From Pseudidiomarina marina (GTDB lineage: Bacteria > Pseudomonadota > Gammaproteobacteria > Enterobacterales > Alteromonadaceae), in contig NZ_PIPZ01000002.1 in the NCBI RefSeq assembly GCF_003987045.1, positions 434,001 to 498,000 on the forward strand: a DNA stretch of 64,000 nucleotides. The letters run 5' to 3'. Numbering within the stretch: position 1 is the first letter of the stretch; every line of letters starts with the position of its first letter. Below are positions 1 to 64,000 of this stretch, one piece after another. The translations under genes and the position numbers were made by a program. The notes below the pieces were generated by a model that did no database searches, was not told the origin of the DNA, and saw only the letters and a list, made by a program, of their open reading frames with translations.

Positions 1-623
1 TACAGTGCCAGAAACTCCGTTTCGCTAATCATCTCGGCATTCTGCGAAGCCAATGAAGGAAAGTAATCCACAACAACCCAAGCGCGCTTAAGAAGCGTTT
101 TATTCTCGCCTTCTTTTGCTGGTTCAAGCGGTTTATACAATCGTGCGCGAACATGATCAGATACCAGAACAATATTGTTTTTGCGGTCAAAGACCGGTGC
201 ATTGGTCACGCGCTGGAACTTAATTTCTACATCAACAAGATCAGCTAAACCTTTCGTAAGAATGGCTAATGCCATGCAATTACCAGCGCTCAGTGCAAAA
301 GCTTCACTGGCAGTATACGTTTGTTCCTTATAATTGAAGCCGAAAGTTAAATCTTGAAGGTATACGCTAATGCGTTCGTGCTCAGGTAAATCACTGAGAC
401 GATCATTGAAATCAAGTAAGAAATCTTGCTGTTGCGAAGCGGTTAGTGCAAACAATTGTTGTGCTGACACAACGGACTGTTGGGGCCTGAAGAGAGCGCT
501 GTTTAGGCTCGGCATTTGAGCCTTCGCATGCGCCTCTGCCACACTATTCATTGACGATTGCCCGGCACAGCCGCTTATTGCAGCAAGTGATAATGCCATC
601 ATGAGAATATTTGCTAGCTTCAT
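1..623 (-). CDS. Lipoprotein with transglutaminase-like domain (partial, 3' end outside window)
   Basis: The reading frame starts at the ATG at 621-623, six bases after a strong GGAGG, and runs off the left edge; 207 residues are visible. The N-terminus is a lipoprotein signal peptide with lipobox I-S-G-C (Cys19). Residues about 100-190 resemble the transglutaminase-like fold: Cys116 in SAGNCMALA, His157 in SDHVRARL and Asp186 in WVVVDYFP are spaced like a Cys-His-Asp triad. Such proteins can be peptidases, amidases or inactive binding modules, so the reaction is unknown. It is presumably membrane-anchored in the envelope. cysE lies upstream on the same strand with a 35-base gap, so they may be cotranscribed. 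The lipoprotein call is firm; the domain call is inference from the motif pattern. Confidence 0.75.
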   Translation of the reverse strand, partial: MKLANILMMALSLAAISGCAGQSSMNSVAEAHAKAQMPSLNSALFRPQQSVVSAQQLFALTASQQQDFLLDFNDRLSDLPEHERISVYLQDLTFGFNYKEQTYTASEAFALSAGNCMALAILTKGLADLVDVEIKFQRVTNAPVFDRKNNIVLVSDHVRARLYKPLEPAKEGENKTLLKRAWVVVDYFPSLASQNAEMISETEFLAL

Positions 624-658
624 AATTACCTCCGCTAGCAACTGGTTATCGTCAAGAG

Positions 659-1498
659 TTAGTTGGTTTCAGTGGGCGACTTTTTTGGTTGCTCTTTCTG
701 TTGCTCTTTCTGACGACGTTCAGCTGCTTCCTGTTCCGCCTTAAGGAAGTCCATATCGTCTAAATCGACATCCGGTATTTCTTCACACACATTACCGCCA
801 AGTTGATTCACTGCGCAACACAAATCGCTCACTTTTTGGTCTAATAAATGAACGTGATCGAGCATGCGGCCAATGGCCGTTGCAACAGGATCGGGATTAT
901 CTGCAGAAATTGCATACGCATCGAAGCCATATTGTTTCGCAATTTCTTGACGTCGTTTGGTGACCTCAGACGTCTCCGCTGTTGCTGCACTTCGCGCCAC
1001 GCGCGCCGGAATTCCAACTACGGTTGCCTCGGCTGGTACATCTTTCACTACGACCGCATTCGAACCAATACGTGCATTCTCACCAATCTCAATTGGACCA
1101 AGAACCTTAGCTCCTGCACCAATAACCACGCCGTTTTTGAGTGTTGGATGACGTTTACCTTGATTCCAACTTGTTCCGCCGAGCGTGACGCCGTGGTAGA
1201 TGGTCACGTCATCGCCAATTTCGGCCGTTTCACCAATCACGACACCCATTCCGTGGTCAATGAAGAAACGCCGGCCAATTTTCGCGCCTGGATGAATTTC
1301 GACTCCCGTTAACCATCGCGAGATGGTGGAAACGAAACGCGCCAGCCAATACCAACGCCAGGTCCATAGCTTATGGCTAAAACGATGCCACCAAATAGCA
1401 TGAAGCCCTGGATATGTGGTGAGTACTTCAAAAGCATTACGCGCAGCCGGATCGCGGGCAAAAACACTTTGAATATCTTCTCGAACGCGTTTGAACAT
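659..1498 (-). CDS. cysE: Serine O-acetyltransferase
   Basis: Transfers acetyl from acetyl-CoA to L-serine, the first step of cysteine synthesis in the cytoplasm. The 279-residue protein opens with a short helical domain ([20 protein letters not shown]) and then the left-handed beta-helix of hexapeptide repeats, with the signature stretches [19 protein letters not shown] and IYHGVTLGG. The N-terminal domain is short, as in the NifP/Bacillus type rather than the long E. coli enzyme. The last 50 or so residues form a Lys/Gln/Glu-rich tail beyond the usual end, probably disordered. It is divergent from the amidohydrolase gene across 170 bases and lies just upstream of the partial lipoprotein gene. 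Confidence 0.93.
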
Positions 1499-1668
1499 GA
1501 AATGTAAAGCCTAATCAGTGTCATTAAGAACGTTATTATACCAAGATTTAAGGTTGGTTGCGTCAGTTCACTCAGTTTAAGCGGTTAAATGCTGACCGCT
1601 TCATTGACCCCTCTAGCAATAACTCGCTACTGTGGTGACTATAGCAAAAATAAAGCGAGGTAAATCAC

Positions 1669-2943
1669 ATGCGGAAATTATTAGCAGTATCTATAGCACT
1701 CGGCTTGGCTTCAACCGCCCATGCCGACACGCTTATTTACGCCGGTACACTCATTGACGGTACTCAAGCCAATCCGAAGTCAGAAATGACCGTGGTTATT
1801 GATGAAGGCACGATTAAGGCCATCGAGAAGGGCTTCAAACAGCCGCAAGACGGAGATGTGGTCATCGATCGCCGTGACGGCACGGTGATGCCTGGCTTTA
1901 TCGATATGCACACACACCTGACTTCACAGTTGGGTCCCGGTAGCTATATGAATAAATTTACCAAAGGGGCGCCAGACGTCACCTTAGATGCGGTAAATTA
2001 TGCCCGCAAAACACTTATGGCTGGCTTTACTACGGTTCGCGATTTGGGTGACTCGTATAATGCCAGTATTTCACTACGTAACGCTGTAAACGCCGGTAAA
2101 GTGGTTGGCCCTCGCATATATACTGCAGGCAAGTCACTTGCAACGACAGGCGGACATGCTGATCCAACCAACGGCGCGCATAGTGGCTTGTATGAAACAC
2201 CGACGCCGGCAGACGGCGTGTTAAATGGCCCTTATGAAGCACGACAAGCAGTTCGCGCTCGTTATCAAGACGGCTCAGATTTGATCAAGCTGACAGTTAC
2301 AGGTGGTGTACTGAGCGTTGCGAAGAGCGGTCACAACCCACAATTTATGATGGATGAACTCGAAGCTGTGGTGCAAACCGCAAAAGACTACGAAATGAAG
2401 GTCACCGTTCACGCACATGGTAAAGAAGGCATGTTGCGCGCTATTGAGGCCGGTGTTAATTCCATTGAGCACGGCACTTATATGGATGACGAAGTCATGC
2501 GCGCCATGAAAAAGAAAGGTGTGTACTACGTTCCAACCATTACGGCGGGTCGGTCTGTCGCTGACCGCGCTAAAATTGACGGGTTCTTCCCTGAACTAGT
2601 GCGGCCAAAAGCCGCTGCCATCGGCCCAAAAATTCAGAGCACTTTTGCTGAAGCCTACAAAGCTGGCGTGAAAATTGCGTTCGGTACTGATGCAGGCGTA
2701 TTCGACCACGGCGAAAACTATCGCGAGTTTATCTACATGGTTGAAGCCGGTATGCCGCCTTTAGCGGCGATTCGAAGTGCGACAGCAGAAGCATCAAAAC
2801 TCTTGGGCGTATCTGATATCGGTACCATCGAAGTTGGCAAGCGCGCTGATGTGGTAGCGGTACAGGGAAATCCGTTAAACGACATTTCCCTGCTCAGCAA
2901 CATTAATTTGGTTGTGAAAGACGGTACGGTCTACAAACAATAA
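1669..2943 (+). CDS. Secreted metal-dependent amidohydrolase (imidazolonepropionase/prolidase-like)
   Basis: This 424-residue member of the amidohydrolase superfamily has a cleavable signal peptide ([19 protein letters not shown]), so it should act in the periplasm or be secreted. The metal site is visible in order: HTH in [10 protein letters not shown], the lysine of [11 protein letters not shown], histidines in [10 protein letters not shown] and SIEHGTYMD, and the aspartate of [12 protein letters not shown]. Related enzymes hydrolyse Xaa-Pro or Xaa-Arg dipeptides or other cyclic amides, and the substrate cannot be read from sequence. The ATG is preceded by GCGAGG at good spacing. The gene ends one base before the convergent DUF2489 gene. 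It appears to be a single-gene unit. Confidence 0.88.
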
Positions 2944-2944
2944 G

Positions 2945-3409
2945 TTAAGCGAAATCTTTCAAGAGCTGGCGGACGTCTTGCAATATCACGTCTTCCAGCT
3001 CTTTTTCATAGCCTTCGCGCTCATTATCCATTTTGCGAATTTCTGCTTTCGGGTATTGCTTGCGTGCCTCATGAGTTGGCATGTGTTTGATGCGCTCATA
3101 CATATCATGCAACGACGGATATTTTCTCGCATACCCTGCTTGGTTTGATTCAACCCGCAAATCCAACAATACCACCAAACGAAGCGCGCCTTCTGACAGT
3201 GGGCATTGCCCCTGCTCCATCGCCTTCGCTATCGTTACGATACTTTCGTGGAGATTCTCATTTCGCATTGCTAATGCTTGATCACGTCGTTGATTCTGCG
3301 CTTTTAATTGCGCTAACAGGCGACCAGCATAAAACGCGAGCCCGGCAATAATTACAACACCGAGCAGAACAGCAATCCAAGCCCAGGCTGGAAAGTTAGC
3401 TTCTGTCAT
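2945..3409 (-). CDS. DUF2489 family membrane-anchored protein
   Basis: A 154-residue protein with one N-terminal membrane helix (WAWIAVLLGVVIIAGLAFYAG) followed by a charged, helical cytoplasmic part. It resembles the DUF2489 family that sits next to yihI in many gammaproteobacteria; its function is unknown. Three in-frame starts exist: TTG at 3421, ATG at 3415 and ATG at 3409. I prefer 3409 because GAGG lies six bases before it. The gene overlaps the 3' end of yihI by 14 bases, so the two are probably translationally coupled. The conserved pairing suggests a link to YihI/ribosome assembly, but that is only inference. Confidence 0.75.
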   Translation of the reverse strand: MTEANFPAWAWIAVLLGVVIIAGLAFYAGRLLAQLKAQNQRRDQALAMRNENLHESIVTIAKAMEQGQCPLSEGALRLVVLLDLRVESNQAGYARKYPSLHDMYERIKHMPTHEARKQYPKAEIRKMDNEREGYEKELEDVILQDVRQLLKDFA

Positions 3410-3908
3410 CGTCATCCTCAAATTCGTCGTCGAAGTCTAAATCATCATCGTCTTCAAGCTCAATGCCGAGCATTTCAGCAAGCTGAGAGAATCTCTCAGT
3501 ACGTTCTTCCATGTACTTTGTATCACTGGCGTTTAATGTTTCGCCATCTTCAGCGCGCTCTAACAACGCTTGTAAACGTTCGTCGTTTTCAATCGACGTC
3601 AACTCCGCCATTGCTGCTTTACGGTCAAAGCTAGGCTGTTTCGGCACTGGCACCGCCTGCTTCGGATCAACTAAGCTAATTGGCTTCTTGCTACCATGGC
3701 GCGGGTCGTGCGCTTGAGTATTGCCACTCGCATCTTGGCGCTTGGCTTTATTCGAAGTTGGATTAAATCGACTGCCCGGCTTGTGGCCCTTGGTTTTATG
3801 CGTCGGTTTTGTTGGTGCTGACTTTGCTTTCGGCTGCTGCCAATCCTTTTCGACTTTCTTGGATGGGGCTAGAGGACCAGTTTTGCGGGTTTTCTTGACG
3901 CGTGTCAT
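3396..3908 (-). CDS. yihI: Der GTPase-activating protein YihI
   Basis: YihI binds the GTPase Der (EngA), stimulates its GTP hydrolysis and so tunes 50S ribosomal subunit assembly. The 170-residue protein has the family layout: a very basic, Lys/Pro-rich, disordered N-terminal half (MTRVKKTRKTGPLAPSKK), a central helical segment beginning near AAMAELTSIENDERLQALL, and an extremely acidic C-terminus (DDDDLDFDDEFEDDDD). Synteny with cytochrome c4, engB and polA fits the gammaproteobacterial arrangement. It overlaps the DUF2489 gene downstream. A strong terminator-like hairpin at 4001-4024 separates it from the region upstream, so its promoter should lie between about 3909 and 4000. Confidence 0.85.
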   Translation of the reverse strand: MTRVKKTRKTGPLAPSKKVEKDWQQPKAKSAPTKPTHKTKGHKPGSRFNPTSNKAKRQDASGNTQAHDPRHGSKKPISLVDPKQAVPVPKQPSFDRKAAMAELTSIENDERLQALLERAEDGETLNASDTKYMEERTERFSQLAEMLGIELEDDDDLDFDDEFEDDDDRS

Positions 3909-4000
3909 GTGTGCTTCCAGAACAGTTGAGTGTAATACGTTGGCTTAAGCATAGCGTGCTTGCAAACGTAACACATAGTTTAACTGATCTAGCAGACAAT

Positions 4001-4024
4001 AAAAAAGGCGATGTTGCCATCGCC
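4001..4024 (-). terminator. Rho-independent terminator on the minus strand
   Basis: A seven-base-pair stem (GGCGATG at 4007-4013, CATCGCC at 4018-4024) with a TTGC loop is followed, reading leftwards, by six T residues. The next minus-strand gene upstream, cytochrome c4, already has its own terminator, so this hairpin would end a separate short transcript from the 4.03-4.4 kb gap. Confidence 0.7.
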
Positions 4025-4407
4025 TGATTTATTCTCATTCTTTCACACAGCGCACGTGCGATTTCGAGAACGGTTGTCATTATCTTCCATGTTTTTAATT
4101 ATAACGTCCGTGAGGTCTTTATTATTATTGTTATTAATTAAGCGCATTAACCGAGCTCTGTTGTTTTTATTTTGCTTGGTTAAAAGTCGGCCTCCTGGCC
4201 GTGTTGTTATTCCCTGGATTTTAAATCTTATTACTGGGAAAGCCTTATAATATGAGGCTTCCCGTAAATCCAATGGCATTCAGAGTACTGATTCGTGCCG
4301 AATTATCAATGATTATTATGTTCTAAAAATGAATTTCTTTATAACTTTATTGTCAAACCCTCGATTTTATAGGGCTTTTCTTACGTTTTTTTTGCAACAA
4401 AAAAACA
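4025..4407. other. AT-rich gap between two terminators; no convincing gene
   Basis: This gap has open frames on both strands, up to about 79 codons, but none has a good ribosome-binding site or recognisable sequence. It holds two inverted repeats: an imperfect stem at 4236-4263 (GGGAAAGCC / GGCTTCCC) and a short GC stem at 4187-4203 (CGGCC / GGCCG). On the minus strand a TTGACA hexamer lies at 4351-4356. Being bracketed on the same strand by terminators at 4001-4024 and 4408-4433 it could encode a small RNA, but this is not shown. Confidence 0.3.
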
Positions 4408-4433
4408 AAAAAGGCAGCTTTCGCTGCCTTTTT
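4408..4433 (-). terminator. Terminator of the cytochrome c4 gene
   Basis: An eight-base-pair stem (AAGGCAGC 4411-4418, GCTGCCTT 4423-4430) with a TTTC loop lies 11 bases past the cytochrome c4 stop codon and is followed on the minus strand by a T-rich run. Confidence 0.85.
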
Positions 4434-4443
4434 ATCGCCTATT

Positions 4444-5070
4444 TTAATATAGACCTTGAATATACTGAGATAAGATCTCGATGTCTTTATCGGTCAGTTT
4501 GCTAGCCACGTCACGCATCATGTTGTTTAAATCGTTTGCGCGTTCGCCACTGCGAAATAATTCAAGCTGCTGCTTGGTATATGCGGCATGTTGACCTGAA
4601 ATATCAGGGAAGTTCGCCAGTGCCATGCCATCGCCACGAGGACCGTGACACGCTGCACAAGCTGCAATTCCGCGAGACTCATCACCGGCAACAAACAATT
4701 TCTTACCTGCAGCGATGACATCTTCTGGGGCAGAACCGCCTTCCATTTCTTGAGCAGCATAAAACGCTGCTAAATCAGCCATGTCTTGTTCGCTTAGCAT
4801 CGCAACTTGACCTTGCATTATTGCGTTGGCACGACCTTGCTCGCCACCCGTTTCGGCAGCTAGCTTATAATCTGTTAATTGCTTGAACAGGTAGCTCTCG
4901 TGCTGACCAGCAATTTTCGGATACATATCAGATGGGGCATTGCCATCCGGCCCGTGACACGCAGCACATACAGCGGATTTCTGTTGTCCTGCTTCCGCAT
5001 CGCCAGTTGCTGCCATGGCAAAACCAGTCAAGCCAAGGTACAGGCCTACGAACATTGCGATTTTTTTCAT
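4444..5070 (-). CDS. Periplasmic dihaem cytochrome c4
   Basis: A 208-residue protein with a signal peptide (MKKIAMFVGLYLGLTGFAMA) and two class I cytochrome c domains, each with a CxxCH haem motif: CAACHGPDG near residue 35 and CAACHGPRG near residue 137. Cytochromes c4 carry electrons in the periplasm from the bc1 complex to terminal oxidases such as cbb3. Candidate axial methionines occur in each domain. It is divergent from engB across about 115 bases and has its own terminator, so it is likely monocistronic. The cytochrome c4-engB pairing is common in Pseudomonas, Vibrio and Shewanella. Confidence 0.92.
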   Translation of the reverse strand: MKKIAMFVGLYLGLTGFAMAATGDAEAGQQKSAVCAACHGPDGNAPSDMYPKIAGQHESYLFKQLTDYKLAAETGGEQGRANAIMQGQVAMLSEQDMADLAAFYAAQEMEGGSAPEDVIAAGKKLFVAGDESRGIAACAACHGPRGDGMALANFPDISGQHAAYTKQQLELFRSGERANDLNNMMRDVASKLTDKDIEILSQYIQGLY

Positions 5071-5186
5071 GATCGATATCTCTGCTCTGGGTAGTTGTAA
5101 CAGACGCTATTTTACACAAAAGTTGTAAGGATTAAACGTCTAATCATGCTACTATGTGGTTTCAAATGAGGTCGCACAATACGTTT

Positions 5187-5825
5187 ATGAATACCACGTT
5201 AAACTTTCAGCCCACAAAATTTATCACGAGTGCCGCAAATATTCGACAATTGCCTGAAGATTCAGGCGTCGAGATCGCATTTGCGGGTCGTTCAAACGCG
5301 GGTAAATCAAGCGCACTAAACACGATCACGCGGCAAAAAGCCTTAGCTCGCACCAGTAAAACGCCTGGCCGCACGCAGCTAATCAACGTTTTTGAAGTGG
5401 AACCCAATAAACGCTTAATCGATTTACCTGGCTATGGTTATGCCAAAGTGCCTTTAGCGGTTAAAGAAAAATGGAACCAAGCGCTCAGTGAATACCTGCA
5501 GAAACGTCAGTCACTGCGTGGCCTCGTATTATTGATGGATATTCGTCATCCATACCGTGACACCGATCAGGATTTGCTGCATTGGGCAACTGATTGCGGC
5601 ATTCCAGTTCTCGTCTTGTTAACGAAAGCGGATAAGCTGAAACCCGGCCAACGTAAAAGCACGTTATTACAAGCTCGTGAAGCTGCATTGGTGTTCGGTG
5701 ATAGCGTGCAGGTAGAAATGTTTTCATCGCATAACAAAATCGGCCTTCCACAAGTTGAGGTGATTCTTTCCGACTGGCTTAACACGCCAGCAGAAGCAAC
5801 GGTTAGCGCCGATGCAGCAGAATGA
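5187..5825 (+). CDS. engB: Ribosome biogenesis GTP-binding protein EngB/YihA
   Basis: A 212-residue Era/TrmE-family GTPase needed for assembly of the large ribosomal subunit. The G motifs are clear: G1 [10 protein letters not shown]3 [10 protein letters not shown] and G4 LTKADK. I chose the ATG at 5187 because [20 protein letters not shown] aligns with the usual N-terminus; an in-frame ATG at 5154 would add 11 unlikely residues. The last codons overlap the start of the EamA transporter gene by 14 bases. In enterics engB lies convergent to polA, and the same orientation holds here with two genes in between. Confidence 0.95.
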
Positions 5826-6723
5826 AGCACCACCGCTAAAAGCTTGGTTATTGTTACTGCTCCTCGCAATGATTTGGGGTAGCTCATTTATCTTGATTAA
5901 AAAGGGCCTCATTGCCTTTAATCCCGATCAACTTGCCGCAATTCGTATTGCCTCTGCAGGCTTCGTGTTACTGCCATTCTTAATGCAACGCTTTAAAACT
6001 GTGCAACGGCACCACTGGCCTAAGTTAATTTCGGTTGGATTAGTTGGTAGTTTTATTCCAGCGTTTTTGTTTGCGTTTGCGCAAACACAACTACCCAGCG
6101 GTGTTACTGGCGTTCTCAATACATTTACGCCGTTGGCTACCTTGCTTATTGGTGTGCTAATTTTTCATCAAATTGTCGCCGTACAGCAATGGGTGGGTGT
6201 TCTTATTGGCTTGGCAGGCACCGTGGTTCTAATTACCGCCAATGCCAGCGGTGAGTTTCAGTTCAATGCCTATGCACTACTGATCATTGTTGCAACCATT
6301 TGCTATGGCATTAACCTCAATCTCATTAAGCATCATATTCCTGATTTGGGTGCCTTAACTATTACTGGGGTAAGTCTATTTTTAGTGGCACCGCCAGCGC
6401 TCATCTATTTACTGTTTGCAACACCGTTTGTTGAGCAACTTGGCTCGCAACCGGATGCCTATTTCTCGCTAACAGCGATTTTGATACTTGGTGTTGTTGG
6501 GACGGCAATGGCACTCGTCATTTTTAATACGGTTGTAAAAATGACTGATACGACGTTTACCAGCTCCGTCACCTACCTCATTCCGATTGTGGCGTTGATA
6601 CTTGGGGTGGTTGATGGTGAGCCGTTCCTGATTGAACACGCAATTGGTATGGCGGCCATTTTGACTGGCGTATTTATCGCTAATCGACGCGCCCGAAAAC
6701 CTCGCGTGGCTCCAACGGCGTAA
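5812..6723 (+). CDS. EamA-family (DMT superfamily) transporter
   Basis: A 303-residue inner-membrane protein with ten predicted helices in two EamA repeats. The first repeat opens with [23 protein letters not shown], the typical WG-S-F pattern of drug/metabolite transporters; the second begins near [21 protein letters not shown]. Family members export amino acids, metabolites or drugs, or import nucleotide sugars, and the substrate is not predictable. Its start overlaps engB by 14 bases, which implies translational coupling. It is probably not functionally linked to EngB. Confidence 0.85.
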
Positions 6724-6783
6724 ACTTGCGGTTAAAAAATAACCAACTAAATTTGTGGTGATGCAAAACGAGAGGACATCACC

Positions 6784-7164
6784 ATGGATCGCAAATATAT
6801 AATAATAGCTTTCATCTATGGCATTTTAGGCATTGCCTTAGGCATGTGGATGGCGGCTACCGCAAATCACCGTCAACTACCCACCCATACTCACATGATG
6901 TTGTTAGGCTTTACGGTGCCCATTCTTTATGCCGCGCTGCTTAAAGTTTGGATGAAACTAACCGAACCGACAAAAGAGTTATGGATACAGTTTGGTTTGC
7001 ACCAGCTTGGTACGTTAGGGCTCACTATCGGGCTTTATCTTCTTTATGGTGGTTACATTAAGCGGGAAGTTTTAGATCCATTTCTTGGCGTATCGTCATT
7101 ACTCACATTCGCAGGATTCATTTTAATATTTATTCTGTTTTTAAAAAGAAAAAGCCCGGCATAA
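6784..7164 (+). CDS. Four-helix membrane protein with conserved-looking histidines
   Basis: A 126-residue protein with four predicted transmembrane segments. The second segment carries HTHMMLLGFTVPILYAAL, which is preceded by NHRQLPTHTH. The pattern resembles the first helices of the haem-copper oxidase/NnrS-like families, in which histidines in helix 2 bind haem, but the protein is far too short to be a full oxidase. Small proteins of this kind are sometimes annotated as cytochrome-c-oxidase-like. The start at 6784 follows GAGAGGACATCACC. The stop codon falls in the loop of the minus-strand terminator of the polA transcript. Function unknown. Confidence 0.7.
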   Translation: MDRKYIIIAFIYGILGIALGMWMAATANHRQLPTHTHMMLLGFTVPILYAALLKVWMKLTEPTKELWIQFGLHQLGTLGLTIGLYLLYGGYIKREVLDPFLGVSSLLTFAGFILIFILFLKRKSPA

Positions 7165-7265
7165 AGCCGGGCAAAAGTTCTTACAATCCAGGGAGAGAAC
7201 ATCTCAGAAAGGTAATGACAAACGAACTCGATTCGTTTAATGCGCCTTTCACTGATTCAGACTGG
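7150..7265 (-). ncRNA. Possible small RNA at the spf (Spot 42) position
   Basis: The minus strand between polA and the terminator has the layout of the polA-spf locus of enterics and vibrios. A hairpin (AACGAA / TTCGTT around 7225-7242) is followed by an unstructured U/C-rich stretch containing GAGATGTTCTC, and then by the strong terminator. Spot 42 contains a similar AGATGTTCT element. Promoter-like TTGAAC hexamers lie near 7265-7285 but no good -10 box is evident. The 5' end is a guess. It may just be the 3' untranslated region of polA. Confidence 0.3.
7154..7172 (-). terminator. Strong terminator downstream of polA
   Basis: A perfect seven-base-pair GC stem (GCCCGGC 7154-7160, GCCGGGC 7166-7172) with a five-base loop is followed on the minus strand by TTTTTCTTTTT. 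It can end either polA mRNA or a small RNA transcribed from the gap. It overlaps the last codons of the convergent membrane-protein gene. Confidence 0.85.
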
Positions 7266-7312
7266 CTGTTCAAAAAATAGTTCAAAAAAAATTTTTAATT
7301 TCTGAAAATTTT

Positions 7313-10090
7313 TTAATGAGCTTCGTCCCAGTTGTTTCCAACACCCGCTTCGGCAATAAGCGGCACCTTCAAATCCGCCGCTTGTTCCATGATTTCAACG
7401 AGTTTCTTTTGATAGTCAGAAACTTTATCTTCTCGCACTTCAAATACCAATTCGTCGTGCACCTGCATAATCATATGTAGTTCGTCGTCACCTACCTGGG
7501 TATTTATATAATCGGCAACGGCTATCATTGCGCGTTTAATAATGTCAGCAGCAGTGCCTTGCATTGGCGCGTTGATTGCGGCACGTTCCGCCGCTTTGCG
7601 ACGCATGCCATTTTGAGATTTAATTTCCGGTAGCTGCAATCGACGTCCAAAGATTGTTTCGACATAACCGTCTCGTTTCGCTTGCGCGCGCGTGTTTTCC
7701 ATATATTTCAAGACACCTGGAAAACGGTCGAAGTACTTGTCCATATAGTCTTGCGCTTCTTGGCGCGGAATATCAAGCTGACGCGCCAAGCCAAACGCAG
7801 ACATGCCGTATATCAACCCGAAGTTCACGGCTTTCGCTCGGCGACGTTGCTCACTGGTGACTTGATCCAAGGCCACGCCAAACACTTCCGAGGCAGTGGC
7901 TTTGTGAATATCTCGACCTTTTGAGAAGGCTTCTACAAGCGCCGGATCTTGCGACAAGTGCGCCATAATCCGCAGCTCGATTTGGCTATAGTCAATCGCC
8001 ATGATTTTGTAGCCTGCAGGTGCTGTGAACGCTTTACGTACACGACGCCCGGCTTCGGTACGAATCGGAATATTCTGCAAGTTCGGGTCACTCGATGATA
8101 ACCGTCCAGTTGCCGTCACCGCTTGATGGTAAGAGGTGTGAATGCGATGCGTGCGCGGGTTGACCATCTTCGGCAATTTATCGGTGTAAGTCGATTTCAA
8201 CTTACTCAATCCGCGGTGCTGCATAATGACATCTGGCAAGGGATAATCGAGTGCTAATTCTTGTAGTACTTCTTCCGCAGTCGATGGTGCACCTTTTGGC
8301 GTTTTTTTACGCACTGGTAGCTGTAATTTCTCAAACAAAATCGTCTGCAATTGCTTGGTCGAACTCAAATTAAATTCTTCGCCAGCAATTTCATAAGCCG
8401 TTTTCTCGAGTTGCTGCAGCGCCATCGCAATTTCGTGGCTTTGTTTAGCCAGTAATGGTGCATCAATCTGTACACCGCGTTGCTCCATATCGACAAGCAC
8501 TGGTAGCAAGGGTAGTTCAATGGTTTGCAATACATTTAACAGCGCTTTCTCTTGGCTTACTTCCTGCCAAAGCTTGTGATGCAGCTGAAGCGTCACATCA
8601 GCATCTTCTGCCGCGTAAGGCGCGGCCTGTTCTAATCCAATCTGGTTAAACGTTAATTGTTTGGCGCCCTTGCCGGCAATATCTTCGAAAGAAATCGCTT
8701 TATGCCCCAAATACTGCAAGCTCAAGCTATCCATGTCATGACGTGAGCCGACACTATTGAATACATAAGATGCCAGCATAGTGTCGTTACGAATGGCGCC
8801 AACTCGAATGTTGTAACGACGCAAAATGTGGCTGTCATACTTCAGGTTTTGACCAATTAACTTAGGCTGCTCTGATTCAAGCAGCGGTTTCAATTGCTCG
8901 AGTACCCAAGCTCGGTCAAGTTGATCAGGGGCTCCAGGATAATCATGCGCCACCGGAATATAACAGGCCTGCCCTGGCTGAATCGCAAATGAAACGCCAA
9001 CAAGCTCAGCCTCCATATAATTCAAACTGGTGGTTTCAGTATCAAAAGCGAAATACTCGGCTTGTTCTAGTTGTTTCAACCAGTGCGCAAAACGCTCTTT
9101 CGTGGTCACTGTTTCGTAGGCGTCATGACTTACCGGCGTTTCGTTTGCAGTGTTTGACGAACTCGCCTCTCCCAACGCTTGATCGGTCGCTGCGCCCTCT
9201 TCTAATACCTCGGCTAACCAGCGGCGGAATTCACACTGTTTATAGAGCTGGATGAGTTCATCGCGATTTGATGGCTGAATGGTCAACTGATCAGGTCGAA
9301 AATCCAGTGGAACATCCAGTTTAATGGTTGCGAGTTCACGCGACATCAACAGAATGTCTTGGTTTTCGCGGAGTTTATCCGGCATCGTTTTAGCACCACG
9401 AAACTCAAGCTTTGCAATTGCATCAGGATCGGCCAGCATGGCATCAATTGACCCCATCCCCTGCAACATCGCCAAGGCAGTTTTCTCACCCACTTTAGGT
9501 AAGCCTGGAATATTATCTGAGCTATCGCCCATCAATGAGAGGAGATCAATCATTTGATCTGGCTTGACACCATACTTTGCGACCACGCCGTCATAATCCA
9601 ACAGCGTGTCTGTCATGGTATTAATCAGCATCACGTGGTCATTTACCAACTGCGCCATATCTTTATCGCCGGTACTAATCAGGGTAAATCGCCCTTCCTT
9701 GCCCGCCTGTTCGGCTAGGGTACCAATCACATCATCGGCTTCAACATCATCAATACATAGCAGTGGTAACCCGAGAGCCTGAACAATTTTATGCAACGGC
9801 TCTATTTGCTGACGCAAATCATCTGGCATAGGCGGACGATGCGCTTTGTATTCTGCATATATTTCATTACGAAATGTCGTACCTTTTGCATCGAACACGA
9901 CGGCCATATGGGAAGGCTTATATTTTTTCAACAGGCTTCTAAGCATGTTAACCACACCGTAGATTGCACCCGTAGGTTCTCCCGCAGAATTCGTTAAATG
10001 CGGTGGCGCATAAAACGCCCGAAATAAATAGGACGAACCGTCGACAAGAATGAATGGGTTCTCAGGTACTGATGGTGTTGGTGATGCCAT
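7313..10090 (-). CDS. polA: DNA polymerase I
   Basis: A 925-residue, full-length polymerase for gap filling, Okazaki-fragment maturation and repair. Three domains are visible in order: a 5'-3' flap exonuclease (residues 1 to about 290, with FDAKGTTFRNEIYAEYKAHR and the metal-binding acidic motif DDVEADDVIG), a 3'-5' proofreading domain with the intact DxE motif FDTETTSL, and the family A polymerase with motif A DYSQIELR, the O-helix region RRRAKAVNFGLIYG and motif C QVHDELVFEV. All catalytic acids are present, so proofreading is probably active. The start codon lies within a Met-Ala-Ser-Pro N-terminus. A consensus DnaA box lies 100 bases upstream. Confidence 0.97.
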   Translation of the reverse strand: MASPTPSVPENPFILVDGSSYLFRAFYAPPHLTNSAGEPTGAIYGVVNMLRSLLKKYKPSHMAVVFDAKGTTFRNEIYAEYKAHRPPMPDDLRQQIEPLHKIVQALGLPLLCIDDVEADDVIGTLAEQAGKEGRFTLISTGDKDMAQLVNDHVMLINTMTDTLLDYDGVVAKYGVKPDQMIDLLSLMGDSSDNIPGLPKVGEKTALAMLQGMGSIDAMLADPDAIAKLEFRGAKTMPDKLRENQDILLMSRELATIKLDVPLDFRPDQLTIQPSNRDELIQLYKQCEFRRWLAEVLEEGAATDQALGEASSSNTANETPVSHDAYETVTTKERFAHWLKQLEQAEYFAFDTETTSLNYMEAELVGVSFAIQPGQACYIPVAHDYPGAPDQLDRAWVLEQLKPLLESEQPKLIGQNLKYDSHILRRYNIRVGAIRNDTMLASYVFNSVGSRHDMDSLSLQYLGHKAISFEDIAGKGAKQLTFNQIGLEQAAPYAAEDADVTLQLHHKLWQEVSQEKALLNVLQTIELPLLPVLVDMEQRGVQIDAPLLAKQSHEIAMALQQLEKTAYEIAGEEFNLSSTKQLQTILFEKLQLPVRKKTPKGAPSTAEEVLQELALDYPLPDVIMQHRGLSKLKSTYTDKLPKMVNPRTHRIHTSYHQAVTATGRLSSSDPNLQNIPIRTEAGRRVRKAFTAPAGYKIMAIDYSQIELRIMAHLSQDPALVEAFSKGRDIHKATASEVFGVALDQVTSEQRRRAKAVNFGLIYGMSAFGLARQLDIPRQEAQDYMDKYFDRFPGVLKYMENTRAQAKRDGYVETIFGRRLQLPEIKSQNGMRRKAAERAAINAPMQGTAADIIKRAMIAVADYINTQVGDDELHMIMQVHDELVFEVREDKVSDYQKKLVEIMEQAADLKVPLIAEAGVGNNWDEAH

Positions 10091-10189
10091 GGATGCAATC
10101 TCAAAAATTTGCTGCTAAGAGTTGCTGTGTAGCATGCCACAGCTTCGAAATCTTCGCCACTGAGAGGCGTGAGCATACTGTGTAAAGGC

Positions 10190-10198
10190 TGTGGATAA
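10190..10198 (-). promoter_or_regulatory. Consensus DnaA box upstream of polA
   Basis: TGTGGATAA is the exact reverse complement of the strong DnaA box TTATCCACA. It lies 100 bases before the polA start, so it could couple polA expression to DnaA, but one nine-base match can occur by chance. Confidence 0.4.
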
Positions 10199-10504
10199 GT
10201 CTGTTGAAAACGACAAACTGCACCAGCGAAAGATCATAGATCTCTGGTGACAGCAGATTTGTAAACGTCTTGAAAAACAAGGGGTTCGAAGTACTTCTGA
10301 ATCCCTGACAGCGTTTTATTCTTATTTTGGCTCAGTTGTGGAAACTGATTTTTAGCACATACTTGGAAGGTAACGGCGTGCTCTGTCAATTCTCGTTGAA
10401 TCGAAATAGAAGACTATCACATTAATCGACGATTGCCAGTGCCAAATGCGATTTTCTTAGAACAATTTTTGTGCGTTATCAAAATCCCATATACGCAAAA
10501 GGAA

Positions 10505-10533
10505 TCAACATTGTCTTACTTTTTCTATATACT
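10505..10533 (+). promoter_or_regulatory. Candidate sigma-70 promoter for the orphan gene
   Basis: TCAACA (10505-10510), a 17-base spacer and TATACT (10528-10533) match four and five of six consensus bases. The gene starts about 95 bases further on. Confidence 0.4.
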
Positions 10534-10632
10534 GCTTGTCATAGTTCTTGCAAAAGCAATCTGAACTAGTGTTGAATGAGTACTATGTATATGATGAGTG
10601 TGACTGTTTAATACTTAACCAAACGTGGTCCT

Positions 10633-10911
10633 ATGGAAACAGAATCAATGAAGTTGACAAAAGATGAGCTACGCCAACTCGAGGAGTTTGAGCGACGCCG
10701 TATCGCTCTCAATCAATCAGAGTGGTGGGATCGATTGTCAATGGACCAAAAGTTTGGTGTTTACCAGCTACAGAAGTTTGGATTTGATTTGGCGTTTATC
10801 CGTAATACTGAAGACGGCCCGCTGGCGGTTGTGCGCCGTGGCAGTGAATTCGCCAGTGTCAATCATGAAGGCGATGTTGACCTCAGTCCTGATATTGTTT
10901 TACGCGACTAA
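10633..10911 (+). CDS. Small conserved-looking hypothetical protein, 92 residues
   Basis: The protein starts MKLTKDELRQLEEFERRRIA with a charged helix and continues into a mixed alpha/beta part ending in VVRRGSEFASVNHEGDVDLS. No signal peptide, membrane segment or known motif is seen. Two starts are possible: ATG at 10633 or ATG at 10648, the latter with GGAA nine bases upstream. It lies alone between polA and the convergent aroE, with only three bases to the aroE stop codon. Codon use resembles the backbone, so it is probably a real lineage-specific gene. Function unknown. Confidence 0.65.
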   Translation: METESMKLTKDELRQLEEFERRRIALNQSEWWDRLSMDQKFGVYQLQKFGFDLAFIRNTEDGPLAVVRRGSEFASVNHEGDVDLSPDIVLRD

Positions 10912-10914
10912 ACG

Positions 10915-11739
10915 TCACCCGCTTATTGTTTCACGTAATTTCTGAATGACTTTTTGAGTATCTAACTTGGCGCCTTCGTGCCACATTTGAAAAGCAGCTC
11001 CTGCTTGCTCAACCAACATACCTAAGCCATCATAAACAGTCGCGACACCTGCTTGTTGCGCTTGCTGCATGAACGCCGTTGGTTGCGCTCCATACACCAT
11101 ATCATAGACGCATCCAGCATTCGCTAATTCATTGTTCTCTATAGGAATTTCATGACCTGTCAAACTGGCACTGGTCGCATTAATAACAATGGCACCCGAA
11201 GGAATAGTCAGTTGCTTGAAGGTAAATGCTCGAAGTTTTAAATCCGCCATCTGCTCGACCAAATTGGCGGCTCTTTCCCGCGATCGGTTCGCAATGGTTA
11301 AACTGGCGACGCCGTGCTCTATTAACGGTGCAATAACGCCGCGCGCGGCCCCACCCGCTCCCAAAACAACGACATCACGGTTGGCCAACGTTTGCTGTAA
11401 ATTCTTTTGTAAATCGCGTACGAGGCCAATGCCATCGGTATTGTCACCCAATAGCTGACCGTAACCGAGAGGCACCAGTGTATTCACGGCGCCAGCTAGC
11501 TGTGCACGTGTCGTTACATAGGTGACGAGTTCGAAGGCTTGTTGCTTAAACGGTACCGTAACATTAGCGCCCGCACCACCAGAGCGAAAAAACTTAGCGA
11601 CTGCTCGGCTAAACCCAGACGCTGATGTTAAACTGCGCGTGTAATTAAGCTCTACCCCAATTTGTTGAGCAAATGCTTGGTGAATTTGGGGAGACAAACT
11701 GTGTGCAACCGGATTCCCAAAAACTGTAAATATCGCCAT
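10915..11739 (-). CDS. aroE: Shikimate dehydrogenase
   Basis: Reduces 3-dehydroshikimate to shikimate with NADPH in aromatic amino-acid synthesis. The 274-residue protein has the substrate-binding N-terminus (FGNPVAHSLSPQIHQAFA), the catalytic lysine in NVTVPFKQQAFE and the nucleotide-binding loop VVLGAGGAARGV, with NRSRERA after it. The true start is taken as the ATG at 11737-11739 ([10 protein letters not shown]), which is preceded by AAGGAAG; an upstream in-frame start would add eight residues. In E. coli aroE belongs to the dprA-smg-yrdD-tsaC-aroE run; here hemF and a haemoglobin gene have come between. Its start codon overlaps the divergent haemoglobin start. Confidence 0.94.
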   Translation of the reverse strand: MAIFTVFGNPVAHSLSPQIHQAFAQQIGVELNYTRSLTSASGFSRAVAKFFRSGGAGANVTVPFKQQAFELVTYVTTRAQLAGAVNTLVPLGYGQLLGDNTDGIGLVRDLQKNLQQTLANRDVVVLGAGGAARGVIAPLIEHGVASLTIANRSRERAANLVEQMADLKLRAFTFKQLTIPSGAIVINATSASLTGHEIPIENNELANAGCVYDMVYGAQPTAFMQQAQQAGVATVYDGLGMLVEQAGAAFQMWHEGAKLDTQKVIQKLRETISG

Positions 11740-12154
11740 GTTTAACTTCCTTCGTGCGGGCAAAGAAGCAAAAGGCCCACAATCAATTTATGACCAGCTT
11801 GGCGGAGAACCTGCAGTTCGCGCCATGGCTGAGAGATTTTATGATGTCATGGAGAGTGACCCACGCGCAAAAGATTTGTTAGCGATACACCCACAACCAA
11901 TGACGGCCATTCGGCAAAAATTCTTTGAATTCTTGAGCGGCTGGTTTGGTGGTCCACAATTATTTGAAGAAAAATATGGCCACCCACGTCTTCGCGCACG
12001 CCATATGCCGTTTACTATTGACGTTAAATTACGAGATCAATGGTTGCTATGTATGTATCAAGTACTTGATGAACAAGTGCACGATGAACTGTTAAAAATG
12101 CAGTTACGCCAACGCTTCACGCAATTGGCGCATCACATGATTAATTCTAATTAA
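11738..12154 (+). CDS. Truncated haemoglobin, group II-like
   Basis: A 138-residue globin of the truncated (2-on-2) family. The region from [23 protein letters not shown] to the end covers the whole fold. The proximal histidine is probably the His of RARHMPFTI, and [12 protein letters not shown] contains the Trp at the G8 position typical of group II. Such proteins bind oxygen and can take part in peroxide or nitric oxide detoxification. The ATG at 11738 overlaps the aroE start codon head to head (CATG) and lacks a clear ribosome-binding site. The stop codon overlaps the hemF stop by four bases. Confidence 0.85.
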
Positions 12155-13068
12155 AGCTCTGTTAACCAGTCGCGCGGACGTAAATAATCCGCGTACAGTT
12201 TGGCTTCAGCACTTCCCGGTTCAGGCTGATAGCCATACTCCCAACGCGCCAGCGGTGGCATCGACATGAGGATAGACTCGGTGCGACCGCCTGTTTGCAA
12301 GCCAAATAATGTGCCGCGGTCCCACACTAAATTGAATTCGACATAACGACCGCGGCGATAGAGCTGAAATTCACGCTCGCGTTCGCCATATGGCATGTCT
12401 TTACGGCGGGCAATAATTGGCAAATAAGCGTCGAGATAAGCGTCGCCAACAGCACGCATTATCGCAAAACTCTCCTCAAAACCACGTTCGTTCAAATCAT
12501 CAAAGAACAATCCGCCAACACCACGCGTTTCATCACGGTGTTTTAACCAAAAATAATCATCACACCATTTCTTAAATTTTGGATACAGCTCGTCGCCAAA
12601 CGGTTGCAGCGCGTTGTATGCCAACTGGTGCCAATGCTTGATGTCGTCATCAAATGGATAGAATGGCGTGAGATCAAAACCGCCGCCAAACCACCAAACA
12701 GGCTCGACACCTTCTTTTTCGGCAATGAAAAAACGAACGTTTGCGTGGCTTGTGGGTACATAAGGATTACGTGGATGCATCACTAAACTCACCCCGCACG
12801 CATTAAAATTGCGACCGGCCAGTTCAGGTCGATGAGCTGTTGCCGATGCTGGCATTTGTTCACCAAACACATGCGAATAGCCAACCCCACCTTGCTCTAG
12901 AACAGCGCCATCGCGAAGTACGCGAGAGCGACCACCGCCGCCGCCAGCACGCTGCCAAGCCTCTTCTTGGAAAACACCCTTGCCGTCAGCTTGCTCTAAG
13001 GCATCGCAGATTTTATCTTGCAGGCTTTTTAAGTAGTGATTGACCTGTTCCAACATCGAATCGTGCAT
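12151..13068 (-). CDS. hemF: Oxygen-dependent coproporphyrinogen III oxidase
   Basis: Catalyses the oxidative decarboxylation of coproporphyrinogen III to protoporphyrinogen IX in aerobic haem synthesis. The 305-residue protein is full length and shows the family signatures [37 protein letters not shown] and the C-terminal [13 protein letters not shown]. The conserved histidines of the active site are in place. The gene follows tsaC by two bases and so belongs to the LysM-dprA-smg-yrdD-tsaC run on the minus strand. A globin gene ends against it on the opposite strand; any functional link through haem is speculative. Confidence 0.96.
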
Positions 13069-13070
13069 GT

Positions 13071-13637
13071 TTAATCTCGGATAACCTTTTTCGTGAGTGG
13101 ATCAATAATCCGTGATGGCTTTAATGCGCCACCGGTTGGTGCATCCATCACCCAAGCGATGCTGTCACCGAAAGTTGCACGGACATCGTCAGCAGTGGTG
13201 AGCGCTGGCTGCCCAGATAAATTCGCACTAGTTGATACGATGGCGCTACCTAGCGCTTTACACAACTGACGAGCCGGCTCATGAGCGGTTACACGCACTG
13301 CAATTTGGTCATGCGCACCGCGTAACCATTCCGGTACATTTTCCGCCGCCGGTAATAGTAGCGTGACCGGTCCTGGCCAATTTGAAAACACGCTGAAACG
13401 TTTATCTTGTGGAATTTTATGATCAGCAACAAATTCCACCAGCTGACTGTAATCGGCAGCCAACAAAATGAGCCCCTTTTCTTGTGGACGCTGTTTTGCC
13501 TGCAGTAGTTTATTCACCGCCTCAGCGTTACGCGGATCACAACCCAGACCAAACACGGCCTCAGTTGGATATGCCAACAATTCGCCGTTGGCAAATGCTT
13601 GCTTAGCTGAGAACCATGGATCAGTTTGTTCAGTCAT
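13071..13637 (-). CDS. tsaC: Threonylcarbamoyl-AMP synthase TsaC (YrdC)
   Basis: Makes threonylcarbamoyl-AMP from threonine, bicarbonate and ATP, the first step of the t6A37 modification of tRNAs that read ANN codons. The 188-residue protein is a single YrdC domain, the short TsaC form without the Sua5 extension. Seen are the nucleotide-binding start ([17 protein letters not shown]), the [15 protein letters not shown] segment and the ISTSANLSG-type stretch [13 protein letters not shown]. It lies between yrdD and hemF in one run, as in E. coli apart from hemF. Confidence 0.94.
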
Positions 13638-13690
13638 GTAAATAATCTCTTCAAATGCCTAAAAGTGCCGGATTATTTCCGAAAGTGGCG

Positions 13691-14086
13691 TTATTTTAAC
13701 GAAGATTTGTAGTTACAGGAATCATTTGCGCAGATCAACCGTTCACCAGCCGCGGTTTTCTTCTTGAGTAGCAGCGGAAATTCACAGGTTGGGCAAGTTT
13801 GGGCAACTGGCGGCAAATTCACCGAATACTTGCACGTAGGATAATGGTCACAGGCATAAAAGGAGTTACCGAAACGACTCGTCTTCTGAACCAGCTTGCC
13901 AGATTGGCATACTGGACAAGGCGCATCAGTACCGGGATCGAAGTCGGCAGCAGTCATGTAATCACAATCAGGGTAGCCGCTGCAGCCAACAAATAAGCCG
14001 TAGCGGCCCTTTTTGAGTTGCAGATCACGCTGACACCGGGGGCAAGGCACGCCCAGCGACTGTGGTTCCAAGAAGTTATCGGTCAT
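13691..14086 (-). CDS. yrdD: Topoisomerase-type zinc-ribbon protein (YrdD-like)
   Basis: A 131-residue protein made of three four-cysteine zinc ribbons of the type found at the C-terminus of DNA topoisomerase I: CPRCQRDLQLKKGRYG, CPVCQSGKLVQKTSRFG and CPTCEFPLLLKKKTAAGERLIC, each with a second cysteine pair such as CSGYPDC, CDHYPTC and CANDSC. It has no catalytic topoisomerase part. It probably binds nucleic acid, but the role of YrdD is unknown. It starts one base after the smg stop codon. The gene order smg-yrdD-tsaC matches E. coli. Confidence 0.9.
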   Translation of the reverse strand: MTDNFLEPQSLGVPCPRCQRDLQLKKGRYGLFVGCSGYPDCDYMTAADFDPGTDAPCPVCQSGKLVQKTSRFGNSFYACDHYPTCKYSVNLPPVAQTCPTCEFPLLLKKKTAAGERLICANDSCNYKSSLK

Positions 14087-14560
14087 TTAATGCAATAAAC
14101 CCTCGGGTTCCTCAAACAGCAAGCCTTCCATTTGATCGTAGGCATCTTCGCGGCCAGGTACATTAAACAGCACCATCAGCACCACCCACTTCAAATCATC
14201 GAGCGTAAACTGTTGGGTGTCGAGTTCCATGACTCGGTCAATTACCATTTCGCGAGTCGTAAAATCCAATACCCCAAGGCTCTCTAGGTACATTAAAAAA
14301 CCACGGCTGGCACAATCCAGTCGTGCAACTTCTTCGGTCGTGAAGACCCGTGTACTTTTGCTCTCAGATTTATTTACATACGGTGAGGCATGGCTGTCTT
14401 GTAAGTCAGCCAAGCGTTCTAACCAAGCAAGCGCCTTATGAATCTCTTGGCGATGGAATCCAGCGCGGGTGAGTTCGTCAGTTAGCTCATCATGGTTAAC
14501 TACAACCTCCATGTCCGAATGTATATAGTTCTCGAACAAGTACATGAGGATATCAAACAT
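14087..14560 (-). CDS. smg: Smg family protein
   Basis: A 157-residue all-helical protein of the Smg (DUF494) family, recognised by the start [19 protein letters not shown] and by the acidic body. It is found almost always next to dprA in gammaproteobacteria; the molecular role is not established. It starts two bases after the dprA stop codon and is followed by yrdD without a gap, so cotranscription is very likely. Confidence 0.9.
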
Positions 14561-14562
14561 CG

Positions 14563-15609
14563 TTAGCGCCTCCCCATTTTTATATAACCGCCTGAAACTG
14601 AGATCACACTACCCTCAAGTTCTAGTAACACCAACTGCTCTGTAACAATCGCAACCGGCAGTCCACTGCGCGCCACAATGGTGTCTATTGAGGTGACCTC
14701 TGATCCCACATTAGCCAACAATTGGCGGTTTGCCAAGCTTCGCGTTGAATTTATTTGATGCTGTTTTACTGATAATTGAGATGGGGGCAATTCTGGTAAA
14801 TTCAACTCACGCAGAATATCGTTTACACAAACCGCTATTCCTGCACCTTCAGTTAGCAGCTTGAAACTTCCAGTAAATGCGGCATCCCAAATTGAACCAG
14901 GTACAACCATAATTGTTTTTTGCTGATCTTGCGCTAACCCAGCCGTAATCAGTGTGCCGCTGTAAAGCTTCGCCTCAATCACCAGTACCAGTTGCGACAA
15001 ACCACTGAGAATACGGTTGCGCCGCGGAAAATGATCGCGTTTTGGGGGCGTACCCGGCGCGAATTCACTAATCACTAACCCGGCTTGCATAATCTGTTGT
15101 TGCAGTTGACGATTCCGCGATGGGTAGTAAATATCAGGACCAGACGCCAATACCGCAAGCGTTCTCCCCTCATCTAGCGCACCACGATGCGCCGCTCCAT
15201 CGATACCCGCTGCTAAGCCACTACTGACAACGACGCCAGAACGAGCTAAGCCTCGCGCGAAATAATCGGCTGTATGTTGCCCTACTGGAGACGCGTTTCG
15301 GCTGCCAATTACCGCAACATTTGTTGCATCCAGACAGCGCAAATCGCCGTGAGCGAACAGTACCATCGGTGGATCGTGAATATGTTTTAGGGCTTCAGGA
15401 TATAACGGATCGCGCAGATGAATAGCATGGCAATTTGGCTGTTCTGCCCACTGCTGCAGCTTTTCAATGCGTGCCGGAACAAGATTGGCACTCGGCCATC
15501 GTGCATGGGCAGCAATTTGTTCAAACGAACTCAGGGTGCGTAAAAACTTCCGATGTTTGCTCGGCGCGCTGGCAAGTGCCAGCAACGTCGTCGCGGTTTC
15601 AGCATCCAT
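14563..15609 (-). CDS. dprA: DNA processing protein DprA (Smf)
   Basis: Loads RecA on incoming single-stranded DNA during natural transformation; it is also kept in many species not known to be competent. The 348-residue protein has an N-terminal helical/SAM-like part, the Rossmann-like DNA-binding core ([12 protein letters not shown] and [19 protein letters not shown], positions about 100-150) and a C-terminal winged-helix domain near [20 protein letters not shown]. All parts are intact. It lies in the LysM-dprA-smg run, divergent from def. Confidence 0.94.
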
Positions 15610-15653
15610 GCTGATAACCTCCAGTGTTTAGGAATGCAAGCTTCTGATTTTAT

Positions 15654-16742
15654 TTAAAGCTGCTTTGGAATGTAGTAATCGCCTACCGATAGCCACTCGC
15701 GTGAACGCAATACAATCGCGAAACTCGTCTCTTCCTGCACTTCTAGAACCATCATTTCGGCCGTTGCTGATACCGGTAGCTGAACGGTGTTACGCCAGTA
15801 GCGCGAAATGTCATCAGATGGTTTGTAGAAATTCACCAAGCTGATTTCCTTGCCTTCAACAAAAACCGTTGAACCTGGGCGAATCGCTTGATACATCTGG
15901 CCTACTTTTACGCCCTGTTTTGCGCCTTTATTTAACACCACCACATCGTACTTGCCCTGCTCTTTACGATTATTGAGTGAGGCAATCACTTGTCCATCCA
16001 TTTCAGCGCCAGAAACTGGCGTGATTACGTCTGGAATATTTAATGGTTTGGTCTCTAGCAGGTAGTCGCCACGACGAATTTCTCGTTGAATTCGACTCAG
16101 TTCACCTTCGGCGATTTCACCACTGTTATAGGTGATATCGACATCACCCACATAGCGAAGTAATTCACCTTGATCAATGCGCTCAACCGGAGTGAACACA
16201 CTATAGGTGGTTTTCTCCACCGCGCCTTTAATAAATACTGGTAACATTCCGTTCACGCGCGGCGCACCGCGGTTGTCACCCAAAACTTGCGGCAATGCAT
16301 CCAGCGCTGCGCGGGTTACCAATCGATGCTCAGTTAGCAGTGGTGCTAGCATCTCACGCGAAAACGTCGGAATGGGCTCACCTTTTTCTTTCACTTCACC
16401 TTGCGGCAACAACGCACGGTATTCTTTACGCGTTAATTGCGGTCGGCCATCTACCCAAACCAAAAGTAATCGGTCGCCAGGGTAAATTAAATGCGGGTTC
16501 GCCACATCTTCATTAATACGCCACAATTCAGGCCAATACCACGGGTCGTTTAAGTACAACTCGGAAATATCCCACAGCGTATCGCCTTTTTTGACAACAT
16601 ATTCTTGCGGCGCGTCTTCACGTAACGACAACACATCGCCTTTTGTTTGTTCTGCTGTATTTGACTGCGCCACGGCAACATGCAGTGGTGTACCTAGCAG
16701 AAAACCGATTAGCGCAATCGCCGGTAATTGCCATTTGGTCAT
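15654..16742 (-). CDS. LysM-domain envelope protein
   Basis: A 362-residue exported protein: signal peptide (about residues 1-25), then a LysM domain beginning EYVVKKGDTLWDISELYL, which binds peptidoglycan. It is followed by a long region without a named catalytic motif. The LysM-DprA-Smg pairing opposite def-fmt is conserved in Shewanella, Vibrio and relatives. Family members are annotated only as LysM peptidoglycan-binding proteins. The start lies 81 bases from the divergent def gene, so both promoters share this gap. It is the first gene of the minus-strand run that ends with hemF. Confidence 0.9.
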   Translation of the reverse strand: MTKWQLPAIALIGFLLGTPLHVAVAQSNTAEQTKGDVLSLREDAPQEYVVKKGDTLWDISELYLNDPWYWPELWRINEDVANPHLIYPGDRLLLVWVDGRPQLTRKEYRALLPQGEVKEKGEPIPTFSREMLAPLLTEHRLVTRAALDALPQVLGDNRGAPRVNGMLPVFIKGAVEKTTYSVFTPVERIDQGELLRYVGDVDITYNSGEIAEGELSRIQREIRRGDYLLETKPLNIPDVITPVSGAEMDGQVIASLNNRKEQGKYDVVVLNKGAKQGVKVGQMYQAIRPGSTVFVEGKEISLVNFYKPSDDISRYWRNTVQLPVSATAEMMVLEVQEETSFAIVLRSREWLSVGDYYIPKQL

Positions 16743-16823
16743 CTTGAGCTCCGTTGTAAAACCGTGTGTTCATCCCCAAATTACGTTAAAATCACGCAAG
16801 ATGAAACTAGCGAATGAAAGGTT

Positions 16824-17330
16824 ATGAGTAAATTAACAATTTTAAAATATCCAGACGAGCGATTACGCACCGTCGCACAACCAATTCAGCAAGTTGACGA
16901 CGCTCTGAGAGCGGCCATCGACAACATGTTTGAAACGATGTACGAGTCGAATGGCGTTGGCCTTGCGGCTACGCAGGTCGATATTCACCGTCGCCTATTC
17001 GTTGCTGACTGTAGTGAAGATCAGAACGAACCTCTGGTGTTTATTAACCCTGAGATTACAGCACAAGAAGGCCATTTCACCAACGAAGAAGGCTGTTTAT
17101 CGTTCCCTGGCGTGTACGCGAAGGTTGAACGCGCCGGCAAAGTGACCGTGAAAGCACTTGACCGCAACGGCGAAGAATTCTCGCTGACGGCCGAAGGCTT
17201 GCTGGCCATTTGTATCCAACACGAACTCGATCACCTCAATGGTAAGCTGTTCGTTGACTACTTGTCGCCGCTAAAACGCGACCGCATTCGTAAAAAACTC
17301 GAAAAAGAAGCGCGTTTGCATGCCGAATAA
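16824..17330 (+). CDS. def: Peptide deformylase
   Basis: Removes the formyl group from nascent polypeptides. The 168-residue metalloenzyme shows all three motifs: [16 protein letters not shown] with the metal-binding cysteine, and HELDH with the two metal-binding histidines and catalytic glutamate. It starts [15 protein letters not shown] after AAAGG. Its end overlaps the fmt start by 11 bases, so they are translationally coupled, as in most gammaproteobacteria. Confidence 0.97.
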
Positions 17331-18282
17331 ATTGAAGGTGGTGTTTGCCGGTACGCCAGATTTTGCTGCGCAGCATTTGGCGGCATTAATCGAGGATGAC
17401 AACATCAATGTTGTCGCCGTTTATACACAACCTGACCGGCCAGCAGGACGCGGTAAAAAACTTCAAGCAAGCCCCGTCAAGCAATTAGCGCTACAACATG
17501 AGATTCCGGTAGAGCAACCGGAGAACTTCAAACAGGCAGAAGCGCAAGCGCAGTTGGCAAGCTATCACGCTGATGTGATGGTGGTGGTTGCCTACGGTTT
17601 ATTGTTACCGCAGGCGGTATTAGATACGCCTCGACTTGGTTGCGTGAACGTTCACGGCTCACTGTTGCCGCGTTGGCGCGGTGCGGCGCCAATTCAACGC
17701 GCACTCTGGGCTGGCGACGACGAGACTGGCGTTGCCATTATGCAAATGGAGGCAGGTTTAGATACCGGCCCTGTTTTGCTTGAAGCCCGATTACCTATTT
17801 TACCCGTTGATACATCGGCGACACTTTATACAAAACTTGCAAAGCTGGGTCCCGCAGCATTACGTGATGCGCTACACAATTTAGAGCAGTTGCAAGGCGC
17901 CGCAATCACTCAAGATGAGTCTCAGGCAACATATGCGAAGAAGTTGAGCAAAGAAGAAGCGCAACTCGATTGGCATCAGCCCGCTGTCGCGCTAGAACGA
18001 TGGGTTCGTGCGTTTAATCCTTGGCCCATTTGTTGGTTCACTTGTGCGAATAACGAGATTGTCAAAGTTTGGCGCGCTGATGTTGTTGAAGGTGGGGATG
18101 CCGCACCAGGAACAATTTTACGCGCCGATAAGCACGGCATTGTTGTTCAAACCGCAGACCAAGCACTACGTTTATTGGAACTTCAGCCAGCTGGTAAAAA
18201 GCCGATGGCTGCCGCAGACTTTCTCAATGGCCGCAGTGATTGGCTTACGCCAAACACTTCGCTACCTCAGGTACAGTCATGA
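17320..18282 (+). CDS. fmt: Methionyl-tRNA formyltransferase
   Basis: Formylates initiator methionyl-tRNA with 10-formyltetrahydrofolate. The 320-residue protein has the two-domain layout: an N-terminal formyltransferase with [13 protein letters not shown] and the catalytic signature [16 protein letters not shown], and a C-terminal beta-barrel that binds tRNA (from about residue 205). The start ATG at 17320 lies within the end of def. The stop codon overlaps the rsmB start (ATGA). Together with def it forms the formyl-methionine cycle. Confidence 0.97.
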
Positions 18283-19586
18283 GCCAAACCAACGTGCGCC
18301 CGGGAGCCGATAGTCGGGCTGTTGCTGCTCAGGCGATATTTCAAGTTATTGAACAAGGTCGCTCACTTAGCCAAGCCTTGCCAAACTTAAATCGACAGCT
18401 GACACCGCGTGATAAAGGTATGGCGCAAGCTCTCGCTTATGGAACATTGCGTCATTTGCCTGCACTTAATTTTATGGTTGGTGCCTTAGTAAGTAAGCCG
18501 CTCAAGGGTGAACTGAAAATATTGCACAGTTTATTGCTGGTAGGTGCCTACCAACTCGTCTATATGGGCTCAGCTGAACATGCTGCGGTTTCCGCCACCG
18601 TTGATGCGGCGGTGTTATTAAAGCGCGGCAAACAAAAAGGCTTGGTGAATGGCGTGTTACGAAATCTTCAGCGCCAGCTTCCGCAACTGCAACAGCAATT
18701 AAACACAAAACCTGCTCTGTTACACGGCCATCCGCGTTGGCTTGCCGATAGACTAACGCAACATTATCCAACCCAAGCAGACGCGATATTCAAGGCCAAT
18801 AATGACCAAGCACCGATGTGGTTACGCATCAATTCTCAACGTACGAATCGGGCGGAATATCTTGAGCTATTGCGCGAGGCCGATATTGAGGCGGTTGCCG
18901 ATGCGCCATTAGAAACCGCCATACAACTCGTAAATGCAGTTGATGTGCAACAACTACCGCACTTTCAAGATGGGTGGGTTTCAGTGCAAGACATCGCCGC
19001 GCAGCACGCCGCATGGTTACTTGATGCACAAGCTGGCGAACGTATTTTAGATTGTTGCGCTGCGCCGGGCGGAAAAACCGCGCATATTTTAGAGAAGCAA
19101 CCAGAAGCGCAGGTTTTAGCGATTGATGCCGATGAACAGCGCTTAAAGCGCGTTCATGAAAACTTACAACGATTACAGCTTAAAGCCGAAGTACAAACCG
19201 CCGACGCCACTCATACCAAGTGGTGGGACGGTCAGTTATTTGATCGCATTTTGCTCGACGCACCTTGCTCGGCAACCGGTGTCATCCGCCGCCATCCTGA
19301 TATCAAATGGTTACGTCGTGATAGCGATATTACTGAGCTTGTAGCTATTCAGCGACAGATTTTGGATGCCTTGTGGCCAACCTTAAAGCCTGGTGGCACA
19401 CTATTGTATGCAACATGTTCTATACTGGCAGAAGAAAATACACTGCAAATTGAAGCATTTAAACAACGCCATTCGGATGCAATAGCTGTTGCAACGAAGC
19501 CCGATGGCGCAGTAGAGTGGCAATGGTTACCCGGCGACCAAAATGGTGATGGGTTTTACTACGCAAAACTGGAAAAGCGCAAATGA
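18279..19586 (+). CDS. rsmB: 16S rRNA m5C967 methyltransferase RsmB
   Basis: Methylates C967 of 16S rRNA with S-adenosylmethionine. The 435-residue protein has an N-terminal NusB-like RNA-binding domain (residues about 10-140) and a Rossmann methyltransferase core with the SAM loop [13 protein letters not shown] and the two catalytic cysteines in [17 protein letters not shown] and [11 protein letters not shown]. The start at 18279 ([13 protein letters not shown]) overlaps the fmt stop by four bases; an in-frame start at 18240 would add 13 unlikely residues. It is coupled to trkA by another ATGA overlap. Confidence 0.96.
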
Positions 19587-20959
19587 AAATAGTGATTTTA
19601 GGCGGTGGTCAAGTTGGCGGTACTTTAGCTGAGAACCTAGTCGGTGAAGACAACGATATTACCGTTGTTGATACGGATAAATCGCGCCTCGAATCCCTGT
19701 CTGAAGTTCACGATATTCGCACGATTGAAGGGCATGCATCACATCCGCGGGTACTGCGCCAAGCGGGCTGCGAAGATGCGGATATGCTAATTGCGGTGAC
19801 GCCAAGCGATGAAACCAATATGCTCGCATGCCAGATTGCCTATACGCTTTATCGTACACCGAAACGAATTGCGCGCATTCGCTCGCAAGAATACAGCGAC
19901 TACAAAGATAAGTTATTCCACAAAGACGATATACCGGTAGATTACCTGATTTCTCCTGAGCAGCAGGTTACCCACTATATTAAACGCTTAGTGGACTATC
20001 CGGGCGCACTGCAGGTAATGGAGTTTGCCGGTGGGCGCGCCAGCCTTGTTGCTGTGCGAGCTTATTATGGCGGTAAGTTAGTTGGGCATGCTATTTCGAC
20101 ATTAAAAAGCCATATGCCAAACGTGGAAACACGGGTTGCGGCAATCTTCCGCCAAGGGCAAGCGATTAAGCCCATGGGTACCACCATCATTGAAGCAGGC
20201 GATGAAATCTTTTTCATTGCGGACACCCGGTATGTGCGAATGGTCATGGAAGAAATGCAAAAACTCGAGCACCAGTATCGTCGTGTCATGATTGCCGGCG
20301 GCGGTAATGTTGGTGCGGGGCTCGCAGCACTACTCGAAGAAAACCATCGCGTTAAACTTGTCGAACACAATAAAGAGCGGGCAGAAGCACTTAACGAGAG
20401 CCTACAAAACACTACTATTTTACAAGGTGACGCTTCTGATGAGCGGTTGCTTACCGAAGAACATATTGAAGATATGGATGTGTTTATTGCGGTAACTAAC
20501 GATGACGAAGCCAACATAATGTCGGCGATGTTAGCTAAAAAGCTCGGTGCGAAGAAAACGATGGTACTGATTCAGCGTCAAGCGTATGTGGATCTTGTAC
20601 AAGATAACGTAATTGACATTGCGATCTCGCCGCAACGCGCGACCGTTTCGGCATTATTATCGCTGATTCGAAAAGGCGATATAGTAAACGCTTACTCACT
20701 CCGCAAAGGAGCTGCTGAAGCGATCGAAGCGATTGCTCACGGTGATGAGAAGACTTCGAAAGTTATCGGTAAGACGATTGATGAAATCAAGTTACCGCCG
20801 GGTACTACTATCGGTGCCATTGTGCGCGGAAACGAAGTGCTCATTGCTCATGACGATACCGTATTGCAAGCAGATGACCACGTCATTTTATTCCTAGTTG
20901 ATAAGAAATATATTCGCGAAGTAGAGCGCCTGTTCCAACCAAGCGCCCTATTCTTCTAG
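19583..20959 (+). CDS. trkA: Trk potassium system peripheral protein TrkA
   Basis: Cytoplasmic NAD(H)-binding subunit that gates the TrkH potassium channel. The 458-residue protein has two RCK_N/RCK_C modules: the first dinucleotide loop is [13 protein letters not shown] at the N-terminus, the second is [14 protein letters not shown] near residue 240. Each is followed by a C-domain. The gene overlaps rsmB (ATGA) and meets trkH tail to tail with the stop codons sharing the palindrome CTAG. It is the last gene of the def-fmt-rsmB-trkA operon, as in E. coli. Confidence 0.96.
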
Positions 20960-22407
20960 CTACGCCAGAACGTAGGTGTTAGTAGCACCAAAATGGTAAA
21001 TACCTCAAGGCGCCCAAACAGCATGGCTACAACCAGTAGCCACTTCGCGGTATCTGGTATACCAGCATAGTTCGCAGCAACATCGCCTAAACCTGGCCCG
21101 AGATTATTCAAACACGCAGCGGTTGCCGAGAAAGCAGTGATATCATCGAGGCCCGTTGCTAATAGCCCCAGCATGATCACAACAAACACTAATGCATAAG
21201 CAGCAAAGAACCCCCATACCGCCTCGACAACACGTGGAGGAACAATTCGCTTCCCTAATTTCACCGAATACATACCCTGCGGATGAACTAGCCGATTCAA
21301 TTCGCGGACACCTTGACGGAACAACAGCATCACGCGCACAACCTTCAGGCCCCCAGCGGTTGAACTCGCACACCCGCCGATAAAGCTGGCAAAAATAAGA
21401 AGTATCGGCAAAAACAACGGCCAACTCGCAAAATCGGTCGTTGCAAAACCGGCCGTCGTACTAATCGAGACAGCTTGAAACATCGCTTGGTTGAAGGCAG
21501 TTTCGGTATTGTCGAAAATTTTATGCACGAGCACGGTCATAAATACGATGATAATGAGGGTCACTTGAATAAAGATGAACCCGCGCGCTTCTGGATCGCG
21601 AAAATACCCCCATAAAGAACGCCCAGTTATTGCTGCATAGTGAACGGCAAAATTGATCGATGATAAGATCAAAAATACCACACATATGGTATTTATCAGC
21701 GAATTATCGAAATAACCGATGCTGGCATCGTAAGTGCTAAAACCACCGACAGCAATGGTCGAAAAGGCGTGACCTATGGCGTCAAACCAGCCCATACCTG
21801 CGAGTTTGTAGGCAATTGCGCACACTGCTGTTAACGCCACATAGATGTACCATAAATGTTTGGCAGTATCGGCAATGCGCGGGGTCATTTTAGCGTCTTT
21901 TAATGGCCCAGGTATTTCCGTACGATAAAGCTGCATGCCGCCGATACCTAGCATTGGTAGAATTGCAACCGCCAAGACGATAATACCCATACCGCCTAGC
22001 CATTGAAGTTGTTGGCGATAAAACAGAATACTGTGCGGTAAATGTTCGATACCGGTAAGTATTGTCGCCCCAGTCGTCGTTAGGCCGGAGAAGGATTCAA
22101 AAGCCGCATCCGTAATAGAAAGTGGCACTTCGGCAGTGAACCACAGCGGCAAAATACCTACCGAGCCAAGTACCGTCCAGAACAAAACGGTTAGAAGAAA
22201 ACCATCACGAACCTTTAAATCGGAACGCTCATTGCGGTTTGGGTACCACACCAAAAAGCCCACGGTAATACTGACAATGAATGCCAGCAAAAACGCAACG
22301 CCACCGCCGTCTTCATAAATAAGCGCAACGATTCCTGGCGGAATCAATGTCACACTGAAGAGGCAAATCAGTAGTCCTAGAATACGAAGTATGCCGCGAA
22401 AGCGCAC
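20956..22407 (-). CDS. trkH: Trk potassium uptake channel TrkH
   Basis: Inner-membrane channel subunit for potassium uptake. The 483-residue protein has four repeated membrane-pore-membrane units; the pore loops are visible at [30 protein letters not shown] and [16 protein letters not shown], each with a central glycine of the selectivity filter. It is read on the strand opposite trkA and ends against it, so the two halves of the system are convergent neighbours. It starts one base inside the yigZ end, in the order slt-yigZ-trkH. Confidence 0.95.
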
Positions 22408-23033
22408 TAGCCGTCCTCATTTATAATTGTCATGACTACGCGCCCTTGCGTAGCATTTTTTATGTCGGATTGAAGTTCAGTTGCCGTGTCAGCCACAACA
22501 TCAAGTATCGCTTCAATATGAGCCGTGAATTGTTGTTCTTTTATTACTGCATCATAATGTTGTAGCGCGTGCGAAACCACACTTTGGTCTGCATAATCGT
22601 AGTTTATCTGAGCGGGTTTGCGTAGTACTTTTTCATGGCAGGTCAAAACTTTAAGCACTTCACTTACCGCTTGGCTATAGGCGCGTTGCAAACCACCCGT
22701 GCCAAGTTTTACCCCACCAAAGTAACGCGTAACAACCACTGAAACTTCGCCAATACCACTACTTTGCAACACATGAAACATCGGTCGTCCCGCGGTACCT
22801 GATGGCTCACCATCGTCACTCATGGCATAGCTCTGACTATCTTGAGGTGACCCATAGAGGGCTGCGGTGCAATAGTGACTCGCACCAGGCCATTGTTGCT
22901 GACATTCGCGTATATGCTGCTGATGCGCAGCGGCCGAATCCGCATGACGTACCGAAGCAACAAAGCGGCTGTTTTTAATCACTATTTCATGGGTTGCCGG
23001 CACACTCGGCACCCGATATCCGCTCATATCCAT
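22407..23033 (-). CDS. yigZ: IMPACT/YigZ family protein
   Basis: A 208-residue protein with the YigZ domain (SDDGEPSGTAGRPMFHVLQ, GIGEVSVVVTRYFGGVKLGTGGL) followed by a ferredoxin-like C-terminal domain. The YigZ-TrkH neighbourhood is conserved in gammaproteobacteria, and the eukaryotic relative IMPACT regulates Gcn2; the bacterial role is not established. The start ATG is next to the stop codon of slt, and the end overlaps trkH by one base, so the three genes are likely one unit. A second methionine at position 3 is an alternative start. Confidence 0.9.
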   Translation of the reverse strand: MDMSGYRVPSVPATHEIVIKNSRFVASVRHADSAAAHQQHIRECQQQWPGASHYCTAALYGSPQDSQSYAMSDDGEPSGTAGRPMFHVLQSSGIGEVSVVVTRYFGGVKLGTGGLQRAYSQAVSEVLKVLTCHEKVLRKPAQINYDYADQSVVSHALQHYDAVIKEQQFTAHIEAILDVVADTATELQSDIKNATQGRVVMTIINEDG

Positions 23034-23034
23034 C

Positions 23035-25014
23035 CTAAGGTTTCAGTTGCGACCCGCTAATTTGCATTGGCACTAATTCACCAAATAATTCCGGTTGTAG
23101 TTCATTTTCACGTAGCGAGCGATAAATCTGTTGATACGCCAATACATTCTTTACATAGTTTCTTGTTTCAACATACGGAATCAATTCTATCCACCGATCG
23201 GCCTCCATTGGTTGCGCTGGAAGCCAATCATAGACTCGATAGATGCCAGCATTATACGCCGCTGTCGCCAAGATCCAATTGTTCCCTAGCCGCCGCTGTA
23301 AATCCGCTAAATAACGCGTGCCCAGCCGGATGTTATAGGACGGATTAAACAACTCATGCACGCTCACATCGCGACGTTCGACCAAGTTGGCGGTACTCGG
23401 AAGTAATTGCATGAGACCATAAGCGCCGGCGTGTGAGCGCGCATCATTACGAAACGCACTTTCGCGCCTTGAAACGGCAAGGGCCCAGTTCACATCAATA
23501 TTTGCTGCGTTTGAAAATTCTTGATGCTCTTCCATGTAGGCGGTTGGGAAACGCTGAGCAATGGCGTCATATTCGCCGAGCAGACCCAGCGTGTAAATCG
23601 CTTGATCATGCCAGCCCCACTCGCTTGCAATGACTGCCAACGCCCGCTGGTCATTTGGCGGTAGATGCTCAAGCAATGCATTCCACTCTCGTCGCGCAGC
23701 TAAATTTCTATCCAATGCTCGTAACTCATACGCTCGCTGAACACCGGGTAGTTGTCGCACTCGATTCACTTGCTCAGCAGGTAATTCAAGCCCATTACGG
23801 CTGAGAGTTAACGGTTGTTTCAGTTTCGCTGCTGCGAGAAATCCATAATAGCTGCGTTGCTGAGCAACGCGCTCAAATACTTGCTTTGATACCGGCACAA
23901 AACCCAACGCTTCAAGCGATCGAGCGAACCAATACTGCCATTGTTCAGACTCGCGTTGTGTATCCGGTAGTCGTGGTACTAGGCCCATGATTTGAGTCCA
24001 CGCCCCCTGCCTCAGCCATTCGGCAAGTTGCCAATGCAGAGTTACATCCGTGTGTTCGGTTGCGTCAATTCGAGCAAGCCATCGGCCAGCTTGTTCATGG
24101 CCTTTCACGCTCAAGGCAACGGCAAATGTTTGCCTCAGTTTGAGGTATTGATCGGCGGAAAAGTTAATATGAGCCGGTAAATTATCGATGAGTTTGAGCG
24201 CAATGTCTGGATCACGCCAAATTAATCGTCCTAAACCATATGCAACAATTTGTGTTTCAAGTTCTGGATAGTCTCCAGTTAAGTACTTTAATTCATTGAG
24301 GCTACTCGGATTACGTCGAACCCGATGATAGTGCTCGGATAAATAATGCATCGGCGTCGGCAACATTTTCTGCAAATACGGAATTAATGTGTGCTTACCA
24401 CCTTCAGCTGCCAGTGCAATTCGCTGCCACACCATGTCCGTCGTGCGCATACCAGCATTTGTCCATGCTTCTAATACTGGGTCGCAATCTTTAGGTAACG
24501 ACTCGCCGGTCAGCCAAATATCATTGACGCGTCGCAATACCGGTTTCGTGTCACCCGAGCCGGTCGCCAACTGCGCATAAATAGAGAAACATTGGTGTCG
24601 AGTGCTACCAGGGTGCTCATAATCTCGCAGAAACTGTTCATAATGATGACCATCCATGAGCTTATCCAGCCACACCGAGCGCACTTGCCAACCTAATGGC
24701 GATAAATGATGTTGGCTGAGGAATTCAAGTACTCGATCATCATCTTCAGGTGTGGCTAACAGCCGAATGTAATCTGCCTCGAGGTAAGGCTGTAAAGGGT
24801 AGTCTTTTAGCGCTTGGTTAAGCCGAGCGTACTCATCGAGTTGGCGTCGTTTCAAGGCTTCCTCTGCGTCTAGAAAAAGGTCGCGTTGATGTTGACGCAC
24901 ATCGATAGCACTGTCTGCCGCTTGAGTCGTCGATAATTCATTGGCATGAATACCGCTCACCAAACCGCTAGTACATAATACAACCGTACAAAAATGCTGA
25001 TACCACTTCGACAT
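23035..25014 (-). CDS. slt: Soluble lytic murein transglycosylase
   Basis: A 659-residue periplasmic enzyme that cleaves the MurNAc-GlcNAc bond with formation of 1,6-anhydro-MurNAc. It starts with a signal peptide (residues 1-24) and continues with a long ring of helices (U- and L-domains). The C-terminal lysozyme-like domain has the catalytic glutamate in SRRESAFRNDARSHAG, followed by the signature YGLMQLLPSTA and the AYNAG motif. Length matches E. coli Slt70. It is divergent from fadB, and an inverted repeat lies immediately before its start codon. Confidence 0.93.
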   Translation of the reverse strand: MSKWYQHFCTVVLCTSGLVSGIHANELSTTQAADSAIDVRQHQRDLFLDAEEALKRRQLDEYARLNQALKDYPLQPYLEADYIRLLATPEDDDRVLEFLSQHHLSPLGWQVRSVWLDKLMDGHHYEQFLRDYEHPGSTRHQCFSIYAQLATGSGDTKPVLRRVNDIWLTGESLPKDCDPVLEAWTNAGMRTTDMVWQRIALAAEGGKHTLIPYLQKMLPTPMHYLSEHYHRVRRNPSSLNELKYLTGDYPELETQIVAYGLGRLIWRDPDIALKLIDNLPAHINFSADQYLKLRQTFAVALSVKGHEQAGRWLARIDATEHTDVTLHWQLAEWLRQGAWTQIMGLVPRLPDTQRESEQWQYWFARSLEALGFVPVSKQVFERVAQQRSYYGFLAAAKLKQPLTLSRNGLELPAEQVNRVRQLPGVQRAYELRALDRNLAARREWNALLEHLPPNDQRALAVIASEWGWHDQAIYTLGLLGEYDAIAQRFPTAYMEEHQEFSNAANIDVNWALAVSRRESAFRNDARSHAGAYGLMQLLPSTANLVERRDVSVHELFNPSYNIRLGTRYLADLQRRLGNNWILATAAYNAGIYRVYDWLPAQPMEADRWIELIPYVETRNYVKNVLAYQQIYRSLRENELQPELFGELVPMQISGSQLKP

Positions 25015-25016
25015 AA

Positions 25017-25034
25017 TTCAAACGCACGTTTAAA
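25017..25034. promoter_or_regulatory. PsrA-like operator between slt and fadB
   Basis: TTCAAACGCACGTTTAAA is an 18-base near-perfect palindrome (TTYAAACG around a CA centre). It fits the AAAC-N4-GTTT pattern bound by the TetR-type fatty-acid regulator PsrA of Pseudomonas and Shewanella. It lies 107 bases upstream of fadB and three bases from the slt start. Binding is inferred only from the motif and position. Confidence 0.5.
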
Positions 25035-25140
25035 AAATCATTGAAAAATTGCCCCAATAAGGCCACACTCTAGGGCGACTATAAGAACCACTTTAACCGA
25101 AAGCAATCTGATTATCAGTAAACGCTCAAGGAGACCGAAT

Positions 25141-28475
<3,335 letters not shown>

Positions 28476-28483
28476 GTAAAAAG

Positions 28484-28513
28484 CGTTGTTCGTTATTGGT
28501 TATTCGTTATTCG
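28484..28513. repeat. AT-rich repeat, copy A (left of tusA)
   Basis: A run built from TTATTCGTTATT-like units (CGTTATTGGTTATTCG and neighbours). It is an inverted copy of the repeat at 28860-28889, with small differences, on the other side of the terminator and tusA. It lies eight bases after fadA. Confidence 0.7.
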
Positions 28514-28540
28514 GAAAAGCCAAGAAGCAAAACTAAAAAA

Positions 28541-28573
28541 ACTCCGAGGCTTAAATGCTTCGGAGTTTTTTTT
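28541..28573. terminator. Bidirectional terminator between fadA and tusA
   Basis: ACTCCGA (28541-28547) pairs with TCGGAGT (28560-28566), extended by a short GC-rich inner stem. A-runs on the left and T-runs on the right make it effective for both fadA and the convergent tusA. Confidence 0.85.
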
Positions 28574-28596
28574 CGAATAACGATTAACAAATAACG
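28574..28596. repeat. AT-rich repeat, copy B
   Basis: CGAATAACGATTAACAAATA and the next three bases follow the terminator directly. The sequence is in the same orientation as copy C and inverted to copy A. Confidence 0.6.
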
Positions 28597-28605
28597 CTTT
28601 TGGTT

Positions 28606-28842
28606 TTAAGAGCCTTTGCGGATGAGGTAGCGATATGGCTGATTTTCCGTTTCTGCCAGAAGCAACTCGTGATCCATAAAGCGGCAAAAACTTGGAATAT
28701 CGCGAGTCGTAGCCGGGTCGTCAGCAATCACCTCCAGCGTATCACCAGGGTTCAGTTTACGCATCGCGACACGCAACATCATCACCGGCTCTGGGCACCG
28801 CAAACCCAAAGTATCGAGCTGTGACGTCACTTCTCCCGCCAT
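28606..28842 (-). CDS. tusA: Sulfur carrier protein TusA
   Basis: Accepts persulfide sulfur from IscS and passes it on for the 2-thiouridine modification of tRNA. The 78-residue protein has the CPxP signature in [16 protein letters not shown], with the active-site cysteine, and the usual beta-alpha-beta length. The gene is framed by inverted AT-rich repeats (copies A/B on one side, C on the other), which is unusual for this locus and could mean that it was moved as a small cassette or that the repeats spread later. Confidence 0.92.
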
Positions 28843-28859
28843 GCGTTTACCTCACTTCA

Positions 28860-28889
28860 CGAATAACCAATAACGACTAACGAATAACG
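28860..28889. repeat. AT-rich repeat, copy C (right of tusA)
   Basis: CGAATAACCAATAACGACTA and the next ten bases form the inverted counterpart of copy A. It lies between tusA and the GNAT gene. Confidence 0.7.
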
Positions 28890-28893
28890 TCAA

Positions 28894-29373
28894 TTACAGG
28901 TATTTCTGCCAGAATTCCGCTTTGCCCATCGCATCATCGAGCTGATAAGGTTTAAAACCAAATTTCTCGTAAGCTATTTTTGCTGGTTCATTGCCTTGCA
29001 ACACCTCAAGGGTTAGTTTGCAGCAGCCGCGGAATTGCGCCAAAGTTTCAACTTCTTGCAACAGGCGCTTCGAAATACCTTGGCCGCGGAAGTCTTTGAT
29101 GACTGCAATGTCATGAATATTCATCACTGGTTTCGCAGCGAACGTTGAGAAACCTTCAACGCAGTTCGCCAGGCCAACTGGCTGCTCATCAACATACGCA
29201 AGAATTGAAAAGACGTGGTCACGCTTCGCCATTTCATCAATCAAGTTTTCCCGCGTTGCTTCGGGCAATGCTTCGCCACCACCCATTGGATCACGGGCGT
29301 AGTCATCTAGCATATCAACAACGGCTTGGCGGTGTTTCGGATTACTATAATCGGCAAGTACAATCTCTAACAT
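28894..29373 (-). CDS. GNAT family N-acetyltransferase
   Basis: A 159-residue acetyltransferase of the GNAT fold. The acetyl-CoA binding loop is visible as VIKDFRGQGISKRLLQEVE (R-x-x-G-x-G/A type), followed by LEVLQGNEPAKIAYEKFGF in motif B. The acceptor is unknown: it may be a small molecule, an antibiotic or a protein. It is a single gene on the minus strand between tusA and tag, with 13 bases to tag, so it may be cotranscribed with tag. Confidence 0.85.
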   Translation of the reverse strand: MLEIVLADYSNPKHRQAVVDMLDDYARDPMGGGEALPEATRENLIDEMAKRDHVFSILAYVDEQPVGLANCVEGFSTFAAKPVMNIHDIAVIKDFRGQGISKRLLQEVETLAQFRGCCKLTLEVLQGNEPAKIAYEKFGFKPYQLDDAMGKAEFWQKYL

Positions 29374-29386
29374 GATTAACTCTTAT

Positions 29387-29980
29387 CTATAATGAGAAAC
29401 GGCGCATGGCGTCGCAGGTTGGTTCATAGCAGTGGCAAGTGACGACATGATCGTTCACCATCCCCACCGCTTGCATAAACGCATAACAAATAGTGGTACC
29501 AACGAAGCTAAAGCCAGCTTTTTTTAAGGCTTTCGCCATGGTATCAGAAACTTTATCAGAAGTGGGAATGTCACCCCCCTGTCGAGCGAAAATTCTGGGC
29601 TGCCCGTCGCTGAATTGCCATAGAAACTCGTTAAAACTGATGCCCTGCTCTTCGAGTGCAAGGTAGGCGCGTGCGTTTTTAAAGATTGATTCTATTTTTA
29701 AGCGATTGCGAATAATGCCCGCATTTTGCATCAGGCTGGCTTGGTAATCTTCTGACAATTGCACAATTTTATGGGGGTTAAAGTCACAAAAGGCTTTTTC
29801 GTAATTGGTTTGCTTGCGTAGAATAGTAATCCAACTTAATCCTGCTTGTTGGCCATCAAGACACAACTTCGCAAATAGCTCTTGGCTGTCACTCACAGGA
29901 CGCCCCCATACGGTGTCGTGGTAGTGAACATACTCAGGGTCGGTGCCGCACCAACTGCAGCGGTGAATTGTTTTCGTCAT
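29387..29980 (-). CDS. tag: DNA-3-methyladenine glycosylase I
   Basis: Excises 3-methyladenine from alkylated DNA. The 197-residue protein shows the signature start HRCSWCGTDPEYVHYHDTVWG with zinc-binding residues, the conserved LCLDGQQAGLSW helix and the C-terminal zinc ligands in NDHVVTCHCY. The start is taken as the ATG at 29978-29980 (MTKTIHRCSW); a longer in-frame start at 30064 would add 28 residues that do not belong to the family and would overlap glyQ. It is divergent from glyQ; the promoters share about 80 bases. Confidence 0.95.
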   Translation of the reverse strand: MTKTIHRCSWCGTDPEYVHYHDTVWGRPVSDSQELFAKLCLDGQQAGLSWITILRKQTNYEKAFCDFNPHKIVQLSEDYQASLMQNAGIIRNRLKIESIFKNARAYLALEEQGISFNEFLWQFSDGQPRIFARQGGDIPTSDKVSDTMAKALKKAGFSFVGTTICYAFMQAVGMVNDHVVTCHCYEPTCDAMRRFSL

Positions 29981-30062
29981 TTCGCACGGTATCCTGTAAC
30001 CTCGCGTCAACACAGGGTATAATTTACGCCAATTTGGTTTAAAAATCAGCACGAGATATCGC

Positions 30063-30986
30063 ATGGCTAGCTACGATGTAAAAACATTTCAGGGCCTTAT
30101 TTTAGCCCTTCAAGATTACTGGGCGCAGCAAGGTTGCGCTGTAGTACAACCGTTGGATATGGAAGTGGGTGCAGGCACCTTCCATCCAATGACGTTCTTG
30201 CGCTCAGTTGGCCCCGAGCCAGCTAGCTTTGCCTATGTGCAGCCGTGCCGCCGTCCGACAGATGGTCGTTATGGTGAAAACCCCAATCGTTTACAGCACT
30301 ATTACCAGTTCCAAGTGCTACTCAAACCATCACCTTCGAATATTCAAGAGCTCTATTTAGGCTCACTTGAGATGTTGGGTTTTGACCCGCTTGTTCATGA
30401 TATTCGTTTTGTGGAAGACAACTGGGAATCACCTACCTTGGGCGCGTGGGGTTTAGGCTGGGAAGTTTGGTTAAACGGTATGGAAGTCACCCAGTTTACC
30501 TATTTTCAGCAAGTTGGTGGTCTTGAGTGTAAGCCGGTTGCTGGTGAGATCACCTATGGCCTCGAACGCCTCGCTATGTATATTCAAGGTGTCGATAGCA
30601 TTTATGATCTGGTGTGGACCGATGGTCCGCGCGGCAAGATCCTTTATGGCGATGTGTTCCATCAAAACGAAGTCGAACAATCGACTTACAATTTTGAGCA
30701 CGCCGATGTTGATGTATTATTTGCTCGCTTTGATTCTTGTGAGAAAGAATGTGAGCACTTACTATCAGCGAACCTGCCATTGCCCGCATACGAACAGGTT
30801 ATGCGTGCCTCACACGCATTCAATTTACTCGATGCGCGCCACGCCATTTCGGTGACCGAACGTCAACGATATATTTTACGCGTTCGAACCATGGCGAAAG
30901 GTTGCGCTGAAGCCTACTTTGCGGCTCGTGAAGCATTAGGATTTCCGCTTGTGCAAAACCAATCAGCAGTAAAAGAAGGAGCTTAA
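30063..30986 (+). CDS. glyQ: Glycyl-tRNA synthetase alpha subunit
   Basis: Catalytic subunit of the tetrameric (alpha2beta2) glycyl-tRNA synthetase typical of gammaproteobacteria. The 307-residue class II protein has [19 protein letters not shown] at the start, motif 2-like [20 protein letters not shown] and the motif 3 region [13 protein letters not shown]. It starts with ATG at 30063 and lies two bases before glyS. Confidence 0.97.
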
Positions 30987-30988
30987 CC

Positions 30989-33055
30989 GTGCGCTACGAT
31001 ACGTTATTAGTTGAAATTGGCACCGAAGAGCTACCTCCAAAAGCATTAAAAGGCTTAAGCGAATCATTTACAGACGGTTTAAGCAGCCTACTTAAAGAAA
31101 ACGACTTTACCTTTGACAGCGTCAAGTCGTTCGCAACCCCGCGTCGATTAGCGGTTCAGGTTGAGAGGCTAGCTTCTCAACAGGCCGATAAAATCGTCGA
31201 AAAACGCGGCCCTGCGGTCAATGTAGCGTTTGATGACGCAGGCAATCCGACCAAGGCCGCCGAAGGTTGGGCGCGCGGTAACGGTATCACGGTGGCGGAA
31301 GCTGAGCGTTTGGTCACTGATAAAGGCGAATGGTTACTCTATAAAGCTGAGGTTCAGGGGCAGCCCTTGGCTGACGTGTTACCTGAACTCGTAGCTGCGG
31401 CACTGAAAAAACTGCCAATTCCGAAGCCGATGCGTTGGGGTAACGGCACAGCGCAGTTTATTCGTCCGGTTAAAACCGTCACCATGCTGTACGGTTCTGA
31501 ACTGATTCCGGGCACCATTTTGGACGTGAGTGCGAGCAATCAGATTCAAGGTCACCGTTTTCACGCCCCTCAAGGCGCCGCGCTGAAGAGTGCCAATGAT
31601 TATGAAGCGACGCTCGAATCTATTTGGGTTGTCGGTGATTTTGCAAAACGTCGGGATATTATCGTTTCTGGTATTGATAAATTAGCCAAAGAACTCGGTG
31701 GCCGTGTTGTCGAAGATGCTGACTTGATTGACGAAGTTACTGCCCTAGTTGAATGGCCGGTGGCATTATCGGCTTCGTTTGATGAATCATTCTTATCGGT
31801 TCCGAAAGAGCCGTTGATTGTGACCATGAAAGACGATCAGCGCTACTTTCCACTCGAAGATGAGCAAGGTAATTTGCTGCCTGCATTTATCTTTATTACT
31901 AACATTGAATCGAAAGACCCTGCACAAATAGTTTCGGGCAACGAAAAAGTAGTTCGCCCTCGCCTAGCCGATGCGCAATTCTTCTTTGAATCAGATAAGA
32001 AGATCCGTTTAGCTGACCGTGTTGATGGATTAGCTAGTATCTTATTCCAAAAGCAACTTGGTTCCATCAAAGATAAATCGGACCGTATTGCGAAAGTTGC
32101 AGCGTCAATTGCGTCTGACTTGAACGCCAATGCGGCAGTGGCAGAGCGCGCCGGCTATTTGTGTAAGGCCGATCTCGCCTCGCAAATGGTGTTGGAATTC
32201 CCTGAAACACAAGGTGTGATGGGTATGCATTATGCGCGTCATGACGGCGAAGCCGAAGGCGTACCGCAAGCGATTTTCGAGCATTATCTACCACGCTTTG
32301 CTGGTGACGAACTGCCCCAATCGCCAGAAGGCGCGGCAGTTGCTATCGCGGATAAGCTCGATACCTTAGTCGGAATATTCGGTATCGGGCAAACACCAAA
32401 AGGCGACCGTGACCCATTTGCATTGCGTCGCGCCGCCATCGGCTTGTTACGAATCATCGTTGAAGGTGGCTACAACCTCGATTTGGAAGTGTTAGTTAAG
32501 CACTCTGCGGCGAGTTTTGGAACGCTATTAACCGCGAAAGATGTTCAACAGGATGTCGTCGATTTCTTGTTAGGCCGCTTCCGCACTTGGTATCAAGAAC
32601 AGGGTATCGCAGTTGACGTTATTCAAGCGGTTCTTGCGCGACGCCCTACCAAGCCTGTTGATTTTGATCTTCGCGTGAAAGCGGTGACTGAGTTTAGAAA
32701 TCATTCGGCCGCTGAAGCGTTGGCAGCCGCCAATAAGCGGGTGAGTAACATCCTAGCGAAGGTTGAAGGCAAGCTACCCAGTACAGTCAATGATGACTTG
32801 TTACAAGAGGATGCGGAACGCGCCTTGGCGAACGCGATTAAAGAAGCTAGAGAGGTTTCGGCAGCAGCATTGAACGCAGGCAATTATACCGCCGCCCTCG
32901 CTTCGCTGGCGTCGCTGCAACAACCGGTAGATACGTTTTTTGATCATGTGATGGTGAACGCCGATGATGATTCAGTACGTCAGAATCGTCTCGCGTTACT
33001 ACAAAATCTACGTGAGCTATTCTTACAAATTGCGGATATTTCGGTTTTAAATTAA
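30989..33055 (+). CDS. glyS: Glycyl-tRNA synthetase beta subunit
   Basis: The 688-residue beta subunit binds tRNA and completes the enzyme. Characteristic blocks are the N-terminal [36 protein letters not shown], the HD-like [18 protein letters not shown] and the C-terminal anticodon-binding part with [10 protein letters not shown]. The start is GTG at 30989 after AAGGAGC. The gene ends before a shared terminator that also serves gyrB. Confidence 0.97.
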
Positions 33056-33120
33056 ACTAAGGTCCATAAGATTCAGGTTACTTGATAACTGGCCTAGATT
33101 CTTTGTTTCCAAAAATAAAA

Positions 33121-33147
33121 AGGGAGCCAATTGGCTCCCTTTTTTTG
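33121..33147. terminator. Bidirectional terminator between glyS and gyrB
   Basis: AGGGAGCC (33121-33128) pairs with GGCTCCCT (33133-33140) around an AATT loop, with T7 on the right and an A-rich flank on the left. It can end both convergent genes. Confidence 0.9.
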
Positions 33148-33160
33148 ATGCAATTAGTAA

Positions 33161-36675
<3,515 letters not shown>

Positions 36676-36695
36676 AAACGATAACAATGCGCCTT

Positions 36696-37796
36696 TTACA
36701 GACGCATTGGCATGACCACATACAACGACGAATCATCATCGTTATCTTCAATAAGTCCACTTGCATCTGAACCGGATAGCGTCAGTTTTACTTTGCTACC
36801 TTGTACGGTATTCAGTACATCAATCAAGTAGCTTACATTAAAGCCAATCTCTAATGGCTCGCCTTGGTATTCAACTTCAATCACCTCTTCAGCCGTTTCT
36901 TGCTCTGGGTTATTTGCTGTTAAACACATCTCGCCGGCGCTTAAATTAACACGGACGCCACGATACTTTTCATTGGAAAGAATCGAAGCGCGCGAACAGG
37001 CCTGTTTTAAAACGTCGCGCTCAGCCACCACTACCTTGTCTCCGCCACTCGGAAGTACACGGCGGTAATCAGGGAAGCGACCATCAACAAGCTTACTCGT
37101 AAACCCAATACCATTCGTTTCAATGCGTATATGGTTGTTACCAATTAAAATCTTCACTTCGTTTTCAACATCGTCCAGTAGACGAAGTAATTCCATGACA
37201 CCCTTACGCGGCACAATCACTTGACGGGCAGCGAGATTCGGTTGACCAATCTCACAGCTACTCATGGCGAGACGGTGGCCATCGGTTGCGACGGTACGCA
37301 AGGTGTTTACATCTGTTTCGAACAGCATGCCGTTCAGGTAATAGCGAACGTCTTGGTTCGCCATAGAGAAATGGGTGCGTTCCATTAAGTCTTTAAGCAC
37401 TGCTTGGCTTGTAACTAGCTGAATATCGCTATCCCAGTCGTCAATATTTGGGAAATCTTGCGCCGGCAATGTTGCTAGCGTGAATTTACTGCGACCTGAG
37501 CGAATCATTGCTTTATCTGCAGATGCCGTAAATTCAACTGTTGCACCATCGGGTAGGCTGCGGACAATATCCACCAACTTCTTCGCCGGAACTGTTACTT
37601 CACCGGCTTCGCCGCCCTCAATAGCGCAGGAAGAAACTAGTTCTACCTCTAAGTCCGTACCGGTAAGCCGTACCTGATCCGACGATGCTTGAATGAGTAC
37701 ATTCGATAAAATCGGAATGGTATGTCGGCGCTCAACTGCACCGCTGACAACTTGAAGTGGCTTTAAAAAAGCATCACGACTGATGGAAAATTTCAT
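36696..37796 (-). CDS. dnaN: DNA polymerase III beta sliding clamp
   Basis: Ring-shaped processivity clamp. The 366-residue protein has three clamp domains; the start MKFSISRDAFLKPLQVVSGA and the end SLYVVMPMRL are those of the family, the latter forming part of the partner-binding pocket. I use the ATG at 37794-37796; the GTG two codons upstream is less likely because the family starts with MKF. It follows dnaA by about 60 bases and precedes recF by 20 bases. Confidence 0.97.
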   Translation of the reverse strand: MKFSISRDAFLKPLQVVSGAVERRHTIPILSNVLIQASSDQVRLTGTDLEVELVSSCAIEGGEAGEVTVPAKKLVDIVRSLPDGATVEFTASADKAMIRSGRSKFTLATLPAQDFPNIDDWDSDIQLVTSQAVLKDLMERTHFSMANQDVRYYLNGMLFETDVNTLRTVATDGHRLAMSSCEIGQPNLAARQVIVPRKGVMELLRLLDDVENEVKILIGNNHIRIETNGIGFTSKLVDGRFPDYRRVLPSGGDKVVVAERDVLKQACSRASILSNEKYRGVRVNLSAGEMCLTANNPEQETAEEVIEVEYQGEPLEIGFNVSYLIDVLNTVQGSKVKLTLSGSDASGLIEDNDDDSSLYVVMPMRL

Positions 37797-37858
37797 ACCC
37801 ACATTCCCCTGTTGTTTGTTCCTTGTCGCTTCGCTGCGTCTGTACTAAACGTCAAACG

Positions 37859-39268
37859 TTACGCCGACAGCGTCCGAATTAAATTACGATAATCTTCTTT
37901 TAAATCGTTCTGTGAATCTTTTAACTTAGCAATCGTTCGACACGCATGTAATACCGTCGTGTGATCACGCCCACCGAAGGCGTCACCAATTTCCGGTAAA
38001 CTATGGTTCGTTAATTCCTTCGCTAACGCCATCGCCATTTGGCGAGGTCGAGCGACTGAACGCGAGCGACGCTTAGACAGCATATCTGACATTTTAATGT
38101 TGTAGTACTCAGCCACTGTCTTTTGAATATTATCAATCGTAACTAACTTCTCTTGTGCCGCAATTAAATCTCGTAGTGCTTCTCGCACAAAATCGATAGT
38201 AATCTGACGACCAGTTAAATTTACGTTGGCAACCAAGCGGTTCAAAGCGCCTTCTAATTCGCGTACGTTCGAACGTAGCCGTTTCGCTATAAAAAACGCC
38301 ACCTCATGCGGCAAAGTGATACCACGTTCTTGCGCCTTGCGAATCAAAATCGCCACCCGTGTTTCTAGTTCTGGTGGCTCAATTGCTATGGTCAAACCCC
38401 AGCCAAAACGAGACCGCAGTCGATCTTCTAATCCTTCAATCTCTTTCGGATACAGATCGCTCGTGAGAATAATCTGTTGATTGCCTTCAAGTAACGCATT
38501 GAAAGTATGGAAGAATTCCTCTTGCGTACCCTTTTTGTTCGAGAAAAAGTGAATATCATCAATAAGCAATGCATCGACAGAGCGATAATAGCGCTTCATT
38601 TCATCAATAGTACTATTCTTTAATGCATTCACCATGTCTTGAACGAATCGCTCGGCACGAATATAGAATACTTTTGCATCTTTCTTGTGTGCGCGAATAG
38701 CGTTGCCTACCGCATGTAACAAATGCGTTTTACCTAGGCCAGTGCCGCCGTAAACAAACAGCGGGTTGTATGCACTACCGGGATTCTCAGCTACTTGGTG
38801 TGCAGCCGCCAGTGCGAGTTGATTCGATTTACCTTCAACGAAATTATCAAAGGTATATTCTTCATCTATATTGCATTCAAAAGCGGGAGCTGGTGCATCA
38901 GTTGCATTCCATGGCGTTGCGCGTGGCTGCCGCTGGACCGGCGCTGTAGCAGGCGTTGATGCCGTTCGATTCGTTGTGGTACTTGTTGCTACACCATTGC
39001 CGGATTGCTTCTTCTCGACACCACCAACACGAAACGAAACACGAGGACTCTTCTCGCCGCGTTCGGTAGCAAGCTCATTCAGGTAGTCATTAATCTGATT
39101 CAGATATTTATCTTTGATCCAATCAACAACATATGAATTTGGCGCGTATAAGGTAAGAATGTTGTCTTCAACTTCAGATTGAAGTGGACGGATCCAGGTA
39201 TTGAAATTCTGCGCGGTTAATTCGCTTTGCAGTCTATCTGCGCATAATTGCCAAAGCGATTTATTCAC
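37859..39268 (-). CDS. dnaA: Chromosomal replication initiator DnaA
   Basis: Binds DnaA boxes and opens oriC. The 469-residue protein has the N-terminal DnaB-interaction domain ([19 protein letters not shown]), a variable Thr/Ala/Pro linker (residues about 95-125), the AAA+ domain with Walker [15 protein letters not shown] and Walker [10 protein letters not shown], and the DNA-binding domain with the signature [13 protein letters not shown]. It starts the dnaA-dnaN-recF-gyrB run. Two DnaA boxes in the upstream gap suggest autoregulation. Confidence 0.98.
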
Positions 39269-39557
39269 ACCTGTCTCCCGATATTGTCAGTTATAATTAT
39301 TAGTCTCGATAGCTAAAGCCAGATCGGTAGCGATCCTTTATTTTTAGTATCGGCTGGATTGATTTGATTGTACTAAAAGCACCTCAGGATCGCTAGCATT
39401 TGCAGCAAATTTACTGCGTGGAATATGAGCGCTTATCCACAATTAAAATCATTCTCATCTTCCATTTGTGGATAGCTTTTTACGTTGACTTTGATCCTTT
39501 TAACCGTTAGAATTCGCGCTCTAAATTTTTAGGTAACTCGAATACGGAAGTAACGTC
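39269..39557. other. dnaA-rpmH intergenic region: likely part of the replication origin
   Basis: The gap between divergent dnaA and rpmH holds one perfect DnaA box (TTATCCACA, 39433-39441), one near box on the other strand (TGTGGATAG, 39467-39475), an AT-rich stretch between them and several GATC sites (for example two around 39325-39340). Gene orientation flips here and parS sites are close. In Pseudomonas this gap carries oriC. With 289 bases and only two boxes it could also be just the dnaA promoter region. Confidence 0.5.
39485..39513 (+). promoter_or_regulatory. Sigma-70 promoter of rpmH-rnpA-yidD-yidC
   Basis: TTGACT (39485-39490), a spacer of exactly 17 bases and TAGAAT (39508-39513) form a near-consensus promoter. 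The expected transcription start lies about 38 bases before the rpmH ATG. Confidence 0.8.
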
Positions 39558-39692
39558 ATGAAAAGAACATTTCAACCAAGCGTATTGAAGCGCAAGCGCA
39601 CTCACGGTTTCCGTGCTCGTATGGCAACGAAAAACGGTCGTCAAGTGTTGGCTCGCCGTCGTGCCAAAGGCCGTAAAGTTCTGTCTGCATAA
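39558..39692 (+). CDS. rpmH: 50S ribosomal protein L34
   Basis: A 44-residue, very basic protein of the large ribosomal subunit. [20 protein letters not shown] and the end GRKVLSA are diagnostic. The start has GGAAG upstream. It directly precedes rnpA, as in almost all bacteria. A strong sigma-70 promoter lies 45 bases before the ATG. Confidence 0.98.
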
Positions 39693-39694
39693 TA

Positions 39695-40087
39695 TTGAAG
39701 CAGAATTACGCTTACGGGCGGGAGTTAAGACTGTTAACTCCCGCGCACTTTCAAAAAGTCTTCGATAATCCCCCGGTGAAAGCTGTCACGGCTGAACTCA
39801 CCATGCTTGCTACCCCTAATAATCTCGGTTTTCCTCGAATTGGTGTCACGCTTTCAAAAAAGCGAGCCAAGCGCGCTGTTGATCGAAATCGAATAAAACG
39901 CAAGATTCGCGAGAGTTTTCGTCTAAAACAGCATAAAATACCGGCATTCGATATTATCGTGATTGGAAAAAACGGTGTTGTTGACCTTTCTCAGGAAGAA
40001 TTACAGCAACGTTTGGATTACTTATGGCGAACCTTAAGCAAGCGTTGCGCGCAATACCTATCGGCTTCATCCGACTCTACCAGCTGA
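39695..40087 (+). CDS. rnpA: Ribonuclease P protein component
   Basis: Protein cofactor of RNase P for maturing the 5' end of tRNAs. The 130-residue protein has the family core [15 protein letters not shown] and the RNR motif region [20 protein letters not shown]. The only suitable start is a TTG at 39695, three bases after the rpmH stop codon, which fits the normally low rnpA expression relative to rpmH. The 3' end overlaps yidD by 64 bases in another frame. Confidence 0.94.
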
Positions 40088-40314
40088 TTATTAGTCCGCT
40101 AATAGGGCCGCGTTGTCGATTTACGCCAACCTGTTCACAATACGCCATAGAAGCAATCCAAAAGCATGGTATCATTCGAGGCTTCTGGCTTGCCAGTACG
40201 CGTATTCTCAAATGTCACCCAGGGCATCCAGGTGGCTTCGACCCGGTTCCAGGTACTGAACCTTGTGAAGCGGAAACAACGAATCAAAGTAAAACAGAGA
40301 CGAAGGACTTATGA
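40024..40314 (+). CDS. yidD: Membrane protein insertion efficiency factor YidD
   Basis: A 96-residue protein that assists YidC-dependent membrane insertion. The core [20 protein letters not shown] with [14 protein letters not shown] and the HPGGFDPVP motif, with its conserved cysteines, is fully present. It starts inside rnpA (64-base overlap) and its stop codon overlaps the yidC start (ATGA), so the three genes are tightly coupled. Confidence 0.95.
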
Positions 40315-41981
40315 ATTCGCCACGTTCTATCTTGTTTATTGCTTTCTTGGTAGTAAGCTTTTTCCTCTACCAAAATTGGCTTATTGATACTGCACCGGGT
40401 ACACAAAAATCGGCGCAAACCCAACAAACTCAAACAATCGATTCAGGTGTGCCTGAAGCGCGTATGGAACCGTCAGCGACTGAAAGCGCTGTTCCAGAGT
40501 CAAGTGACAGTGGTTTGCCTGCCACAAGTAGCGCGTCAAACAATCCACGCGTGAAGGTCAAAACAGACGTACTTGATGTGGTTATCGACACCCACGGCGG
40601 CGACGTTGTTAACGCCCAGCTTCTTGAGTTTGCTCGTACACAAAATTCAGAAGAGCGTTTTGAGTTACTACATTCAAACCCGAACCAGCTCTATATCGCT
40701 CAGTCCGGCTTGATTGGCGCCGACGGCACCGATTCAGCTCAAGGTCGTCCGGTGTTCCACGTAGAACAAACTGAATACCAATTAACCGGCGACAAGCTTG
40801 AAGTACCACTTTACTACACTCTTGAGGATGGTAGCGAAATCATCAAAACCTTCATCTTCAGCAAGGGTTCATATGCCGTTGATGTGGTTTATACCATTCG
40901 CAATGCCACCACCACGCATAAACAGCTCCAGTTCTATGCTCAGCTGAAACAAATTATGACTGAAGGTTCAGGCAACATGATGATGCCAACCTATAAAGGA
41001 GGTGCTTATTCTTGGGACGAAGATCGTTACGAAAAATACTCATTTGATGACATGCGCGATCAACGTTTAAGCCGCGAAACCCAAAAAGGTTGGGTTGCCA
41101 TGCTTGAGCATTATTTCGTATCGGCATGGATTCCCCGTGGTGAAGGCACCAAGCAACTGTTCTCGCGTATTGTCGGCGGCGACCAAGCGATTATGGGCGT
41201 ACTTTACCCAACCGCGACTGTTGCACCAGGTGCTGAAGCGCAGATTCGCTCAACGTTGTTTATTGGTCCAAAAGACCAAGACGCCATGGCTCTGGTTGCA
41301 GAAGATTTGAATCTTACTGTCGATTACGGTTTCTTGTGGTGGTTAGCGCAGCCTATCTTTAAACTGCTTCAATTGGTACAGAGCGTCCTCATTAACTGGG
41401 GTCTATCAATCATCGCAATCACCATCATCATCAAAGCATTATTGTACCCGCTCACTAAAGCACAGTACGTGTCGATGGCAAAAATGCGGATGATTCAACC
41501 GAAGATGCAAGCGCTTCGTGAACGTTATGGCGACGACCGTCAGAAGATGTCACAAGCCATGATGAAGATGTATAAAGAAGAAAAAGTAAACCCACTCGGT
41601 GGTTGTTTACCGATGCTTCTTCAGTTGCCAATTTTCCTAGCTCTATACTGGGTACTTTTGGAGAGCGTCGAGCTACGCCACGCACCGTTATTCCTTTGGA
41701 TTAACGACCTGTCAGCGAAAGACCCATACTTCATTTTACCTATATTGATGGGCGCATCGATGTTCATTATGCAGAAGCTACAACCAACGCCTGCTACTGA
41801 CCCGATGCAACAGAAGCTACTGCAATATATGCCGGTCATCTTTACGGTATTCTTCCTCTGGTTCCCTGCCGGCCTCGTACTTTATTGGTTGAGCAGCAAC
41901 TTGATCACCATTGGTCAGATGCAGTGGATTTACAGAGGCCTTGAAAAGAAAGGCATGATGGAACGTCGTAAAAAGAAATAA
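40311..41981 (+). CDS. yidC: Membrane protein insertase YidC
   Basis: Inserts and folds inner-membrane proteins alone or with SecYEG. The 556-residue protein has the N-terminal anchor ([19 protein letters not shown]), a long periplasmic domain (residues about 60-340) and five conserved C-terminal helices with the insertase core [33 protein letters not shown] and a basic tail (GMMERRKKK). It overlaps yidD by four bases and precedes mnmE by three bases. A near-perfect parS site lies in the periplasmic-domain coding region. Confidence 0.97.
40753..40768. promoter_or_regulatory. parS-like site 3 inside yidC
   Basis: TGTTCCACGTAGAACA differs from the two recF sites by one base (A for G at the eleventh position). 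Its read-out in frame is again Phe-His-Val-Glu. It lies 4.5 kb from site 2, on the other side of the presumed origin. Confidence 0.65.
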
Positions 41982-41984
41982 GTC

Positions 41985-43358
41985 ATGGACTTTGAGCTAA
42001 CGAACGACACTATCGTTGCACAAGCCACGCCTCCTGGGCGTGGCGGTGTCGGCATTGTGCGCGTTAGCGGCCCCGCGGCGCGCAACGTCGCTGAGCGGAT
42101 GTTGGGGCATTGCCCAGTTCCACGTAAGGCGGAATACTTAACGTTTAAAGACCTTGACGGCGCAGTGCTTGATGAAGGCATTGCGCTTTTTTTTCCGGGA
42201 CCAAACTCGTTTACCGGTGAAGATGTACTTGAGTTGCAAGGCCACGGTGGCCCCATACTCATCGACATGATCATCAAGGCAATTCTCGACTTCCCTGAAG
42301 TACGCCCTGCTCGCCCCGGCGAATTCAGCGAGCGCGCGTTTTTAAACGATAAACTCGATTTAACTCAGGCAGAGGCCATTGCTGATCTCATCGATACCAC
42401 CTCAGAACAAGCCGCTAAAGCCGCTTTACAGAGTCTGCAAGGCGGTTTCTCACACGAGATAGACCAACTTGTCGATCAAGTCATACACCTGCGCATGTAC
42501 GTCGAAGCTGCGATTGACTTCCCCGATGAAGAAATTGACTTCCTCAGTGACGGTAAAGTTGCGGCGGACCTTGAGGCGATTATTGATCGGCTGCAACAAG
42601 TGATGGTGCAAGCAAAGCAAGGCACGTTATTACGCGAAGGCATGAAAGTGGTGATCGCCGGTCGACCTAATGCTGGGAAATCGTCGTTATTAAACGCCCT
42701 CGCCGGTCGTGAATCAGCGATTGTAACGGCTATTGCTGGTACCACGCGCGATGTGTTGCGCGAGCATATTCAAATTGATGGAATGCCATTGCACATCATC
42801 GATACCGCCGGACTCCGAGAAAGCCCCGATGAAGTCGAACGCATCGGTATTCAACGCGCATGGGACGAAATTCGTGGCGCTGACCGTGTGCTATTTATGG
42901 TCGATGCGACTGAAACCAACGCCGTTCATCCTGCCGATATCTGGCCTGAGTTTTTTACGCAGTTACCCGAAGATCTGCCGTTCACGGTTATTCGTAACAA
43001 GGTTGATTTGAATGAAGAGCCGGTGATCATTGAAGATATTGGTGGCATTCCAGTGCTTCATCTAAGCGCAAAAACCGGACACGGCATTGATTTACTGCGC
43101 GAGCATTTAAAACACTGCGTCGGTTATACCGCCACCAGCGAAGGTAGCTTTATGGCACGTCGCCGTCACCTTGATGCCCTCGAGCGTGCGCGCGAACATC
43201 TGATGATTGGGCAAGAACAACTAGAAATGAATTTGGCCGGCGAATTGCTTGCTGAAGAGCTTCGCCTCACCCAACAACACTTAAACGAGATCACCGGTGA
43301 GTTCACTTCCGATGACTTGCTGGGCAAAATTTTTAGTAGCTTCTGTATCGGGAAGTGA
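41985..43358 (+). CDS. mnmE: tRNA modification GTPase MnmE (TrmE)
   Basis: With MnmG it installs the 5-carboxymethylaminomethyl group at U34 of certain tRNAs. The 457-residue protein has the folate-binding N-domain ([21 protein letters not shown]), the G domain ([25 protein letters not shown]) and the essential C-terminal FCIGK. The end is complete. MnmG is not in the window; an island of foreign DNA begins about 70 bases after the stop codon. Confidence 0.97.
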
Positions 43359-43430
43359 AACGGCCAAAAAGATCGAAAAGCATCCAATCAAATACAAATA
43401 GACCATTGTTTTAAAACGTATTTTATTTTA

Positions 43431-43440
43431 TTTTTTTGCA
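43431..43440. repeat. Ten-base direct repeat at the left island edge
   Basis: TTTTTTTGCA recurs at 52789-52798, just where the base composition returns to that of the backbone. It could be an attachment core or target duplication; being low in complexity it may also be chance. Confidence 0.3.
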
Positions 43441-43460
43441 AACGGTTTGATCCTTTTTGC

Positions 43461-44100
43461 CCCCTCTTGCTCCTCTACGACAAACCCCGCCTTCCGGCGA
43501 AGCGTGAGCACAACAAGACCGTGAATCAGAAGGCTGAGGCCATCCGCGCAAAGCGGCTGTTGGAAATCGAGTCGTCACGACATGGATTGGATGATTGGAC
43601 CAAGCATATCGGGATGGCATTGTCCGCGACAACCCGGTTCAACATGTCAAGTCCATCAAGCCGGAAAACACGAAACGGACTTACCTGACCCTGGAAGAGG
43701 TCCGGGCTCTGACCAAAGCCGAATGCCGGTATGACGTGCTGAGGCGGGCTTTCCTGTTTTCCTGCACTACTGGCCTTCGCTGGTCAGACATCCACAAGCT
43801 GGTCTGGGGTGAGATAGAGGAATTCGCTGATGGCCATTACCGCATCATTTTCCGGTAGAAGAAGCTGGTAAATGCCGGAAATTCGTTGCAATACCTTGAC
43901 CTTCCCGATTCAGCGGTAAAACTGCTTAACCTGGAGAATCCTGGCAAGCCTGTTGCCCGTGTATTCAGCGAACTGCGCACTACAGAGATCTATGCGGATA
44001 TTCTCGAAACGCGCCGTACTGAAGCCATGAGGAGCTTTCACAGTCCCGCTTTACACCTGCCCCACATCAAACACTCCGCCGTCTTGATCTTCGGTGTGTA
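43461..44100 (+). pseudogene. Decayed tyrosine recombinase (integrase)
   Basis: Three pieces of one integrase remain. First, 43467-43580 encodes part of the arm/core-binding region (AEAIRAKRLLEIESSRHGL). Second, after a deletion and frame change, 43595-43855 holds the core start (KRTYLTLEEVRALTKAECRY, TTGLRWSDIHKLVW with the first catalytic Arg). The codon at 43856-43858 is TAG where the family has a Gln codon. Third, the same frame goes on to LRTTEIYADILE, which carries the Tyr nucleophile, but the block with the His-x-x-Arg and second His motifs is missing between VFSEL and RTTEIYADI. The style resembles integrases common in Bacteroidetes mobile elements. It cannot be active. Confidence 0.88.
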
Positions 44101-44136
44101 AATCCCCATTTATAACACAGTCAACTTGTAGAGTAT

Positions 44137-44202
44137 TTATGCCGCATTGCGGTACTCAAATGGCGTCATGTCATTGAGTGAATCGTGCGGTCGCTGGATG
44201 TT
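44137..44202 (-). pseudogene. IS3-family transposase C-terminus remnant
   Basis: Read on the minus strand this encodes NIQRPHDSLNDMTPFEYRNA-Ala-stop, the typical last residues of the IS3-family transposase catalytic domain. Nothing else of the element is recognisable on either side, so a deletion has joined it to the flanking DNA. It shows past IS activity at the head of the stress cassette. Confidence 0.75.
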
Positions 44203-44207
44203 GACTC

Positions 44208-44236
44208 TTGACTTTCGGCATGTTAGGCACCATAAC
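44208..44236 (+). promoter_or_regulatory. Candidate sigma-70 promoter of the stress cassette
   Basis: TTGACT (44208-44213), 17 bases and CATAAC (44231-44236). It lies next to the IS3 remnant and about 250 bases before hsp20. No clear sigma-32 promoter was found by eye in this region. Confidence 0.3.
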
Positions 44237-44384
44237 TTACAAAGTCTTGCAAGAATTTCCTCGATCGAGGCCGCGTGACGACGGAACTTGTGGGGGGGGG
44301 TATGACAGTTTCGTCAAAGTGAAATCGATCGATGGATCAATAATCAGACCCAAGCAGGCAGAAAGAAGGAGGTGATACCTACAG

Positions 44385-44438
44385 ATGAGCAGTCGAAGTC
44401 AGCGAAACATCCCGTGTTGCCTGGGCGGCTATCCATAG
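44385..44438 (+). CDS. Possible 17-residue leader peptide before hsp20
   Basis: ATG at 44385 follows AGGAGG 12 bases upstream and encodes MSSRSQRNIPCCLGGYP before a TAG. The stop codon lies inside a strong hairpin (44420-44445). The layout is that of a leader peptide plus RNA structure, but it may be accidental: the spacing to the AGGAGG is longer than optimal. Confidence 0.3.
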   Translation: MSSRSQRNIPCCLGGYP

Positions 44439-44445
44439 CCGCAGG
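44420..44445 (+). promoter_or_regulatory. Hairpin in the 5' leader of hsp20
   Basis: GCGGCTAT (44425-44432) and ATAGCCGC (44435-44442) form a perfect inverted repeat with a two-base centre, so the outer seven pairs can form around a four-base loop; flanking CCT/AGG can extend it. There is no T-run after it, so it is not a simple terminator. Confidence 0.5.
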
Positions 44446-44492
44446 CAAACGAAGTGAGTGAGATTCTTTAATTTTTCTTCTGGAGGTGTGAC

Positions 44493-45053
44493 ATGGACAT
44501 TGATTTTAAGAAATTGGCTCCCTGGAACTGGTTTAAGAAAGAGCAGGAAGAACAACAGAGCACTGCCTCGCTGTCCGTGCAGCGCAATGACCTGCCGGTG
44601 GCAGGCGGTCCCATCCTGCAATTGCATCGCGAGATCGATCGCCTGTTTGACGATGCGTTTCGAGGCTTCGGCTTCCCGGCGCTGGCCATGCCGCGATGGT
44701 CGTCGGAGTGGCCGGACATGCTGAAGCCGGCGCTGGACATTCAAGAAACCGACAAGCAGTACAAGATTTCCTTGGAGGTTCCCGGCGTCGAGGAAAAGGA
44801 CATTCAGATCACGCTCGACAACGACGTGCTGATGGTACGGGGCGAGAAGCGCCAGGAGCAGGAAAAGAAGGAAGGTGGCTTCCATCGCGTCGAACGCTCC
44901 TACGGCAGTTTCCAGCGTGTCCTGAACCTGCCTGACAACGCCGACCAGGAATCGATCAAGGCCGCATTCAAGAACGGCGTGCTCACGATCTCGATGGACA
45001 AGCGCGAGGCCAGTGCGCCTAAGCAGGGCCGCTCGATCCCGATCAACGACTGA
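44493..45053 (+). CDS. hsp20: Small heat-shock protein Hsp20 of the tLST type
   Basis: A 186-residue alpha-crystallin-type holding chaperone that keeps unfolding proteins in a soluble, refoldable state. A flexible N-terminal part (MDIDFKKLAPWNWFKKEQ) precedes the alpha-crystallin domain at residues about 75-165 (PALDIQETDKQYKISLEVPG to AAFKNGVLTISM) with its conserved A-x-x-x-N-G-V-L-like motif. A short tail with Ile-Pro-Ile follows, which serves oligomer assembly. GGAGG lies six bases before the ATG. In the heat-resistance islands of Enterobacteriaceae and Pseudomonas the same gene stands before clpK, as here. Its GC content is much higher than that of the backbone. Confidence 0.93.
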   Translation: MDIDFKKLAPWNWFKKEQEEQQSTASLSVQRNDLPVAGGPILQLHREIDRLFDDAFRGFGFPALAMPRWSSEWPDMLKPALDIQETDKQYKISLEVPGVEEKDIQITLDNDVLMVRGEKRQEQEKKEGGFHRVERSYGSFQRVLNLPDNADQESIKAAFKNGVLTISMDKREASAPKQGRSIPIND

Positions 45054-45150
45054 CGCCGATCGGCTCGTTCTCCACAGAAAAACCAAGTGAAAGGCAAGGC
45101 GCCGTGACCTTCGGTGCCTCGTCAAATGAGTCCTGTTAAGGAGCATCATC

Positions 45151-47991
45151 ATGGTCAGAAAACAATGCCGAATCTGCGGCCAACCCGCCACGGTGCGGGT
45201 GGAAGCCAATCTCAATGGTCGCCACAGCACTATACAGTTGTGTGACGATCACTATCGCCAACTGGTGCGCCAGCAAAAGCGCACCGTCTCACCGCTGGAA
45301 GCCTTGTTCGGCTCGCGCAGCGGGCTGTTCGAAGACTTCCTTGGCAGCGACCTCCTCCGCATCGGTGACGACGCACCGTCCATGGCGGCCGATACCGACG
45401 AGGTCGTCGATGCCTCTTTCGGCGAATCTGCTCCCGCAACGGCGGGCACGGCACGCCGCCGCGGCAGTGGGCTGGCCAGCCGTATCAGCGAACAGTCTGA
45501 GGCCCTGTTGCAGGAGGCCGCCAAACATGCCGCCGAATTTGGCCGCCCCGAAGTCGATACCGAACACCTACTGTTGGCTCTCGCCGACAGCGACGTGGTG
45601 AAGACCATCCTGGGACAATTCAAGATCAAGGTCGATGACCTCAAGCGGCAAATCGAATCCGAAGCCAAGCGTGGCGAGAAGCCGTTTGAGGGCGAAATCG
45701 GCGTATCGCCCCGGGTCAAGGACGCGCTCAGCCGCGCTTTCGTGGCATCCAACGAACTCAGCCACGCCTATGTCGGCCCAGAGCATTTTCTGATCGGGCT
45801 GGCCGAGGAAGGCGAAGGCTTGGCAGCTAACCTGCTGCGCCGTTACGGCCTCACGCCGCAAGCGCTGCGCCAGCAGGTGAGCAAGGTGGTCGGCAAAGGT
45901 GCCGAGGATGGCCGCGCCGAGACGCCGACCAACACGCCCGAGCTGGATAAATACTCGCGAGACCTCACCAAGATGGCGCGCGAGGGCAAACTCGATCCGG
46001 TCATCGGTCGTGCGCAGGAGATCGAGACCACCATCGAGGTGCTGGCCCGGCGCAAGAAAAACAACCCGGTGTTAATCGGTGAGCCCGGCGTCGGCAAGAC
46101 CGCCATTGTCGAAGGACTGGCGCAGCGGATGGTCGCCGGCGAAGTGCCCGAGACGCTGCGCGACAAGCGCCTGGTGGAACTCAACATCAACGCCATGGTG
46201 GCAGGCGCCAAGTACCGCGGCGAGTTCGAGGAGCGCGTGCAGAAGGTGCTCAAGGAAGTGACCGAGCACCAGGGCGAGATGATTCTCTTCATCGACGAGG
46301 TGCACACCATCGTCGGTGCAGGCCAGGGTGGCGGTGAAGGCGGTCTGGACGTCGCCAACGTGTTCAAGCCGATGATGGCGCGCGGCGAACTGAACCTGAT
46401 CGGCGCCACCACGCTCAACGAGTATCAGAAGTACATCGAGAAGGACGCCGCGCTGGAGCGTCGCTTCCAGCCGGTGATGGTGCCCGAGCCAACGGTAGCA
46501 CAGACCATGATGATTCTGCGCGGCCTGCGCGACACCTTCGAGGCGCACCACAAGGTCAGCATCACCGAGGATGCGATCATCGCCGCCGCCGAGTTGTCGG
46601 ACCGCTACATCACCGCGCGCTTTTTGCCTGACAAGGCCATCGACCTGCTCGACCAGGCGGCCGCACGCGTAAAGCTGTCGGCCACGGCCCGCCCGGTGGC
46701 GGTGCAAGAGCTGGAGTCCGAACTGCACCAGCTGCGGCGTGAGCAGGACTATATGGCCTCGCGAAAACAGTACGACAAGGCCGCCGAGCTGGGCAAGCGC
46801 ATCGAGGCCAAGGAGACTGAACTCAAGAAGCTCGTCGAGGAATGGGAACGCGAGCGCGCCTCGGGTAGCGCCGAAGTCAAGGCCGAGCATGTCGCGCAGA
46901 TCGTCTCGCGCCTGACCGGCATTCCGGTCAACGAGCTGACGGTGGAAGAACGCGAGAAGCTGCTGCATCTGGAGCAGCGGCTGCACGAGCGCCTGGTGGG
47001 CCAGGACGAAGCGGTGCGTGCGGTGGCCGATGCCGTGCGGTTGTCGCGGGCGGGCTTGCGCGAGGGCAGCAAGCCGGTGGCGACTTTCCTGTTCCTTGGG
47101 CCGACCGGCGTGGGCAAGACCGAACTCGCCAAGGCGCTGGCCGATTCCATCTATGGCGATGAAGGTGCGCTGCTGCGCATCGACATGTCCGAGTACGGTG
47201 AACGCCATGCCGTGGCACGCTTGGTGGGCGCGCCTCCGGGCTATGTGGGCTATGACGAGGGCGGCCAGCTCACCGAGAAAGTACGGCGCAAACCCTACAG
47301 CGTGTTGTTGCTCGATGAGATCGAAAAAGCGCACCCCGATGTCTACAACATCCTGCTGCAGGTATTCGACGACGGGCGGCTTACCGACGGCAAGGGCCGG
47401 GTGGTGGATTTCACCAATACCATCATCATCGCCACCTCGAACTTGGGCTCGGACATCATCCAGCGTCGGCTGAAGGCCCGTAGCGCCGGCGGCGAGGAAT
47501 ACGTGAAGACCAAGTCTGAGGTGATGGACGTGCTGCGCGGACACTTCCGCCCCGAGTTCCTCAACCGCATCGACGAGATCATCGTCTTCCATGCGCTGGG
47601 CAAGGAGGAGATCCGCCATATCGTCGGCCTGCAGCTCGATCGCGTGGCGCGCAACGCCGCCAGCCAGGGCGTGACGTTAACCTTCGACCAGACCTTGATC
47701 GACCACTTCGCGGAGGAAGGCTACAAACCCGAGTTCGGCGCGCGCGAGCTCAAGCGGCTGATCCGCAGCGAGCTGGAAACCGCGCTGGCACGCGAAATGC
47801 TCGGTGGTGGCATCGGCAAGGCCGATCACGCCAGTGCCCGCTGGGATGACAAGGCCGAACGGGTGGTCTTCGAGCGCCAGGAGCCACCCGCGAAGCCGGC
47901 CGAGCCCGATGCCGCGAACGTGGCCGAGGCACCGCCGAACGGCGAGAGCAAGGTTACGCGCAAGAAGAAGCCGGCGGGCGGCGAATCTTGA
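45151..47991 (+). CDS. clpK: ClpK/ClpG-type AAA+ protein disaggregase
   Basis: A 946-residue Hsp100 ATPase that gives heat resistance in Klebsiella, E. coli and Pseudomonas islands. Layout: a Cys-rich zinc-binding N-terminus (CRICGQPA and CDDH), a linker, a double Clp_N domain (residues about 105-250), AAA1 with Walker A GEPGVGKT and Walker B LFIDEVH, a short coiled middle segment ([16 protein letters not shown]) as in ClpC/ClpE rather than the long ClpB one, AAA2 with GPTGVGKT and LLDEIEKAH, and a basic/acidic C-terminal extension. I find no ClpP-binding Ile/Leu-Gly-Phe loop in AAA2, which fits a stand-alone disaggregase. It follows hsp20 by 97 bases with AAGGAG before the ATG. Confidence 0.95.
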
Positions 47992-48193
47992 GCAATCTTG
48001 AGCGATGGGAGGCTGTCGTGTCCGACCCCAACGGGCTGACATGGGCAGCCACCGTCGTGGTGTCGCTGGCGGTCGCTGAATCGACTCAGACACGCATCGA
48101 CCAAGCCACCAATCGCGTGCCAGCCAACAAGTTGGCAGAGAAGCCCAATTGCGTGCAGTGCCAGCACCTCTTTTCACCGGAGACCCCATCGAG

Positions 48194-50668
48194 ATGACCA
48201 CAGCGTCGGTAGAGGACATCACCGATCTCAGGAGGATCGAGCAGGCGCTGAACTCTATGCGCCTACAGCGAGAAGAGTTGGCCAGCCACGTTCCCGGTAT
48301 GCTTTACCAATACCGTCTTCGTCCGGACGGCAGCTCGCACTTCCCTTATGCCAGCGCGAAGATACGGGAAATATACGGGGTTGCACCGGAGGATGTTGTT
48401 GAAGATGCCACTCCTGCGTTCGCTGCGCTCCATCCTGAAGACCGCGACCGTGTGCATGAAACCATACAGGCGTCGGGGCAGTCACTCGCGCTTTGGCATG
48501 ACGAGTACCGGGTGCAGTTTCCAGACGGTCGGGTGATCTGGGTCGAAGGCGAGGCGTCGCCTGAAGCCATGCCTGATGGGAGCATCCTCTGGCACGGCTA
48601 TATCCATGATGTCACCTCACGCAGAAGATCCGCGGAAGAGCTTCGCCTTGCGGCTAAAGTTTTTGAGCACGCAGGAGAGGGCATCCTCGTTACGGACGCT
48701 CAAGGCCACATTGCCAACGTCAATCGGGCGTTTTCCGTGATCACTGGTTATTCGCGGGAGGAAGTAATGGGCCAGACACCTCGTCTGCTCGAGTCCGATC
48801 GCTATGAAGATGAGTTCTATCAGACCGTTTGGCAGGCTCTGCGTGAGCACGACTACTGGCACGGAGAGCTCTGGTGCCGACGCAAGAACGGCAGTCAGTT
48901 TGCCGCGCTGCTGACGATCAGCGCAGTCCCGGATATGCGGGGCAATATCGAGCATTACGCAGCCATGTTTTCCGACATCACACCGCTGAAGGAGAACCAG
49001 CAACAGCTTGAACGCGTTGCTCATTACGACCTGCTCACCGGCTTGCCCAATCGACTATTGCTTGGAGACCGCCTTAAGCAGGCCATTCGTCAGGCACGTC
49101 GGCGTGGCATGCACCTGGCGGTTGTCTTCATCGATCTGGATGGGTTCAAGAAGGTCAACGACCAGCACGGCCACGGAGTCGGCGACAAATTGCTTTCCGT
49201 CCTGTCCAGGCGTATGACGCAGGTGTTGCGCGAAGGCGATACCTTGGCCCGTCTTGGTGGTGATGAGTTTGTCGCTATTCTGCTCGACCTGCCGGATATT
49301 TCCGTCAGCGTACCGATTCTCGATCGCCTGATCGAGGTGGCTGCACAGCCCGTACCGATTGGTGACGCACTGTGCGAGGTGAGCGCGAGTATCGGTGTGA
49401 GCTACTACCCGCAAGGCGAAGATATCGACGCCGACCAACTGCTGCGGCAGGCAGATCAGGCTATGTATCGTGCCAAGCAAGCCGGCAAGAATCGATATCA
49501 CGTTTTCGATACGGAGAAGGATCGTACACTGCGCACCCGTCACGAAGGATTTGACAGCATAGAGAATGCACTTGCCAATGGGCAGTTTCTGCTTTATTAC
49601 CAACCTAAGGTCAACATGCGCACCGGTGAGGTGCTGGGCGCCGAAGCCTTGATCCGCTGGCAACATCCGACGCGTGGCTTGTTATCTCCTGCCTCCTTCA
49701 TACCGATCATTGAGAACCATCCGCTCGGGATTGACGTGGGGGAATGGACCATCGAGGCTGCACTGACCCAGATCGAAGTTTGGCGCAAGGCCGGCCTTCA
49801 TGTCCCGATTAGCGTGAATATCGGTGCGCGGCACTTGCTGCAACCGGACTTCATCACGCATCTACGGGGTATGTTGTCACGTCATCCCGGCGCCCAGCCG
49901 CAAGACCTTGAGCTGGAAATCCTCGAAACCAGCGCCGTGGAGGACTTCGTTCAAGTGTCTCAGTTGATGGCGCAGTGCGAGAGGATGGGGTTGCGTTTTG
50001 CCCTCGACGATTTCGGCAGCGGCTATTCATCGCTGGCCTATCTGAAGCGCCTGCCCGCGCACCTGCTCAAGATCGACCAAGGTTTTATACGCGACATGCT
50101 CGAGGATCCGGACGATATCGCCATCCTGGATGCGCTGCTGGCACTGGCAAGGTCGTTTGGCAGGAACTGCATCGCGGAGGGAGTCGAATCCATTCGGCAT
50201 GGTGAAATGCTGCTGCGTATGGGATGCGAGTGGGGCCAGGGTTATGCCATCGGGCATCCGATGCCGGCGCATGAATTCGAGCAATGGCTACACACCTGGC
50301 AGGTACCCTTATCCTGGAAGGGATTCAAACCTGACAGTCGCTCCGCGCTGCCCGTACCGTTCACATACGTCGACCACCGGGTCTGGATTTCCCAGATGAT
50401 CGACTATCTGTCAGGTAAGACCCAAGTGCCGCCTCAACCCGAAGCACTCCAATACTGGCGGGATCAAAGTGGCCGCCCTACGTTCTTCGGCAAGGACCCT
50501 GATGATCAGGTCGATGTCCTGCATCAGAGCATCCAGCAGTTAACGCACACCCTGAGTGAAATGAAAAATACCGGCCGTGTCGAGGCATTGAGGGCGGGTA
50601 TCGACAAGTTGCAACATTTGCAGGCGGATCTGCTGGAGTTGCTGCCGCCAGACCAGAAGCCGGATTGA
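48194..50668 (+). CDS. PAS-PAS-GGDEF-EAL cyclic-di-GMP enzyme, probably 5'-truncated
   Basis: Makes and/or degrades c-di-GMP. From the ATG at 48194 (GGAG ten bases upstream) it has 824 residues; a TTG at 48149 would give 839. Numbering from the TTG: PAS domains at about 40-160 and 165-282; GGDEF with RLGGDEF at 368-374 and an intact RxxD inhibitory site (REGD, 361-364); EAL with E499 in GAEALIRW, N557, DDFGSG at 620-625, K641 and E681, all intact; then a C-terminal helical part (735-835) like a chemoreceptor zinc-binding (CZB) domain whose expected Cys is absent. The first residues (LFTGDPIEMTTASVEDITDL) look like the tail of a further PAS/PAC motif, so the gene probably lost its 5' end. There is no transmembrane segment. 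Confidence 0.9.
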   Translation: MTTASVEDITDLRRIEQALNSMRLQREELASHVPGMLYQYRLRPDGSSHFPYASAKIREIYGVAPEDVVEDATPAFAALHPEDRDRVHETIQASGQSLALWHDEYRVQFPDGRVIWVEGEASPEAMPDGSILWHGYIHDVTSRRRSAEELRLAAKVFEHAGEGILVTDAQGHIANVNRAFSVITGYSREEVMGQTPRLLESDRYEDEFYQTVWQALREHDYWHGELWCRRKNGSQFAALLTISAVPDMRGNIEHYAAMFSDITPLKENQQQLERVAHYDLLTGLPNRLLLGDRLKQAIRQARRRGMHLAVVFIDLDGFKKVNDQHGHGVGDKLLSVLSRRMTQVLREGDTLARLGGDEFVAILLDLPDISVSVPILDRLIEVAAQPVPIGDALCEVSASIGVSYYPQGEDIDADQLLRQADQAMYRAKQAGKNRYHVFDTEKDRTLRTRHEGFDSIENALANGQFLLYYQPKVNMRTGEVLGAEALIRWQHPTRGLLSPASFIPIIENHPLGIDVGEWTIEAALTQIEVWRKAGLHVPISVNIGARHLLQPDFITHLRGMLSRHPGAQPQDLELEILETSAVEDFVQVSQLMAQCERMGLRFALDDFGSGYSSLAYLKRLPAHLLKIDQGFIRDMLEDPDDIAILDALLALARSFGRNCIAEGVESIRHGEMLLRMGCEWGQGYAIGHPMPAHEFEQWLHTWQVPLSWKGFKPDSRSALPVPFTYVDHRVWISQMIDYLSGKTQVPPQPEALQYWRDQSGRPTFFGKDPDDQVDVLHQSIQQLTHTLSEMKNTGRVEALRAGIDKLQHLQADLLELLPPDQKPD

Positions 50669-50770
50669 TGCCATGCACGGGACAAAGGGTTGACGTGCAA
50701 AAGGCTGATCGAGTCGTCTTCTCGCACTCCCCGTTCCATTAACGTTTCATTGAAAGAGAGAGCAACGCTT

Positions 50771-51241
50771 ATGCATAAAGAATCTGACCACACGACCCTT
50801 GACGAGATGCGCGCCCAGTGGCGGTTGATGACGGTTTACGAGCGCTTCGAGCAGGTCATCGCCCTCGTTCTGTCGGCGGTCATTGCCGTCATCATCGTGG
50901 TGTCGCTGTTCCAGCTGATCGCTATCGTCTTCACGCTGCTGGTCCTCGATGCCTTCAATCCCCTGGATCACAAGGTATTCCAGAAGGTGTTCGGCATGAT
51001 CATGACGCTCCTGATCGCGATGGAATTCAAGCATTCCATCGTGCGCGTGGCGCTGCGTAAGGAAAGCATCATCCAGGTCAAGACCGTCATTCTGATCGCA
51101 ATCCTGGCACTGGCCCGCAAGTTCATCATCCTTGCCCCCGACGTTGATCCTGCCAAACTGGCCGCCCTGGCGGGGACGATACTAGCCTTGGGTCTGACCT
51201 ATTGGCTCATGCGTGAACGCGACGACCGGATGAGCGAGTAA
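50771..51241 (+). CDS. psiE: PsiE-family membrane protein
   Basis: A 156-residue inner-membrane protein of the PsiE (phosphate-starvation-inducible E) family, with four predicted helices (ALVLSAVIAVIIVVSLFQLI, VFGMIMTLLIAMEF, VKTVILIAILALARKFII, LAALAGTILALGLTYWLM) and the family motif MEFKHSIV. The ATG at 50771 follows GAGAG; a TTG at 50690 in frame would add 27 atypical residues. PsiE is a constant part of heat-resistance islands, where it helps survival under heat or oxidative stress by an unknown mechanism. It lies 102 bases after the c-di-GMP enzyme gene. Confidence 0.9.
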   Translation: MHKESDHTTLDEMRAQWRLMTVYERFEQVIALVLSAVIAVIIVVSLFQLIAIVFTLLVLDAFNPLDHKVFQKVFGMIMTLLIAMEFKHSIVRVALRKESIIQVKTVILIAILALARKFIILAPDVDPAKLAALAGTILALGLTYWLMRERDDRMSE

Positions 51242-51248
51242 TTGGACC

Positions 51249-51413
51249 ATGACTCTTTATAGTCTAGACGATCGACACGATGCCAGATCGAGGCACCGCT
51301 GGCTCAATCGCTTTCAAACCTTGTTGCTGGTTTTGACCCTGCTGAAGGTCGTTCGCCCCGATTTGTCCGCCACGCCGGGGCCTGAGCGGCCTTTTGGCGT
51401 TAAATCACTCTAA
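51249..51413 (+). CDS. Possible 54-residue small protein between psiE and degP
   Basis: An open frame from ATG at 51249 to TAA at 51413 fills the gap between psiE and the protease gene. It starts eight bases after the psiE stop, so translation could be coupled, and its own stop lies just before the AGGAG of the next gene. The product (MTLYSLDDRHDARSRHRWLN...) has a basic start and one short hydrophobic stretch (FQTLLLVLTLLKVV). There is no strong ribosome-binding site and GC-rich DNA favours chance frames. Confidence 0.35.
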   Translation: MTLYSLDDRHDARSRHRWLNRFQTLLLVLTLLKVVRPDLSATPGPERPFGVKSL

Positions 51414-51426
51414 AGGAGCTTCCGTC

Positions 51427-52581
51427 ATGTCTTCCCCCAGTCCTTACCTACAACGCCCAGCACCGGATCATTTCGTCCGGCGCTGGCTCGTCATCACTGC
51501 GTGCGTTGCAGCACTCATGTTGTTCTGGCAGTTCCTGCCCGCCATCGAAGCCTGGTTCAGCCCGCGCCAAGCCGCTGAGCGCACCGTCACGCCGCGTGGC
51601 GATCTGGCCGCTGACGAACAGGCCACCATCGAACTGTTCGAAAAATCACGCGCCTCGGTGGTCTACATCACCACCGCGCAGCTAGTGCACGACGTCTGGA
51701 CGCGCAATGTCTTCTCCGTGCCCCGCGGCACGGGATCGGGCTTCATTTGGGACGACGCCGGCCACGTGGTGACCAACTTCCACGTGATCCAGGGGGCATC
51801 GTCTGCCACGGTCAAACTGGCCGACGGTCGCGATTATCAGGCTGCGCTTGTTGGCGCCAGTCCTGCCCACGACATCGCGGTACTCAAGATTGGCGTCGGC
51901 TTCAAGCGCCCGCCGGCGGTGCCGGTGGGCACCAGTGCTGATCTCAAGGTGGGGCAAAAGGTCTTTGCCATTGGCAATCCCTTCGGGCTCGACTGGACGC
52001 TCACCACTGGCATCGTTTCCGCGCTCGAGCGCACGCTCGACGGCGAAGGTGGCGGCCCTGCCATCGAGCACCTGATCCAGACCGACGCCGCTATCAACCC
52101 CGGCAATTCCGGTGGCCCGCTGCTCGATTCGGCTGGGCGGCTGATCGGCATCAATACCGCCATCTACAGTCCGTCTGGCGCCTCGGCCGGCATCGGCTTT
52201 GCAGTGCCCGTCGATACCGTCATGCGCGTGGTGCCGCAACTCATAAAGACCGGCAAGTACATCCGTCCGGCGCTGGGCATCGAGGTGGATGAGCAGCTCA
52301 ACACGCGTCTGCAGGCGCTGACCGGCAGTAAGGGCGTATTCGTATTGCGCGTGACGCCGGGCTCGGCGGCGCACAGGGCCGGGCTCGTCGGCGTCGAGGT
52401 CACCGCCGGCGGCATCGTGCCCGGCGATCGCATTTTCAGCATCGACGGTATCGCCGTCGACGACGTCACCACATTACAGGCCCGGCTAGACGACAAGCAT
52501 GTTGGAGATGTTGTGGTCTTGTTAGTGGAGCGGGCCGGCAAGACTCGCGAGATGCTTGTGGAACTACAACCGGGAGTTTGA
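51427..52581 (+). CDS. degP: DegP/HtrA-like serine protease of the tLST
   Basis: A 384-residue trypsin-like protease with one N-terminal membrane anchor (WLVITACVAALMLFWQFLP), acting in the periplasm on misfolded proteins. The catalytic triad is visible: His in VVTNFHVIQGA, Asp in AHDIAVLKIG and Ser in INPGNSGGPLL. A single PDZ domain follows (residues about 290-380, AHRAGLVGVEVT to VLLVERAGK), so it resembles DegS/HhoA more than two-PDZ DegP. The ATG at 51427 follows AAAGGAG; an upstream in-frame start would add 11 residues. It is the last gene of the cassette. Confidence 0.93.
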   Translation: MSSPSPYLQRPAPDHFVRRWLVITACVAALMLFWQFLPAIEAWFSPRQAAERTVTPRGDLAADEQATIELFEKSRASVVYITTAQLVHDVWTRNVFSVPRGTGSGFIWDDAGHVVTNFHVIQGASSATVKLADGRDYQAALVGASPAHDIAVLKIGVGFKRPPAVPVGTSADLKVGQKVFAIGNPFGLDWTLTTGIVSALERTLDGEGGGPAIEHLIQTDAAINPGNSGGPLLDSAGRLIGINTAIYSPSGASAGIGFAVPVDTVMRVVPQLIKTGKYIRPALGIEVDEQLNTRLQALTGSKGVFVLRVTPGSAAHRAGLVGVEVTAGGIVPGDRIFSIDGIAVDDVTTLQARLDDKHVGDVVVLLVERAGKTREMLVELQPGV

Positions 52582-52912
52582 TGGAAAGTGGGTCATGGAT
52601 CTGCACAGCGAAGCAGCCAAGCGACTTCAGCCTTGTGCCGAACTACGAGCCCTAGCTAGTGCAGTGGGGGGAAGGCTGTTTAGGTTAAATGGGATATTTA
52701 CACCCAGTCTCCCACTTATCCCGGTTTGGGATTGGGTGATCAGGAGCCGGTTCTGAAAAAAACACAAATATTTGCACTTTTTTCGCAGTTTTTTTGCACT
52801 CCGTAGGTGCTCCAAAATATTTATACGTTATTGTTTTTAAATAGTATGTTAGATTCTGCATCGGGAAATAACCGAACTCTCGATACCAATAAAACCAAAA
52901 AGTGAGAACACC
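52582..52912. other. Right island edge and symporter upstream region; hairpin at 52701-52738
   Basis: GC content falls near 52.63-52.76 kb, marking the island edge. A two-part inverted repeat lies at 52701-52738: CACCCA pairs with TGGGTG and, inside, TCCCA with TGGGA around CTTATCCCGGTT. It could end the cassette transcript or be part of an element end. Past 52750 the DNA is AT-rich, with the second TTTTTTTGCA copy at 52789-52798 and probably the symporter promoter. No coding frame is convincing. Confidence 0.45.
52789..52798. repeat. Ten-base direct repeat at the right island edge
   Basis: TTTTTTTGCA, same orientation as the copy at 43431-43440. The 9.35 kb between the copies contains all of the foreign DNA. 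Confidence 0.3.
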
Positions 52913-54061
52913 ATGGGTTTAATTATTAAACTAGTTCTAGGGATTGTGATTGGTACCCTAATTGGGCTTTATACGCCTGATTGGGTGACTCAACTATTGC
53001 TGACGTTTAAAGAACTCTTCGGCCAACTATTATTCTTTACCATTCCGCTATTGATTTTGTTTTTTATCACGAGCGGTATCGCTGGCTTACCACAGAATTC
53101 TGGCAAGCTTCTTAGTCGCACTTTAGGTATTGCCTACATTTCAACTATTGTTGCGGGTACTATTGCGTACTTTGTCGCAAGTTTTGCGGTACCGATGTTG
53201 ACCACTGCCGCTAGAACTACGCAAACAGCCGATGCGGCGGTATTAGAGCCATTTATTACACTCGATATGCCGCCCGTGTTTGGCATCATGACAGCACTGG
53301 TTTTGGCCTTTATTTTTGGGTTGGGTATTACCGCGACCCGCGCAGAGCAACTCAAACAAATCTCCGATCAAGGCCGAGATATTATTGAATTATTGCTCGG
53401 TAAAGTGATTATTCCATTGTTACCGTTTTACATTACTGGCGTTTTCGCTGAAATGGCTGCCGCAGGTACTGTATTTAGCACGCTAAAGACCTTCGGCATC
53501 GTACTCCTATTGGCCGTAGCTTTGCATTGGGTGTATATCATCAGCATGTTTACCATCGCTGGATTAAAAGCCGGTATCAGCCCCATTACGCTCATCAAAA
53601 ACATGTTGCCAGCATACTTCACCGCATTAGGCACCATGTCGAGCGCAGCAACCATTCCGGTAACTTTGCGCAGCGCCAAAGCAAATAAAGTGAATGACGA
53701 TGTCGCTAACTTTGCCATTCCATTGTGTGCAACAACACACTTGGCCGGCTCGACTATTACCATTGTCAGCTGCACCATCGCGGTGATGTATTTGCACAGC
53801 GCATTAGCAATTCCATCATTCTTAACCATCCTGCCATTTATTTTTATGTTAGGTGTAGTGATGCTGGCGGCGCCGGGTGTTCCTGGTGGAGCGGTGATGG
53901 CGGCGGTAGGTCTATTGGGTTCCATGCTGGGCTTTGGTGAAACCGCCATTGCCTTGATGATCGCATTGTATATGGCACAAGACAGCTTCGGTACGGCGTG
54001 TAACGTGACCGGCGATGGAGCGATCGCACTTTTGGTGAATCAAGCGTCTAAGGCCGAATAA
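52913..54061 (+). CDS. Dicarboxylate/amino-acid:cation symporter (DAACS family)
   Basis: A 382-residue inner-membrane carrier of the DAACS (GltPh/SstT-like) family that takes up glutamate, aspartate, serine or C4-dicarboxylates with sodium or protons. The first re-entrant hairpin has ALGTMSSAATIPVTLRSA, the serine-rich motif; helix 7/hairpin 2 are at FAIPLCATTHLAGSTI and AAPGVPGGAVMAAVG; helix 8 has YMAQDSFGTACNVTGDGAIA, with the substrate-binding Asp/Asn/Asp pattern. The substrate is not certain. Composition returns to the backbone type here. A bidirectional terminator follows. Confidence 0.92.
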   Translation: MGLIIKLVLGIVIGTLIGLYTPDWVTQLLLTFKELFGQLLFFTIPLLILFFITSGIAGLPQNSGKLLSRTLGIAYISTIVAGTIAYFVASFAVPMLTTAARTTQTADAAVLEPFITLDMPPVFGIMTALVLAFIFGLGITATRAEQLKQISDQGRDIIELLLGKVIIPLLPFYITGVFAEMAAAGTVFSTLKTFGIVLLLAVALHWVYIISMFTIAGLKAGISPITLIKNMLPAYFTALGTMSSAATIPVTLRSAKANKVNDDVANFAIPLCATTHLAGSTITIVSCTIAVMYLHSALAIPSFLTILPFIFMLGVVMLAAPGVPGGAVMAAVGLLGSMLGFGETAIALMIALYMAQDSFGTACNVTGDGAIALLVNQASKAE

Positions 54062-54094
54062 AACAACCTAATTCGTTTTGAAGAAACGATCAAA

Positions 54095-54126
54095 AAAGCC
54101 GCTGATATCAATCAGCGGCTTTTCTT
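54095..54126. terminator. Bidirectional terminator between symporter and OmpA-like gene
   Basis: AGCCGCTGAT (54097-54106) and ATCAGCGGCT (54111-54120) form a perfect ten-base-pair stem with an ATCA loop, flanked by an A-run on the left and T-rich DNA on the right. Confidence 0.9.
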
Positions 54127-54147
54127 TATTACAGCAAGACCTTCAGA

Positions 54148-54777
54148 TTATGCCTCGTTCGGCACAATACGTAATTCAACGCGACGATTGAGTTGCCGTC
54201 CATCAGCGGTACTGTTGTCCGCTATCGGCATAGTTTCACCATAACCCACGGTGGTCACGCGACGCTGATCGACACCATTACCCACCAAGTGATTACGCAC
54301 CGCTAACGCGCGGTTCTCTGACAAACGTTGGTTGTAGTTGGCATCGCCAGTACTATCGGTATGACCTTCCACCAGCATGGTGGTTTTCTCATAACGGTTG
54401 AGCACCTTTGCAACATCAACAAGCACCGGATCAAAGCTTGACGCAATGGTCGTGCTATCCACAGCAAACGTCACATTACTTGGTAATTGCAGACGAATGT
54501 TGTCGCCATCACGAATGACTTGAACGCCGCTACCAGCGAGCTCTTCACGGAACTCGCGCTCTTGCTTATCCATGTAAGCACCTATCGCTCCACCTGCAAT
54601 GGCACCGGCGACAGCACCCCATACATAACGGCTTTTATCGTGATCGCCGGTACCTTTACCAATAACGGCACCAGCAATTGCACCAATCGTAGCACCTTTT
54701 TGAGTGTTACTCATGTTGGCGCAGCCGGTTACCACAAGCGAAGATACCGCCACTGCGACTGCTAATTTCTTCATCAT
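54148..54777 (-). CDS. OmpA-family lipoprotein (YiaD-like)
   Basis: A 209-residue outer-membrane lipoprotein. The signal peptide ends in the lipobox V-T-G-C (Cys19). A glycine-zipper segment follows (GATIGAIAGAVIGKGTG, GAVAGAIAGGAIGAYMD) and then the OmpA C-terminal domain that binds peptidoglycan (residues about 90-205), with VEGHTDSTGDANYNQRLSENRA and the end RQLNRRVELRI. It resembles E. coli YiaD, which affects beta-barrel assembly when overproduced; the exact role here is unknown. It is convergent with the symporter and has its own promoter region of about 90 bases. Confidence 0.9.
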   Translation of the reverse strand: MMKKLAVAVAVSSLVVTGCANMSNTQKGATIGAIAGAVIGKGTGDHDKSRYVWGAVAGAIAGGAIGAYMDKQEREFREELAGSGVQVIRDGDNIRLQLPSNVTFAVDSTTIASSFDPVLVDVAKVLNRYEKTTMLVEGHTDSTGDANYNQRLSENRALAVRNHLVGNGVDQRRVTTVGYGETMPIADNSTADGRQLNRRVELRIVPNEA

Positions 54778-54867
54778 GCTGATATTCCCTTTTGCAACTG
54801 AACGTTACATACAATTTAGCACAGTAAAGAAATTCTGCCGTGGTGTTTGCTTGAAATTAACGCTTCG

Positions 54868-55350
54868 TTATTTCGCATTACGCACGAATAATGCAACGAC
54901 TGCCGAGGTAATAATCCCCATAGCGACGGCACCAATAACGGCCTGCACCATATAGCTCTGTAGCGAAAAGTAATCCAGCGCCTGAGCTTCGGTCATGTTG
55001 CCACTACTCACTGCATACTCGACCATATTGGCGAAAAAGTGCGGGGAAACGAAGGTGTGTGCGAGCCACTGTGTAAGCGGTGACAATATGGCAACGACGA
55101 TGGTTACGCCAACGCCACACATAAACCCTTGCTTCCAGGTCATGCTGCCATTGAGTTCGCGCACACGCTTCTCACGCAAAGCCAACACATAAATAGCGAT
55201 AGCGACAATTGCGAATAAATTAGTCCACATCATATGTTGCGCTATATACGTACTATGCAATCCCACTAAACGCTCTAATAACAACCAGAGCAGCATCGCT
55301 ACGCTAAAAATAAAGCCCCAACGAATTTCTAATTTATAATTATTCATCAA
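54868..55350 (-). CDS. DUF4199 family membrane protein
   Basis: A 160-residue protein with four predicted transmembrane helices (WGFIFSVAMLLWLLLERLVG, NLFAIVAIAIYVLAL, GFMCGVGVTIVVAILSP, AVIGAVAMGIITSAVVALF) and the family features MTWKQGFMCGVG and a Glu/Ala-rich loop before the last helix. It matches DUF4199, common in Bacteroidetes and marine gammaproteobacteria; function unknown. It lies 33 bases downstream of fliA on the same strand, in the place where cheY-cheZ-cheA normally follow, so it might be cotranscribed with the flagellar operon. Confidence 0.8.
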   Translation of the reverse strand: MMNNYKLEIRWGFIFSVAMLLWLLLERLVGLHSTYIAQHMMWTNLFAIVAIAIYVLALREKRVRELNGSMTWKQGFMCGVGVTIVVAILSPLTQWLAHTFVSPHFFANMVEYAVSSGNMTEAQALDYFSLQSYMVQAVIGAVAMGIITSAVVALFVRNAK

Positions 55351-55383
55351 GCACCTACTTGTACTTTGAGTACGCTGTTTGGG

Positions 55384-56085
55384 TTAATCGGTGGCAACCC
55401 GTGCTCGAATTCGCTTGATCGCTTGGCTATGTAACTGCGATACACGTGATTCGGTAACATCGAGTACTGCGCCAATCTCTTTGAGGTTTAGTTCTTCCTG
55501 ATAATAGAGCGTCATCACTAATTTTTCACGCTCTGGGAGCATATCAATTGCTTCTATTAATAGCTGTTTTAACTGCGCATTGCCAATTTGTGCTTCCGGT
55601 TCTGCATCTTCGTCATCGTTTGTTTCACTGCCCGGAGCATCGGCAACCACGTCGTCATACGATAAAACCAAGCCATTATTAGTGTCCAACAAAAGTTGAT
55701 GATACTCGGCCAACTCAATCTTGAGCGCTGCAGCGATTTCCCGCTCCTCTGGAGGTCGTCCTAATTGCTGTTCCAGTTTTCGTATGGTTTGCTCAAGTTC
55801 ACGTCCATTGCGACGTACGCTGCGCGGTAGCCAATCTCGGCTACGTAATTCATCAATCATCGCACCACGAATACGTTGATGGGCGTAAGTTGAAAACGCC
55901 ACGCCAGAATCAGGATCAAAGCGGTCGACACAGCTCAGTAAGCCTTCAACACCAGCTTGAATCAAATCATCCACGTCAACGCCTGCGGGCAGTTTAACTT
56001 TCAAATTAAACGCTTGGCGCCGAACCAGTGGATAATACTGTTCGATAATACTGTGTTTGTTGAACTTACCTTCAGCTGTATACAT
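55384..56085 (-). CDS. fliA: Flagellar sigma factor FliA (sigma-28)
   Basis: Directs RNA polymerase to late flagellar and motility promoters. The 233-residue protein has sigma region 2 (QAGVEGLLSCVDRFDPDSGV, FSTYAHQRIRGAMIDELRS), region 3 and region 4 with the helix-turn-helix NLKEIGAVLDVTESRVSQLHSQAI. It lies six bases after the 163-residue gene and closes the flhB-flhA-flhF-X-fliA run. The matching promoter motif is present before motA in this window. Confidence 0.96.
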   Translation of the reverse strand: MYTAEGKFNKHSIIEQYYPLVRRQAFNLKVKLPAGVDVDDLIQAGVEGLLSCVDRFDPDSGVAFSTYAHQRIRGAMIDELRSRDWLPRSVRRNGRELEQTIRKLEQQLGRPPEEREIAAALKIELAEYHQLLLDTNNGLVLSYDDVVADAPGSETNDDEDAEPEAQIGNAQLKQLLIEAIDMLPEREKLVMTLYYQEELNLKEIGAVLDVTESRVSQLHSQAIKRIRARVATD

Positions 56086-56090
56086 AATTT

Positions 56091-56582
56091 TCAGCCCGAA
56101 AATACTAATACATCAATGTTGAAATACTGGCGCGCTACTTGCTGAATGTTCGCCAACAGCCCTTTTCGCGCCATCGGCGGATGCAGCGCAATAATTCTTC
56201 GCGGCCCATTCACTTCATGAATTCGTTTTAACGCCCGATAAGCCCGCTGAAAGCTATCTAAATCGCCTTCTACCCAGATCGCCCAGCGCGGATAGTTTGC
56301 CACCAACTTATCAAATTCAGGGTATTCCAAAGATACCGGAATCACACGCCATCGTTCAGCAGCACCAACCCATTTCATACCATCTTCTGCCCAGCGATGA
56401 AACACTGAAGCTGCCTTCAGCGCATACTCTTCATTCAATTTAGGCAACCCAAGTACTACAACTTGTTCCAGGTTATCGGCCGCTTTCGTCGCCGACACTT
56501 TTTCTGATACGGCTTCGTTTGCCTGGTCATCGCCATTTCGTTTGGCTGCCCACTGCCGCAAACTCGCTGCCTGATCACTCAT
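56091..56582 (-). CDS. 163-residue protein of unknown function in the FlhG position
   Basis: In polar-flagellate gammaproteobacteria flhF is followed by flhG (MinD-like ATPase, about 290 residues) and then fliA. Here the slot holds a 163-residue protein without a P-loop. The first 35 residues are charged (MSDQAASLRQWAAKRNGDDQ); the rest looks like a small alpha/beta domain with strands VVVLGLP, RWRVIPVS, RWAIWVEG, RRIIALHPP and IDVLVFSG. The stretch from SFQRAYRALKRIHEVNG to the end is faintly like the C-terminal half of FlhG (AYALIK...RF...), so it might be a degenerate relative, but this is a guess. It lies seven bases after flhF and five before fliA. Confidence 0.8.
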   Translation of the reverse strand: MSDQAASLRQWAAKRNGDDQANEAVSEKVSATKAADNLEQVVVLGLPKLNEEYALKAASVFHRWAEDGMKWVGAAERWRVIPVSLEYPEFDKLVANYPRWAIWVEGDLDSFQRAYRALKRIHEVNGPRRIIALHPPMARKGLLANIQQVARQYFNIDVLVFSG

Positions 56583-56589
56583 ATTAAAC

Positions 56590-58692
56590 TTATGCCTCTA
56601 TTTCTCGGCCTGCTGCCACTAACGACTCATAGGCATGCATCACATGCAAAATTGCGGGAAGCAGTTTATCACCTTGAACTCGACCGCGCTTGCCACTAAT
56701 GCTCAGAAGCTCGCCTCTTAACCCAGCAAACTGCGCGGCGCTATGATATTCAACGTGCAAGGTTACTGCAGCTAATGCGCCAGCTAAGGCCAATTGAGTG
56801 TCGCCGTCTAAATCAAATTTCCCTAAAGCGCGCCATGCCAGACGCGTCAGTCGCGCATATTCTTCCAGCTGCATCATGGTGCGCGCGCGCTCAACCACTT
56901 GTTCTGCGGTACAATGGCCATCAGCTAACCAATAGCGGCGCTGGATTGGATTCTTACTCGGCCCGCCATGCAATTCGGCATACACCACTTGAACGAGTTG
57001 CTGACTCTGTTCTGACTCGGCCGCAGCAATCGTTAACTCAAGGCGACGCCGTTCGCCACGATAAAGAATTGTGTGCTTACTCAGTGGAATACCGTGTTTT
57101 TTGACGAGTTCACTGACCGCTCTCGGTTGACCCTGAACAGTTACTTTGTGGTTCAAATTTAACGTGGCCAACCAACCTGTTTGATGTTCAGAGAAAACCT
57201 CAAGTAGCTCGGTTTGCGGCAGGTAATCAAATAGTTGTACCGGCGCTAATGCCATATCCGGTAGCACTGGCGCATCTGCGCTGCGCAGAACCGGCGGCAC
57301 TAATGGCAAACCTTGCTTGTTCAAGCCCAAATGTGGGGTTAGATGATGCCAGCCTTGCAACGGTTGCGGCGCGGCCCAACGAATCATATTCAATTCGTCT
57401 GGAAACGCCGCATTCATCCAGTTTTCAGGCAAGACCCGCTGTTTCCAAGCCTGCACGAAGTCTTGAAAATGTGGCACCTGATTTCGCAGCGCCTGCATAC
57501 TCGATTGAATGAGATGGCCGTGCGCAAATACCTGCGACGGTTCCAGCTTTTCATTGCCTTGTTCCCACTCACTTTCTGCTAAGGCCGATTGGCTGACATC
57601 CGCCGTTAACGAATCAGCAACTAATTGCTCTACATCTGGCACTTGAATGTCTTCAGGTACGCGTTGACCTGTCGAGGTTGCCTGAACCGTCAGCTTATGT
57701 CGAATCACGGTATCCAAAACACCCCCCATGCGGGCGGTTTCATCCAGCTTGGTCAAAATACAATCTTGGATAATTAAATCACTTACACTGGCAATGCGCT
57801 GGTAAATACGAGCGACTTCATCCAACGTCTCTTGCTGCGCTGCCGCATTTAGCAATAAGACAATACGGGTCGAGTCTCGTTTTTCGGCGCTACCGAGCGC
57901 AGCAATTTTTTGCGCTAAACGCTGATCACGCTGGCTCATACCAACGGTATCAACCAGAACCAAACGCTTGCCTTGCATCTTCTCGGCTAATGAATCGAGT
58001 GTATCGCCATCTGCCAATGCATGCATTTGCACGTCGAGCAACTCCGCATATATCGCCAACTGTTGTTGCGCACCAATACGGTAGCTATCAGTGGTCACCA
58101 GCAGCAAACTATCATTACCATGTTGCATTACGTAATTCGCGGCTAGTTTCGCGGTTGTTGTAGTTTTGCCTACCCCTGTAGGCCCAACGAGTGCCATCAC
58201 GCCTTGATGCTGAACAAGCTCCCAATCGTGTACTTGCATCTCTGATTGATGAGAAATTCGAGCAACAATTTGCTGCTGTAGCCACTTCAGTGCTTCGGGA
58301 TAGGTTTTATTCGAATGATTCAATGCCGAGGGTAGCAACGCAACTAACTGGCGACTCAATGTATCGCTGTAGCCACCTGCACGTAGCTGTCGATACAGCC
58401 GTTTACGATTATCATCAGCTACTTTATCGCCTTGCTGTTGATGCAGCATGGCACGCATATCTTGGACATCGCTTAGTAACTGTTGAGCAATACCAGAAAA
58501 ATCGGGGGTTGCTGTTGCATCAATATCTTCAGCATCATGAAGTTTAGCCAAATCTGCTTCACCAATGGCATAAATTTCTGCGCCCTGCGTTGTCTTACGT
58601 GATGAAACAATTACCGCATCATCACCTAACGCATCGCGAACTTTGCGCATTGCATCTTTGTGGCTGGCTGCTCGGAAGCGCCTAATGGTCAT
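56590..58692 (-). CDS. flhF: Flagellar GTPase FlhF with a long C-terminal extension
   Basis: SRP-type GTPase that sets flagellar position and number. The 700-residue protein has the basic N-terminal B domain (MTIRRFRAASHKDAMRKVRD), a linker and the NG domain at about 80-362 with G1 [14 protein letters not shown] (170-183), TTDSYRIGAQQQL, G3 DTVG, G4 TKLDE and the closing loop STGQRVPEDI. Usual FlhF proteins end about here. Residues 363-700 are extra: no membrane segment, no motif I recognise, mixed helices and strands, with a compact-looking part around HQTGWLATLNLNHKVTVQG and a helical end. It overlaps flhA by four bases. The core call is firm; the extension is unexplained. Confidence 0.93.
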   Translation of the reverse strand: MTIRRFRAASHKDAMRKVRDALGDDAVIVSSRKTTQGAEIYAIGEADLAKLHDAEDIDATATPDFSGIAQQLLSDVQDMRAMLHQQQGDKVADDNRKRLYRQLRAGGYSDTLSRQLVALLPSALNHSNKTYPEALKWLQQQIVARISHQSEMQVHDWELVQHQGVMALVGPTGVGKTTTTAKLAANYVMQHGNDSLLLVTTDSYRIGAQQQLAIYAELLDVQMHALADGDTLDSLAEKMQGKRLVLVDTVGMSQRDQRLAQKIAALGSAEKRDSTRIVLLLNAAAQQETLDEVARIYQRIASVSDLIIQDCILTKLDETARMGGVLDTVIRHKLTVQATSTGQRVPEDIQVPDVEQLVADSLTADVSQSALAESEWEQGNEKLEPSQVFAHGHLIQSSMQALRNQVPHFQDFVQAWKQRVLPENWMNAAFPDELNMIRWAAPQPLQGWHHLTPHLGLNKQGLPLVPPVLRSADAPVLPDMALAPVQLFDYLPQTELLEVFSEHQTGWLATLNLNHKVTVQGQPRAVSELVKKHGIPLSKHTILYRGERRRLELTIAAAESEQSQQLVQVVYAELHGGPSKNPIQRRYWLADGHCTAEQVVERARTMMQLEEYARLTRLAWRALGKFDLDGDTQLALAGALAAVTLHVEYHSAAQFAGLRGELLSISGKRGRVQGDKLLPAILHVMHAYESLVAAGREIEA

Positions 58693-60773
58693 TGTGACCC
58701 TCCAATAACACTGACTACTTTAATGGTTCTGTCATCTGGAATTTCGGCTTGCGATAATACCACTAAATCACGTAGCTGGCGGCGTAAGAAGTGCGACAAT
58801 AATGGACGCAGCTGATGTGGCACTACGAGTACCGGCGCCAACCCTAATGTTTCGGCATGATGCAACGCTTTTTGTGTTTGTTCTTGTAGCGTTACCGCCA
58901 AACCTGGCTCCAATGAGCTGTTCTGCTGCAGCGCTTGTGAAAGCATGTTTTCTAACGAAACATCTAAGCCGATAACCTGCAACTCGCGCTCACCACCGAA
59001 CCATTTTTGCGTGATATTGCGACCTAGGGCAATACGGACACGCGCCGTCAATTCATGCGCATCGGCTTGCTGGCCTTCAAACTCAGCTAACGTATCAAAA
59101 ATTGTGCGTAAATCGCGAATCGACACGTCTTCTTCAAGCAAGTTTTGTAGCACACGCTGCAATGTGGTTACGGTAACACATTTCGGCACGACATCTTCGA
59201 CTAAGGCTTTGTTTTCTTCCGACAACTTATCAACAAGCTGTTGCACTTCTTGGCGACCTAACAAGTCCGATGCATAACGTTGTAATAAGTGATTTAAATG
59301 GGTGGCAACTACGGTGCTTGCATCAACCACGGTATAGCCGTAAATTTGCGCGTGCTCGCGTTGATCTTGGCTTATCCACTTCGCCGGCAATCCGAAAGCT
59401 GGGTCTGTCGTATCAATGCCTTCTACTTCACCGCTTACTTGCCCTGGATTGATCGCCAACCAGCGATCGGGATAAATTTCAGCGCGACCAATTTCACCGC
59501 CTTTTAATGTGATGGTATAGGTATTTGGATTGAGTTCGAGGTTATCGCGAATGTGCACAACAGGCGGCAAAAAACCAACTTCTTGCGCAAATTTCTTACG
59601 CACGCTTTTAATGCGACCGAGTAACTCGCCTTGCTGCGTATCGTCAACCAAGGCAATTAAACGATGACCAACCTCCATACCCAGCGTATCAACCAATTGA
59701 ACATCGTTCCAACTCGCTTCTGGTGCGCTAAATGATGGCGCTGGCGCGACTTGTTCAGATTGCGCAGTAGCGGCCTTTTCCGCGGTTTGTTGCTGGTGAA
59801 GGTACCACGCGAAACCACCTAACATTGCGGTAAACAACAAGAACACGAAGTTGGGCATTCCCGGCACTAAGCCCAACAAGCCAATAACACCGGCAGCAAG
59901 CATCAAAACCTTCGGGCTAACAAACAGTTGTTTAATTAACTGCTGACCCACATCTTGCTCGGTATTCACGCGTGACACGGTCACACCGGCTGCGGTTGAG
60001 ATAATCAGCGCAGGAATTTGCGCAACCAAGCCATCACCAATGGTCAACAACACATAAGTTTCTGCTGCAGCGCCGGCGCTCATATTGTGTTGCATGACCC
60101 CAATCAAAAGACCACCAATGATGTTTACCACCATGATGATCATACCGGCGACAGCATCACCGCGAACAAACTTACTGGCACCATCCATTGAACCATAGAA
60201 TTCTGCTTCTTGTGCGACTTCCTGACGACGACGACGGGCCTCTTCTTCACCGATTAGGCCAGCATTCAAATCAGCATCAATTGCCATTTGTTTACCCGGC
60301 ATCGCATCAAGAGTGAAGCGAGCGCCCACTTCGGCTATACGTCCTGCACCTTTGGTGATAACCATGAAATTGATGACGACGAGAATTAAGAACACCACCA
60401 AACCAACGGCAAAGTTACCGCCAACCAAAAACTGCCCGAACGCCTCTATGACTTTACCGGCCGCATCGCCACCATTGTGCCCTTCCATCAAAACAACACG
60501 GGTTGAAGCAACATTCAATGACAAGCGCAACAGGGTAGAAAACAATAGCACGGCAGGAAAAGCCGCAAACTCAAGTGGCTTCTCAGTGAACATGCTCACC
60601 AATAAAACCATCAACGACAGGGCAATATTAAACGTAAATAAGAAATCCAGCGCGAATGGCGGTAACGGCAGTACCATCATCGCTAAGATCATGAGGATGA
60701 GTACCGGGCCGATTAAAACCTGCAAGCGCGCCGAGCTAAAGCTTCCTGCTAGCGCATTCATGTTTAACTTCAT
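58689..60773 (-). CDS. flhA: Flagellar type III export gate protein FlhA
   Basis: Main component of the export gate. The 694-residue protein has eight N-terminal helices (from LIGPVLILMILAMMVLPLPP), the conserved FHIPEP loop region (VITKGAGRIAEVGARFTLDAMPGKQMAIDADLNAG) and the cytoplasmic domain from about residue 350 that docks chaperone-substrate complexes. All parts are complete. ATGA overlaps join it to flhB upstream and flhF downstream. Confidence 0.97.
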   Translation of the reverse strand: MKLNMNALAGSFSSARLQVLIGPVLILMILAMMVLPLPPFALDFLFTFNIALSLMVLLVSMFTEKPLEFAAFPAVLLFSTLLRLSLNVASTRVVLMEGHNGGDAAGKVIEAFGQFLVGGNFAVGLVVFLILVVINFMVITKGAGRIAEVGARFTLDAMPGKQMAIDADLNAGLIGEEEARRRRQEVAQEAEFYGSMDGASKFVRGDAVAGMIIMVVNIIGGLLIGVMQHNMSAGAAAETYVLLTIGDGLVAQIPALIISTAAGVTVSRVNTEQDVGQQLIKQLFVSPKVLMLAAGVIGLLGLVPGMPNFVFLLFTAMLGGFAWYLHQQQTAEKAATAQSEQVAPAPSFSAPEASWNDVQLVDTLGMEVGHRLIALVDDTQQGELLGRIKSVRKKFAQEVGFLPPVVHIRDNLELNPNTYTITLKGGEIGRAEIYPDRWLAINPGQVSGEVEGIDTTDPAFGLPAKWISQDQREHAQIYGYTVVDASTVVATHLNHLLQRYASDLLGRQEVQQLVDKLSEENKALVEDVVPKCVTVTTLQRVLQNLLEEDVSIRDLRTIFDTLAEFEGQQADAHELTARVRIALGRNITQKWFGGERELQVIGLDVSLENMLSQALQQNSSLEPGLAVTLQEQTQKALHHAETLGLAPVLVVPHQLRPLLSHFLRRQLRDLVVLSQAEIPDDRTIKVVSVIGGSQ

Positions 60774-61912
60774 TGTGCCGGTACCTCGTAATCATCAGGA
60801 ACTGAAATATTGGTTGGTGTTGGTGGCTTTATTGCAGCCCCTTCACGAGCACGTTTTAATTGAAATGCCCAAGCTAAAACTTCGGCTACCGCGGTATACA
60901 GCGGAGCAGGAATTTCATGTCCCAGATCAACATGCATATGTAATGCTCGGGCTAGCGGTGGTGCTTCTAATCGTGGCACCTGATGCTCATCACCTAATTC
61001 ACGAATACGCTGTGCCACGAGATCGGTGCCTTTCGCAACCACGCGCGGGGCGCCCATATTACTATCATCGTATTTCAATGCCACCGCATAGTGTGTCGGG
61101 TTAGTTACAATCACATCGGCTTTAGGAACTTCGGTCATCATGCGCCGGCGTGCCATAGCTTGTTGCTGCTGTCGAATCTTACCCTTAACGTGGGGGTCAC
61201 CCTCGGTTTCCTTGTTTTCACGTTTCACTTCTTCTTTGGACATTCGCAATTTTTTGGTGTGCGTGAACAACTGAAACGGCACATCAAAAGCAACAACAAC
61301 CAACAAGGTTAGTATCATCAAAAAGCAAGCGAGCGCAGCCATACTCATGGCTTCGCCTAGCGCCTGTTTCACTTCAAGACTCATTAAACGTAGAAAGTTC
61401 GCTTTCTGGTCCCACAAAAACAGCATCAGAACACTGCCAACCAACACCGTTTTCGCAATGGCTTTGCCAAGTTCAGCCAGGGCTTGGCTTGAAAATACGC
61501 GTTTTAACCCCTTGATTGGATTTAGCTTACTAAGCTTTGGTGCCATTGCCTTTGCCGACACCACCCAACCTCCGAGTAGGGCTGGCGCGACGAGCGCCAA
61601 CACCATCATTACGGCAAACAAAGGGAGTATCGAGAGTAACGCAGATTGCCCGAGCTCTAATACGTTCTGCAACATTGGACCAGATTCCGATACCTGCAAA
61701 CGTTCGAATAAAAACGCCTGCTCCATCACCAAGCCAAGATTCTGATACATGGTGCTACCTAGCGCCCAAAGCATCACAACGCCGCCAAACAAGATCACAA
61801 AAGTGGTCAGCTCGCGCGATCGCGCAACCTGACCTTCTTCCCGAGATTTTTGTAACCTGCGGGCGGAGGGTTCCTCTGTTTTTTCTTGGTCACTTGTTTG
61901 CTCTTCTGCCAT
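60770..61912 (-). CDS. flhB: Flagellar export switch protein FlhB
   Basis: Switches export from rod/hook to filament substrates by self-cleavage. The 380-residue protein starts with the conserved EKTEEPSARRLQKSREEGQV, has four helices up to about residue 210 and the autocleavage motif NPTH in VIVTNPTHYAVALKYD. The length is that of full FlhB. It is first in the flhB-flhA-flhF-X-fliA run, separated from motB by a terminator. Confidence 0.96.
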   Translation of the reverse strand: MAEEQTSDQEKTEEPSARRLQKSREEGQVARSRELTTFVILFGGVVMLWALGSTMYQNLGLVMEQAFLFERLQVSESGPMLQNVLELGQSALLSILPLFAVMMVLALVAPALLGGWVVSAKAMAPKLSKLNPIKGLKRVFSSQALAELGKAIAKTVLVGSVLMLFLWDQKANFLRLMSLEVKQALGEAMSMAALACFLMILTLLVVVAFDVPFQLFTHTKKLRMSKEEVKRENKETEGDPHVKGKIRQQQQAMARRRMMTEVPKADVIVTNPTHYAVALKYDDSNMGAPRVVAKGTDLVAQRIRELGDEHQVPRLEAPPLARALHMHVDLGHEIPAPLYTAVAEVLAWAFQLKRAREGAAIKPPTPTNISVPDDYEVPAQ

Positions 61913-61950
61913 GACAGCAATTATTGCTGATGATATGCAAGAGCGAAGGG

Positions 61951-61976
61951 TCGAAAAAAGGGGTTAGAACCCCTTA
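61951..61976 (-). terminator. Terminator of the motAB transcript
   Basis: AAGGGG...CCCCTT (61958-61975) overlaps the motB stop codon and is followed leftwards by six T residues on the minus strand. Confidence 0.75.
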
Positions 61977-62912
61977 TTTCTGTTTTGTTTGATCCGTTGC
62001 ATTCGTGGCGCGCTGAAACTCTTCGTTCAGTTGCTGAACATCCGGTTCGAGGCGCGCATCGAGCTCTTCTTGATCTTGCGGGAAAAAGCCCTGGCGTTTA
62101 ATAAATTCCGCCGATTCAAATGTGTGTACCACAATCGTAATTCGGCGGTTACGGGGGTCGTCTGGTGCCGTGCCATCCAGTGGAATCCGATCGGCGGCGC
62201 CCATTACCAGTAACAGCCTTTCGGGTTCAAATCCACCGTCTAGCAACGCTTTGCGCGATTCGTTCGCACGGTCAGCAGAAAGCTCCCAGTTACTATAGCC
62301 ACGCTCGCCGCCAGCATACGGGAGGCTATCGGTATGACCACTAATGGTCACTTCATTCGGAATTTCATTTAATAATGGCGCTAACGTTCGAAGTAAACGT
62401 TCCATATAGGGCGCGATACGGTCACTTCCCACCTCAAACATGGGTTTCGTCTCGGTATCCAGCATCATGATGCGTAATCCCTCACGGGTCACATCAAATT
62501 GTAACTGTGCTTTTAAAGCTCGTAACACTGGGTCCGCTTCAATTGCAGATTCAACGCGACGACGAATTTCATTAAAATGCCGACGCACATCCGATGGGCG
62601 AGTCTCACGACGCAAGTCAATTCTCGCTTGTTCACCTTCCATATGCGTTGGGTCGGCACCGCCACCTTGAATAACACTTGCGGCATTACTTGAGCGTTCG
62701 CCGCCAGCCATCGAAACCAAAAGTGGTGTACGAAAGTATTCCGAAATGCTTTGTCGGTCTTTTTCGCTCGACATCGACAAAATCCACATCACCAAGAACA
62801 ACGCCATTAAAGCCGTCATAAAGTCCGCTAGCGCAATCTTCCAACTGCCACCATGGTGCTTTTTGACGATTTTCTTTCGTCGAATAATTATCGGGCGATG
62901 GTCTTCAGCCAT
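61974..62912 (-). CDS. motB: Flagellar motor stator protein MotB
   Basis: The 312-residue stator subunit anchors the motor to peptidoglycan and carries protons. A basic N-terminus (RRKKIVKKHHGGSWKIALAD) leads into one helix with the essential aspartate in ALADFMTALMALFLVMW. A plug/linker with YFRTPLLVSMAGG follows and the OmpA-like domain has SGHTDSLPYAGGERGYSNWE. Sequence style is that of the enteric proton-type MotB, not of the sodium-type PomB that is common in marine relatives. It lies two bases after motA. Confidence 0.95.
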   Translation of the reverse strand: MAEDHRPIIIRRKKIVKKHHGGSWKIALADFMTALMALFLVMWILSMSSEKDRQSISEYFRTPLLVSMAGGERSSNAASVIQGGGADPTHMEGEQARIDLRRETRPSDVRRHFNEIRRRVESAIEADPVLRALKAQLQFDVTREGLRIMMLDTETKPMFEVGSDRIAPYMERLLRTLAPLLNEIPNEVTISGHTDSLPYAGGERGYSNWELSADRANESRKALLDGGFEPERLLLVMGAADRIPLDGTAPDDPRNRRITIVVHTFESAEFIKRQGFFPQDQEELDARLEPDVQQLNEEFQRATNATDQTKQK

Positions 62913-62914
62913 GA

Positions 62915-63778
62915 CTACTGCTCCGCTTTCGCACCACGAACATGGTCTTCGAGTTCAGTAAAGGTTGGACGCTCAGAGGTGTGCAGTGCTTTTCGACCGA
63001 ACTCTACTGCCAACTGTGGCGCATAGCCATGCATGCTTGCCAACAAAGTAACACGTATCACTTGTAACGTTTTCACAAGTTCGGCAACTTGACGTTCAAC
63101 TCGGCTTGCTAATGGGTTAATAAAACCGTAACCCAATAGAATACCCAAGAATGTCCCCACTAGAGCGTGAGCAATCATCGTACCCATAACGTCAGGGGGA
63201 ACATCAGCCGTGCTGAGCGCACGCACCACGCCAAGTACCGCCGCCACGATACCAAACGCAGGCATCGCATCACCGACTTTATGCAATGCATCACCAGGTA
63301 TTTCGGCCTCTGCTTCAAACGTCTCTATTTCGTGCAACATGAGTTCATCAAGCTCTTGTGGATTCATGTTGCCACTGATCATGAGACGCAAATAGTCGGC
63401 GATAAAATTCAACATCATGGTGTCTTCAAGAACATCGGGGTGTTCTTGGAAAATGGAACTTTCTTCTGGATTTTCAATATCTCGCTCTACGGCTAACATG
63501 CCATCGCGGCGCATTTTATTGAGCAATTTGTAGATGACCGCGAGAAGTTCAAGATAGGTTTCGCTATTGTACTGTGTCGAACGCTTAAAACGCTTTACTG
63601 ACTGCAACGTTGCTTTAATCGCTTTACCATTATTGGCGGCAATGAAAGAGCCTACACCGGCACCACCAATAATTAGTAACTCAAGCGGCTGAAAAATAGG
63701 CCCTAAAGCTCCGCCGGCTAAAACAAAGCCGCCAAATACGGAAAAAATGACTACAACAAAACCGATAGCTATTAACAC
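62915..63778 (-). CDS. motA: Flagellar motor stator protein MotA
   Basis: The 287-residue ring subunit of the stator, with four helices (MLIAIGFVVVIFSVFGGFVL, LLIIGGAGVGSFIA, MPAFGIVAAVLGVV, LVGTFLGILLGYGFINPLA) and the long cytoplasmic loop between helices 2 and 3 with charged residues that touch FliG (ERDIENPEESSIF). The start is a GTG at 63778 after AAGGAAG. It resembles enteric MotA closely. The gene pair has its own FliA-type promoter 37 bases upstream. Confidence 0.95.
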   Translation of the reverse strand: MLIAIGFVVVIFSVFGGFVLAGGALGPIFQPLELLIIGGAGVGSFIAANNGKAIKATLQSVKRFKRSTQYNSETYLELLAVIYKLLNKMRRDGMLAVERDIENPEESSIFQEHPDVLEDTMMLNFIADYLRLMISGNMNPQELDELMLHEIETFEAEAEIPGDALHKVGDAMPAFGIVAAVLGVVRALSTADVPPDVMGTMIAHALVGTFLGILLGYGFINPLASRVERQVAELVKTLQVIRVTLLASMHGYAPQLAVEFGRKALHTSERPTFTELEDHVRGAKAEQ

Positions 63779-63814
63779 GGCCGCTTCCTTTTTCTAAAAA
63801 CACATCTAAGAAGT

Positions 63815-63841
63815 TTATCGGCGCGAACGCTTAAGACTTAA
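63815..63841 (-). promoter_or_regulatory. Sigma-28 (FliA) promoter of motAB
   Basis: On the minus strand TTAAGTCT, an 11-base spacer and GCCGATAA match the FliA consensus TAAAGTTT-N11-GCCGATAA at six of eight and eight of eight positions. It lies 37 bases before the motA start. Confidence 0.85.
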
Positions 63842-63993
63842 ATATCTTTTCGCGATTTTGAGGTTTTTTGCTTGAGCGGCTTACCCGCTCTTGAGGGAGG
63901 TTGACACACCCCACAAATATAATCCGCATCGGGTGTATGAGCATGATTAACAAATTGTAGCCCGCAGCAATTGCATTTAGACAACTGGAACAT
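63838..63993 (-). CDS. Small zinc-ribbon protein, 51 residues (may extend beyond the window)
   Basis: The frame reads MFQLSKCNCCGLQFVNHAHT, then TPDADYICGVCQPP and a basic Lys/Ser-rich tail ending KSRKDI. Two Cys pairs (CNCCG and CGVC) make a likely four-cysteine zinc ribbon. The ATG at 63991-63993 may be the start, but no stop precedes it within the seven bases left, so a longer N-terminus is possible. The stop codon lies in the -35 element of the motA promoter. Function unknown; the tail suggests nucleic-acid binding. Confidence 0.55.
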   Translation of the reverse strand: MFQLSKCNCCGLQFVNHAHTPDADYICGVCQPPSRAGKPLKQKTSKSRKDI

Positions 63994-64000
63994 ATCACTT

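Follow-up and report, generated by a model that had tools for sequence, protein, structure and literature searches.

A compact tLST-type island at the 3' end of mnmE, apparently cut down by deletions from a larger one

In the 64,000-nucleotide stretch of DNA analysed here (the window), which comes from a small-genome and probably marine gammaproteobacterium, mnmE (41985-43358) is directly followed by a short block of stress-tolerance genes. The locus raises the question of how this compact layout arose. A preliminary description took it for a horizontally acquired, minimal tLST that pairs protein disaggregation with c-di-GMP signalling, inserted after mnmE next to the presumed replication origin. 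The locus does lie near dnaA-dnaN-recF-gyrB (33.2-39.3 kb), but the cumulative GC skew has no clear turning point at the dnaA region.

Domain searches identify 44191-52693 as a tLST/LHR/TLPQC island that encodes Hsp20, ClpK, a PAS-PAS-GGDEF-EAL protein, PsiE and DegP, all in one direction as first described (Table 1). The island has a GC content of 60.0%, whereas the window outside 43359-52871 has 47.7%, and the computed GC profile bears out the proposed enrichment over the flanks. The island value is close to the figure of about 61% that tLSTs have whatever the host (PMC8290217). At the DNA level, matches to the island occur in 1332 plasmid records and 184 records of E. coli; in no record does a single place cover at least 80% of the query. 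The island is 75-98% identical by segment to the public tLST loci L009-L020. The tLST core dna-hsp20-clpG/clpK is incomplete: hsp20 and clpK are intact. Because dna is broken by a deletion, we file the locus as a reduced tLST derivative and not as a complete tLST.

Table 1. Features of the integrative element and the island within it (window coordinates)
Feature	Position	Strand	Evidence
attL TTCTGTATCGGGAAGTGA, doubling as last mnmE codons	43341..43358	+	direct repeat with 52854-52871, 3 mismatches
decayed tyrosine integrase and upstream region, four internal deletions	43359..44096	+	pieces match L143 225-1717
IS3-family end fragment	44097..44190	.	93.7% to 24 Providencia/Moellerella plasmid records
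upstream region of tLST and dna/orf1 remnant, most of HTH-coding part lost	44191..44458	+	alignment with L009, L010, L014, L017, L020
hsp20, intact	44493..45053	+	PF00011, 102.8 bits
clpK, intact, 946 aa	45151..47991	+	NF033606, 2125 bits (cut-off 1900)
in-frame scrap ORF cls'-ftsH'-trx'	47988..48198	+	junction alignments to L010 and translation
GGDEF-EAL gene (pdeR-type), N-terminally truncated	48149..50668	+	domains PAS_3, PAS_9, GGDEF, EAL
psiE (orf14)	50690..51241	+	PF06146, 109.5 bits
htpX (orf15) scar, gene deleted	51242..51393	+	L010 counterpart is Peptidase_M48
degP/htrA-type protease (Trypsin_2 and PDZ)	51394..52581	+	PF13365, 125.6 bits
right end of integrative element with attR 52854-52871 (TTCTGCATCGGGAAATAA)	52703..52871	+	att copy and relatives' right ends

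Horizontal acquisition is supported by these family matches, by the att pair and by the distribution of ClpK. At the model cut-off, ClpK occurs in 1 of the 394 genomes searched from the order, which is the present genome. Vertical inheritance was rejected, as ClpK of this level is found neither in the 25 other genomes searched from the genus nor in the 393 others searched from the order. A viral source was also considered and rejected: the 39 loci of the viral collection include one distant ClpK cluster (L161, 72.8%), and the rest reach at most 55%.

The ends of the inserted DNA point to an integrative element. It lies at the mnmE 3' end between 18-bp att repeats, as SGI1-related elements do; these sit at mnmE/trmE and have been reported from Idiomarina among others (PMC9035990). 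The last 9 bp of attL, GGGAAGTGA, are the attL end printed for most elements that are related to SGI1 but fall outside its cluster (PMC9035990). With up to 4 mismatches allowed, the att core occurs at four places in the window, whereas a shuffled 64-kb sequence gives 0.4; two of the four are the att pair, and the others, on the opposite strand at 35675 and 38440 with 4 mismatches each, are within chance. The preliminary description had not mentioned the repeats. In 7 of the 26 genomes analysed from the genus, mnmE and the SDF gene are at most 60 bp apart; in sister species the site is empty.

Both features first described at the left end, a broken integrase and an IS3 piece, are present. The integrase remnant is 84-96% identical per piece to an intact ORF with a Phage_integrase domain in an mnmE island of a sister species (G004), and its four internal deletions are judged against this one relative only. 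The sister-species integrase in turn shares 82% identity with an integrase that lies next to mnmE in E. coli 1585m1. Among the 24 records matching the IS3 fragment, the 15 listed comprise nine Providencia places annotated as IS3 transposase and six unannotated Moellerella places. The right end is 71-74% identical to the right ends of mnmE islands in G004 (L144 10595-10763) and G006 (L139 1250-1414). The DNA that separates the integrase remnant from the right end yielded only the IS3 piece and the tLST, and no SGI1-type mobilisation or replication backbone; any SGI1-related membership is therefore by ancestry of the ends only. Judged by its sequence, the element looks like a remnant of the SGI1-related type with a tLST inside, and a mobilisation backbone was presumably once present. 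We found no report of an mnmE-site element of this type carrying a tLST in the literature searched, within which it is an apparently new vehicle.

Comparison with fuller relatives reveals ten deletion junctions. Relative to L010, deletions of 3033 bp and 260 bp produced the cls'-ftsH'-trx' ORF, the stop of which overlaps the ATG at 48194; the three scraps are identified from the genes of their L010 counterparts. An 800-bp trx'-pdeR' deletion cut the N-terminus of the GGDEF-EAL protein, and with it the first PAS domain. The dna remnant lacks 124-125 bp at 44307/44308, and its intact relative has an HTH_17 domain. The psiE stretch has an 81-bp deletion at 50707/50708 relative to L010, and the htpX scar at 51344/51345 lacks 812 bp relative to L009 and 440 bp relative to L015. 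Deletion has thus removed htpX sequence, the greater part of the dna HTH and most of cls, ftsH and trx. These scraps of five genes had escaped the preliminary description. Careful alignment gave 0-5 bp of microhomology at the junctions and not the strong microhomology, up to 11 bp, suggested by overlapping BLAST ends. The excess is modest: the mean is 2.0 bp where chance would give 0.72 bp (p 0.0013), or 1.6 bp in a three-way count (p 0.013).

Because scars of a larger island lie at the junctions, the 'minimal tLST' that had been proposed is not a primordial one; on the alignments, the compact layout is secondary, the product of deletions in a larger cls-ftsH-trx-pdeR-psiE-htpX-degP-type island. 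The converse, that larger islands arose by growth of an ancestral compact layout, can draw on short layouts of other composition (L158, hsp20-clpK-M48-S1C protease; L159), but we regard it as highly improbable given the in-frame cls, ftsH and trx scraps and the partial dna and htpX. Of the usual tLST middle genes described as missing, YfdX has no match in the whole genome and trx is left as a scrap; a reading of the ORF list of 40-56 kb showed no hdeD or kefB. Relocation of middle genes elsewhere in the genome was considered and rejected on the YfdX result.

We are confident of the overall anatomy and history, namely a tLST within an mnmE-site integrative element that was then whittled by deletions. 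The fuller tLST would have entered an element targeting the mnmE 3' end by some route; in or before this host, about ten illegitimate deletions would have done away with integrase function, the mobilisation genes and a large part of the tLST, with Hsp20, ClpK, the truncated GGDEF-EAL enzyme, PsiE and DegP remaining open. The locus shows which tLST genes stayed while others went.

Whether the remaining cassette still functions is less clear-cut, although we lean towards a present function. Hsp20 would hold and ClpK dissolve protein aggregates after heat, DegP would act in the periplasm, and the cassette may still give some heat or oxidant tolerance. The DegP-type protease, whose nearest relative is that of L015 (dS 0.16), scores under the cut-offs of the named DegP, DegQ and DegS models. 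Pairwise dN/dS is 0.08-0.09 for hsp20 (against the five closest relatives) and 0.04-0.12 for clpK, and purifying selection is seen on both and on degP; since the values count in the history before arrival, they are no demonstration of selection in this host. Also weighing against our main reading, dna is disrupted and a sigma-70 scan found 0 promoter-like sites (3.2 in shuffles). The deletion ladder could instead be neutral erosion of an island without present function, its open frames merely young, an alternative that we consider possible but the weaker of the two. The junctions hit regulator, integrase and protease genes, the GGDEF-EAL gene is truncated, and an IS3 fragment is present. However, hsp20, clpK, psiE and degP are open without a stop, and the ClpK protein is little changed, dS to its closest relatives being about 0.2. 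None of the ten junctions falls within the main frame of any of these four genes, which at ten events is only suggestive.

The GGDEF-EAL gene is not new to this locus and belongs to an already described kind of tLST passenger (PMC7685784, PMC8290217). Twelve public loci hold a 92-97% identical gene, each adjoined by tLST genes, and the 5000 plasmid records listed among the matches are all below 60% identity; plasmids were rejected as its source on this listing. Translation is predicted from TTG 48149 or ATG 48194; the full-length relative in L010 has 935 aa and three PAS_3 stretches. The protein keeps all motifs looked for (GGDEF, RxxD, EAL and DDFG) and may change c-di-GMP in the host, most likely as a phosphodiesterase, in a genome with 14 EAL matches including its own. 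Between islands, its median dS is 0.07, compared with 0.22 for clpK, 0.73 for psiE and 0.75 for degP. Copies across islands thus share a recent common origin on this measure; the gene, with a dS far below that of the others, has the look of a passenger that spread recently.

A coupling of disaggregation with c-di-GMP at the locus is plausible as a hypothesis. That the five genes form a unit under selection, a new functional design for such coupling, seems unlikely to us: the GGDEF-EAL gene is young in many tLSTs and retains its signature motifs, and another tLST is known to encode a thermosensing cyclase (PMC8012707), but deletions produced the layout, none of the plasmid or E. coli records matches it at 80% coverage, and the first PAS is lost. 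It is possible, if less likely than not, that the gene is a recently swept, selected passenger recombined into many old, diverged tLSTs (dS 0.07 against 0.2-0.75 for its neighbours). The heat island would then also reset c-di-GMP, linking the rescue of proteins to the switch into or out of sessile life, and the gene would have been kept here through a deletion series that removed others. With the dS contrast, the question of why c-di-GMP enzymes ride in heat islands can be tested on the 12 public loci.

With this locus, the range of tLSTs takes in a gammaproteobacterium that has a small genome and is probably marine. The locus can be compared with several known systems. With SGI1-related elements (PMC9035990) it shares the mnmE 3' end, an 18-bp att with the same attL end and a tyrosine integrase adjoining attL, but it has a tLST cargo and no mobilisation backbone; the integrase comparison covered the sister-species and E. 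coli 1585m1 integrases. Like TdcA, the thermosensing enzyme of a P. aeruginosa tLST, the GGDEF-EAL protein is a c-di-GMP enzyme within a tLST and has a PAS_3 family domain; the published description of TdcA gives PAS plus GGDEF (PMC8012707), which sets it apart from PAS-PAS-GGDEF-EAL. An E. coli plasmid (L160) has a tLST diguanylate cyclase, annotated as two overlapping CDS, that shares 34-41% identity with full-length PdeR in the GGDEF part and 27-31% in the PAS domains; this PAS similarity is weak, and TdcA-like thermosensing is at most a possibility. The truncated tLST (tLSTt) of Enterobacteriaceae (PMC8290217) is likewise reduced, with hsp20, clpG/clpK and the psiE-like orf14, but it differs from the present island in having kept dna, htpX (orf15) and, of a diguanylate cyclase, just a C-terminal fragment. 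In an Acinetobacter plasmid stretch (L159), also reduced, clpK is accompanied by a 93-aa fragment of a cyclase, by PsiE and HtpX and by a DegP-like protease. Unlike in L009-L020, dna, cls, ftsH, trx and htpX are here deleted or scraps and the GGDEF-EAL protein is without its first PAS. The GGDEF-EAL tLSTs, namely those of P. aeruginosa PT31M (PMC7685784) and Pseudomonas sp. phDV1 ('PdeR', PMC8290217), compared by published description, and L009-L020, compared by sequence, likewise encode Hsp20, ClpK, GGDEF-EAL, PsiE and DegP in the same order.

The preliminary description had placed five genes running in one direction, hsp20, clpK, a GGDEF-EAL gene, psiE and a degP-type gene, in a GC-rich island beyond mnmE, and all of this was found. 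The island has 60.0% GC against 47.7% in the rest of the window, mnmE ends at 43358, and the stretch from 33.2 to 39.3 kb holds dnaA, dnaN, recF and gyrB. The ClpK score of 2125 is above the curated NCBIfam ClpK cut-off of 1900, and the protein falls below the ClpG cut-off. Vertical inheritance is rejected on ClpK: a search of 394 genomes from the order finds it at E 1e-250 or better in this genome alone, and in a separate search of 59 genomes the other hits among the matches listed are at most 56% identical with partial protein coverage.

Features of the island and its ends, and deletions relative to reference loci
Feature	Position	Strand	Deleted	Reference or remark
attL	43341-43358
hsp20	44493-45053	+
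clpK	45151-47991	+		NCBIfam ClpK model
cls'-ftsH'-trx' ORF	47988-48198
PAS-PAS-GGDEF-EAL gene	48149-50668	+
psiE	50690-51241	+
degP-type gene	51394-52581	+
Right end	52703-52871
attR	52854-52871
Integrase region, four deletions			194, 271, 165, 68 bp	L143
dna			124-125 bp	L009 and L014
cls to ftsH			3033 bp	L010
ftsH to trx			260 bp	L010
trx to pdeR			800 bp	L010
pdeR to psiE			81 bp	L010
htpX			812 bp; 440 bp	L009; L015

Alignment to relatives placed ten deletion junctions in the window. The fuller reference island of Vogesella urethralis (L010) carries dna (HTH_17), hsp20, clpK, cls, ftsH, trx, pdeR, psiE, htpX and degP, its PdeR being a 935-residue relative of the GGDEF-EAL protein with three PAS_3 stretches. 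Because partial genes remain, most junctions are losses in the window rather than gains in the relatives; for the 81-bp difference between pdeR and psiE a loss is assumed. The remnants of cls, ftsH and trx share one frame, whose stop overlaps an ATG (48194) of the GGDEF-EAL gene, and the fusion removed the first PAS domain of that protein. The matching sequence at the junctions has a mean length of 2.0 bp (range 0-5), where random breakpoints give 0.72 (p 0.0013); requiring the window to agree as well lowers the mean to 1.6 bp (p 0.013). In Pseudomonas lundensis (L015, 11737-12717), a DDE transposase gene separates the GGDEF-EAL gene from psiE.

The island lies within what looks like the remnant of an integrative element, bounded by two imperfect 18-bp copies of the end of mnmE with 3 mismatches between them. 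With as many as 4 mismatches allowed, the window holds four matches, attL, attR and two on the opposite strand (35675 and 38440), where shuffles give 0.4. The attL end reads GGGAAGTGA; with a few exceptions this is the end printed for those SGI1-related elements that fall outside of the SGI1 cluster, in a paper that names Idiomarina as one of the hosts (PMC9035990). Piece by piece, the integrase remnant is 84-96% identical to the integrase region of an island at mnmE in a sister species (G004); that integrase is 82% identical to one adjoining mnmE in E. coli 1585m1. The right end is 71-74% identical to those of the islands of G004 and a second sister species, G006. In G004 the att copies stand about 22.6 kb apart and the integrase is intact (L143/L144); in G006 about 1.1 kb separates two copies at the mnmE 3' end (L139), apparently a remnant.

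Across 26 genomes of the genus (P. marina counted), mnmE and the SDF gene that flanks the far side of the site lie within 60 bp of each other in 7 and 1.1-40.5 kb apart in 11, the window among these; the remaining 8 are uninformative, with a gene missing or the two on different contigs. Wide spacing by itself is no proof of an island. Among the intervals examined (those of G008 and G019 in part), G004 and G006 have a clear second att copy at the far end, and G008 has a weak one (5 mismatches) adjoining the SDF gene. The literature searched yielded no tLST carried by an mnmE/trmE-site or SGI1-type vehicle, and 'locus of heat resistance' together with Idiomarina was not found in the 10 papers listed of 53; in a published case at mnmE, as described there, a Mu-like prophage, not the tLST, occupies the site.

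Ages of the parts were compared by dS in the window and 11 of the 12 loci with a 92-97% identical GGDEF-EAL protein (L009-L020), leaving out L016, whose BLAST rows equal those of L015. Median and maximum dS are 0.070 and 0.141 for GGDEF-EAL (66 pairs), 0.222 and 1.195 for clpK (45), 0.727 and 1.894 for psiE (55) and 0.749 and 1.183 for degP (55); short rows are clpK of L015 (137 codons) and L011 (453) and the frameshifted pdeR of L020 (602). In L020 (Stutzerimonas degradans, 9950-12407) the gene matches in two pieces meeting at residue 237/238, apparently a frameshift. With dS far below that of clpK, psiE and degP, the GGDEF-EAL gene looks like a recent arrival that spread across islands older than itself. 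The loci were picked by GGDEF-EAL similarity, and the low dS might be an artefact of this selection; the drop in identity from 92% to 59% among the best 80 of 586 loci speaks against that reading. Median dN/dS is 0.30 for GGDEF-EAL, 0.08 each for clpK and degP and 0.19 for psiE; the GGDEF-EAL gene is thus less constrained than the other three, which somewhat disfavours strong selection on it. Judged by dS, the island is a mosaic whose nearest relatives differ by gene: L015 for psiE and degP (0.08, 0.16), L009 and L018 for GGDEF-EAL (0.04) and L020 for clpK (0.18).

Going by their protein families and by published work on tLSTs, Hsp20-ClpK would disaggregate proteins and DegP degrade them. Signature motifs present in the GGDEF-EAL protein include GGDEF with an RxxD ahead of it, EAL and DDFG, so both activities are possible. 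The 14 EAL matches in the host, the island's own included, would provide a network for it to act on.

The proposed kinship with tLST/LHR islands was borne out by nucleotide matches of the whole segment in 1332 of 72,556 plasmid and 184 of 20,395 E. coli records, none with a single place covering 80% of the query, and by the GGDEF-EAL protein search, which led to adjoining tLST genes. The 18 Providencia and 6 Moellerella records among the plasmid matches are probably not tLSTs, because equal numbers match the IS3 fragment alone. In the best 80 of 586 confirmed loci on genome contigs, L009-L020 stand at 92-97% identity and the other 68 at 44-59%. By tblastn, clpK, full or partial, lies upstream of the gene in 10 of these 12 and psiE with degP downstream in 11; the stretch examined for L012 has no clpK, and those of L018 and L019 respectively end and begin inside the GGDEF-EAL gene. 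Another compact layout, on an E. coli plasmid (L158, 4088-9520), has hsp20, clpK, an M48 protease and an S1C protease with no further annotated gene between. IMGVR_UViG_3300045950_000267, filed as viral (L161, 2398-10748), holds a distant tLST-like cluster on the other strand, with a 72.8% ClpK and hsp20-like, psiE (46%) and degP (57%) matches. GGDEF-EAL genes are already published as tLST members: likened here by published description, the PT31M tLST has one in place of kefC (PMC7685784), and PdeR of Pseudomonas sp. phDV1 is named in a discussion of c-di-GMP enzymes (PMC8290217). A review likewise describes diguanylate cyclases as acquired by the tLST (PMC10333796).
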